From an uncultured Holophagaceae bacterium (lineage in GTDB: Bacteria; Acidobacteriota; Holophagae; Holophagales; Holophagaceae), in contig CAIMFT010000142.1 in the NCBI GenBank assembly GCA_903840385.1, positions 1 to 50,721 on the forward strand: a stretch of DNA of 50,721 nucleotides. The letters run 5' to 3'. The position numbers were made by a program, and so were the translations under genes. A model generated the notes under the pieces. It had not been told where the DNA came from. It ran no database searches and saw only the letters and a program-made list of their open reading frames with translations. This document shows positions 1 to 50,721 of the stretch, one piece after another. The first letter of the stretch is position 1; every line of letters begins with the position of its first letter.

Positions 1-3000
1 ACACACTCCTGGGCGCCGCCGCCGGCAGCGCCTTCGCTCTTGGTGAAGAGGTACTCGCCCGTGCTGTCGAGGGCCAGGGAGAGGGGGCCAGCGCCAAGAG
101 GCAGGCCGGTGGTGTGGTTGAGGGTGAGGCGGCCCGTGGTGGCGTTGAGGTCAAAGACCTGCAGAGTGTCGGAGCTGCGACCCACGGTGAAGAGCTGCCT
201 TCCCGAGGGGTGGATCAGCACATCGCCGGTGCCAGCCGAGGTGGCATCCGTGCCCACGAGGGTGAGGACGCCGGTGCCACCGTTGAGGCTGTAGATGGTG
301 ATGCCACCTTCGCAGCGGATGTAGACCCACTTGGCGGTGGGGTCCACCGCAGCGGCCCAGGGATTGATCCCTGTGGCGTAGGTGCCGATCAGGGTGAGCT
401 CACCGGTGGTGCCATCGATGGCATAGGTCGTGAGGGTGTTCGCCGGGGTGCCGAACCCGTCACCGTTGACGGCGAACAGGTAGCGGGCGCCGGAGTCGCT
501 GGTGACGTGGAGGGTGTTCACGCTGGCATTGAAGGGGGAGTTCGTCATCTCGACCAGGGCGCCGGTGGTGTCATTCAGGGTGTAGCCCGAGATGCCGCCG
601 CCGGAGTTGGCCACGTAGGCAAACTTGCTGGTAAAGGTGAGGACGTTCACCGCGGTGGCCAGGGAGGTGCTGGCGCCCGCAGCGCTGGTGACCGTCAGGG
701 TGTAGGTGGTGGTGGTGGTGGGCTTCACCGTCACCTGCTCCCCGCTGGTGACGGGGATGCTGCCGGGGGTGAGGACGCCGGTGCCGGTGAACACATAGCT
801 GAGGAGGGTCCCCTGCCCAACCGTGATGTTGGCGGGGTTGGCCCGGAAGGAGGCGATGCTGGGTAGCGCGCCCACCGTGATGGTGATGGCCTCGGTGGAC
901 GTGTCCCCGGCGGTGTTGGTCACGGTCAGGGTGTAGGTGGTCGTGCGGCTGGGGTTCACCACCAGGGTGGCGCCGCTGGCGAGGGTCAGGTTGCCGGGGG
1001 TGACGACGCCCGTGCCGCCGGTGTAGGTGGCCGAGAGGGTGGAGGCCGCATTGGCCAGGACATCGGCCTTGCTGGCCGAGAAGTCCATGATGGTGGCGTA
1101 GGGCACGATGTCGACCAGGGCGATGTCCAGCTCGGAGGCACCCACGCCGTTGCTGACGGTGCAGCCGATGGCGACCTGGCCCGTGGGACCGGCCGTGAAG
1201 GTGATGCTCCGGGTGCTGGCCCCGGCGGTGATGCTGCCGTTCTGGATGGTCCAGGCGTAGGTCATGCCGGCCTGGGCTGCGACGGAAGCGGTGTAGCCAG
1301 CCTTGCCCGTGGTGACGGCCGCAGGGGTCACCACCGTGGGCTGCACGGGGGCACCCACCACGGTGACGGTGGTGGTGGCGCTCTTGGAGGGATCCACCGC
1401 ACTGGTGGCCCGGATGGTGTAGCTCGATCCCGGCGTGTCCGGCGCGGTCCAGGCGTTGCCGGACCAGGTGCCACCCGTGGCCGTCCAGAGCACGGTGGTG
1501 TCAACCACACCCGTGACCGTGGCGGTGAACAGGGTGGTGGAGCCCACGGTGACGGTTGGCATCGCAGGCGTAATGCCCGTGATGTTTACGTCGCGGGTAC
1601 GGACGGTGATCGTGAGGCTGGCTGTGGACCCGGCGAGGTTGGTCACCGTCAGGGTGTAGATCCGGGGATCCGTAACGACGCCCGTGGAGAAGGCCACGCC
1701 GCTGGTGACGACGCCCACGCGGTTGTCCACGCTGCCCGTGCCATTGGAGAAGGTCGGGGTGACGGTGGTGGAGCCACCGAGCAGCACGGGGTTGGTGGCT
1801 GCCACCAGGCTGGTGGCAAGGGGAGCCGCCACGATGGTGGACGAACCGGTACCGGCCGTGGAGGGGAGACCGGCGGCGTTGGTCGCCACCACGCTGAAGC
1901 CGACCGTGCCGCTGGCGCTGGGGGTGAAGGCGATGGTGTTGGTGCCGGCCCCACTGGCAACGGTGCCGCCGGTCAAGGTCCAGGCGAAGGTGGTGCCGGT
2001 CTGGGCCGGAACGGAAGCAGTGTAGGTGCCCGCCAGGCTGGCGGTCACATAGGTGGGTGCGGTGACCACCGGCAGGGTGGGAGGCAGCACATAGGTCACG
2101 GTGGTGCTGGAGGTCTTGGTGGGATCATCCACGGAGGTGGCGGTGATGGTGGCCGTCCCTGCGGTGGCCGGGGCGGTCCAGACACCACTGGCGGTGATGC
2201 TGCCGGCGCTGGCCGTCCAGGTGACGGTGTTGGTGGTGCCACCCGTGGCGGTGGTGCTGAAGGTGGTGCTACTCCCCACGGTGCGGGTCGGCGTGGCGGG
2301 GCTGAGGGCCGTCAGCGCCACGGTCTGGGGGTTCAGGGTCAGGGTCGTGCTGGCGGTGCTGCCGGCGGCGTTGGTCACCACCAGGGTAAAGGTCTTGGCG
2401 GCGGTGATGGTGCCGCTGGCGATGGCCGTGCCACTGGTGGCAGCGCTGCCGTTCACGGTGGCGGTGCCATTGCTGAAGGTGGGGGTCACGGTGGTGGCGC
2501 CGCCGAAGGGCACGGGGTTCACGGCCGCCACCAGGCTGGTGGCCGCAGGGGCTGCGAGGACGGTGGAGCTGACCGAGCGGGACGCCGCATGGGCACCCGC
2601 CAGGTTCGAGGCCACGCACACCAGGTCGACGGTGGTCACGGCGCTGCCGGCGGTGAAGGTGATGGCGTTGGTAGCGGCCCCCACGGTGATGGTGCCGTTG
2701 GTCAGGGTCCAGGCGAAGGTCATGCCGGCCTGGGCAGGGACGCTGGCGGTATAGCCCGCCTGCCCTGCCGTGACGAGGGTCGGGCTGGTGATGATGGGAG
2801 TGATCGGAGGCGTGACCACGGTGGCCGTGGTGCTCACGGACTTGGTGGGGTCATCCACCGAGGTGGCTGTGATGGTGTAGGCGCCCGTGGTGGCAGGGGC
2901 GGTCCAGGTGCTGGTGGACCAGGTGCCGCCGGTGGCGGACCAGGTGACTGCGTTGGTCGCACCGCCCGCCACGCTCAGGGTGAAGTTGGCGATGGTGGAC

Positions 3001-3641
3001 GCCGTGACGATGGGGGCCGCAGGGCTGAGGGCCCCCAGGACCACGGTCTGCGGGGTCAGGGTCACGCTCTTGGTGGCAGTGCTGCCGGCGGTGTTGGCGA
3101 CCACCAGGGTGAAGGTCTTGGTGCCAGTAATGACCCCGCTGGTGAAGGGCGTTCCACTGGTGACGGTGCCCACGCCATTGTCCACGGTGCCCACGCCATC
3201 GGTGAAGATCGGCGTCAGGGTGGTGGTCCCACCATAGGGCACGGGGTTCACGCCGGGGCTGAGGCTGGTGGCCACAGGGGCGGGCACCACGGGCACGGTG
3301 ACAATGGAGGTGACAGCGACCCCAATGGGATTGGTGACGGTCAGGGTGTAGGTGGTGGTGGTGGTGGGGCTGATGGTCACGGGCGTGGCCGTGGTGACGG
3401 TGCCCACGCCCTGGTTGATGACGCCCGTGCCGTTGCTGAAGACAGCGGTGAGGGTGGTGCTGGTCCCCGCCGTGAGGGGCGCCTTGGCCACCGCGAAGCT
3501 GGTGATCACCGGCGCCGGGGGCGGCGGCGTGGAGGAGGAGCCTCCACCGCAAGCGGCCTGGAGGGTCAGTACCAGAAAGCCGAGAAGCCCCAGGAGGAAA
3601 GCCAGGGGCGATTCAGGATGGCGCTGTCTCGTATTGCTCAT
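1..3641 (-). CDS. Ig-repeat / beta-propeller surface lipoprotein, copy 1 (3' end outside window)
   Basis: This is a secreted, probably lipid-anchored, repeat protein. The ATG at 3639-3641 has a GGAG six bases upstream. The N-terminus has a hydrophobic segment followed by AACGGGSSS, a plausible but imperfect lipobox (Gln at -3). Next come repeated Thr/Val-rich Ig-like domains with phrases such as TVTWxAT, then a C-terminal YncE/phosphogluconolactonase-like beta-propeller. About 1213 codons lie inside the window, and the frame is open to base 1 (last readable motif GEYLFTK). By comparison with the paralogue at 9003-13046, roughly 140-150 residues are missing beyond the edge. It follows MCO1 (3829-8298), separated by a terminator. 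Such propellers are known as scaffolds, binding surfaces or lactonases; no catalytic residues are evident, so the role is unknown. Surface display beside the oxidase is an inference. Confidence 0.85.
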   Translation of the reverse strand, partial: MSNTRQRHPESPLAFLLGLLGFLVLTLQAACGGGSSSTPPPPAPVITSFAVAKAPLTAGTSTTLTAVFSNGTGVINQGVGTVTTATPVTISPTTTTTYTLTVTNPIGVAVTSIVTVPVVPAPVATSLSPGVNPVPYGGTTTLTPIFTDGVGTVDNGVGTVTSGTPFTSGVITGTKTFTLVVANTAGSTATKSVTLTPQTVVLGALSPAAPIVTASTIANFTLSVAGGATNAVTWSATGGTWSTSTWTAPATTGAYTITATSVDDPTKSVSTTATVVTPPITPIITSPTLVTAGQAGYTASVPAQAGMTFAWTLTNGTITVGAATNAITFTAGSAVTTVDLVCVASNLAGAHAASRSVSSTVLAAPAATSLVAAVNPVPFGGATTVTPTFSNGTATVNGSAATSGTAIASGTITAAKTFTLVVTNAAGSTASTTLTLNPQTVALTALSPATPTRTVGSSTTFSTTATGGTTNTVTWTASAGSITASGVWTAPATAGTATITATSVDDPTKTSSTTVTYVLPPTLPVVTAPTYVTASLAGTYTASVPAQTGTTFAWTLTGGTVASGAGTNTIAFTPSASGTVGFSVVATNAAGLPSTAGTGSSTIVAAPLATSLVAATNPVLLGGSTTVTPTFSNGTGSVDNRVGVVTSGVAFSTGVVTDPRIYTLTVTNLAGSTASLTITVRTRDVNITGITPAMPTVTVGSTTLFTATVTGVVDTTVLWTATGGTWSGNAWTAPDTPGSSYTIRATSAVDPSKSATTTVTVVGAPVQPTVVTPAAVTTGKAGYTASVAAQAGMTYAWTIQNGSITAGASTRSITFTAGPTGQVAIGCTVSNGVGASELDIALVDIVPYATIMDFSASKADVLANAASTLSATYTGGTGVVTPGNLTLASGATLVVNPSRTTTYTLTVTNTAGDTSTEAITITVGALPSIASFRANPANITVGQGTLLSYVFTGTGVLTPGSIPVTSGEQVTVKPTTTTTYTLTVTSAAGASTSLATAVNVLTFTSKFAYVANSGGGISGYTLNDTTGALVEMTNSPFNASVNTLHVTSDSGARYLFAVNGDGFGTPANTLTTYAIDGTTGELTLIGTYATGINPWAAAVDPTAKWVYIRCEGGITIYSLNGGTGVLTLVGTDATSAGTGDVLIHPSGRQLFTVGRSSDTLQVFDLNATTGRLTLNHTTGLPLGAGPLSLALDSTGEYLFTKSEGAAGGGAQEC

Positions 3642-3786
3642 GACGAACTCCGGGGTGGCACAGGCTGGGGCCTGGTCTGGGGCGAAAAAGATGCTGGGCG
3701 GAAACGGCCAAGGGGAGGGACGCATCCCCCCCCTCGAGCAGGTCAATCTGAATTCGGGTCAAGCATGGCGGTCTGAGCACCCTGCG

Positions 3787-3818
3787 AAAAAACCCCGGGT
3801 GCCTGGTGGCACCCGGGG
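3787..3818 (-). terminator. Rho-independent terminator after MCO1
   Basis: On the minus strand there is a perfect 11-bp stem (CCCCGGGTGCC / GGCACCCGGGG, loop ACCA) followed by six T. It lies 10 bases after the MCO1 stop and about 145 bases before the start codon of the downstream propeller gene. That gene therefore needs readthrough or its own promoter. Confidence 0.9.
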
Positions 3819-3828
3819 AATGAAGCAG

Positions 3829-6800
3829 TTACTGGCCAAGGAAGGGCACGCCGGTGATGTTGGCAAGCACGGCGGGCACAGGCATGACGGTGGTGGTGGT
3901 CCAGGTGGTAAAGCCGCCGCCCGAGGCCGTGATGGTCCCGGTCCAGCCGGTGGGCACCGTGAGGGTGAAGGTGCCAGTGCCGGTGGAGGTGGCGGTGTAG
4001 GTCCCGGTCCCATTGAGGCCCGTGGCCGTGAGGGTCACACCAGCGACATTCGCATTGTTGGAGCGGCGCTTGGTGGTGCCAGCGATGGTCTGGGCGGTGG
4101 CGAAGTTCTTGGTCTGGGCCGCAGCCAGGTTGGTGATGCTGGCGGAAGCCGGCAGGAAGGTGAAGCCGCGCAGGGTCGGTGTGACGGTTCCACTCCACCC
4201 GGAAGTGGCGAGGAAGCTGTAGGCACCCGTGCCACTGGTGGTGGCGGTCCCCGCCCCGCCGCTGAAGGTGACGGTGACTCCGGCGAGGCCCGCACCATTG
4301 CTGGTGATGGTGCCGGAGATGGGCCAGGCGGCCCGGGCGGTGAAGGTCTGCCCGGTGGTGGTGGCCGTGATGCGGTTCAGGGTGCGGGTGGTGGGCGTGA
4401 AGGCATACCCAGCCTTGGCGGGCGTGAGGGTGCCGCTGTAGTTGCGGGCCACGTAGGTGGTGTAGGTGCCGTTGGCAGCCGTGAGGGGGGTGTAGCCGCC
4501 ACTGAAGGCGACGGCAACCCCAGCCAAGCCGGCGCCATTGAGGGTGACCGTGCCCGACACCGCAATACCCGTGACGGCGCTGAAGTTCTGGCCCGCCTGG
4601 TCCGTGATGGCCCCAGTCAAGGTGATGGGAACCGGGGTGATGAAGTAGAGGGCCTTGGTGGCCGTGATGGTGCCGGTGTAGGGCGAAGGCAGCACCAGCG
4701 AGTAGGTGCCGTTCGCCGCAGTGGTGGCAGTCTGGCCCGTGCTGGCGGTGATGGTGACACCCGCCAAGTTGGTCTGGCCGGAGGTGACCTTGCCCGAGAC
4801 CGTGATCACAGGGGTGGCGGCGAAGTTCTGGGCCGTCACATCTGCAGCCAGGTTGCTATAGGTGTAGCTGACCGGAGCATAGGTGTAGCCGTGGGTGACG
4901 GCGGTGGCGGTGCCACTGAAGCCCATGGGCACGGTGTAGGAGTAGTCGCCAGCGGCATTGGTGAGGGCCGACTGGCCATTGCTCACGCTGACCATGATGC
5001 CCTGCAGCGCAGTGGCGCCATTGGCGATGTGGCCGGAGACCTTCACGGTGGCCACGCCGATGCTCGCGATGTTGCTGGGGGCACCATCGCCGGCCTGGTT
5101 GTAGGCGATAACCCGGTAGTCGTACTTGGCGGGGTCGGCGACGGTGAAGTCGCTGAAGCTGCGGACATTGGGCACCACGGTGCCGAGGGTGGTCCAGGCG
5201 CTGCTGGTACCGCCGGCCCGGCGCTGGATGGTGAAGCCGGTCTCATTGGTGGCATTGTCCAGCCAGCTGAGGTCCACACAATTGGTGTTCTTCAGGTTGG
5301 CGGTGAGGCCAGAGGCTGCGGCGGGAACGCTGACCGCGACATTCAAGACCATGGGGCGCATGAAGTCGTTCTCTTCGTGACCGAGGATGTGGCAGTGCCA
5401 CACGTACTCCCAGCCAAAGTCCTGGTGGACGTTCAGGGCGGTGATGGGGTTGCCTGTGGCCACATCGGTGAAGGTCACCATGGCATTGTTCGGCTTGGTG
5501 ACATCCAGCTCGCGGCTGCTGTTGGGCAGGACGAAGGGCAGGCGAGGCGACAGGGGACGGAAGGCCACGATGCAGTCCTCGAGGGGGTGCATCTTGACGG
5601 TTTCCTTCCAGCCATATTCATTGGCATCGGGCATGCGCACGGCGCCGTCCCAGCCCACGCGGTTCACGATCTGGACATCAAAGAGGTGGAAGTGGACCGG
5701 GTGGGTATCCACGCCGTTGTGGGTGATCTTCCAGAACTGGGTGGTGCCGTCCGTCAGAATCTCAGTGACGGGGTCGATGTAGCCCAGGGGAATCGTGGTC
5801 TGGATGTTGAAGTTGGTGCGGGGCAGCTCGACACCCAGGGTGGCGTTCATGCGGCCGTAGTCCAGCTCGAACAGCTCCTGGATGGCCTTGGACTCGAGCA
5901 TGGGCTGTACCAGGTCGCCGTTCTCCATGGAAGCGAAGGGGCGACGGAACTGGCTGTCCTGGATGCGGACGTACTCCTCCGTCAGGGTCCGGGCGAGGGC
6001 GCTGTTGTACACAGGGGAAGGCACGATGGGTGGGTGCTGGGAAGCAGCGAAAGCGCCGTTGCTCGTGGGGGAAGAGTCGAAAGCCGTCTGGAGCTTGCCC
6101 AGGTCGAAGGCAGTTGCAGGTGTGCCCGCCGCCACTTCCACCAGCATGATCGTGCGGGTGTTGGGGCCGTAGCCAGGGGCCGTGGTGTCAGCACCACCGC
6201 TGTCGCGTTGGTCAGGGGAACCGGTGTAGTAGTCGATCCGGGGGTCGAAGGCAGGCACGGGGGACGGGGAGTCGTTGTAGAGGATCAGGCTCTTGCCGGC
6301 AAAGCCCGAGAAGTCGACGATCACATCGGCGCGCTCGGCGGGGCCAAGCCAGAGGCCGTGGTCGGCCACGTTCAGCACCACGATGTCGCGGCGGTTGTAG
6401 TTGAAGGTGACCGCCTGGGCGGGGATCACCACAGGAGACGGGAGGAAGCCGCTCTCGTTGCCGATCTGGATGATGTCGGGACCACGGGTGCCGGGGTCGG
6501 GAACGCCGCCCGCACGGCCATCGGTGGGCCAGTTAGCAGGCCAGCCAGCAGTCGGTCCAGCAGGCACCATCTTGACTTCGGTGAGGCGGCCATCGGCATC
6601 AGGCTGCGCAGGATCGCCCTGGAAGAAGCTCAGGTTCCAGAAGCGGTCGTTGGCGCCATTGAGGATGCGGAAGCGATAGGCCTTGGGCTCCACGCTGAGG
6701 CGCGGGTAGGCTGCGCCGTTGACCACTGGGGTGTCCATGAAGGCTTCGGGCGTCAGGGAGGGGTTGGGCGTGCCGGGGATTTCGGTGCCGTTGGGGTCGT

Positions 6801-8298
6801 TCGGAATCGGCTCGGCGCCATGCTGCAGGCCAGCGGCAGAGGTCAGCGGGGGCCAGAACCACGGGCCGTAGTCCCAGCGACCCATGGCGTTGGCGCCACT
6901 GATGTCGGCGGGGTTCTGGTTGGGGATGTAGACGTGGGGGAACCAGAGGGCCCCATCGCCACCGTACTTGGTGATGTCCCAGGTGGGATCGGTGGCCGGG
7001 ATGAGGAGCCCCGTGGCGGGGTCGGTGTTCATCTGACCCACGGTCCCGAGGGTGGTGGTGTCCACAAAGGTCTTGTCCTGGATGACCAGGGGGATGCCGA
7101 AGTTGTAGAGGCCGCCGCCGTTGTTGGGCAGGACGCCGTCGGTGATGAGCTTCTTTTCCGTGGGGTCCACGATGAGGTAGCCCGCGGCCATGCCAGCGTA
7201 GGCATTCAGGCGGGTGAGGCCGTAGGCATGGTCGTGGTACCAGATCATGCGGGCGCTCTGCTGGTTGCTCCAGAAGTAGGTGGCAATGCCGTCACCATCG
7301 CTGGCACCGGCGGCCATGTCCGGCACGTTCTGGAAGACGGCACCCTTCTTGTAGCTGGTGGCTTCCCCAGCGGGGGTCACCCACTGGTGGGGCGTGCCGT
7401 CACTGATCCAGGGGTTGAGGCCACCATGCAGGTGGAACTCCACCCGGTTCTGGGTGTACACGGCCGCGCCGCCGTTGGGGCCGGTGCCGGCGCCCATCAT
7501 GGTGGTATCCACGGGGATGAAGAGGTCGCCGCCATTGGCCGTGGTGGGCAGCAGGTTGCGCATCTTCACGCGGACCGGGCGATCCTTTTCGGCAATGATG
7601 AGGGGTCCGAGGTAGTTGGAGTTGACGGATCTTGTGACGGTGCCTGCGGAGGTGCTTGCCGTGACGGTTCCACTGACCGTGTTATTGGCCGGCACATTGT
7701 GCTGGACATAGCCGCGCAGCTTGGTGGGCGCCAGTTCCGAGTGGAGCTGCTGCCAGTACTCGACGACATCGATCTCGTAATAGTCGGCACCGGCGAAGGT
7801 GGTCTGGTCGGGCACGGCCACGGGGATGTAGTTGCCCAGGTTGTTGGCGTTGGCCGAACCCAGACCCGGCAGGGTGTCGACGAACTTGCGGATGGGCTTG
7901 GTGTTGTGCCAGTTGGTGGCGGTACCGAACATGTAGTCCGGCTGCTGGAGCTGGAAGCCGGGGCCGGGGATGGCCACACCCGCCACGCCCTTGGCGCCTG
8001 CGACAGGGGCCCCCTTGGCCTTGGCAGAGCCCGCCGGGGCGGCCGGGTTCACCCCCAGCTTGGTGACATCCACCTTCCCGCCCTTGGCCAGGAGGCCCTC
8101 GCGGGTTCGCTTGGCGGCGGCGGCCCGCGCCTGAGCCAGGACGGCCCGGCGGGTGGCCCGCTCGACGATGACGTCCTTGTCACCGCCCACGGTGGGGGCG
8201 GCGGTCCGGTTGACGCCCTGGGGCATGTCGGCCTGCAGCGACAGCGTGGCAACCACTGCAAAGGCAGCAGCAACGATGGAACGAAGGGGATTGAGCAT
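3829..8298 (-). CDS. Giant secreted multicopper oxidase MCO1 (MofA/OmpB-like) with FnIII and five regulatory-like repeats
   Basis: This predicted secreted multicopper oxidase has 1489 aa, far longer than a ~500-aa laccase. The ATG is preceded by GAGG. A signal peptide (about residues 1-23) is followed by a conserved Arg/Ala-rich segment, then cupredoxin domains. All four copper motifs are present: HLH 289-291, HDH 355-357, HPVHFH 866-871 and HCH 968-970 with His974. The axial type-1 position (979) is Phe, where CotA has Met. A fibronectin-III-like domain covers about 990-1085, then five ~80-residue carboxypeptidase-regulatory-like repeats run to the end. Related proteins include Leptothrix MofA and Geobacter OmpB, implicated in Mn oxidation and in metal-oxide reduction respectively; the substrate here cannot be read from sequence. 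MCO2 and MCO3 are paralogues. Regulation probably involves the palindrome at 8635-8650. Confidence 0.93.
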   Translation of the reverse strand: MLNPLRSIVAAAFAVVATLSLQADMPQGVNRTAAPTVGGDKDVIVERATRRAVLAQARAAAAKRTREGLLAKGGKVDVTKLGVNPAAPAGSAKAKGAPVAGAKGVAGVAIPGPGFQLQQPDYMFGTATNWHNTKPIRKFVDTLPGLGSANANNLGNYIPVAVPDQTTFAGADYYEIDVVEYWQQLHSELAPTKLRGYVQHNVPANNTVSGTVTASTSAGTVTRSVNSNYLGPLIIAEKDRPVRVKMRNLLPTTANGGDLFIPVDTTMMGAGTGPNGGAAVYTQNRVEFHLHGGLNPWISDGTPHQWVTPAGEATSYKKGAVFQNVPDMAAGASDGDGIATYFWSNQQSARMIWYHDHAYGLTRLNAYAGMAAGYLIVDPTEKKLITDGVLPNNGGGLYNFGIPLVIQDKTFVDTTTLGTVGQMNTDPATGLLIPATDPTWDITKYGGDGALWFPHVYIPNQNPADISGANAMGRWDYGPWFWPPLTSAAGLQHGAEPIPNDPNGTEIPGTPNPSLTPEAFMDTPVVNGAAYPRLSVEPKAYRFRILNGANDRFWNLSFFQGDPAQPDADGRLTEVKMVPAGPTAGWPANWPTDGRAGGVPDPGTRGPDIIQIGNESGFLPSPVVIPAQAVTFNYNRRDIVVLNVADHGLWLGPAERADVIVDFSGFAGKSLILYNDSPSPVPAFDPRIDYYTGSPDQRDSGGADTTAPGYGPNTRTIMLVEVAAGTPATAFDLGKLQTAFDSSPTSNGAFAASQHPPIVPSPVYNSALARTLTEEYVRIQDSQFRRPFASMENGDLVQPMLESKAIQELFELDYGRMNATLGVELPRTNFNIQTTIPLGYIDPVTEILTDGTTQFWKITHNGVDTHPVHFHLFDVQIVNRVGWDGAVRMPDANEYGWKETVKMHPLEDCIVAFRPLSPRLPFVLPNSSRELDVTKPNNAMVTFTDVATGNPITALNVHQDFGWEYVWHCHILGHEENDFMRPMVLNVAVSVPAAASGLTANLKNTNCVDLSWLDNATNETGFTIQRRAGGTSSAWTTLGTVVPNVRSFSDFTVADPAKYDYRVIAYNQAGDGAPSNIASIGVATVKVSGHIANGATALQGIMVSVSNGQSALTNAAGDYSYTVPMGFSGTATAVTHGYTYAPVSYTYSNLAADVTAQNFAATPVITVSGKVTSGQTNLAGVTITASTGQTATTAANGTYSLVLPSPYTGTITATKALYFITPVPITLTGAITDQAGQNFSAVTGIAVSGTVTLNGAGLAGVAVAFSGGYTPLTAANGTYTTYVARNYSGTLTPAKAGYAFTPTTRTLNRITATTTGQTFTARAAWPISGTITSNGAGLAGVTVTFSGGAGTATTSGTGAYSFLATSGWSGTVTPTLRGFTFLPASASITNLAAAQTKNFATAQTIAGTTKRRSNNANVAGVTLTATGLNGTGTYTATSTGTGTFTLTVPTGWTGTITASGGGFTTWTTTTVMPVPAVLANITGVPFLGQ

Positions 8299-8473
8299 GG
8301 GGAACCTCGGGGCAGAAATGAGTTGCCTGGCAGTGCGAAGCTATGGGCCAACAGGTCTAGGAACCTTCGGATGACGTGGTTGCTCGGTTAAATTTCTAGA
8401 CACATAGGTGAACAAACCGACCAGACAACCATTACATCCTCAGTGGGACTTCCCGATCTATACGTAATAACCA

Positions 8474-8489
8474 TTAAGTATTTTTACTT
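8474..8489. promoter_or_regulatory. Shared inverted repeat TTAAGTATTTTTACTT upstream of MCO1
   Basis: AAGTA-TTTT-TACTT is a perfect 5-bp inverted repeat. The complete 16-mer recurs unchanged at 18071-18086 upstream of MCO2. It lies about 176 bases upstream of the MCO1 start codon. It may be a protein-binding site or part of a conserved leader; function is inferred only from the conservation. Confidence 0.45.
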
Positions 8490-8634
8490 ATATAAAAACA
8501 ACCCAAGGGAGCCTTCGGCTCGACTCCTCCATTGTGGGTCTATTAGCTAGATTTATTCGTGTTACATATATTTTTAAGGGCCGCCTCAAAATAGATGACC
8601 AATTTATCTTGTATATGCCTTTTAGGCCTCGAAC

Positions 8635-8650
8635 TGGGTAGAACTACCCA
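8635..8650. promoter_or_regulatory. Candidate operator TGGGTAGAACTACCCA upstream of MCO1
   Basis: This is a perfect 7-bp inverted repeat (TGGGTAG / CTACCCA, centre AA), about 337 bases upstream of MCO1. Near-identical 16-mers occur upstream of MCO2 (17988-18003) and twice upstream of MCO3 (22891-22906, 22913-22928). All four are followed by TT on the plus strand. A degenerate second site (G-run, AAAT, C-run) sits 22 bases further upstream, matching the tandem spacing at MCO3. The binding protein is unknown. Confidence 0.65.
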
Positions 8651-8940
8651 TTCAGGGGGGGGGGAAATCCCCCGTTTTTTGCCCCCGGGACGATTGCAAT
8701 AACCAATTTTTTGATTAGAATAGATTATTTTTTTATTGCGATATTTTCATTAAATCAATGATCTGAAAATTTAAATGTTGTATTTTATAAGGTTATAAAT
8801 TCTCATCCGTTCCGCACCTGCAAAATTTCTCCAGGGAGGCCTGCTCCGGCGTCACCAAGGACAGACCCGACCCCAAGGGTCGGTACGAAAACAGGCCACC
8901 TTGGGGGCTTTTGGGGTGAGGTAAGCCAGACCCCAGGCAC

Positions 8941-8972
8941 ACCAAGGCCGGCCCCGAGGGACCGGCCTTGGT
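8941..8972 (-). terminator. Stem-loop downstream of propeller gene 2
   Basis: An 11-bp stem (ACCAAGGCCGG / CCGGCCTTGGT) lies 30 bases after the stop codon of the 9003-13046 gene. No clear T-run follows on the minus strand. It is therefore either a weak terminator or an mRNA 3'-end stabilising hairpin. Confidence 0.45.
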
Positions 8973-9002
8973 GTTTAGGTGCTGCTCTGAGGGGGTTGCG
9001 CC

Positions 9003-12000
9003 CTACAGCACCGTTCCCACAACGGTGACGCAGATGGGGAAGGAGCCGCTGGTGACGGTGGTGGGGGTTAGGAGAGCACCCGTGCTGGGGTCGATGGCGC
9101 CGATGGCCACCTGCGCGCCGTTGTAGTTGGTGATGAGGCCCCACTTGCCATTGCGGCTGACCACGAGGCTGTCAGAACCTGTGCCGCCGAAGAGGTCATA
9201 GGGGCTGGCGGTGAGGGGTGTGAGGGTGCCAGAGACCAGATCGAACGCAAAGGCGGCGTAGTCGTTGAAGGTGGTGGCCAGGGTGATGTAGATGACGGAC
9301 TGGGTGGGGTTGGCAGAGACGCCGTGGTAGGCATCCGCCTGCTCCAGGCCCGTGTCCGTGGGGGCCAGGGGCGTGAGGACGCCGCTCTCCACGTCCACCT
9401 GGTGGGTGTAGAGGATGCATGCCTGCGCACCACCGCCGGCGGCCCCTTCGGTCTTGGTGAAGAGGTACTCACCGCTGCGGTCCAGAGCCAGGGAGAGGGC
9501 GCCGGTGTTGGCGGGCAGGCCGGTGCTGCTGTGGGCCACGAGGGCCCCGGTGCTGGGGTTGATGTCAAAGACCTCGATGAGATCCGAGGTACGGCCCACG
9601 GTGTAGAGCTGGCGACCGGAGGGGTGGACCAGCACATCGCCGGTGCCGGCGGCGGTGTTGGCCTGGGGCCTGGCCGTCAGGGCGCCGGTGCCGCCATTGA
9701 GCGCAAAGATGCTTATGGCGCCTTCGCAGCGGACATAGACGTACTGGGCGGAAGGATCCACAGCGGCGGCCCAGGGGTTGACGTCCGTGGGGTAGGTGCC
9801 GATCTCGGTGAGCTCGCCGGTGGTGGCATCGATCGTGAAGGCCGTGAGGGCGTTCATGGGGGTGGTGAGGCCATCACCGTTGACCGCATAGAGGTAGCGG
9901 CCGCCCGAGTCGCTGGTGACATGCAGGAAGTTCACGGCGACAGCGAAGGGGGAGTTTGCCATCTCTGTGAGGTCGCCGGTGGTGTCATTCAGGGTGTAGC
10001 CCGAGATGCCACCGCCGGAGTTGGCCACGTAGGCAAACTTGCTGGTGAAGGTAAGGACGGTCACCGTGGCCGTGGCCGTGGTGGTGGCCCCGGCAGCGTT
10101 GGTCACCGTCAGGGTGTAGGTGGTGGTGCTGGCCGGCGTGACAGCCACCTGGCTGCCGCTGGTGACGCTGCCCACACCCTGGTCGATGACGCCGGTGCCG
10201 GTGAAGGAGAAGCTGAGCAGCGTCCCCTGCCCTGCTGTGATGGCGGTGGGGCTGGCGCGGAAGAGGCTGATGCTGGGCAGGGCACCCACGGTGATGGTGA
10301 GGTTCTCCGTTGCGGTGTCACCCGCAGTGTTGGTGACCGTGAGGGTGTAGGTGGTGGTATGGGTGGGATTGACCACGGCCGTGAAGCCGCTGGCCAGGGC
10401 CGCACCGCCGGGCGTGACCACCCCGGTGCCGCCCACGTAGGCGGCCGAGAGGGTGGAAGCGCCACCGGAGAGCACATCCCCCTTGGTAGCCGCGAAGGAA
10501 TGGATCACTGGATAAGGCACGATCGGCACCAGGACGGTGTCGGTGGCGGTGGCGCCGGTGAGGTTGGCCACCACGCAGGTGAGGGCGACGCTCCCTGCGG
10601 GCCCGGCGGTGAAGGTCACGGAGCGGGTGCCGTCACCGGCGGTGATGGTGCCATTGGTGATGGTCCAGGTGTAGGTGACGCTGGCCTGGGCACCCACGAA
10701 GGCGGTGTATCCACCCCTGGCGGTGGTGACCGCCGTCGGAGCGGAGATCTCGGGATAGACCGGAGCGGCCACCACGGTGACGCTGGTGGTGGCGGACTTG
10801 GAGGGCTCAACCGCACTGATGGCCGTCACGGTATAGGTACCGGGGGTGCTGGGAGCGGTCCAGGCGTTGCTGGCCCAGCTGCCCCCGGTGGAGGACCAGA
10901 ACACCGCAGTATTGACGGCCCCGGTGACGTTGGCGGTGAACAGGGTGGTGGTGCCCACGGTGACGGTGGGGGTGGTGGGCGTGATGGAGGCCACGCTCAC
11001 CGTCTGGGGACGAACCGTTAGCGTGGCGGTGGTGCTGGTGCCCGCCTGGTTGGTGACGGTGAGGGTGTAGATGCGGGGATCGGTGATGATCCCAGTGGAG
11101 AAGGGGGTGCCGCTGGTCACCACACCCACTCGGTTGTCCACGCTGCCGGTGCCGGCACTGAAGGTCGGCGTGACGGTCGTGGACCCGCCCATGAGGACAG
11201 GGTTGGTGGCTGCCACCAGGCTGGCGGCGAGGGGTGCCGCCACGATGGTGGAGGAGCCGGTGCCTGCGGTGGAGGGTGTGCCGGCGGCATTGGTTGCCAC
11301 CACGCTGAAGGTGACGGTGCCGCTGGCGGCGGGAGTGAAGGTGATGCCGCTGGTGCCAGCGCCCGCCGTGACGGTGGCGCCGGTCACAGTCCAGGCGAAG
11401 GTCACGCCGGTCTGGGTCGGCACGGAGGCCGTGAAGCCCGCCAGGCTGGCCGTGACAAAGGTGGGCGCACTCACCACCGGGAGGGTGGGCAGCCCCACCA
11501 CCGTGACAGTCGTGCTGGCGGTCTTGGAGGCATCATCCACGGAGGTGGCGGTGATGGTGGCGGTGCCAGCGGTGGCCGGGGCCGTCCAGACGCCGGTCGA
11601 CGTGATGCTGCCGGTGCTGGCGGTCCAGGTGACGGTGTTGGTTACGCCACCGGTGGCGGTGGTGCTGAAGGTGGTGCTGGTGCCCACGGTGCGGGTCGGG
11701 GCGGCGGGGCTGAGGGCCGTCAGGGCCACGGTCTGGGGGTTCAGGGTCAGGGTGGCGCTGGCGGTGCTGCCGGCGGCGTTGGTGACCACCAGGGTGAAGG
11801 TCTTGGCGGCGGTGATGGTGCCGCTGGCGATGGCCGTTCCGCTGGTGGCGGCGGTGCCGTTCACCGTGGCGGTGCCATTGCTGAAGGTGGGGGTCACAGT
11901 GGTGGTGCCGCCATAGAGCACTGGGTTCACACCCGCCACGAGGCTGGTGGCCAGGGGGGCCGCCACAACGGTGGCGCTGACGCTGGCAGAGGGGGCGTGG

Positions 12001-13046
12001 GTGCCGGCCAGGTTGGTGGCGACACACACCAGGTCCACGGTGGTCACGGCGCTGCCGGCAGTGAAAGTGATGCTGTTGGTTCCGGCACCGGCAGTGACGG
12101 TGCCATTGGTCAGGGTCCAGGCGAAGGTCATCCCGACCTGGGCAGGGACGCTGGCGGCATAGCCTGCCTGCCCTGCGGTCACGAGGGTCGGCTTGGTGAT
12201 GACCGGGGTGCTGGGCGGAGCGATCACGGTGGCCGTGGTGCTCACGGACTTGGTGGGGTCATCCACCGAGGTGGCGGTGAGGGTGTAGGTGCCGGTGGTG
12301 GCGGGGGCGGTCCAGGTGCTGCCGGACCAGGAACCGCCGGTGGCCATCCAGGTGACGGTGTTGGTCGCGCCGCCGGCCACGCTCAGGGTGAAGCTGGCAG
12401 AAGTTGCGGCGGTGACCACGGGGGCGGCCGGGCTGAGGGCGCCCAGGGCCACGGTCTGCGGGGTCAGGGTCAGGGTCTTGGTGGCGGTGCTACCGGCGGT
12501 GTTGGCCACCACCAGCGTGAAGGTCTTGGGGGCGGTGATGACGCCACTGCTGAAAGAGGTGCCGCTGGTGACGGTGCCGACGCCGTTGTCCACGGTGCCG
12601 ACGCCATCGGTGAAGGTCGGCGTCACGGGGGTGGTCCCACCGTAGGGCACGGGATTTACGCCGGGGCTCAGGCTGCTGGCCACGGGAGCGGGCACCACGG
12701 GCACGGTGACGATGGAGGTGGCGGCAACCCCGGCGCTGTTGGTGACGGTCAGGGTGTAGGTGGTCGTAGTGGTCGGGCTGATGGTGGCCGGTGTAGCCGA
12801 GGTGACCGTACCCACACCCTGGTTGATGACGCCGGTGCCGTTGGTGAAGACCGCCGTGAGGGTGGTGCTGGTCCCCGCCGTGAGGGGAGCCTTGGCCACG
12901 GCGAAGCTGGTGATCACCGGCGCCGGGGGCGGTGGGGTGGAGGAACCCCCGCCGCAGGCCACCTGGAAGGTCAGCAGGAGGAAGCCGAGAAGCCCCAGGA
13001 CAAAAGCCAGGGGTGATTCGGGGTGGCGCTGTCTCGTGCTGAGCAT
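9003..13046 (-). CDS. Ig-repeat / beta-propeller surface lipoprotein, copy 2 (complete)
   Basis: This 1347-aa predicted exported lipoprotein has a hydrophobic segment (about 12-30) ending in QVACGGGSS, an imperfect lipobox with Cys31. Ig-like domains start at about 44. Residues 120-363, 364-602 and 603-845 form three successive superrepeats of about 240 aa, each opening with SLxxGxNPV and holding PQTV, TVTW/VFW and ITFTAG/VTFTAG phrases. Two more Ig-like units cover about 846-997. Residues 1003-1347 form a lactonase/YncE-type beta-propeller (starting KFAYVANSGGG). The ATG has GGAG six bases upstream. It is a close paralogue of the gene at 1-3641, with nearly the same length and the same order of domains. 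It follows MCO2, after a terminator. No enzyme active site is recognisable; a role as adhesin, scaffold or partner of the oxidase is inference. Confidence 0.9.
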   Translation of the reverse strand: MLSTRQRHPESPLAFVLGLLGFLLLTFQVACGGGSSTPPPPAPVITSFAVAKAPLTAGTSTTLTAVFTNGTGVINQGVGTVTSATPATISPTTTTTYTLTVTNSAGVAATSIVTVPVVPAPVASSLSPGVNPVPYGGTTPVTPTFTDGVGTVDNGVGTVTSGTSFSSGVITAPKTFTLVVANTAGSTATKTLTLTPQTVALGALSPAAPVVTAATSASFTLSVAGGATNTVTWMATGGSWSGSTWTAPATTGTYTLTATSVDDPTKSVSTTATVIAPPSTPVITKPTLVTAGQAGYAASVPAQVGMTFAWTLTNGTVTAGAGTNSITFTAGSAVTTVDLVCVATNLAGTHAPSASVSATVVAAPLATSLVAGVNPVLYGGTTTVTPTFSNGTATVNGTAATSGTAIASGTITAAKTFTLVVTNAAGSTASATLTLNPQTVALTALSPAAPTRTVGTSTTFSTTATGGVTNTVTWTASTGSITSTGVWTAPATAGTATITATSVDDASKTASTTVTVVGLPTLPVVSAPTFVTASLAGFTASVPTQTGVTFAWTVTGATVTAGAGTSGITFTPAASGTVTFSVVATNAAGTPSTAGTGSSTIVAAPLAASLVAATNPVLMGGSTTVTPTFSAGTGSVDNRVGVVTSGTPFSTGIITDPRIYTLTVTNQAGTSTTATLTVRPQTVSVASITPTTPTVTVGTTTLFTANVTGAVNTAVFWSSTGGSWASNAWTAPSTPGTYTVTAISAVEPSKSATTSVTVVAAPVYPEISAPTAVTTARGGYTAFVGAQASVTYTWTITNGTITAGDGTRSVTFTAGPAGSVALTCVVANLTGATATDTVLVPIVPYPVIHSFAATKGDVLSGGASTLSAAYVGGTGVVTPGGAALASGFTAVVNPTHTTTYTLTVTNTAGDTATENLTITVGALPSISLFRASPTAITAGQGTLLSFSFTGTGVIDQGVGSVTSGSQVAVTPASTTTYTLTVTNAAGATTTATATVTVLTFTSKFAYVANSGGGISGYTLNDTTGDLTEMANSPFAVAVNFLHVTSDSGGRYLYAVNGDGLTTPMNALTAFTIDATTGELTEIGTYPTDVNPWAAAVDPSAQYVYVRCEGAISIFALNGGTGALTARPQANTAAGTGDVLVHPSGRQLYTVGRTSDLIEVFDINPSTGALVAHSSTGLPANTGALSLALDRSGEYLFTKTEGAAGGGAQACILYTHQVDVESGVLTPLAPTDTGLEQADAYHGVSANPTQSVIYITLATTFNDYAAFAFDLVSGTLTPLTASPYDLFGGTGSDSLVVSRNGKWGLITNYNGAQVAIGAIDPSTGALLTPTTVTSGSFPICVTVVGTVL

Positions 13047-13203
13047 GACGAACTCCGGGGTGGCACAGGCGGGGCCTGGTCAGGGTCAGAAGGGCTGGGC
13101 AAGATCCTTGCGCCGGGCAGAAACGGCTAAGGGGAGGGACGCATCCCCCCCCTCAAACAGGTCGTGCTGATGCAGGTCGAACATTGGAGTCTGGATACCC
13201 CGC

Positions 13204-13237
13204 AAAAAACCCCCGGGTGCTGGGCAGCACCCGGGGG
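13204..13237 (-). terminator. Rho-independent terminator after MCO2
   Basis: On the minus strand there is a perfect 12-bp stem (CCCCCGGGTGCT / AGCACCCGGGGG, loop GCCC) followed by six T. It sits just after the MCO2 stop and matches the terminator after MCO1 in position and core sequence, so it was duplicated with the module. Confidence 0.9.
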
Positions 13238-13247
13238 ACCTTGGGGA

Positions 13248-16200
13248 CTACTGGCCCAGGAAGGCCACGCCGGTCTGGTTCACGAGCACGGGGCCCATGG
13301 GCATGGGGGTGGTGGTGGTCCAGCTGGTGAACCCGGTGGCCGAGGCCGTCAGGTTTCCCCGCCAGCCGGTGGGCACGGTGAGGGTGTAGCTGCCGTTGCC
13401 GGCAGAGGTGGCGGTGTAGTTGCTGAACCCAGTGAGCCCGGTGGCGGTGACTGTGACACCGGCGACGCTGGAGTTGTTGGACCGGCGCCGCGTGGTGCCG
13501 GCGATGGTCTGGGTGGTGACGAAGTTCTGGACCTTGGCCGCAGCGAGGTTGGTCACGGTGACGGAGGTCGGGGAGAAGGCGAAGCCACGGAGGGTGGGTG
13601 TGATGGTGCCGCTGTAGCCCGCATTGGCGAGGAACGTGTAGGCGCCGGTCCCATCGGTGGTGGCGGTGCCACCCGCATTACCGCTGAAGGTGACGTTGAC
13701 GCCAGCCAGGCCTGCACCGTTGGTGGTGATGATGCCGGTGATGGGCCAGACAGCGCGGGCGTTGAAGTTCACCCCGGTGGTGGTGGCAGTGATGCGGTTC
13801 AGGTTGCGGCTGGCCGGGTTGAAGAGGTAGCCGACCTTGGTGGGCGTCACGGTGCCGCTGTAGTTGTTGGGCACGTAGGTGCTGTAGGTGCCATTGGCGG
13901 CGGTGATGGGGGTGTAGCCATTCTGGAAGGCGACGGCGACCCCGGCCAGCCCAGTGGTCGTGCCATTGAGGGTGACGGTGCCCGAGACCAAGCGGCCCAC
14001 AACGGCAGTGAAGTTCTGGCCCGGCTGATCCGTGGTGGCGGCGGTGATGGTGATGGGAATCGGGGTGATGAAGTAGGTCGCCTTGGTGGCCGTGAGGGTG
14101 CCCGTGAAGGGGGCATCCACCACCTGGCTGAAGTTGCCACTGCCGTCGGTAAGGAGGGTCTGGCCGGTGCTGAAGCTGACGGTGGCGCCGGTGAGGCCGG
14201 GGGTCCCGTAGGTCACCTTGCCCGAGATGGTGATCACAGGAATGGCCTGGAAGTTCTGGGCCGTCTGGTCCACCTGCAGGTTGTTGTAGGTGAAGCTGGC
14301 GGGGACGTAGCGGTAGCTGGCGGTCACGGGTGCGGCGGTGCCGGTGAAGCCCACGGGCACGGTGTAGGAATAGGCACCGGTGGCAGCCGTGATGGCGGAC
14401 TGGCCGTTGCTGACGCTGATGCGGATGCCGGGGACCGGGGCGGTGCCACGGGTGGCGGTGCCGGAGACGGTCACCGAGGGCACGCCCGGGGAGACGATGT
14501 TGCTGGGCAGGGCGTCGCCGGCCTGGTTGTAGGCAACCACGCGGTAGTCGTAGACAGGTGAAGCACCGGCGGTGAAGTCCATGTAGCTGCGGACATTGGG
14601 GACAACGGTGCCGATGGTCGCCCAGGCAGCCGTGGTGCCACCCGCCCGGCGCTGGATGGAGAAGCCGGTCTCATTGCTGGCGTTGTCGGTCCAGGCCAGA
14701 TCCACCCGGGTGGGGGCGCCAGCAGGGATGGAGTAGCTGAGGGCCGAGGCGGCCTCGGGGACGGTCACGGCGACGTTGAGCACCATGGGCCGCATGAAGT
14801 CGTTCTCTTCGTGGCCGAGGATGTGGCAGTGCCAGACGTATTCCCAGCCGTAGCTCTGGACTGTGTTGGCCATGGTGATGGGGTTGCCATCCGCCGGGTT
14901 GGTGAAGGCAATATTGGCCGTGGCCGGGTACATGGGGTTGGGAGAGCGGCTGCTGTTGGGCAGCACGAAGGGCAGCCGGGGGGACAGGGGACGGAAGGCC
15001 ACGATGCAGTCCTCGAGGGGGTGCATCTTGACGGTTTCCTTCCAGCCCAGCTCGTTGGGCTCGGGCATGCGCACGGCGCCGTCCCAGCCCACACGGTTCA
15101 CGATCTGCACATCAAAGAGGTGGAAGTGCACCGGGTGGGAGTCCACGCCGTTGTGGGTGATCTTCCAGAACTGGGTGGTGCCGTCCGTGAGGTACTCGGT
15201 GGTGGGGTCCTGGTAGCCCAGGGGGATGGTGGTCTGAACGTTGAAGTTGGTGAAGGGCAGCTCGACGCCGAGGGTGGCGTTCATGCGGCCGTAGTCCAGC
15301 TCGAACAGCTCCTGGATGGCCTTGGGCTCCAGGGTGGGCTGCACCAAGTCGCCGTTCTCCATGGATGGGAAGGGGAGGCGGAACTGGTTGTCCTGGATGC
15401 GGATATAGGGCGTGGTGAGGGTCTTGCCCAGGGCGGTGTTGTACGCTGCGTTGGGCACGATCGGGGGATGCTGGGCCTCGGCGAAGGCGCCGTTGCTGGT
15501 GGCCGAGGACGTGAAGGCCGCAAACAGGGGGGCCGTGTCGTAGGCGGGGTAGGTGCCCGCAGCCGCCAGGGGATCACCAGCCACTTCAATGAGCATGATG
15601 GTGCGGGTGTTGGGGCCGTAGCCAGGCAGGGTGGTGTCAGCACCACCGCTGTCGCGCTGGTCGGGCGCACCGGTGTAGTAGTCCAAGCGGGTGTCGAAGG
15701 CGGGCACGGGGGCCGGGGCATCGTTGTAGAGGATGAGCGACTTGCCGGCGAAGGCCGAGAAGTCCACGATTACGTCGGCGCGCTCGGCGGGGCCCAGGAA
15801 GAGGGCCTTGTCCTGGACATTGAGCACGACGATGTCGCGGCGGTTGTAGTTGTAGCCGACCGGCTGGGCAGGGATCACCACAGGGTTGGGCAGGAAGCCG
15901 CTCTCATTGCCGATCTGGATCATGTCGGGCCCCTTGGTGAGGGGATCCGGCACGCCGCCAGCACGACCATCGGTGGGCCAGGTGGCAGGCCAGGAGGCAT
16001 TGGGAGCCGAGGGCACCATCTTGACTTCAGTGAAGCGGCCATTGGCATCAGGCAGGCTGGTATCGGCCTGGAAGAAGCTCAGGTTCCAGAAGCGGTCGTT
16101 GGCGGCGTTCAGGATGCGGAAGCGGTAGGCCTGGGGCTGGACAGCCAGCCGCGGGTAGGCAGTGCCGTTGACGATGGGGGTGTCCATGAACGCTTCGGGC

Positions 16201-17843
16201 GTCAGGGAAGGGTTGGGCGTGCCGGGGATCTCGGTGCCGTTGGGGTCGCCCTGGATGGGCTCGGCGCCATGCACCAGGCCAGCAGCGGCAGTCAGCGGGG
16301 GCCAGAACCACGGGCCGTAGTCCCAGCGACCCATGGCGTTGGCGCCACTGATGTCGGCGGGGTTCTGGTTGGGCATGTAGACGTGGGGGTACCAGAGGCT
16401 GCCATCCGCACCGTACTTGGCGATGTCCCAGGTGGGATCGGTGGCAGGCGTGCCAACACCCGCCAGCCAGATGGGGTCAGTGGCCGAGGTGTAGGGGATA
16501 TAGGCCCCGCTTAGCGCATCGAACTTCTTGACAACGTAGCCCTTGGGGTTCTTGACAGGGTCCACGAGGAGGCTATCCCGCAGGAGATAGCCGGGGTGGA
16601 GGGGATCGGGCTCGATCATCGTCATGCCGACCACACCCTGGAGGCCCGCAGGGTTGGCCCGGTCAATGTTCATGGTGCTGGTGTCAACGAAGGTCTTGTC
16701 CTGAATGACCAGGGGGGTGCCGATGCCGGGCAGGATGCCGGCAGTGATGAGCTTGGTATCCACCGGATCGACGATGAGGTAGCCGGCGGCTTCGCCCGCA
16801 TACACGTTCAGGCGGGTGAGGCCAAAGCTGTGGTCGTGGTAGAACATCAACCGCCCACTCTGCTGGTTGCTCCAGAAGTAGGTGCCGATGCCGTCGCTGG
16901 GAGTGCCAGTACCCATGTCGGGCACGTTCTGGAAGGCGACGCCCTTCAGATAGGGGTTGCTCTCGCCCACAGGAGTCACCCACTGGTGGGGGGTGCCGTC
17001 ACTGATCCAGGGGTTGAGGCCACCGTGCAGGTGGAACTCGGCCCGGTTCTGGGAGAACACGGGGCTGCTGCTGCCATTGGCACCCAGGCCAGCCCCCATG
17101 AGGGTGGTGTCCACAGGGATGAAGAGGTTGCCCCCGCTGGTCGTGGTGGGCAGCTGGTTCCGCATCATCACGCGGACCGGGCGGTCCTTGGTGGCGACGA
17201 TGACAGGGCCCAGGTAGTTGGAGGCACCACCGCTGATGGTGTTCACGCCCGGCGTCAGGTGCTGGGCGTAGCCCCGCAGCTTGGTGGGGGCCAGGTCGCT
17301 GTGGAACCGCTGGGTGTACTCGACGACGTCAATCTCGTAGTAGTCGGACCCGGGATACTTGGTGGTGTTGGCCACGGCCACGGGGATGTAGTTGCCCAGG
17401 TTGTTGGCGTTGGCCGCCCCGAGCCCAGGCAGGGTATCCACGAACTTGTGGATGGGCTTGGTGTTGTGCCAGTTGGTGGCAGTGGCGAACATGTAGTCGG
17501 GCTGTTGCAGCTGGGAGCCAGCACCGGGGCCGGGGACAGCCGCGCCGGCCACAGCACCCTTGACGCCGGCCACGGGGGCGGCCTTGGCGGGGTTCACACC
17601 GAGGAGCTTGGGATCAACCCTGCCCCCCTTGGCCTTGAGGGCCTCCTTGGTGCGGGCCGCCGCAGCGGCGCGCGCCTGGTTGAGCACGGCCCGGCGGGTG
17701 GCCCGCTCGACGATGGCCTCCCGGTCACCTCCGGGGGTGGGTGCGGCAGTGCGGTTGGTGCCTTCCGGAACATCCGCTTGCAGGACGCCCCCGCTGATAA
17801 CCACGGCGACGAGCGCCAGGAGCCTTCGAAGTGCTGCTTTCAT
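13248..17843 (-). CDS. Giant secreted multicopper oxidase MCO2 (MofA/OmpB-like)
   Basis: This protein has 1531 aa from the ATG at 17841-17843, chosen because GGAGG lies five bases upstream and a signal peptide (MKAALRRLLALVAVV...) follows at once. An in-frame ATG at 17894 would add 17 unlikely residues. The architecture matches MCO1: signal peptide, Arg/Ala-rich segment, cupredoxin domains, FnIII-like domain and five regulatory-like repeats ending in GVAFLGQ. Copper motifs are HLH 271-273, HDH 336-338, HPVHFH 903-908 and HCH 1005-1007 with His1011 and Phe1016 at the axial position. A loop of about 76 residues after FVDTST replaces 18 in MCO1 and 8 in MCO3. A candidate promoter is at 17898-17926 and a palindrome at 17988-18003. 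The substrate is unknown; metal ions or an electron-transfer role are plausible from relatives. Confidence 0.93.
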   Translation of the reverse strand: MKAALRRLLALVAVVISGGVLQADVPEGTNRTAAPTPGGDREAIVERATRRAVLNQARAAAAARTKEALKAKGGRVDPKLLGVNPAKAAPVAGVKGAVAGAAVPGPGAGSQLQQPDYMFATATNWHNTKPIHKFVDTLPGLGAANANNLGNYIPVAVANTTKYPGSDYYEIDVVEYTQRFHSDLAPTKLRGYAQHLTPGVNTISGGASNYLGPVIVATKDRPVRVMMRNQLPTTTSGGNLFIPVDTTLMGAGLGANGSSSPVFSQNRAEFHLHGGLNPWISDGTPHQWVTPVGESNPYLKGVAFQNVPDMGTGTPSDGIGTYFWSNQQSGRLMFYHDHSFGLTRLNVYAGEAAGYLIVDPVDTKLITAGILPGIGTPLVIQDKTFVDTSTMNIDRANPAGLQGVVGMTMIEPDPLHPGYLLRDSLLVDPVKNPKGYVVKKFDALSGAYIPYTSATDPIWLAGVGTPATDPTWDIAKYGADGSLWYPHVYMPNQNPADISGANAMGRWDYGPWFWPPLTAAAGLVHGAEPIQGDPNGTEIPGTPNPSLTPEAFMDTPIVNGTAYPRLAVQPQAYRFRILNAANDRFWNLSFFQADTSLPDANGRFTEVKMVPSAPNASWPATWPTDGRAGGVPDPLTKGPDMIQIGNESGFLPNPVVIPAQPVGYNYNRRDIVVLNVQDKALFLGPAERADVIVDFSAFAGKSLILYNDAPAPVPAFDTRLDYYTGAPDQRDSGGADTTLPGYGPNTRTIMLIEVAGDPLAAAGTYPAYDTAPLFAAFTSSATSNGAFAEAQHPPIVPNAAYNTALGKTLTTPYIRIQDNQFRLPFPSMENGDLVQPTLEPKAIQELFELDYGRMNATLGVELPFTNFNVQTTIPLGYQDPTTEYLTDGTTQFWKITHNGVDSHPVHFHLFDVQIVNRVGWDGAVRMPEPNELGWKETVKMHPLEDCIVAFRPLSPRLPFVLPNSSRSPNPMYPATANIAFTNPADGNPITMANTVQSYGWEYVWHCHILGHEENDFMRPMVLNVAVTVPEAASALSYSIPAGAPTRVDLAWTDNASNETGFSIQRRAGGTTAAWATIGTVVPNVRSYMDFTAGASPVYDYRVVAYNQAGDALPSNIVSPGVPSVTVSGTATRGTAPVPGIRISVSNGQSAITAATGAYSYTVPVGFTGTAAPVTASYRYVPASFTYNNLQVDQTAQNFQAIPVITISGKVTYGTPGLTGATVSFSTGQTLLTDGSGNFSQVVDAPFTGTLTATKATYFITPIPITITAATTDQPGQNFTAVVGRLVSGTVTLNGTTTGLAGVAVAFQNGYTPITAANGTYSTYVPNNYSGTVTPTKVGYLFNPASRNLNRITATTTGVNFNARAVWPITGIITTNGAGLAGVNVTFSGNAGGTATTDGTGAYTFLANAGYSGTITPTLRGFAFSPTSVTVTNLAAAKVQNFVTTQTIAGTTRRRSNNSSVAGVTVTATGLTGFSNYTATSAGNGSYTLTVPTGWRGNLTASATGFTSWTTTTPMPMGPVLVNQTGVAFLGQ

Positions 17844-17897
17844 GGCTTCCTCCATTCTGACAACTTGCTTTAATTGCAATGCTTTCGATTTCATTAA

Positions 17898-17926
17898 TTT
17901 AGAAATTCCAGTTAATGAAATGTCAT
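17898..17926 (-). promoter_or_regulatory. Candidate sigma-70-type promoter of MCO2
   Basis: On the minus strand ATGACA (17926-17921) is followed after 17 bases by TCTAAA (17903-17898). This gives five and four matches to the -35 and -10 consensus. Transcription would start near 17891, about 48 bases before the ATG. The palindrome at 17988-18003 would then be centred about 100 bases upstream, an activator-like position. Confidence 0.4.
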
Positions 17927-17987
17927 TTCAGGCGCAATTTTGCCATTTCCTATACCTCACCATCGGACATTCCTGTCACTTGATCTA

Positions 17988-18003
17988 TGGGGAGAACTAC
18001 CCA
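17988..18003. promoter_or_regulatory. Candidate operator TGGGGAGAACTACCCA upstream of MCO2
   Basis: This differs by a single base (T to G at position 5) from the site upstream of MCO1. It is about 145 bases upstream of the MCO2 ATG and is followed by TT like the other sites. Confidence 0.65.
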
Positions 18004-18070
18004 TTTGTCGAGATATTTATACGCACTATTACGTAGACTGGTTTTTCTGATCGGCATCGAGTGATTTCAG

Positions 18071-18086
18071 TTAAGTATTTTTACTT
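18071..18086. promoter_or_regulatory. Shared inverted repeat TTAAGTATTTTTACTT upstream of MCO2
   Basis: Identical 16-mer to 8474-8489. Here it lies upstream of the TGGG palindrome, whereas at MCO1 it lies between the palindrome and the gene. Confidence 0.45.
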
Positions 18087-18136
18087 TCAAATATTTTTGG
18101 AGCGTTTTGATTGGATTTTACAGATTATTGGGCATG

Positions 18137-18162
18137 AAAAAACCCGGATCTGAGGTCCGGGT
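18137..18162 (-). terminator. Distal terminator after MCO3
   Basis: On the minus strand a stem of seven pairs plus further weak pairs (ACCCGGA / TCCGGGT) is followed by six T. It is the last of three hairpins after the MCO3 stop. Confidence 0.7.
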
Positions 18163-18184
18163 CGAGGTTGCCAGGGGAGCGGCC

Positions 18185-18216
18185 AAAAAAGTAGAGGGGG
18201 GACGAATCCCCCCTCT
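18185..18216 (-). terminator. UUCG-loop terminator after MCO3
   Basis: On the minus strand there is a perfect 10-bp stem (AGAGGGGGGA / TCCCCCCTCT) closed by the very stable tetraloop TTCG, then AC and six T. It lies about 70 bases after the MCO3 stop codon. Confidence 0.85.
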
Positions 18217-18253
18217 TCATGCTTGTTCTTGCTGCGTGGTGCGTGGTTCAGGT

Positions 18254-18279
18254 TCCCGGGCGGATTGCTCCGCCCGGGA
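18254..18279 (-). terminator. Stem-loop immediately after MCO3 stop
   Basis: A perfect 11-bp stem (TCCCGGGCGGA / TCCGCCCGGGA, four-base loop) begins 8 bases after the stop. It lacks a T-run, so on its own it may stabilise the mRNA end rather than terminate. Confidence 0.5.
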
Positions 18280-18286
18280 TGGGGGG

Positions 18287-21200
18287 TTACTGGCCGACGA
18301 AGGCCAGGCCGGTCTGGTTGGTGATGACCGAGGTGTAGACAGCCTGCTTGGTGTTGAGGGCCACCGAACCGATGTACCAGTTGGTGAACCCGCCGCCTGC
18401 TGCGGTGACGGTACCAGCCCAGCCCGTGGGGACGGTGAGGGTGAAGGCGCCCGCGGCGGAAGTGGCCGTGGTGCTGCTAAAGCCCGTGGCGCCGGTGGCA
18501 GTGATGACGACGCCGTTCACATTGTTGTTGTTGCTGGCCCGCTTGGTGGTGCCGGCAATGGTCTGCATGGTGATGAAGTTCTTGCCCGTGACGTTGGCAC
18601 CGCTGACAGTGACACCGGTGAGGGGGGCACTGAAGATGGAGCCAGCCTTGGTGGCGGTGATGGTGCCCGTCCAGCCCTGGTTGACGAGGGCCGTGTAGGT
18701 GCCGTTGACGCCGGTGGTGATGGCAGTCGTGATGCCGTTGGAGGCGGCGTTACCACTGAAGGTGAGGGTGACACCGGAGACCGGGAGACCCATGGTGGTG
18801 ACCGTACCGCTGACCGACCAGGCGGCGCGAGCGGCGAAGTTCTTACCGGTCTGGGCATTCCTGACGTTGTTCAGAGCGACGGTGGCGGGGGTGAAGGCAT
18901 AGCCGTTCGCCGCAGCCGAGATCGTCCCGGTGTAGGCAGAGGGAACGTGGGTGGTGTAGGTGCCGATTTGGGCAGCGGTCCCCGTGCTGGCAGTGGTGAG
19001 GGTGTAGCCGTTGGTCAGGGCGATGGTGACGCCCCCGAGGCCAGCGGTGCCGAGGGTGGCACGGCCAGAGACCGCGATGCCGGCGACGGCGCTGAAGTTC
19101 TGAGCCGTCTGGTTGGTGGTGGCGGCCGTGAAGGTGCGGGCCGTCTGGTTGGTGGCTGCCGTGATGAAGTAGGCGGCCTTGGTGGCGACGACGGTACCGG
19201 TGAAGGGGCTCGGCACCGTGAGGGTGTAGAGGCCGCCGGCATCGGTGGTAGCGGTCTGGCCCGTGCTGGCAGTGACGGTGACGCCGGCCAGATTGGTGAC
19301 ACCGGAGGTGACCTTGCCGGTGACGGTGATCACGGGGATGGCGTTGAAGTTCTGCGCCGTCTGGTTGGCCTGCAGGTTGGTGTAGGTGAAGCTGGCGGGG
19401 GTGTACTGGTAGTTGGCCGTGGTGGGGGTGGAGGTGCCGGTGAAGCCCACGGGAACGGTATAGGTGTAGTTGCCGGAAGCATCGGAGACGGTGGTCTGGC
19501 CGTTGCTGACGCTGAGGACGATGCCGGCCACAGGGGTGGCGCCGTTGGCAATCGTGCCGGACACGGAGACCGTGGCGACGCCGACGGTGGCGATGTTGCT
19601 CAGGGGGGAGTCGCCAGCCTGGTTGTAGGCGGCCACGCGGTAGTCGTACCGGGCGGGGTTGGCGACGCTGTAGTCACTGTAGTTGTTGCTGTTGGGAACG
19701 GCGGTGCCGATGGCCACGAAGGGATCCGTGGTGTTGGCAGCCCGACGGTAGACGGTGAAGCCGGTCTCGTCCTTGGCCTGATCGGTCCAGGCGAGGTCCA
19801 CGCGGCTGGCATTGACGCCGGCAGCGGTGAGGTTGATGGGACGCTTGGGGGTCGTGGTGGCAACGTTCAGCACCAGGGGGCGCATGAAGTCGTTCTCTTC
19901 GTGGCCCAGGATGTGGCAGTGCCACGCATACTCCCAGCCGAAGTTCTGGCCAGCGTTGGTGATGTTGATCGGGTTGCCATCCAAGGGGTTGGTGAAGGCG
20001 ATGGTCTTGGTGGCCGCTTCGGTAACGCTGGGGGAGTGCACGCTGTTGGGGAGGGCGAAGGGCAGCCGGGGGGACAGGGGCCGGAAGGCGACAACGATGT
20101 CTTCCAGCGGGTTCATCTTGACGGTTTCCTTCCAACCGAACTCGTTGGCCTCGGGGTAGCGCACAGCGCCATCCCAGCCCACGCGGTTGATGACCTGCAC
20201 ATCAAAGAGGTGGAAGTGCACGGGGTGGGTGTCCACGCCGTTGTGGGTGATCTTCCAGTACTGGGTGGTGCCATCGGTGAGGATCTCAGTGGCGGGATCC
20301 ACATAGCCGAGGGGGATGGTGGTCTGGATGTTGAAGTTGGTGAAGGGCAGCTCGACGCCGAGGGTGGCGTTCATGCGGCCGTAGTCCAGCTCGAAGAGCT
20401 CCTGGATGGCCTTGGGCTCCAGGTTGGCCACCACCGCGGTGCCGTTCTCGGTGGCGGTGTGGCTGACGGTGGTGTCCTGGATGCGGACATAGGTGTCAGG
20501 CATGACCGTGTTCAGGGCGCTGTTGTAGGCGGACTGAGGCACGATGGGAGGGTGCTGGGAAGCCGCGAAGGCGCTCTGGCTGGTGCCGGTGGACGTGAAG
20601 GCCGTGTTCAGGGCCGTTGTGTCGTAGGCAGGAGCGGCGGTTGCGGCTGTACCAGCCACTTCAACGAGCATCATGGTGCGGGTGTTGGGACCGAAGCCCG
20701 GCAGGGTGGGCGCTGCGCCGCCGGAGGTGGTCTGGTCGTCAGACCCGGTGTAGTAGTCAAGCCGGGGATCGAAGGCGGGCACGGGGGCCGGGGAGTCGTT
20801 GTAGAGAATGAGCTTCTGGCCCGCGTAGGCAGAGAAGTCAACGATGACGTCAGCCCGCTCGGCGGGGCCGAGGAAGAGGCCCTTGTCAGCCACGTTCAGC
20901 ACGACGATGTCACGCCGGTTGTAGTTGTAGTTCACGGGCTGGGGAACGATCTCCACCGGGGTGGGCAGGAAGCCGCTCTCGTTGCCGATCTGGATGAAGG
21001 AGGGACCGGCCGCCAGGGGATCGGGCACGCCACCGGCGCGACCATCCGTGGGCCAGCTGGCGGGGAAGTTGGCCGAGCCGGGGGCGGCGGGGACCATGGC
21101 CACTTCGGTGCCAGTGCTATCAGCCTTGAACCAGCTCAGGTTCCAGAAGCGGTCATTGGCCGCATTGAGGATCCGGAAGCGGTAGGCCTGGGGCTGCACC

Positions 21201-22740
21201 ACCATCTTGGGGTAGGCGGTGCCGTTGATGACGGGGGTGTCCATGAAGGCTTCGGGCACCAGCGAGGGGTTGGGCGTGCCAGGGATTTCGGTGCCGTTAG
21301 GATCGCCCACGACAGGCTCGGCGCCATTGACCAGGCCAGCGGCCGCAGTCAGCGGGGGCCAGAACCACGGACCGTAGTCCCAGCGACCCATGGCATTGGC
21401 CCCACTGATGTCGGCGGGGTTCTGGTTGGGCATGTAGACGTGGGGGTACCAAAGGGCCCCATCGCTGCCGTACTTGCCGGTGTCCCACGTGGGATCGGTG
21501 CCACCAGCGACACCAACGGTGCCGAGGGTGGTGGTGTCCACGAAGGTCTTGTCCTGGAGGATGAGGGGAATGCCGTAGTTATTAACGCCGCCGCCGTTGT
21601 TGGGCAGGATGCCGGTGTTGATGAGCTTGTCTTCCACGGCATCAGTGAGCAGGTAGCCCGCCGCCATGCCCGCGTACACGTTCAGTCGGGTGAGGCCGAA
21701 GCTGTGGTCGTGGTACCACATGAAGCGGCCGCTCTGCTGGTTGGTGTAGTAGTAGGTGGCGATGCCATCACCGGCGGTGCCGGCGCCCATGTCGGGGACA
21801 TTCTGGAAAGTGACGCCCTTGAGGTAGGGGGTGGTGGTCTCACCGCGGGAGTGACCCACTGGTGGGGCGTGCCGTCGCTGATCCAGGGGTTGATGCCACC
21901 GTGGAGGTGGAACAAGGCCCGGTTCTGGCTGTAGAGGCCGCTGCCGTTGGTGGGGCCCTTGCCAGCGCCCATCATGGTGGTATCCACGGGGAGGAAGAGG
22001 TCGCCGGCGGCGCCGGTGGGCAGCAGGTTCCGCATCTTCACGCGGACCGGCCGATCCTTCTTGGCGATGATGAGGGGTCCGAGGTAGTTGGACGCCCCGC
22101 CACTGACGGTGTTCGTGGCCGCCACGTTGTGCTGGACAAAGCCACGCAGCTTGGTGGGGTTCAGCTCGCTGTGCAGCTGCTGGGTGTACTCGACGACGTC
22201 GATCTCGTAGTAATCGGAGCCGGGGTAGGTCGTGGTGTTGGGCACGCCAACGGGAATGTAGTTGCCCAGGTTATTGGCGTTGGACGCCCCCAGCCCAGGC
22301 AGGCCATCGATGAACTTGTGGATGGGCTTGGTGTTGTGCCAGTTGCTGGCGGTGCCGAACATGTAGTCCGGCTGCTGGAGCTGGAACCCGGGGCCGGGGA
22401 CGGCCACGCCAGCCACACCCTTGACGCCAGGCAGAGCAGCGCCCTTGACGGCAGCGATCGAAGCTGCGGCGCCGGACTTGGGAGCGGGGTTCACGCCGAA
22501 GACCTTGGGATCGACCTTGCCCCCCTTGGCCTTCAGTGTCTCCCTCGCGCGAACAGCAGCGGCTTCCCGGGCCTGGTTCAGCCGGGCGCGGCGGGTGGCC
22601 CGCTCGACGATGGCATTGTGATCGCCACCGGGGGTGGGCGCTGCGGTGCGGCTGGTGCCCTCGGGCATTTCGGCCTGAAGGCCCATCCCAGCGAGGAGCG
22701 CCGCCACGAGCGCCAGGTTGCGGTTGAACTTGTGATTCAT
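18287..22740 (-). pseudogene. Giant multicopper oxidase MCO3, split by a one-base frameshift
   Basis: The N-terminal part reads from the ATG at 22740 (GGAG seven bases upstream; signal peptide MNHKFNRNLALVAALLAG) through HLHGG and PHQWVTPA. It then shifts into a frame that runs to 21682. The rest of the protein, including YLKGVTFQNVPDM, HDH, HPVHFH, HCHILGHEENDF, the FnIII-like domain and five repeats, continues intact in another frame to 18287. MCO1 reads PAGEA at the junction; here the bases read GCGGTGAG where GCGGGTGAG would restore PAGE, so one G is missing at about 21843-21846. A corrected product would be about 1484 aa with all copper ligands and Phe at the axial position. Everything else is undamaged, so the cause is either a very recent mutation or a sequencing/assembly error in a GC-rich spot. 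Two palindromes upstream (22891-22928) tie it to MCO1 and MCO2. Confidence 0.88.
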
Positions 22741-22890
22741 TTGATTTCTCCGAGAAAGGAGGTGGGTGGAATGGGGGTAGAAGGTCTGGTGTCCACAAAG
22801 GGTCCGGTTGGGCCGGGATTCCGCATGGCACCCAGGGGCGGATAGAGCTCAGTGCAGGTCTAATTTTGGTTGAGAATGAGTCGCAGAACA

Positions 22891-22906
22891 TGGGTAGTCC
22901 TCCCCA
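22891..22906. promoter_or_regulatory. Candidate operator TGGGTAGTCCTCCCCA, MCO3 proximal site
   Basis: A 16-mer palindrome of the shared family, about 150 bases upstream of the MCO3 ATG, followed by TT. It begins exactly 22 bases before a second copy. Confidence 0.65.
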
Positions 22907-22912
22907 TTGCGA

Positions 22913-22928
22913 TGGGGGAAAACACCCA
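22913..22928. promoter_or_regulatory. Candidate operator TGGGGGAAAACACCCA, MCO3 distal site
   Basis: A more diverged member of the shared family. The TGGG and CCCATT ends are kept and the centre differs. The 22-bp offset from the proximal site is two helical turns, so two dimers could bind on the same DNA face. Confidence 0.55.
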
Positions 22929-22958
22929 TTGAAACTCAAAAATGCACTTATTGAGACA

Positions 22959-22974
22959 GTGACGCAACTGTCAC
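22959..22974. promoter_or_regulatory. Inverted repeat GTGAC-N6-GTCAC upstream of MCO3
   Basis: A short 5-bp inverted repeat upstream of the tandem palindromes. The spacing does not fit a CRP/FNR site. A regulatory role is only a possibility. Confidence 0.25.
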
Positions 22975-23257
22975 ATGCCTCATTTTTCCTGTTTATATAG
23001 CGTGATTTATGGAATCAGTGGGCACCGAATCCGTCGAACACTCGCCTTCGAGGTTTGCGTCTTGTGCCGTTTTTTTCTTGTAGTCATCTGAAATTTTATT
23101 CTCTCGCCCAAAGTTCCTATTCTGAGATTCAGCACCAGCCTGGATTTATCTAGGAAAAAATAGATAGCAACCGCTCACCCAGGCTCCGAATCGGCCCAGA
23201 ACCAAGGAAAGGCCGGCCGCTTGGAGGGCCCGGACCCGGCCCCAAGCACGCCGCCGC

Positions 23258-23277
23258 GGGCCTCCCGAGGGAGGCCC
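23258..23277 (-). terminator. Stem-loop after the kelch gene
   Basis: A perfect 8-bp stem (GGGCCTCC / GGAGGCCC, four-base loop) begins 23 bases after the stop at 23301. No T-run is present. A second GC-rich hairpin follows at about 23220-23247. Together they probably mark the operon end. Confidence 0.45.
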
Positions 23278-23300
23278 TGATTCAACGCAGGAACGAGGCG

Positions 23301-24929
23301 CTAGAAGTAGAGCTCTGCCGAGGTGTAGGACGGCCCGACGCCACCCACCAAAAGGACCTTGGTACCCACCAGGGTGGCGGTATGGTCGTAGCGGCCCTGG
23401 ACCATGGTCCCGGCGGAGGTGAGCAGGCCTGTGGAGGGGTCAAACAGCTCGGCCGTGCTCAGCAGGAGCCCGCCGGCGCTGGGGTCTGTGGTCTTGCCGC
23501 CAGCCAGGAGCACTGTGCCATCGGGCAACAGGGTCGCAGAGTGGCTGAAGCGCGTGGAGGACATGCTCCCTGCGGCGGCGAAGGTCCCGGTAGTGGGGTC
23601 GTAGACGTCCACAGCCAGTGAGGTGGCGCCGCCTGACATCAAGACCTTGCCAGTGGGCAGCAGGGTGGCCGAGTGCCAGTAGCGCCCCGCAGCCATGCTG
23701 CCAGTGGCAGTGAAGGTACCTGCGGTGGGGTCGTAGAGCTCTGCAGAAGCCAGGAGGCTGGAGCCATAGCCCCCGGCGATGAGGACCTTGCCACTGGCCA
23801 GGAGGGTGGCCGTGTGGAGGTAGCGGAAGCCCTGGGGGGCGGCGCTGGTGGCGGTGAAGGTCCCGGTGGCGGGGTCGTAGAGCTCTGCCGTCTGCAGGAT
23901 GGCCAGGGAGTCCCGGCCGGCCACGATGAGCACCTTGCCGCTGGGCAACAGGGTGGCGGAGTGGTAGGCCCGGGCTCGAGTGAGGGAACCGGTAATACTC
24001 AGGGTGCCGGCGACAGGATCGTAGAGCTCGACACTGGCGGTAGGGGCGCCGAAGGTGTAGCCCCCGACGATGAGGACCTTCCCACTCGCCAAGAGGGTGG
24101 CGGTGTGGCCGTAGCGGGGGGTGGTGAGGGTGCCGGCAGAGGAGAAGGTCCCGGCCGCTGGATCGTAGAGCTCCAGTGTCTGCACCGGGCTGGTGAGGTA
24201 GCCACCGACGACGAGGACATTCCCGGTGTTCAGCAGCGTGGCTGTGTGGAGGTAGCGGCCTCCGCTCAAGCCGCCTGTGCTCGTAAAGGCACCGGCCGTC
24301 ACAGAGGCCCGGACAGTGAGGGTGGCGGTCGTGCTGGTGACCGTGGTCCCAAAGCCGTCCTGCACCTGCACCGTGTAGGCCGCTCCGCTGTCGGCCAGCA
24401 GGGCTGCGCTCGTGGTGTAGGAGGCCGAGGTGGCCCCCGTGATGGCCGTGCCATTGAGCAGCCACTGGTAGTTCAAGGTCCCGGTGCCAGAAGCCACCAC
24501 CGTGAAGGTGGCGGTCGCGCCCACCAGGATGGACTGGCTGGAAGGCTGGGTGGTGATGCTGAGGGAGGGGCCCTCCACGGTGATGCTGAGGCTGGCGGTG
24601 GTGCTCCCGGCACTGTTGGTGGCGGTGACGGTGTAGGTGGTCAGGGCCGTGACCGTGGTGGGCGTACCCGAGATGATGCCGGTCTTGGTCGCCAGAGAGA
24701 GGCCCGTCGGCAGGGTTGGGCTGACGGCATAGGAGTCCACATCCCCCCCGGTGTGGGCGGGGGCATTGGCGGTGATGGCGGTGCCGGCCAGATAGACGGC
24801 AGGATTGGTGGCATAGGTGAGGGCCGTGGGGGCCTCAATGATGTCCTTGCAGCCTAGTCCCGCCAGCGCCAAGCCCAGCAGCACCATCCCGAGGATCACC
24901 TGCGACCAGCCCTTCCGCATCAGACCCAT
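23301..24929 (-). CDS. Kelch-repeat lipoprotein with two Ig-like domains
   Basis: A 542-aa exported protein if it starts at the ATG at 24929, preceded by GAGG; an in-frame TTG at 24953 is possible but less attractive. A hydrophobic signal ends in LAGLGCKD, a lipoprotein-like Cys with an imperfect lipobox. A putative Ig (He_PIG-like) domain with PTLPTGLSL and GIISGTP follows, then a second Ig-like domain with YQWLLNGT. Seven kelch-type blades then follow, each with the pattern H(T/S)ATLL...GKVL(I/V)...GG...(A/V)ELYDP, forming a closed seven-bladed propeller up to the C-terminus. It lies 33 bases after the cytochrome/binding-protein fusion and belongs to the same operon as the SCO1 gene. Kelch propellers bind partners or carbohydrates, or act as galactose-oxidase-type enzymes; no galactose oxidase copper ligands were identified. 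Function unknown. Confidence 0.88.
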   Translation of the reverse strand: MGLMRKGWSQVILGMVLLGLALAGLGCKDIIEAPTALTYATNPAVYLAGTAITANAPAHTGGDVDSYAVSPTLPTGLSLATKTGIISGTPTTVTALTTYTVTATNSAGSTTASLSITVEGPSLSITTQPSSQSILVGATATFTVVASGTGTLNYQWLLNGTAITGATSASYTTSAALLADSGAAYTVQVQDGFGTTVTSTTATLTVRASVTAGAFTSTGGLSGGRYLHTATLLNTGNVLVVGGYLTSPVQTLELYDPAAGTFSSAGTLTTPRYGHTATLLASGKVLIVGGYTFGAPTASVELYDPVAGTLSITGSLTRARAYHSATLLPSGKVLIVAGRDSLAILQTAELYDPATGTFTATSAAPQGFRYLHTATLLASGKVLIAGGYGSSLLASAELYDPTAGTFTATGSMAAGRYWHSATLLPTGKVLMSGGATSLAVDVYDPTTGTFAAAGSMSSTRFSHSATLLPDGTVLLAGGKTTDPSAGGLLLSTAELFDPSTGLLTSAGTMVQGRYDHTATLVGTKVLLVGGVGPSYTSAELYF

Positions 24930-24962
24930 ATGCACCTCAACCTGTTGAAGCAACCTTGAAGA

Positions 24963-26672
24963 CTAGTGAATGACCCACTCGCTCTTGCGCACCAGCACCG
25001 GTGTTGCGCCAGGGCCGACCTGCATGATGTAGCAGCCCTTGGAGGCGTACCGCTGGCCGGGGCCGAAGCTCAGGCGCAGGTAGTCGGGCAGGATCTGATC
25101 CCGCTGCATGCCAATGCGGTCCAGCAGGTTGTCCCGGTAGAAGTGCCGGTCCATGTCCATAAGGGCCTGGCGCAGCACCTGGACCATGGCGTAGGTCCGG
25201 GTGGAGACGCGGGTCTCGGGGTGCCGCTTGGTAAGCCCGGCCAACAGGGTGTCGGCATAGGCCGAGAACTTGGGCTCGAGGTGAGGCTCCCGGTAGGGGT
25301 AGGTGATCCAGACATGGGCCCGGACCTGCTCGGGCAGGCTGGTGACCTGGGCCCCCAGCAGGCGGGCGGACAGGAAGCCGTTCACGGGCGTAGGCCCCTT
25401 GCGGAGGAGGGCATCCAGGGCGGGATAGATGCTATCCCCGGTCCAGAGCAGCACGGTGGAAGGCTTTTCCTGGTCCAGGATGGCTGCCAGGCCGCTGGCA
25501 TCCAGAGCGCCTTCCCGGGGCAGTGGGAGCTCCTTGATGGGGGGCTGGCCCAGCTCAGCCCAGGCTTCCCGGAAGCCCTGGGCAAGGGCCCTGCCCTGAG
25601 GGGTGTCCTGCACCAGCTGCAGCACCTTGCGGGCCGCGGCAGGGTTGTCCAGACCATTGAGGTAGCGGGCCGCAGCCTGGCCTTCCTGGTAGTAGCCCTT
25701 GGAGAAGTACTGGGTGTACCAGTCGGTGTCGGAGACTGCGGGCAGGTCCGTGATGGGGAAGAGGCAGGGGAGCTGACTGCGCTCGCAGAAGTCGTGGACA
25801 GGCTTCCAGTCGCCGTAGGAGATGCCCCCCAGCATCGCAAAGACGGGGTCCTTGGCGAGGAAGGCCTCCAGCTGCCGGCCCCAGGTATCGGGGGCGCCCT
25901 GGAGGCGCCAGACGGAGAGCGCCATCTTGCGATAGGCGCCGCTCATCTCATTGCCACCCACGCCCAGGTACATCCGGTTGCCGAACCCGGCCGAGAACTG
26001 GTTGTGGCGCTTGACGTAGTTGTTGATGGGAACCAGCATGGCCTGCTGGTCGTCCACGCTGACCTCGGGGGTGATGACCGTGGCGAAGTGGAGGGTGTCC
26101 CCGATGACCCCCGGGGAGTGGCGGGCGGAGAGGTTGGCCAGGTAGTGCAGGAGGATGGCCATGTCCGGGTCGCTCAGGTAATAGCGGGGCATGACCGGGT
26201 GCATGTCCGTGCCCCCAGGATCCCGACCCGTGCGGATCAGGTGGGCCAGAGTCGCATCCGTGTAGGCAGGCCGGGCCGGCGGGTTCTGGAGCTTGAGCTC
26301 CTTGCGCTCCTCCAGGCTGAGGTTCGGGAACTTCCAGTAGCGGGGAATGGAGAGCCGGGCGGCATTGGTGGGCAGGGTGACAATGCCCCCCTCCCAGGAG
26401 CCGAGGCCACCGCGCAGGTGGCAGCTGACGCACGAGAAGGAGGTCCCGGCAACCTGCACATCGCCGCTGACGATGGAGGACATGGGCTCGCCCGACGGGA
26501 GGATCCCCTGGCGGTACATGCGCTCGCCCAGCACCAGCTTCTGCTCGGAGGTGAGCTCGGCGGCGGCCGGGGCCGGCTTCACCTGGGCCAGGGCTGGCGT
26601 TGCCAGCAGCAGCACCCCCAGGAGGGGCGCCAGCAAGCGCCGGAAGGCACCGGGTTCGGGGCGACTGCTCAT
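24963..26672 (-). CDS. Cytochrome c fused to type-1 periplasmic-binding domain
   Basis: This 569-aa predicted periplasmic protein combines two modules. A signal peptide ending ATPALAQ (residues 1-30) is followed by a c-type cytochrome domain with a single CVSCH heme motif (81-85) and a likely axial Met in HPVMPRYYLSDPD. From about residue 190 to the end it resembles a LivJ-type (ABC amino-acid receptor) binding protein, with no transporter permease or ATPase beside it. The ATG at 26670-26672 overlaps the SCO1 stop (ATGA), showing tight coupling; a longer frame upstream would lie inside SCO1 and is not preferred. The fusion could sense or bind a ligand and couple it to electron transfer. Context with SCO1 and the multicopper oxidases suggests respiration or metal redox; this is inference. 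The ligand is unknown. Confidence 0.88.
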   Translation of the reverse strand: MSSRPEPGAFRRLLAPLLGVLLLATPALAQVKPAPAAAELTSEQKLVLGERMYRQGILPSGEPMSSIVSGDVQVAGTSFSCVSCHLRGGLGSWEGGIVTLPTNAARLSIPRYWKFPNLSLEERKELKLQNPPARPAYTDATLAHLIRTGRDPGGTDMHPVMPRYYLSDPDMAILLHYLANLSARHSPGVIGDTLHFATVITPEVSVDDQQAMLVPINNYVKRHNQFSAGFGNRMYLGVGGNEMSGAYRKMALSVWRLQGAPDTWGRQLEAFLAKDPVFAMLGGISYGDWKPVHDFCERSQLPCLFPITDLPAVSDTDWYTQYFSKGYYQEGQAAARYLNGLDNPAAARKVLQLVQDTPQGRALAQGFREAWAELGQPPIKELPLPREGALDASGLAAILDQEKPSTVLLWTGDSIYPALDALLRKGPTPVNGFLSARLLGAQVTSLPEQVRAHVWITYPYREPHLEPKFSAYADTLLAGLTKRHPETRVSTRTYAMVQVLRQALMDMDRHFYRDNLLDRIGMQRDQILPDYLRLSFGPGQRYASKGCYIMQVGPGATPVLVRKSEWVIH

Positions 26673-27223
26673 AGGAGGCCCGCCTTCTTGCACTCGGCCA
26701 TGAACTCGGAGGAGCTCATGAGGCCAAAGATACGGATCCACTTCCCGGTCTTGGGGTCCCGGATCAGGGTCAGGGGGTAGTGGGACATTTTGTTGGGGAT
26801 GTAGGCATTGAAGGCGTTCATCACCTTGTCGATGTCCTCCCGGCGGCCGGTGAAGAAGTCCCAGCCTGGCTTGGCCCGGTAGCGCTTCAGGTAGTCCCGC
26901 ATGACCTTCGGGGTGTCGTTCTCAGGGTCGATGGAGATGGACACGAGGTGGATCTTGGGGCCACCCGGGGGCAGCTTGGCCTGCAGGTTGGCGTAGCCCG
27001 CCGAGAGCACGGGGCAGATGGTGGTGCAGGTCCCAAAGATGAAGTCCAGGATGATGGGTTCCCCGGAGTCCAGAAGGCCCTTCAGCTTCACCTTGGCGCC
27101 GTCCTGGTTGACCAGGACCAGGTCGGGCACAGTGTAGGTCTCAAGGGTGCGGGTATAGGGGGGTGGGGCTTGGGCGGACAGCACCACGGCGGTCATCCCA
27201 AGGGCCATAGAAATCCGTCGCAT
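26669..27223 (-). CDS. SCO1/SenC-family copper chaperone
   Basis: A 184-aa thioredoxin-fold protein of the SCO family, which delivers copper to the CuA site of cytochrome oxidase or acts as a thiol-disulfide reductase. Copper-binding residues are visible: Cys66 and Cys70 in FGTCTTICP and His148 in MSHYPLTLI. The N-terminus (MRRISMALGMTAVVLSAQA) is a short signal peptide. The ATG at 27221-27223 has GGGAG seven bases upstream; a longer in-frame start at 27322 would add an unlikely charged extension reaching into the rpoC-side spacer. It is the first gene of the three-gene operon with the cytochrome/binding-protein fusion and the kelch protein. No cytochrome oxidase genes are nearby, so the chaperone may instead serve the adjacent multicopper oxidases or the fusion protein. 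Family assignment is firm; the client is inferred. Confidence 0.93.
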   Translation of the reverse strand: MRRISMALGMTAVVLSAQAPPPYTRTLETYTVPDLVLVNQDGAKVKLKGLLDSGEPIILDFIFGTCTTICPVLSAGYANLQAKLPPGGPKIHLVSISIDPENDTPKVMRDYLKRYRAKPGWDFFTGRREDIDKVMNAFNAYIPNKMSHYPLTLIRDPKTGKWIRIFGLMSSSEFMAECKKAGLL

Positions 27224-27332
27224 GCCTGTCTCCCGGTGGCCGAACCTGCCCGGTCCGGATGCCTGTCTAGATTTGTCTATCAGAACATGAACCAACCCAG
27301 GCGGGGAGGCTACGTCTCGCAAGGTGGTAAAT

Positions 27333-27358
27333 AAACGGCCCGCCGAAGCGGGCCGTTT
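27333..27358 (-). terminator. Terminator of the rpoBC operon
   Basis: A perfect 11-bp stem (AAACGGCCCGC / GCGGGCCGTTT, loop TTCG on the minus strand) followed by ATTTACC, 20 bases after the rpoC stop. It separates the ribosomal/RNA polymerase cluster from the SCO1 operon. Confidence 0.88.
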
Positions 27359-27377
27359 CAGTCCACTTGAGGACAGC

Positions 27378-31778
<4,401 letters not shown>

Positions 31779-31834
31779 GGGGGCCTCTCAAAAAATTCAC
31801 CACGGAAAGACGGAGGACAGTCAGGGCGCTGGGA

Positions 31835-36373
<4,539 letters not shown>

Positions 36374-36682
36374 GGTTCGCTCCAGATGGAATTGGCGGAA
36401 CCTTGCTATGGGCGACTCGCTGCATGGGACTTCTAGGCGGCGGGCCAGGTGCAAAGACGGCAGTTGCCCAGGGGCTTGCCCCCGGGCGGAGGATCACATT
36501 CGGGAAAGGCGGACGCCCTGAAACGCACCGATGGCCTGGCTACCACCGGGCGGTGGAGAGCCTGGGCCTGAAACGGGAATGTCGCTGCGGCGGCGGGCGT
36601 TTGGCAACCAGGGGCCTTTGAGAGGCTGGGTCCGACCGAGAGTCCGGCCGGAAGGAATAATCGTACCAGTTTCAGACGACAT
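36374..36682. other. rplL-rpoB spacer
   Basis: No gene is seen. The GC-rich spacer can form several hairpins, including GCCC-GGGG-type pairing at 36466-36487. In E. coli the same position holds an attenuator and an RNase III site that tune rpoBC relative to ribosomal proteins. An equivalent function here is inferred from position only. Confidence 0.5.
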
Positions 36683-36721
36683 CGCAAAGCGCAAGGTGCA
36701 CGAGGCACCCCACGCTTTGCG
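36683..36721 (-). other. Stem-loop after rplL
   Basis: A 9-bp stem (CGCAAAGCG / CGCTTTGCG) encloses a second stem GGTGC/GCACC. It starts 17 bases after the rplL stop. There is no T-run after it on the minus strand, so it fits a partial attenuator or processing site better than a full terminator. Confidence 0.6.
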
Positions 36722-36738
36722 TTGTTACTGAAAAGAAA

Positions 36739-37113
36739 CTACTTGACCTCGACCTTGGCGCCGGCGGCCTCGAGCTTCTCTTTGACCTTCTGGGCCTCGT
36801 CCTTGGTCACGCCTTCCTTGACGGCCTTGGGAGCGCCATCAACGAGGTCCTTGGCTTCCTTCAAGCCCAGGCCAGCGACGAGCTCGCGGACAGCCTTGAT
36901 GACGTTGAGCTTGTTGGCGCCAGCCTCGACGAGGATGACGTTGAACTCGGTCTGCTCTTCCACGGCAACGGCAGCGGTCGCGCCAGCGGCGGGAGCGGCC
37001 ATGGCGGCGGCAGAGACACCGAAGCGGTCCTCGAGGGCCTTGACCAGGTTGGCCAGGTCGAGCACGGTCATGGTTTCGATTTCAGCGATGAGCTGATCGG
37101 CGGTGAGAGCCAT
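36739..37113 (-). CDS. rplL: 50S ribosomal protein L7/L12
   Basis: The stalk protein of the large ribosomal subunit, 124 aa, which recruits translation factors. The N-terminal dimerisation helix ([15 protein letters not shown]) is followed by an Ala-rich hinge around residues 35-52 and the C-terminal domain with [20 protein letters not shown] and the KDLVDGAPK motif. The start has AGGAGG five bases upstream. It lies 50 bases after rplJ, in the standard rplJL order. Confidence 0.98.
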
Positions 37114-37163
37114 GATGGCCTCCTAAAATTCGAAATGGGGTTATGGATTCGGGGTTGGGAGTG

Positions 37164-37652
37164 CTACTCGCCGGCCTTCTGCTTGCGGATGCCCTCGAGG
37201 GCGACCGCCAGACCGGAAATGGGGTACTTCATGAGGTAGAGGAGCTTGGAGAGGAGGACATCGCGGCTGGGCAGCTCGGCCAGGACCTGCAGCTGCTTGG
37301 CATCGATGCTCTTCCCGTCGATCACGCCGGCCTTGAAGGTGGCGGCGGGATTGTCCTTGAGGAAGCCGTTCACGGCCTTGGCCAGGAGGATCACGTCCTC
37401 ACGGGTGGTGGCAATGGCGCTGGAGCCCTTGAAGAAGCCTCCGAGGGATTCGAAGGAGGTGTCCTTCACGGCCAGGCGCAGCAGCGTGTTCTTGCTGACG
37501 CGGTACTGGGCCTTGCTCTCACGGATGGTCTTGCGGAAGGCGGTGTCTTTGCCCACCACGAGGCCCTTGAACTCGATCACGACCGCCGAGGTGGCGGAGG
37601 CGAAGGTGTCCTTCAGGACGGCGACTTCGGCGTATTTCTTGGTCTTTTCCAT
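37164..37652 (-). CDS. rplJ: 50S ribosomal protein L10
   Basis: L10 anchors the L7/L12 dimers to the ribosome; 162 aa, a normal length. The N-terminal [23 protein letters not shown] region and the [13 protein letters not shown] segment (typical NTLxxxA) are visible. GGAGG precedes the ATG. Only nine bases separate it from the rplA stop, so there is no room for the long L10-binding leader found in E. coli. Any autoregulation must act elsewhere. Confidence 0.97.
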
Positions 37653-37661
37653 GGTGGCCTC

Positions 37662-38351
37662 CTACTTCTCAACACTGGTGTTGAGGTTGATGGACGGACC
37701 CATGGTGGAGGCGATGTACATCGTCTTCACATACTTGCCCTTGGCCGTGGCGGGCTTGGCCTTGTGCACGGCATCGATGAGCGCCTTGGCGTTCTCTTCC
37801 AGCTTCTCGACGCCGAAGGAGAGCTTGCCAACGGGGGCATGGATGATGCCCGTCTTGTCGACGCGGTACTCGACCTTGCCGGCCTTGATCTCCTTGATGG
37901 CCTTGGCCACGTCGAAGGTCACGGTTCCGGTCTTGGGGTTGGGCATGAGGCCGCGGGGACCGAGCACCTTGCCCAGCCGACCAACGCCCTTCATCATGTC
38001 CGGGGTCGCGACGAGGGCATCGAAGTCGAGGAATCCCCCGGCGATCTTCTCGACCAGGTCATCCCCGCCCACGATCTCGGCGCCCGCAGCTTCCGCTTCC
38101 TTGATCTTCTCGCCACCAGCGATGACCGCCACCCGCATCGTCTTGCCCGTGCCGTGAGGCAGGACCAGCGTGCCACGGACCATCTGGTCCGCATGGCGGG
38201 GGTCAACACCGAGCCTCATGTGCACTTCCACCGTTTCGTCGAACTTGGCGAAGGCCAGGTCCTTGACGACGGTGAGAGCGTCCGTCAGCTCGTAGGGGCG
38301 ATCCTCGATCTTGGCCGCGGCAGCCCGGTACTTCTTTCCAGGTTTTGCCAT
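37662..38351 (-). CDS. rplA: 50S ribosomal protein L1
   Basis: L1 binds 23S rRNA at the exit-site stalk and can repress translation of its own mRNA; 229 aa. Conserved features include the [18 protein letters not shown] region, GTVxLPHGTGK and the [15 protein letters not shown] motif. GGAG lies five bases before the ATG. It follows rplK after a 122-base spacer that contains several short hairpins. Confidence 0.98.
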
Positions 38352-38403
38352 ATTGGCTCCATTCGAACGATCTCCCGCGATGACGGTCGCGGTGGCCGGG
38401 ATC

Positions 38404-38418
38404 GCCGCACGGTGCGGC
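38404..38418 (-). other. Short GC-rich hairpin in the rplK-rplA spacer
   Basis: GCCGCAC and GTGCGGC form a 7-bp inverted repeat. Neighbouring hairpins (for example around 38419-38433) also occur in this 122-base spacer. They may be an mRNA processing or L1-related element, but no known L1 site was identified. Confidence 0.3.
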
Positions 38419-38473
38419 TCTCCAGTGAAGAGCGTCCAGCCCGAACCAGAGGTCCGGGCCAGAGAATTTGGGG

Positions 38474-38908
38474 TTACAGACCGATGACGTCGACGCCCAT
38501 GGAGCGGGCGGAGCCAGCGATGGAGCGGACGGCGGCTTCGAGGCTGCCGGCGGTGAGGTCGGGCATCTTGACCTTGGCGATCTCCTCGAGCTGCTCGCGG
38601 GTGATCTTGCCAACCTTGGTCTTGTTGGGGGTGGGGCTGCCCTTGTCCAGGCCGAGCTTCTTCTTGATGAGCACGGCGGCGGGAGGGGTCTTCAGGATGA
38701 AGCTGAAGCTGCGGTCAGCAAAGACGGTGATGACCACGGGAAGGATGGTGCCCTTCTCGACCTGGCCCACAGACTTGGCGTTGAACTGCTTCACGAACTC
38801 CATGATATTGACGCCGTGCTGACCCAGCGCGGGACCGACGGGCGGCGCCGGGGTGGCCTCGCCTGCGGGCAGCTGCAGCTTGATGTAGCCAGTGATCTTC
38901 TTAGCCAT
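38474..38908 (-). CDS. rplK: 50S ribosomal protein L11
   Basis: L11 forms the GTPase-associated centre with 23S rRNA and is needed for stringent-response activation by RelA; 144 aa. The N-terminal Pro-rich [20 protein letters not shown] motif and the C-terminal RNA-binding domain ending [12 protein letters not shown] are clear. GGAGA lies seven bases before the ATG. It is downstream of nusG in the usual order. Confidence 0.98.
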
Positions 38909-38977
38909 GTCTTGTTCTCCTGCGACTGATTCCGACGAATGCCGGCGACGGCCGCCTTAAAGGGTGTGAAAAGGGGA

Positions 38978-39610
38978 TTAGCGCTTTTCCACCTGGATAA
39001 AGTCGAGCTCCACGGGGGTGCTGCGACCGAACACCGTCACCATCACCTTGATGGTGGAGCGCTCTTCGTGGATCTCATCCACATCCCCTTCAAAGTTTGC
39101 GAAGGGGCCATCTATGATACGGACCTTTTCGCCCTTCTCAAAGTGGTATTTCGGCTTGGGCTTCTCCTGCGTCTCTTCCGTGTGGTGCATGATCTGGCGG
39201 ACTTCATCCTCGGTCAGCGGCGTGGGGCGCTTCTTGTTGGCCCCCACAAAGCTCGTGACCTTCGGGGTGTTCCGCACCAGGTGCCAGTCCACGTCCGCCA
39301 TCTCGACGGAGCCGTCGATCCGCTGCTCCACGGCGATCTGCACCAGGAGGTAGCCAGGGAAGGACTTGCGCTTCTTGGTGATGCGCTCCTTCTTCCCGGT
39401 CTTGGCGTCGACCTTCATCTCCTCGTAGGTCTCCTCGGGGATCTGAATGTCGCCGAAGCTCTCGGAGCGCTCTTCCATCTTGATGCGCTGGCGCAGATGC
39501 TCCATCACCTTGGCTTCGTAGCCCGAGTAGGTGTGGATGATGAACCACCGGAGCTGGCTGCCCTGGGGCTGCGCGGGGGTGTCCTGGGGGGTACTCACAA
39601 GTTCAGTCAT
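38978..39610 (-). CDS. nusG: Transcription termination/antitermination factor NusG
   Basis: NusG binds RNA polymerase, supports processivity and links it to Rho or the ribosome; 210 aa. The NGN domain begins at WFIIHTYSGYEAKV. The C-terminal KOW domain contains EKVRIIDGPFANFEGDVDEI. A Gln/Pro-rich N-terminal tail of about 20 residues precedes the NGN domain. GGAGG lies five bases before the ATG, 13 bases after secE. Confidence 0.98.
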   Translation of the reverse strand: MTELVSTPQDTPAQPQGSQLRWFIIHTYSGYEAKVMEHLRQRIKMEERSESFGDIQIPEETYEEMKVDAKTGKKERITKKRKSFPGYLLVQIAVEQRIDGSVEMADVDWHLVRNTPKVTSFVGANKKRPTPLTEDEVRQIMHHTEETQEKPKPKYHFEKGEKVRIIDGPFANFEGDVDEIHEERSTIKVMVTVFGRSTPVELDFIQVEKR

Positions 39611-39623
39611 GCCTGCCTCCGCT

Positions 39624-39818
39624 TCAGCGAGTCTTCAAGAAGAAAACCGCGAAGCCCTTGGAGAGGACCCAGTCCACGGACCAGAGGTAAGCTCCCACGA
39701 AGAGAGAGATCACCACCACGGTCCAGGCCGAGGACATCACCTTGTCCTTCGTTGGCCAGTCCACGCGGTTGAGCTCCGCTGAGAGCTCCTTGGCCTGCTG
39801 CTTGATGGCGCTGATCAA
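39624..39818 (-). CDS. secE: Preprotein translocase subunit SecE
   Basis: SecE is the small essential clamp of the SecYEG channel; 64 aa with a cytoplasmic amphipathic part containing the conserved ELxxVxWPT motif (ELNRVDWPT) and one membrane segment (AWTVVVISLFVGAYLWSVDWVL). The apparent start is TTG at 39816-39818, with only a weak purine-rich sequence upstream; no ATG or GTG in frame lies between this codon and the WPT motif. It sits between tRNA-Trp and nusG, as in most bacteria. Confidence 0.94.
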   Translation of the reverse strand: MISAIKQQAKELSAELNRVDWPTKDKVMSSAWTVVVISLFVGAYLWSVDWVLSKGFAVFFLKTR

Positions 39819-39887
39819 GTTGGACCCCGAGAAATGGACATGGATCAGAAAAACCTGGCCCCGAGCGGGATCGCCGGGGCCGGAATG

Positions 39888-39963
39888 TGGCAGGGGAGAC
39901 AGGCTTCGAACCCGCGACCTGCGGATTTGGAGTCCGCTGCTCTACCAACTGAGCTACTCCCCT
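39888..39963 (-). tRNA. tRNA-Trp (CCA anticodon)
   Basis: A cloverleaf of 76 nt including encoded CCA. The acceptor stem is AGGGGAG/CTCCCCT, the D-loop AGCTCAGTTGGTAGAGC, and the anticodon loop CTCCAAA gives CCA. The T-arm is GGGTTCGAAGCC. It lies between rpmG and secE, a conserved location. Confidence 0.97.
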
Positions 39964-39968
39964 GTGGA

Positions 39969-40001
39969 GACCGCCCGGACACCTCACGGGGCCGGGCGGT
40001 C
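39969..40001 (-). other. Hairpin between rpmG and tRNA-Trp
   Basis: A 10-bp stem (GACCGCCCGG / CCGGGCGGTC) with a 13-base loop lies 18 bases after the rpmG stop and just before the tRNA. It is probably an RNA processing or mRNA 3'-end element; no T-run is present. Confidence 0.45.
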
Positions 40002-40018
40002 ACCTCGGGTCCGACAGC

Positions 40019-40168
40019 CTACTTGGCCTCTCGGTGAACCCGGACACCAACACAGAACCGGCAGAACTTGTTGAACTCAAGCTTGCCTGTGGTGGTCTTC
40101 TTGTTCTTGGTGGTGCTGTAGTTCTTGCGTTTGCACCCCTGGCACTGCAGGTGAACGATGTCGCGCAT
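40019..40168 (-). CDS. rpmG: 50S ribosomal protein L33
   Basis: A 49-residue large-subunit protein translated directly from the minus strand: it begins MRDIVHLQCQGC and ends VHREAK. It has two CxxC pairs (CQGC and CRFC), so it is the zinc-ribbon form. The ATG at 40166-40168 has AGGAGG upstream (GGTCCCATGCG context). It lies between tuf and tRNA-Trp, the usual neighbourhood. Confidence 0.97.
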   Translation of the reverse strand: MRDIVHLQCQGCKRKNYSTTKNKKTTTGKLEFNKFCRFCVGVRVHREAK

Positions 40169-40200
40169 GGGACCTCCTAAGTCGGAGGGCGGATCAGGCT

Positions 40201-41394
<1,194 letters not shown>

Positions 41395-41447
41395 AAATGC
41401 CTCCTGGATGGTGGGAGAGAAGAAAGGGGGGGAACGAAATGTAAGGG

Positions 41448-41522
<75 letters not shown>

Positions 41523-41569
41523 CTTGAACCTTGCCGCCTCACCGGAGTGGTCCGGCGGACGAGGGAGGA

Positions 41570-41646
<77 letters not shown>

Positions 41647-41669
41647 GTGGAAGGTAAAGACGGGACAGA

Positions 41670-41692
41670 AATCCCCGATCCTGCCGGGGATT
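41670..41692 (-). other. Hairpin between tRNA-Tyr and tRNA-Gly
   Basis: An 8-bp stem (AATCCCCG / CGGGGATT, 7-base loop) begins at the encoded CCA end of tRNA-Tyr. It may guide processing of the polycistronic tRNA transcript. Confidence 0.4.
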
Positions 41693-41778
41693 GGTGCCGA
41701 GAGAAGGATTCGAACCTCCGTAACGCGATGCGTGGCAGATTTACAGTCTGCTGCCATTAACCACTCGGCCATCTCGGC
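41692..41778 (-). tRNA. tRNA-Tyr (GTA anticodon)
   Basis: 87 nt with encoded CCA and the long variable arm expected for class II tRNAs. The acceptor stem is GCCGAGA/TCTCGGC. The anticodon loop CTGTAAA gives GTA. It is the first gene of the tRNA-tuf transcript. Confidence 0.97.
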
Positions 41779-41912
41779 GTGCTTTCCCGTCGCCCCTCCC
41801 GGGGCTTGTCAATGTGGCTTCCCAATGCTCCGGAAAGCCTCCCAAAAGAGTCCCTGACGGGGCTCCATATCAGGCACTCTGCGAGGCAGGGCTTCCCTGA
41901 CAGGGAATACGA

Positions 41913-41941
41913 AAGGTATCACGGCACAGCGGGGGTCTCAA
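41913..41941 (-). promoter_or_regulatory. Candidate promoter of the tRNA-tuf operon
   Basis: On the minus strand TTGAGA (41941-41936) is followed after 17 bases by TACCTT (41918-41913), about 135 bases upstream of tRNA-Tyr. It overlaps the rlmB stop. The match is moderate, so transcription from further upstream cannot be excluded. Confidence 0.35.
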
Positions 41942-42699
41942 GGAAAAACTTCCTCGGGCAACCCGCTGCTGGCGCCTTCGCCGCGCCGCGCCAGCACTCG
42001 GAAGAGGGCCACCGCTGCTGCGGCAGAGACGTTGAGGCTCTCGACACCACCGGGCATGGGAATGTGCAGGAGGCCATCGCAGCGCTCGCGGATTTTCAGG
42101 TGCAGCCCCTCACCCTCGGCACCCACCACCAGCACCGTGGCCCGGTCAAAGGCTTCGCCCAGGTAGCTCTGGCTGCCTTCCCCGGCGGCCAGACCGTAGA
42201 CCCAGGCCCCGGCCTGCTTCAGGTCGTCCAGGGCCCGGCCCAGGTTCACCACCCGGCAGACCGGCACCCGACCGGCTGTGCCGGCGCTGGCGCGGACCAC
42301 GGTCTCGTTGATGGCGGCGGAGCGGCGCTCGGGCAGGAGCACCCCATCCACGCCCGCAGCGGCGGCGGAGCGGAGGACCGCCCCCAGGTTGTGGGGGTCC
42401 GTGACCCCATCCAGGGCCAGCACCAGGGCCGCAGGCCCCCGCTCCACCACCCGGGCGGTAATGGCGTCGAACTCCGCATAGGCGAAGGCCCCCCCCTCGC
42501 CCAGGATGCCCTGATGGCGCTGCCCGGGGCTGCGCCGATCCAGGCCCTCCATGGGCTCCCGGTGGATGACCACGCCGGCCTCGCGAGCGGCGGCGACCAG
42601 TTTGGACAGGCGCCCCCAGGCGGCGGGGGCGATCCAGAGGGTGTGCAGCTCCCCGCGAGCGAGGGCCTCCTCGCAGGCATGGGGGCCGGGGAATCGCAT
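41938..42699 (-). CDS. rlmB: TrmH/SpoU-family 23S rRNA 2'-O-methyltransferase, RlmB-like
   Basis: A 253-aa SPOUT-fold RNA ribose methyltransferase that uses S-adenosylmethionine; RlmB modifies 23S rRNA at position 2251 (E. coli numbering). The N-terminal substrate-binding domain covers about 1-85. The three SpoU motifs are LALDGVTDPHNLGAVLRSA, VVGAEGEGL and IPMPGGVESLNVSAAAAV, the last forming the knot. The ATG at 42697-42699 has a GAG upstream. It lies 13 bases after the outer-membrane protein gene and just before the tRNA-tuf transcript. Exact target position is inferred from family resemblance; TrmH-family paralogues can differ in target. Confidence 0.88.
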   Translation of the reverse strand: MRFPGPHACEEALARGELHTLWIAPAAWGRLSKLVAAAREAGVVIHREPMEGLDRRSPGQRHQGILGEGGAFAYAEFDAITARVVERGPAALVLALDGVTDPHNLGAVLRSAAAAGVDGVLLPERRSAAINETVVRASAGTAGRVPVCRVVNLGRALDDLKQAGAWVYGLAAGEGSQSYLGEAFDRATVLVVGAEGEGLHLKIRERCDGLLHIPMPGGVESLNVSAAAAVALFRVLARRGEGASSGLPEEVFP

Positions 42700-42712
42700 G
42701 GGGACTCGCTTT

Positions 42713-44062
42713 CTAGAAGGTCTTCTTGAACCCGAGGGCCACCAGGTGGCCCATGCTCTCGACGCGGAGGCGGGTCCCCACGTTGCGGAAGCCCGTGGAG
42801 CTCCAGACGCCGTCCAGCTGGCGGCTGTCCTGGTCCTCGCTCTGCCGGAACTGGTAGCCCAGGTTCAGCTCGCCGCCGAAGACCTTGTAGCCGGCACCCA
42901 CGGAGAAGCCCGCCGTGCGGCTGCCACCAAGGAGGGGCTCCGTGCGGTTGGAGTCGATGCTGCGCTGGTCCAGAAAGAGGCCGGCCCGGAGGGTCCAGAA
43001 CTTGCCCAGCTCAATCTCGGTGGAGGCGCCGGCGCCCAGGTGGCCCTTGCCCTGAGGGAGCTGGGCGGGAGCGGTGGCGGTTCCCAGCGAGGTGCGGGCA
43101 GTGGCGAAGCCGGGCATCTGCAGGCCGCCGGAAGTCCAGGAGAGGTCCGCTTCCCAGGTGACCATGGGGTGGGTCCGGTGGCGCATGCCCACGGTGGTCC
43201 GGGAGGGCAGGTTCAGGGTGCCGCTGCCCGCGGATAGCGTGGAAGCCGCCAGCAGGGCCGTGGCCCGGGTGACCGTGCCGAGGGGGGCCAGGCTCAGGCC
43301 GTCATTGGCGTAGTAGCCCAGGGGTGCATCCTGCAAGCTCGCCTTGAGGTCCAGGTCGCCCTTGAGGCCGGACTGGTGGACAAAGCCAAGGGTCCAGCGG
43401 GGGCTGATGGCCCACCGGAGGCCCAGGGAGTAGCTGGGCACCACCTTGTTGCCGGTTTCCCCAATCCGCTGCTCCACCAGGCCATCCGTCAGGGCTGTGG
43501 TCGCATTAGGCACGCCCAGGCGCACCACGGTGCTGGAGCCGTAGGACAGGCGGGCCACGCCCAGGCCCACACCCACGGACAGGGATGGGCTGAGGGTCCA
43601 GGCGGCCTGGCCTTCCAGGCGCCGGGCCGCCAGGTCGAGGCCATCGCCCAGGTAGCGGGTGGGGGCATCGCTGGAGAGGCGGCCATGGCGAAGGAACGGC
43701 TCATCCACCTTCAGGCCCAGGGTGAGGGTGGGCGACTGCCGCAGCGCCAGGCCGAAGGCCCCGATGGCGCGGTTCCGATCGCTGCTGTAGAAGCTGTTCT
43801 GGCTCGATTCGAGGCTCTGCTGGCTGCTGGCCATCTCCAGGCCCACGGCGACATAGGCTCCGGACTTTTCCCGCAGGGAGGCCAGCAGGGCAGGATTGGT
43901 GGCCGCCGCCTCCAGGCTGTAGCCGTAGGCAACCTGCACCCCGCTGCGGCTGATGCCCACAGGGTCCGCCGCCGGCAGGGCCAGGCTCTGGGCCGCCACA
44001 GGCAGGGCTCCCGCACCCAGCAGAAGTCCCGCACTGATGAATCCACGAACCACATGAGCCAT
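42713..44062 (-). CDS. FadL/OmpP1-like outer-membrane barrel protein
   Basis: 449 aa from the ATG at 44060-44062 with GGAGG nine bases upstream; an ATG seven codons earlier (44083) is less well placed. The signal peptide ends ALPVAAQ. The mature protein begins ALPAADPVGISRSGVQVAYG and then shows alternating amphipathic strands rich in Gly, Ser and aromatic residues, ending in Phe (LGFKKTF), as expected for a Bam-inserted beta-barrel. NPALLA near the N-terminus recalls the NPA motif of FadL/OmpP1 transporters of hydrophobic compounds. The cargo is unknown. It is co-directional with rlmB 13 bases downstream. Confidence 0.75.
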   Translation of the reverse strand: MAHVVRGFISAGLLLGAGALPVAAQSLALPAADPVGISRSGVQVAYGYSLEAAATNPALLASLREKSGAYVAVGLEMASSQQSLESSQNSFYSSDRNRAIGAFGLALRQSPTLTLGLKVDEPFLRHGRLSSDAPTRYLGDGLDLAARRLEGQAAWTLSPSLSVGVGLGVARLSYGSSTVVRLGVPNATTALTDGLVEQRIGETGNKVVPSYSLGLRWAISPRWTLGFVHQSGLKGDLDLKASLQDAPLGYYANDGLSLAPLGTVTRATALLAASTLSAGSGTLNLPSRTTVGMRHRTHPMVTWEADLSWTSGGLQMPGFATARTSLGTATAPAQLPQGKGHLGAGASTEIELGKFWTLRAGLFLDQRSIDSNRTEPLLGGSRTAGFSVGAGYKVFGGELNLGYQFRQSEDQDSRQLDGVWSSTGFRNVGTRLRVESMGHLVALGFKKTF

Positions 44063-44163
44063 GTCGCACTGCCTCCGATGCATTCTGAATGACCCGAACC
44101 AGGAAAGGGTTCACGCCCAAGGTTCCAGCATCGCCAAAAGCGCCCGAATCACCAAGCGCATTC

Positions 44164-44193
44164 CTCCGGGGGCACCCCGCAGGGGACCCGGAG
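44164..44193 (-). terminator. Stem-loop after the small membrane protein gene
   Basis: CTCCGGG pairs with CCCGGAG, with further inner CCCC/GGGG pairing. It begins 2 bases after the stop codon at 44196-44198. No T-run follows. It probably marks the 3' end of the kinase/membrane-protein transcript. Confidence 0.5.
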
Positions 44194-44195
44194 AC

Positions 44196-44486
44196 TCAGC
44201 GCTCCGACTCGCCCATGAAGCGGACCAGCAGTCGGTCCACCAGCTCCCAAATCTCCAGCAGGGCCGCCAGACACATCACCAGGCCGAGGCCCAGGGCGAG
44301 GGCGCGGCCCCAGGGGCCCATCAAGCCTCGGCAGACCTCAGGCCACTCCCAGAAGAGAGAGGGCAGCCGGAGCCGGCCATAGAGCGCCAGGGTCGACAAC
44401 AACATCCCGCCCCAGAGCAGGTAGAAGAACCTCAGCGCTCGGAAGAAGATATCCCGGCTGAAGGGGCGGGGGGGGTGGGCAGGCAT
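44196..44486 (-). CDS. Small two-helix membrane protein, unknown function
   Basis: 96 aa with two hydrophobic segments, about residues 16-38 (LRFFYLLWGGMLLSTLALYG) and 60-82 (ALALGLGLVMCLAALLEIWEL), and a charged C-terminus (RFMGESER). The ATG at 44484-44486 lies inside the end of the PAS kinase gene, an overlap of 55 bases in another frame, with no strong ribosome-binding site. A hairpin follows the stop directly, supporting a real gene end. No family is recognised. An accessory membrane partner of the kinase is possible but unsupported. Confidence 0.55.
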   Translation of the reverse strand: MPAHPPRPFSRDIFFRALRFFYLLWGGMLLSTLALYGRLRLPSLFWEWPEVCRGLMGPWGRALALGLGLVMCLAALLEIWELVDRLLVRFMGESER

Positions 44487-45646
44487 CGAGGGATCAGCAT
44501 ACCCGCTGGCAGCTCAATGAAGAACTGGGTGCCCGTTTCCCAGGTGCTGGTGAAGCCCACCTTGCCCCCCAGGACAGTCTCGCCCAGCACCTTCATGCCG
44601 TAGGTTCCAAGGCCCCTGCCCCGGTCCGACTTGGTGCTGAAGGAGCGGTGGAAGACGCAGTCGGCCACCTCGGGGGGCATGCAGCCGGGATTCTGGACCA
44701 CGAAGGTGGGCCGTTCCTCCCGGAGCTCGAACCAGACACAGGCCTGGCCCCCCAGGGGCATGGCCTCGAAGGCGTTGTGGGCCATGTTGGACAGCACCCG
44801 GCCAAGCGCCACGAGGTCCGTGCGCAGGGGCAGCTCTTCCAGCTTGGAGGGCACCCGGAGCAGCCTCATAGCAGCTTCGGGCCCCAGGGAGTGCTCCAGG
44901 TCATCCAGGACCTGGGCGGCAGTGGCCTCCAGGACCACGGATACAACATCCCCACACTCGGCCTGCAGCAGCCGGTGCTGGGACTCGACCTCCGAGCGCA
45001 GGTGGTCGGCCATCTCGATGACCCGCTCAGCCACCTGGAGGGGGTCAGCGCCCGCACCCTGGAGCATCTCGGACCAGGACTGGAGGCCCTTGAGGGACTG
45101 CATCAGGTCGTGGATGAAGACCCGCTCGAGGGCATCCCGGCGCTTCTCGGCGCTGGTGTCCTGGAAGGTCATCAGGGTCAGGCCGTGGCCCCCGATCGCC
45201 AGGGGCATGGAGCGGACCCGGAACTCCCGGGCCTCCAGGCGGCCACCCCGGCGAACGCTGGCCAGCCACTCTCCGGTGGCGGCCACGCCTTCCCCGCGGG
45301 ACGAGATGAGGGACGCGAGCATGCCACAGCGGGTGCAGGCCCTGGAGGTGCCGCAGCCGTCAGGCCCCTCGGTCATGTGCACGCAGGCCATGGCCTCGCC
45401 CATCCGGGAACCGCGGCAGAGGTCCTTGTTCTCCTGAGCCATGGCCGTCAGGAACGGGGCGTTGCCCGTCAGGATCTGGCGCTGGGCGTTGAGGATGACG
45501 GCAAACCCATCAACAGCGTCCAAAACTGTCTTGGCCAGCAGGTCGCCCATGCAGACTTCCTCGGCCTTTGCGAGGTCCCCAGGCGCAGCACGGCCGACGA
45601 GGTCACCTTTGACCCCGGTTCCAGACGAATGACCGGCCTCCTGCAT
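44432..45646 (-). CDS. PAS-domain sensor histidine kinase with cysteine cluster
   Basis: 404 aa, no membrane segment, so probably cytoplasmic. A PAS-like domain covers about 35-165 and contains five cysteines, C77, C88, C98, C104 and C107, which could bind a metal, Fe-S cluster or act as redox thiols. The phosphoacceptor region is FIHDLMQSLKGL with His179. The ATPase domain has the N-box SNMAHNAFEAM (Asn287, Asn291), NPGCMPPEV in place of the usual DxGxG, then FHRSFSTK and GRGLGTYGMK. The ATG has AGGAG seven bases upstream. No response regulator lies beside it, so its partner is unknown. The C-terminal tail overlaps the small membrane protein gene. Confidence 0.88.
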   Translation of the reverse strand: MQEAGHSSGTGVKGDLVGRAAPGDLAKAEEVCMGDLLAKTVLDAVDGFAVILNAQRQILTGNAPFLTAMAQENKDLCRGSRMGEAMACVHMTEGPDGCGTSRACTRCGMLASLISSRGEGVAATGEWLASVRRGGRLEAREFRVRSMPLAIGGHGLTLMTFQDTSAEKRRDALERVFIHDLMQSLKGLQSWSEMLQGAGADPLQVAERVIEMADHLRSEVESQHRLLQAECGDVVSVVLEATAAQVLDDLEHSLGPEAAMRLLRVPSKLEELPLRTDLVALGRVLSNMAHNAFEAMPLGGQACVWFELREERPTFVVQNPGCMPPEVADCVFHRSFSTKSDRGRGLGTYGMKVLGETVLGGKVGFTSTWETGTQFFIELPAGMLIPRCLPTPPAPSAGISSSER

Positions 45647-45713
45647 GGAAACACTCCTAAGGTAAGTCTGCCTTGGTCCATCGACCGGAAAATAGGTTTT
45701 CTTTACCTAATTG

Positions 45714-46487
45714 TCACCTAGGCATGATCTGCCAAGCGAGGCGAAGGATCAGGACCCCCACCACCCCGATGAAGACCCCCCGCAGCCAGCGGCTGCCCCG
45801 GGTCAGGGCGGCGTGGGCGCCCAGATACCCCCCCAGGCCATTGGCTGCGGCCATACCCAGCGCAACACCTGGAATCCAGCTACCTTGGCTTACAAAGAGG
45901 ACCATGGCCGTCAGGTTCGAGGCCCAGTTCACAGCCTTGGCCAGGGCCGAGGCCCGGAGGAAGTCGAACCCCAGCACGGCCACGAACAGGAAGATCAGCA
46001 GCGACCCGGTCCCTGGCCCAAAGAAGCCGTCGTAGAAGCCCAGGGCGGCGGCGATGAGGGCCGCCAGGCCCCGCTGATGGCTGAGGCCGAAGCGCGGCGC
46101 ATGGAGGTCGCCCAGGTCGGGCCGGAGGAGGGTAAAGGCCAGCATCACCACCAGCAGGCCCAGCATGACCGGGCGCAGGAAGTCCGCATGGACCCGGTAG
46201 GTGAGCCAGACCCCGGCACAAGCGCCCACCCCCGAGGCCAGCACGGGAAGCAGCAGCTCCCGCCAGGCCAGGGTCCCGGACCTGAGGAAGCGTCCGGCGG
46301 CCATGGTGCTGCCGGCCACGGCCACCACCTTGTTGGTGCCCAGCAGGACCGGGAGGGAGGTCCCGGCGGGCAGGGCCAGCATCAATGCCGGCACCGTGAT
46401 CAGGCCCCCACCGCCCACAGCGGCATCGATGAAGCCCGCCAGGAGGGCGGCCAGCATGAGGATGAGCAGGACAGGAAGCGGGGGCAC
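45714..46487 (-). CDS. TauE/SafE (TSUP) family membrane transporter
   Basis: 257 aa with about seven or eight hydrophobic segments. The N-terminal AGFIDAAVGGGGLITVPALM and the second-half GFYDGFFGPGTGSLL repeat are the paired signatures of the sulfite exporter TauE/SafE, YfcA-like, family. These proteins move sulfite, sulfoacetate or other anions; the substrate here cannot be read. The likely start is GTG at 46487, nine bases after frr, with only a weak ribosome-binding site. No sulfur-metabolism genes are adjacent. Confidence 0.9.
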   Translation of the reverse strand: MPPLPVLLILMLAALLAGFIDAAVGGGGLITVPALMLALPAGTSLPVLLGTNKVVAVAGSTMAAGRFLRSGTLAWRELLLPVLASGVGACAGVWLTYRVHADFLRPVMLGLLVVMLAFTLLRPDLGDLHAPRFGLSHQRGLAALIAAALGFYDGFFGPGTGSLLIFLFVAVLGFDFLRASALAKAVNWASNLTAMVLFVSQGSWIPGVALGMAAANGLGGYLGAHAALTRGSRWLRGVFIGVVGVLILRLAWQIMPR

Positions 46488-46496
46488 CTGGAGCGA

Positions 46497-47072
46497 TCAG
46501 ACTTTTAAAATTTCTGCTTCCTTATGCTTCATGGCCTCGTCGATCTCTTTGATGTGGGCGTCGGTGACCTTCTGGATGTCGTCCAGGGTCTTCTTCGCCA
46601 CATCCTCGCTGATGTGCTGTTCCTTGGCCTTCTCCAGGCGCTTCACATCCTCGTTGGCGTCCCGGCGGATGTTGCGCACGCCGGTCTTGATCTCCTCGCC
46701 CAGGCGATGCAGGACCTTCACCAGGTCGCGGCGCCGCTCCTCCGTGAGCATGGGGATGGGCAGGCGGATCACATTGCCGTCGTTGGAGGGGTTGATGCCC
46801 AGGTCGGACTTCATGATGGCCGTCTCCACGGCCTTGATGGCGCTCTTGTCGAAGGGCTGCACCACCAGCATCCCGGCCTCGGGCACGGACACGGTGGCCA
46901 TCTGGTTGAGGGGCACGGTGGAGCCGTAGTAGTCCACGTGGACGTTGTCCAGCAGGCTGGCGTTGGCGCGGCCGGTGCGGATGGTGGCCATCTCCTTCTT
47001 GAGGGCCTCCAGCGAGCCGTGCATGCGGCGCTTGGTCTCCTGCAGGATGGCATCGGGGGTCTGGGCAGTCAT
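46497..47072 (-). CDS. frr: Ribosome recycling factor
   Basis: RRF splits post-termination ribosomes together with EF-G; 191 aa. The N-terminal helix with EALKKEMATIRTGRANASLL and the PLNQMATVSVPEA, SDLGINPSNDGNVIRLPIP and LTEERRRDLVK motifs are typical. GAGG lies six bases before the ATG. The usual rpsB-tsf-pyrH neighbours are absent; it is followed by the TauE-like gene. Confidence 0.98.
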   Translation of the reverse strand: MTAQTPDAILQETKRRMHGSLEALKKEMATIRTGRANASLLDNVHVDYYGSTVPLNQMATVSVPEAGMLVVQPFDKSAIKAVETAIMKSDLGINPSNDGNVIRLPIPMLTEERRRDLVKVLHRLGEEIKTGVRNIRRDANEDVKRLEKAKEQHISEDVAKKTLDDIQKVTDAHIKEIDEAMKHKEAEILKV

Positions 47073-47160
47073 GGGGCACCTCTATGGTTCGTTCAGCCCT
47101 TCTTTATACCTCAGAGTGAGCCCATCCCATCTGGTAGTGTGGGCCCACCGGGAGGGTCCC

Positions 47161-47571
47161 ATGGTCCCACGCAGCCCTGCTGTAGCCGTTCTGCTCTGCT
47201 TCTCCAGCCTTGCCTGCACCGGCCCCAAGCAGCTGGAGACCTCCGTCGGCACCCGGCGCTCCGAGGCCTTGGTGGCCGAAGCCAAGCAGGTCGAGGGCCG
47301 GTGGCGGGTGGAGCTGCGTCTGCCTGTGGGCCACTGGCAGGTGGTCCCCGACGAGGAGCAGACCTTCCACATCGTGCCCGCTGAGCCCAGGTCCGTCCTG
47401 GTGTGGACCGTGGCCCCGGACCGCTGGGCCCTGCAGGACCGGCCCTTCCGCTTCAACCTGGTGGGCGAAGGGGGCCTGACCATCGCCATGTCGGTGCGCT
47501 ATCCCAACACCCTGCCCCCTGCCGTGTCCGTCCTCCTGGAGATCTTCGCCAGGGGGGCCATTCCCCACTAA
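47161..47571 (+). CDS. Small predicted exported lipoprotein, unknown function
   Basis: 136 aa on the plus strand. The ATG at 47161 has GGGAGG nearby upstream. A short hydrophobic signal (AVAVLLCFSSLAC) is followed by TGPKQLETS, suggesting lipid attachment at Cys19, although the lipobox is imperfect. The rest is a compact mixed-charge domain with RWRVELRLPVGHWQVVPDEEQ and FNLVGEGGLTIAMSVRYP, probably beta-rich. No family is recognised. It is divergent from frr (88 bases between the starts) and convergent with aceA across the hairpin at 47575-47611. Confidence 0.7.
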   Translation: MVPRSPAVAVLLCFSSLACTGPKQLETSVGTRRSEALVAEAKQVEGRWRVELRLPVGHWQVVPDEEQTFHIVPAEPRSVLVWTVAPDRWALQDRPFRFNLVGEGGLTIAMSVRYPNTLPPAVSVLLEIFARGAIPH

Positions 47572-47574
47572 TCA

Positions 47575-47611
47575 GCAAGAAGGCCGGGGCGCTTTCCCCC
47601 GGCCTTCTTGC
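47575..47611. terminator. Bidirectional hairpin between the lipoprotein gene and aceA
   Basis: A perfect 15-bp stem (GCAAGAAGGCCGGGG / CCCCGGCCTTCTTGC) with a 7-base loop sits between convergent genes. Its base is AT-rich on both sides but long T-runs are absent. It probably ends both transcripts. Confidence 0.75.
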
Positions 47612-47625
47612 GTTGCAATACAGGG

Positions 47626-48900
47626 CTAGTGGAACTGCTGGGACTCGGTGGAGCCCACCAGGGCCAGGGTGGAGGCCAGGCCGCCGCTGATGGCCTGAGC
47701 CACCTCGTCGAAGTAGCCGGTGCCGACCTCGCGCTGGTGCTTGGTGGCCGTGTAGCCGCGCTCTTCAGCGGCAAACTCGGCTTCCTGCAGGCGGGAGTAG
47801 GCCGTCATGTGCTCGGTGCGGTAGGCGTTGGCCAGCTCGAACATGCCGTGGTTGAGGCTGTGGAAGCCCGCCAGGGTGATGAACTGGTACTTGTAGCCCA
47901 TGGCCCCCAGCTCCCGCTGGAAGGTGGCGATCTCTTCGTCCGACAGCTTCTTCTTCCAGTTGAAGGAGGGCGAGCAGTTGTAGGCCAGCAGCTTGCCGGG
48001 GAACTCGGCGTGGACGCCCTCGGCGAACTCGCGGGCCTCCTTCAGGTCCGGCGTGGAGGTCTCGCACCAGATCATGTCGGCGTAGGGCGCGTAGGCCTTG
48101 GCGCGGGCGATGGCCATCTCGATGCCGCCGGTGATGCGGTGGAAGCCCTCGGGCGTACGCTCCCCCGTGAGGAAGGGCCGGTCCCGGTCATCGATGTCGG
48201 AGGTGATGAGGCGGGCCGAGTCAGCGTCCGTGCGGGCGATGACCAGGGTCGGCACGTCCAGGACATCGGCGGCCAGGCGGGCGGCGACCAGGGTGCGGAT
48301 GAAGTGGCCGGTGGGGATGAGCACCTTGCCGCCCAGGTGGCCGCACTTCTTCTCGCTGGAGAGCTGGTCCTCAAAGTGGACGCCAGCGGCGCCCGCCTCG
48401 ATCATGCCCTTCATAAGCTCGAAGGCATTGAGGGGCCCGCCGAAGCCGGCCTCCGCATCCGCCACGATGGGCAGGAACCAGTCGCGGCTGACACCGCCCT
48501 CGCCGTGCTCCACCTGGTCCGCCCGCTGGAGGGCATTGTTCAGGCGCTTGACCAGGGTGGGGACGGAGTTGGCCGGGTAGAGGCTCTGGTCGGGGTAGCT
48601 CTGGCCCGAGCTGTTGGCATCTGCCGCCACCTGCCAGCCGGAGCAGTAGATGGCCTTGAGGCCGGCCTTGGCCATCTGCACCGCCTGGCCGCCGGTCATG
48701 GCGCCGAGGGCACGGGTGGGCTCGTCCTGCTGGAGGAGCTTCCAGAGCTTGCGGGCTCCCATCTGGGCGAGGGTGTGCTCGATGCGGATGCTGCCGCGGA
48801 GCTTCTTCACGGTGTCGGAGCCGTAGGGACGAGTGATGCCTTCCCAGCGGTTGGCGGAGAAGTCGTCTTCAAGGGGGGGGATGGGGAAACGGGGGGTCAT
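47626..48900 (-). CDS. aceA: Isocitrate lyase
   Basis: Isocitrate lyase cleaves isocitrate to glyoxylate and succinate, the first step of the glyoxylate shunt used for growth on acetate or fatty acids. 424 aa, close to the bacterial norm. The catalytic motif is KKCGH in [12 protein letters not shown]; the substrate region [17 protein letters not shown] and [12 protein letters not shown]-like segment ([12 protein letters not shown]) are conserved. The ATG at 48898-48900 has GAGG six bases upstream; an upstream in-frame extension to 49041 has no family match. Malate synthase is not in the window. The divergent regulator at 49074 probably controls it. Confidence 0.98.
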
Positions 48901-48955
48901 GGGATACCTCGGGAAGGGTTGGGGTGGGTTGTGGAGGATTGGGGGCTGGTACAAT

Positions 48956-48968
48956 GTCAAAGATTGAC
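48956..48968. promoter_or_regulatory. Candidate regulator site GTCAA-AGA-TTGAC upstream of aceA
   Basis: A 5-bp inverted repeat in the aceA-regulator intergenic region, with further GTCAA half-sites at 48983-48987 and 49027-49031. It may be bound by the divergent ScfR/RamB-like protein. The assignment is inferred from position and repetition. Confidence 0.4.
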
Positions 48969-49023
48969 CTATTCTGAGTGAAGTCAATGAACCCTTGATT
49001 TGATAGGGGTTGAGCTGAAAAAT

Positions 49024-49056
49024 TTTGTCAATTGTCATCATAGAATTTGTAAATTG
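49024..49056. promoter_or_regulatory. Direct repeats TTTGTCAATTG / TTTGTAAATTG, 22 bp apart, over a candidate promoter
   Basis: Two 11-mers with one mismatch start at 49024 and 49046. They overlap a candidate plus-strand promoter, TTGTCA (49025-49030), 17 bases, TGTAAA (49048-49053). This is the layout expected if the regulator represses its own transcription. Confidence 0.45.
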
Positions 49057-49073
49057 ATGTAAAGGAATGCGCC

Positions 49074-50516
49074 ATGCCCTCCGCTCCTCCCAGCAAGCCA
49101 GCCGCCCGCCTCGGGGCCAAGATCCGCCTCCTTCGCCGCCAGGAAAGCCTGTCCCAGGTCCAGCTGGCCGAAGCCCTGGGCATCAGCCCCAGCTACCTGA
49201 ACCTGATCGAGAGCAACAAGCGGCCCCTCACGGCCCCCCTGCTCATCCGGCTGGCCCAGCAGTTCAACCTGGACCTCAAAGCCCTGGCCCCGGAGGAGGA
49301 CCTCCGCCTGTCGGATGACCTCATGGAGGCCTTCGGCGATCCCCTGTTCGAGGTGCACGGCCTCCAGGCCCAGGACGTGCGTGAGCTGGTGCAGAACAGC
49401 CCCCAGCTGGCCCGGGGGGTCTTCGAGCTGTACCGCGCCTATCAGCACGCCCAGGACAGCCTGGGCACCCTCGCGGCCAAACTCAGCGATGGGCAGGGCT
49501 TCGATCCCGAGGCCACCCGCCTGCCCTCCGAGGAGGTCGGGGACTTCATCCAGCAGGCCATGAACCACTTCCCGGAGCTGGAGATCGCCGCCGAGGAGCT
49601 GGGCGCCCGGGCGGCCCTGGACTCGGACAACCCCTTCCCCGGCCTGGTGGCGGCCTGCGAGGCCCGGGGCATCCAGGTGCGGGTCCACCGCATCTCCGAG
49701 AGCCCTGGCCTCCTGCGGCGCTACGATCCGGACCGCCGCATCCTGAGCCTCTCAGAGCTGCTCACCCAGCGCAGCCGCAGCTTCCAGCTGGCCCACCAGC
49801 TGGCCCTGCTCGAACACGGCGAGCTCCTGGAGAGCCTCACCGACCATCCCCTGCTGCGCACCCCGGCCTCCCGGGCCCTGGCGCGGGTGGCCCTGGCCAA
49901 CTACTTCGCCAGCGCCGTGCTTATGCCCTACGAGCCCTTCGTGCGGGCGGCCCGCGCTGAGCGCTACGACATCGACATCCTGACCCGGCGGTTCCAAGCC
50001 AGCTTCGAGCAGGTCTGCCACCGCCTCACCACCCTGCGCCGACCGGGCCTGGAGGGTGTGCCCTTCCACTTCCTGCGCATCGACATCGCCGGGAACATCT
50101 CGAAGAGCTTCTCCGCCTCCGGCATCCGCTTCGCCCGCTTCTCCGGGGCCTGCCCCCGCTGGAACGCCCACGCAGCCTTCCTAACGCCGGGCCTCATCCG
50201 CACCCAGATCAGCCAGATGCCGGACGGCCGGAAGTACTTCTGCATCGCCCGCACCCTGCAGAAGGACACGGGCGGCTACCGGGGCCAGCACGCCATGCAG
50301 GCCGTGGGCCTGGGCTGCGAGATGGGCCACGCCAAGGAGCTGATCTACGCCGATGGCCTGCGCCTGGATCAGCCCCCGGTGCCCATCGGCGTCACCTGCC
50401 GGCTCTGCGAGCGCACGGACTGCGAGCAGCGGGCCTTCCCGCCCCTGCAGCAGGCCTTCAAGGTCGAGGAGAACCTCCGCCGGACCAGCTTCTACGCCCG
50501 GATCGACGGGAGCTGA
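49074..50516 (+). CDS. ScfR/RamB-like XRE-family transcriptional regulator
   Basis: 480 aa. An N-terminal XRE/Cro helix-turn-helix domain (about 15-70; [27 protein letters not shown]) is followed by a long middle with an IrrE-like metallopeptidase-type region ([15 protein letters not shown]) and a C-terminal DUF2083-type domain containing the cysteine motif [12 protein letters not shown]. This layout is that of short-chain fatty acyl regulators such as RamB, which controls glyoxylate-shunt genes in actinobacteria. AAGGA lies seven bases before the ATG. Its divergence from aceA, with 173 bases between starts, strongly suggests control of aceA. The Zn-protease HExxH is not intact (HQLALLEH), as usual in this family. 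Confidence 0.9.
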
Positions 50517-50721
50517 TCAGCCCCTCCCCCAGCGCCCGACGGGCTCCTCCACCCAGCGGTGCAGGACCGCCGCAGCGACGAGGGCGAGGCCCAGGGCCAG
50601 GCTGAAGCCCAGGCGCCCGACAAAGTGCGGCTCCACCAGCTTCATGGTGAAGGGGTGGATGAGGTAGAGGCCGTAGCTCCAGGCCCCCAGGTGGGTGAGC
50701 ACTCGGCCGGCCGGACCCGGC
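50517..50721 (-). CDS. Acyltransferase-3 family membrane protein, C-terminal fragment
   Basis: About 67 codons of the C-terminal end are visible, and the frame is open to the right edge. The sequence LGAWSYGLYLIHPF is the typical last conserved motif of OafA/YrhL-type acyltransferase-3 proteins, followed by a hydrophobic segment (LGFSLALGLALVAAAVLH) and the WVEEPVGR ending typical of the family. These enzymes transfer acyl groups onto cell-surface sugars. It is convergent with the regulator gene, whose stop codon adjoins its own. The substrate is unknown. Confidence 0.75.
   Translation of the reverse strand, partial: PGPAGRVLTHLGAWSYGLYLIHPFTMKLVEPHFVGRLGFSLALGLALVAAAVLHRWVEEPVGRWGRG

Follow-up and report, generated by a model that had tools for sequence, protein, structure and literature searches.

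SCO1, a MofC-like cytochrome fusion and a kelch lipoprotein beside giant multicopper oxidase genes of a Holophagaceae genome: a probable periplasmic accessory module

The window analyzed here, a stretch of 50,721 nucleotides from the genome of an uncultured Holophagaceae bacterium (3.1 Mb, 212 contigs; the nearest relatives with a name are metagenome-assembled genomes of Holophagaceae), carries three genes that lie between rpoC and a series of giant multicopper oxidase (MCO) genes. The question raised by this locus is what a copper chaperone, a cytochrome joined to a binding domain and a kelch protein might do beside such enzymes. On the minus strand, rpoC (27378-31778) is followed head to tail by SCO1, the fusion and the kelch lipoprotein, with these features:

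27329 to 27358, minus strand: intrinsic-terminator-like hairpin 3' of rpoC (11-bp stem, TTCG loop; read by eye)
26669 to 27223, minus strand: SCO1/SenC-family copper chaperone with thioredoxin fold, 184 aa (PF02630, E 1.9e-19)
24963 to 26672, minus strand: MofC-like fusion of a mono-heme cytochrome c and a type I (LivJ-like) periplasmic binding domain, 569 aa, Sec leader (PF13458, E 1.1e-11; motifs; fold)
26418 to 26432, minus strand: heme c attachment motif CVSCH of the fusion, residues 81-85
24966 to 26096, minus strand: binding domain of the fusion, with the signature WxP[VI]HxFCE...PCxFP (W289, H293, C296, E297, C303; core-family alignment and structure)
23301 to 24929, minus strand: kelch-repeat lipoprotein with Ig domains (Kelch_4, E 4.5e-33; He_PIG, E 2.6e-11; lipobox GLGC)

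The tight packing reported in the preliminary description was re-found in the sequence: the ATG of the fusion at 26672 shares an ATGA with the TGA of the SCO gene (a 4-base overlap), and the kelch ATG at 24929 follows the fusion stop after a 33-base gap. An automatic promoter and terminator scan yielded nothing above chance, and the hairpin after rpoC was absent from its list. Given this hairpin, the trio probably has its own transcript and is not simply read through from rpoBC.

The SCO1 protein shows the features expected of its family, namely the PF02630 match, a CxxxC motif (CTTIC at residues 66-70) and a distal histidine (His148), the latter two placed where the copper ligands of Sco proteins would be expected. 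Its leader is of the Sec type and has no lipobox, and the protein is probably periplasmic. Since two members of the genus (G244 and G284) each have at least one further, separate SCO, the copy in the trio looks dedicated.

For the fusion, Pfam names the C-terminal part only (Peripla_BP_6) and leaves the cytochrome part undetected; the cytochrome was therefore assigned from CVSCH and a candidate axial Met161 (within MPRY), as the CxxCH motif and the Met are kept in all 41 homologs examined, at 100% down to about 22% identity. An AlphaFold model, built from 14 sequences, is of moderate quality (mean pLDDT 64, with the heme part mostly low) and was therefore used for the binding-domain fold only. 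Its C-terminal part resembles LivJ/AmiC-type proteins (Foldseek best E 5.7e-12), and comparison with LIVBP (2liv) gave a Z-score of 14.9 and an rmsd of 8.6 over 309 residues. By sequence, phmmer returned no solved homolog, and a profile search gave weak matches outside the binding domain. Motifs, Pfam match and fold together bear out the earlier reading of a heme domain joined to an amino-acid-receptor-like domain. The closest comparison is with MofC-like proteins, which consist of a cytochrome c and a periplasmic binding domain (PMC5566968). The fusion combines both in one chain and its gene is linked to a giant extracellular MCO gene, so that we call it MofC-like by domain architecture and gene linkage, with Leptothrix discophora MofC and GSU1397 being compared by description. 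Its leader suggests that it probably resides in the periplasm as well.

Within the homologs, 35 form a core family, while a remote subfamily of six (L030-L034, L037; 22-36% identity in the match) does not share the signature of the core and was left out of the count. We considered whether the binding domain contains a conserved metal or disulfide site and rejected this, as C296, C303 and C547 vary: W289 and H293 occur in all core members, C296 is Ser in three, C303 is Asp in two, and C547 is Gly or Ala in four, with one more core sequence incomplete at this position.

Downstream of the trio lie the following genes:

18287 to 22740, minus strand: giant MCO with a broken reading frame (pieces 21682-22740 and 18287-21859; frameshift near 21842)
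13248 to 17894, minus strand: giant MCO, 1548 aa, with a C-terminal CarboxypepD_reg domain and all four copper motifs
9003 to 13046, minus strand: YVTN/lactonase-type beta-propeller protein with Ig domains, 1347 aa (PF10282, E 3.2e-19)
3829 to 8298, minus strand: giant MCO, 1489 aa, with CotA/bilirubin-oxidase-like segments and all four copper motifs

The preliminary description had spoken of three adjacent copper oxidases. Three giant MCO genes are indeed present, but the propeller gene interrupts the row and one of the three is frameshifted. In this MCO, the nearest to the trio, residues to about 311 lie in one frame and the remainder in another, a break that may reflect either genuine decay or faulty assembly. 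The other two have both the size and the four motifs (HxH, HxH, HxxHxH and HCHxxxHxxxxM) of OmpB/MofA-type enzymes. As for further OmpB features, a fibronectin type III match fell below the cut-off in one MCO, and one to two EXXE motifs occur per MCO. With a Sec-like leader, the MCO is probably exported and extracellular. The preliminary description had named no ABC permease nearby; between fusion and MCOs, the part of the window's ORFs that our scan covered, no ABC permease or ATPase was recognized.

Does the association with MCOs hold across genomes? Among 47 genomes of the genus, the fusion is found in 20 and a giant MCO in 21; both occur in 19, the fusion alone in one, the MCO alone in two and neither in 25 (Fisher 5.6e-10, uncorrected for kinship). 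The two genes are adjacent, 2.0-5.8 kb apart, in 15 genomes, and in the other four both-positive genomes their matches are on different contigs. Common occurrence of the trio without MCO genes had been named beforehand as the observation that would count against a link; in the genus, a single fusion-positive genome out of 20 (G413) is without a giant MCO. Here the fusion gene is adjoined by a smaller MCO-like gene, with a weak MCO match, of the same type as the MCOs named by Pfam in L056/L058 (G205 and G292). We also analyzed 277 genomes from the class of a Pelobacter metagenome-assembled genome (MAG), whose fusion relatives (L011) are 43-44% identical, using an OmpB-like MCO query. Here, 63 genomes have both genes, 20 the fusion only, 27 the MCO only and 167 neither (p 2e-23), and fusion and MCO are adjacent in 34 genomes, at 0.4-2.9 kb. 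As 20 of the 83 fusion-positive genomes of this class are without an OmpB-like match, the link is strong, not absolute.

The composition of the loci defines which genes belong together. SCO adjoins the fusion in most loci, both in most genus members and in other classes and phyla, and further relatives accompanied by SCO and MCOs were seen in other families of the phylum, in Cupriavidus and in Paraburkholderia. Several MCO-linked paralogs (L025/L067, L036, L038, L049) lack an SCO neighbor, so that the tie between fusion and SCO is not a strict one, and fusion and MCO make up the core pair. Among the loci compared, the kelch gene occurs in those of the Holophagaceae type only, and it is a local addition to the module. 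The trio is therefore not conserved as a whole: the conserved core consists of SCO, fusion and MCO, or, in a few paralogs, of fusion and MCO alone.

The MCO partners also vary: the fusion is found beside MCOs of 736-773 aa and, in Cupriavidus and distant members of the window's phylum, beside shorter ones. Divergent fusion paralogs without SCO lie beside a 736-773-aa MCO-like gene in L056 (7478-11853), L058 (9632-14044) and L059 (8948-13457), with a small conserved protein (LSGTWKGSFTL...; no Pfam family) encoded in between. In Paraburkholderia (L041, 1522-9690) and Cupriavidus (L039, 1619-9712), a 2700-aa protein lies between MCO and fusion; the Paraburkholderia copy has cadherin-like and SdrD_B domains, and type II secretion genes are nearby. 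In Deltaproteobacteria MAGs (L014, 1871-7152; L013, 10001-12152), NosL follows the fusion, accompanied in L014 by a YtkA-like protein and an ABC pair of the MacB/FtsX type; the ABC genes near some relatives are of this type and not of the LivHM type. A remote cytochrome/binding-domain relative (L063, 8054-14084) lies among SCO, a thioredoxin/DsbA-like protein and a cytochrome-d1-like propeller. In a close relative (L007, 8301-10733), the kelch-gene matches are split or duplicated. A contig labeled Bacillota (L008, JAJTBC010000239.1) carries the whole Holophagaceae-type locus, with an SCO that is 85% identical, and this MAG label may be wrong.

SCO1, a MofC-like protein and an extracellular MCO form a published arrangement, to which the window's locus belongs; new here is the population evidence, i.e., co-occurrence and adjacency in the genus and in the Pelobacter class. 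In the ompB cluster of Geobacter sulfurreducens (GSU1394 OmpB, GSU1397 MofC-like, GSU1398 SCO1; PMC5566968), as in the window, a giant outer-membrane or extracellular MCO is found with an SCO1 gene adjoining that of a MofC-like cytochrome c; the window differs by the kelch lipoprotein, three MCO genes and the YVTN propeller, with the GSU proteins being compared by description. The mofABC genes of Leptothrix discophora and relatives (PMC5566968, PMC8218464) likewise place a MofC-like protein beside a giant MCO, and some relatives have a copper chaperone, as the window has SCO1 (in Rubrivivax, a mof-like operon with a copper metallochaperone; PMC8218464). In contrast to mofABC, the trio and the MCO-locus genes analyzed in the window showed no MofB (FKBP isomerase), while the Pelobacter relative L011 has one. 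The mnxG operon of Pseudomonas putida GB-1, for which our comparison rests on PMC11409713, shares with the window an MCO, a YVTN propeller, SCO1 and an ABC substrate-binding protein with a cytochrome c domain; it encodes the Mn oxidase MnxG, two SCO proteins and SurA, whereas the window has the kelch lipoprotein and three MCOs. Sideroxydans lithotrophicus ES-1 (PMC5566968, Fig. 4C) has three tandem MCO genes with mofC-like and copper chaperone genes, as does the window, although, according to that paper, the Sideroxydans enzymes are not homologs of OmpB/MofA.

We therefore read the trio as a periplasmic accessory module of the MCO, of the MofC/OmpB kind, with a probability of roughly 0.9. The earlier suggestion that the trio serves the MCO locus in maturation or electron delivery finds support in the strong physical linkage and the co-occurrence in the genus and the Pelobacter class, and matches the hypotheses of PMC5566968 and PMC11409713. 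As to the main job of this module, the gene content leads us to lean, by a little, towards maturation rather than electron delivery. In such a scheme, SCO would carry copper and handle thiol redox in the periplasm, and the MofC-like protein would dock there through its binding domain; electron exchange at its heme would let the MCO receive its copper as Cu(I), either ahead of export or in the course of it. The kelch lipoprotein may act locally as a partner at the surface or in assembly. That MCOs reduce O2 unaided, with no need of a cytochrome partner, supports the maturation reading. It is also favored by the company that the fusion keeps elsewhere, which consists of factors for folding or metal handling: SCO, an FKBP isomerase (L011), a LolA-like protein (L041), NosL (L013, L014), a MacB-type ABC (L014), a DsbA-like thioredoxin (L063, remote subfamily) and, in P. 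putida, SurA (PMC11409713). Several observations weigh against it, namely the MCO-linked paralogs without SCO, the Pelobacter-class genomes with a fusion and no OmpB-like match, and the variation of C296 and C547, which leaves no clear metal or disulfide site. Moreover, the published proposal for MofC is electron transfer.

That proposal, which PMC5566968 attributes to Brouwers et al., leads to the second reading, in which the MofC-like cytochrome links the MCO to the periplasmic chain, carrying electrons from it (Mn(II)/Fe(II) oxidation) or to it (Fe(III)/Mn(IV) reduction). The heme ligands, invariant in homologs, fit this idea, as does the requirement for OmpB in Fe(III) oxide reduction by Geobacter (PMC5566968). 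It has to bridge, however, a single-heme fusion that is probably periplasmic and an MCO that is probably extracellular, and the trio and MCO genes analyzed include no recognizable porin or multiheme conduit. As MCOs normally hand electrons to O2 unaided, we consider electron delivery possible and rather doubtful, second to maturation and ahead of ligand sensing, the least supported of the three.

Ligand-gated electron transfer or redox sensing had been put forward in the preliminary description, and we found no positive evidence for it. A LivJ-like domain that binds a small molecule and tunes the heme or a partner would suit the LivJ/AmiC-type fold and the conservation of W255, W264, Q267, W289, H293, E330 and W410, invariant in the 35 core homologs and absent from the six remote ones; yet docking or structure explains these residues equally well. 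Furthermore, neither a sensor kinase nor a regulator was recognized in the trio or the MCO genes, and among the annotated relatives response regulators were seen near a single one (Paraburkholderia, L041), so that a sensor seems unlikely. It is similarly improbable that the LivJ-like half binds a copper complex or other ligand and gates the heme, which would make the fusion a ligand-controlled periplasmic copper reductase feeding secreted MCOs. Finally, that the trio came to lie beside the MCOs by chance after rpoC, where the genes are found in the window, G284 and G384, is hardly credible: the co-occurrence data refute it, SCO-fusion adjacency in most loci excludes it, and the linkage is kept in the genus, the Pelobacter class, other families of the phylum and Burkholderiales.

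To our knowledge, MofC-like proteins have been noted for years in the genomes of metal oxidizers without a tested function. The tight MCO linkage in Holophagaceae, the Pelobacter class and Burkholderiales, including SCO-less paralogs with different MCO types, makes the fusion a conserved MCO partner. The three genes beside these giant secreted copper enzymes probably help to load copper or to move electrons, and the fusion offers a clear knock-out target for the maturation or wiring of extracellular Mn/Fe multicopper oxidases.
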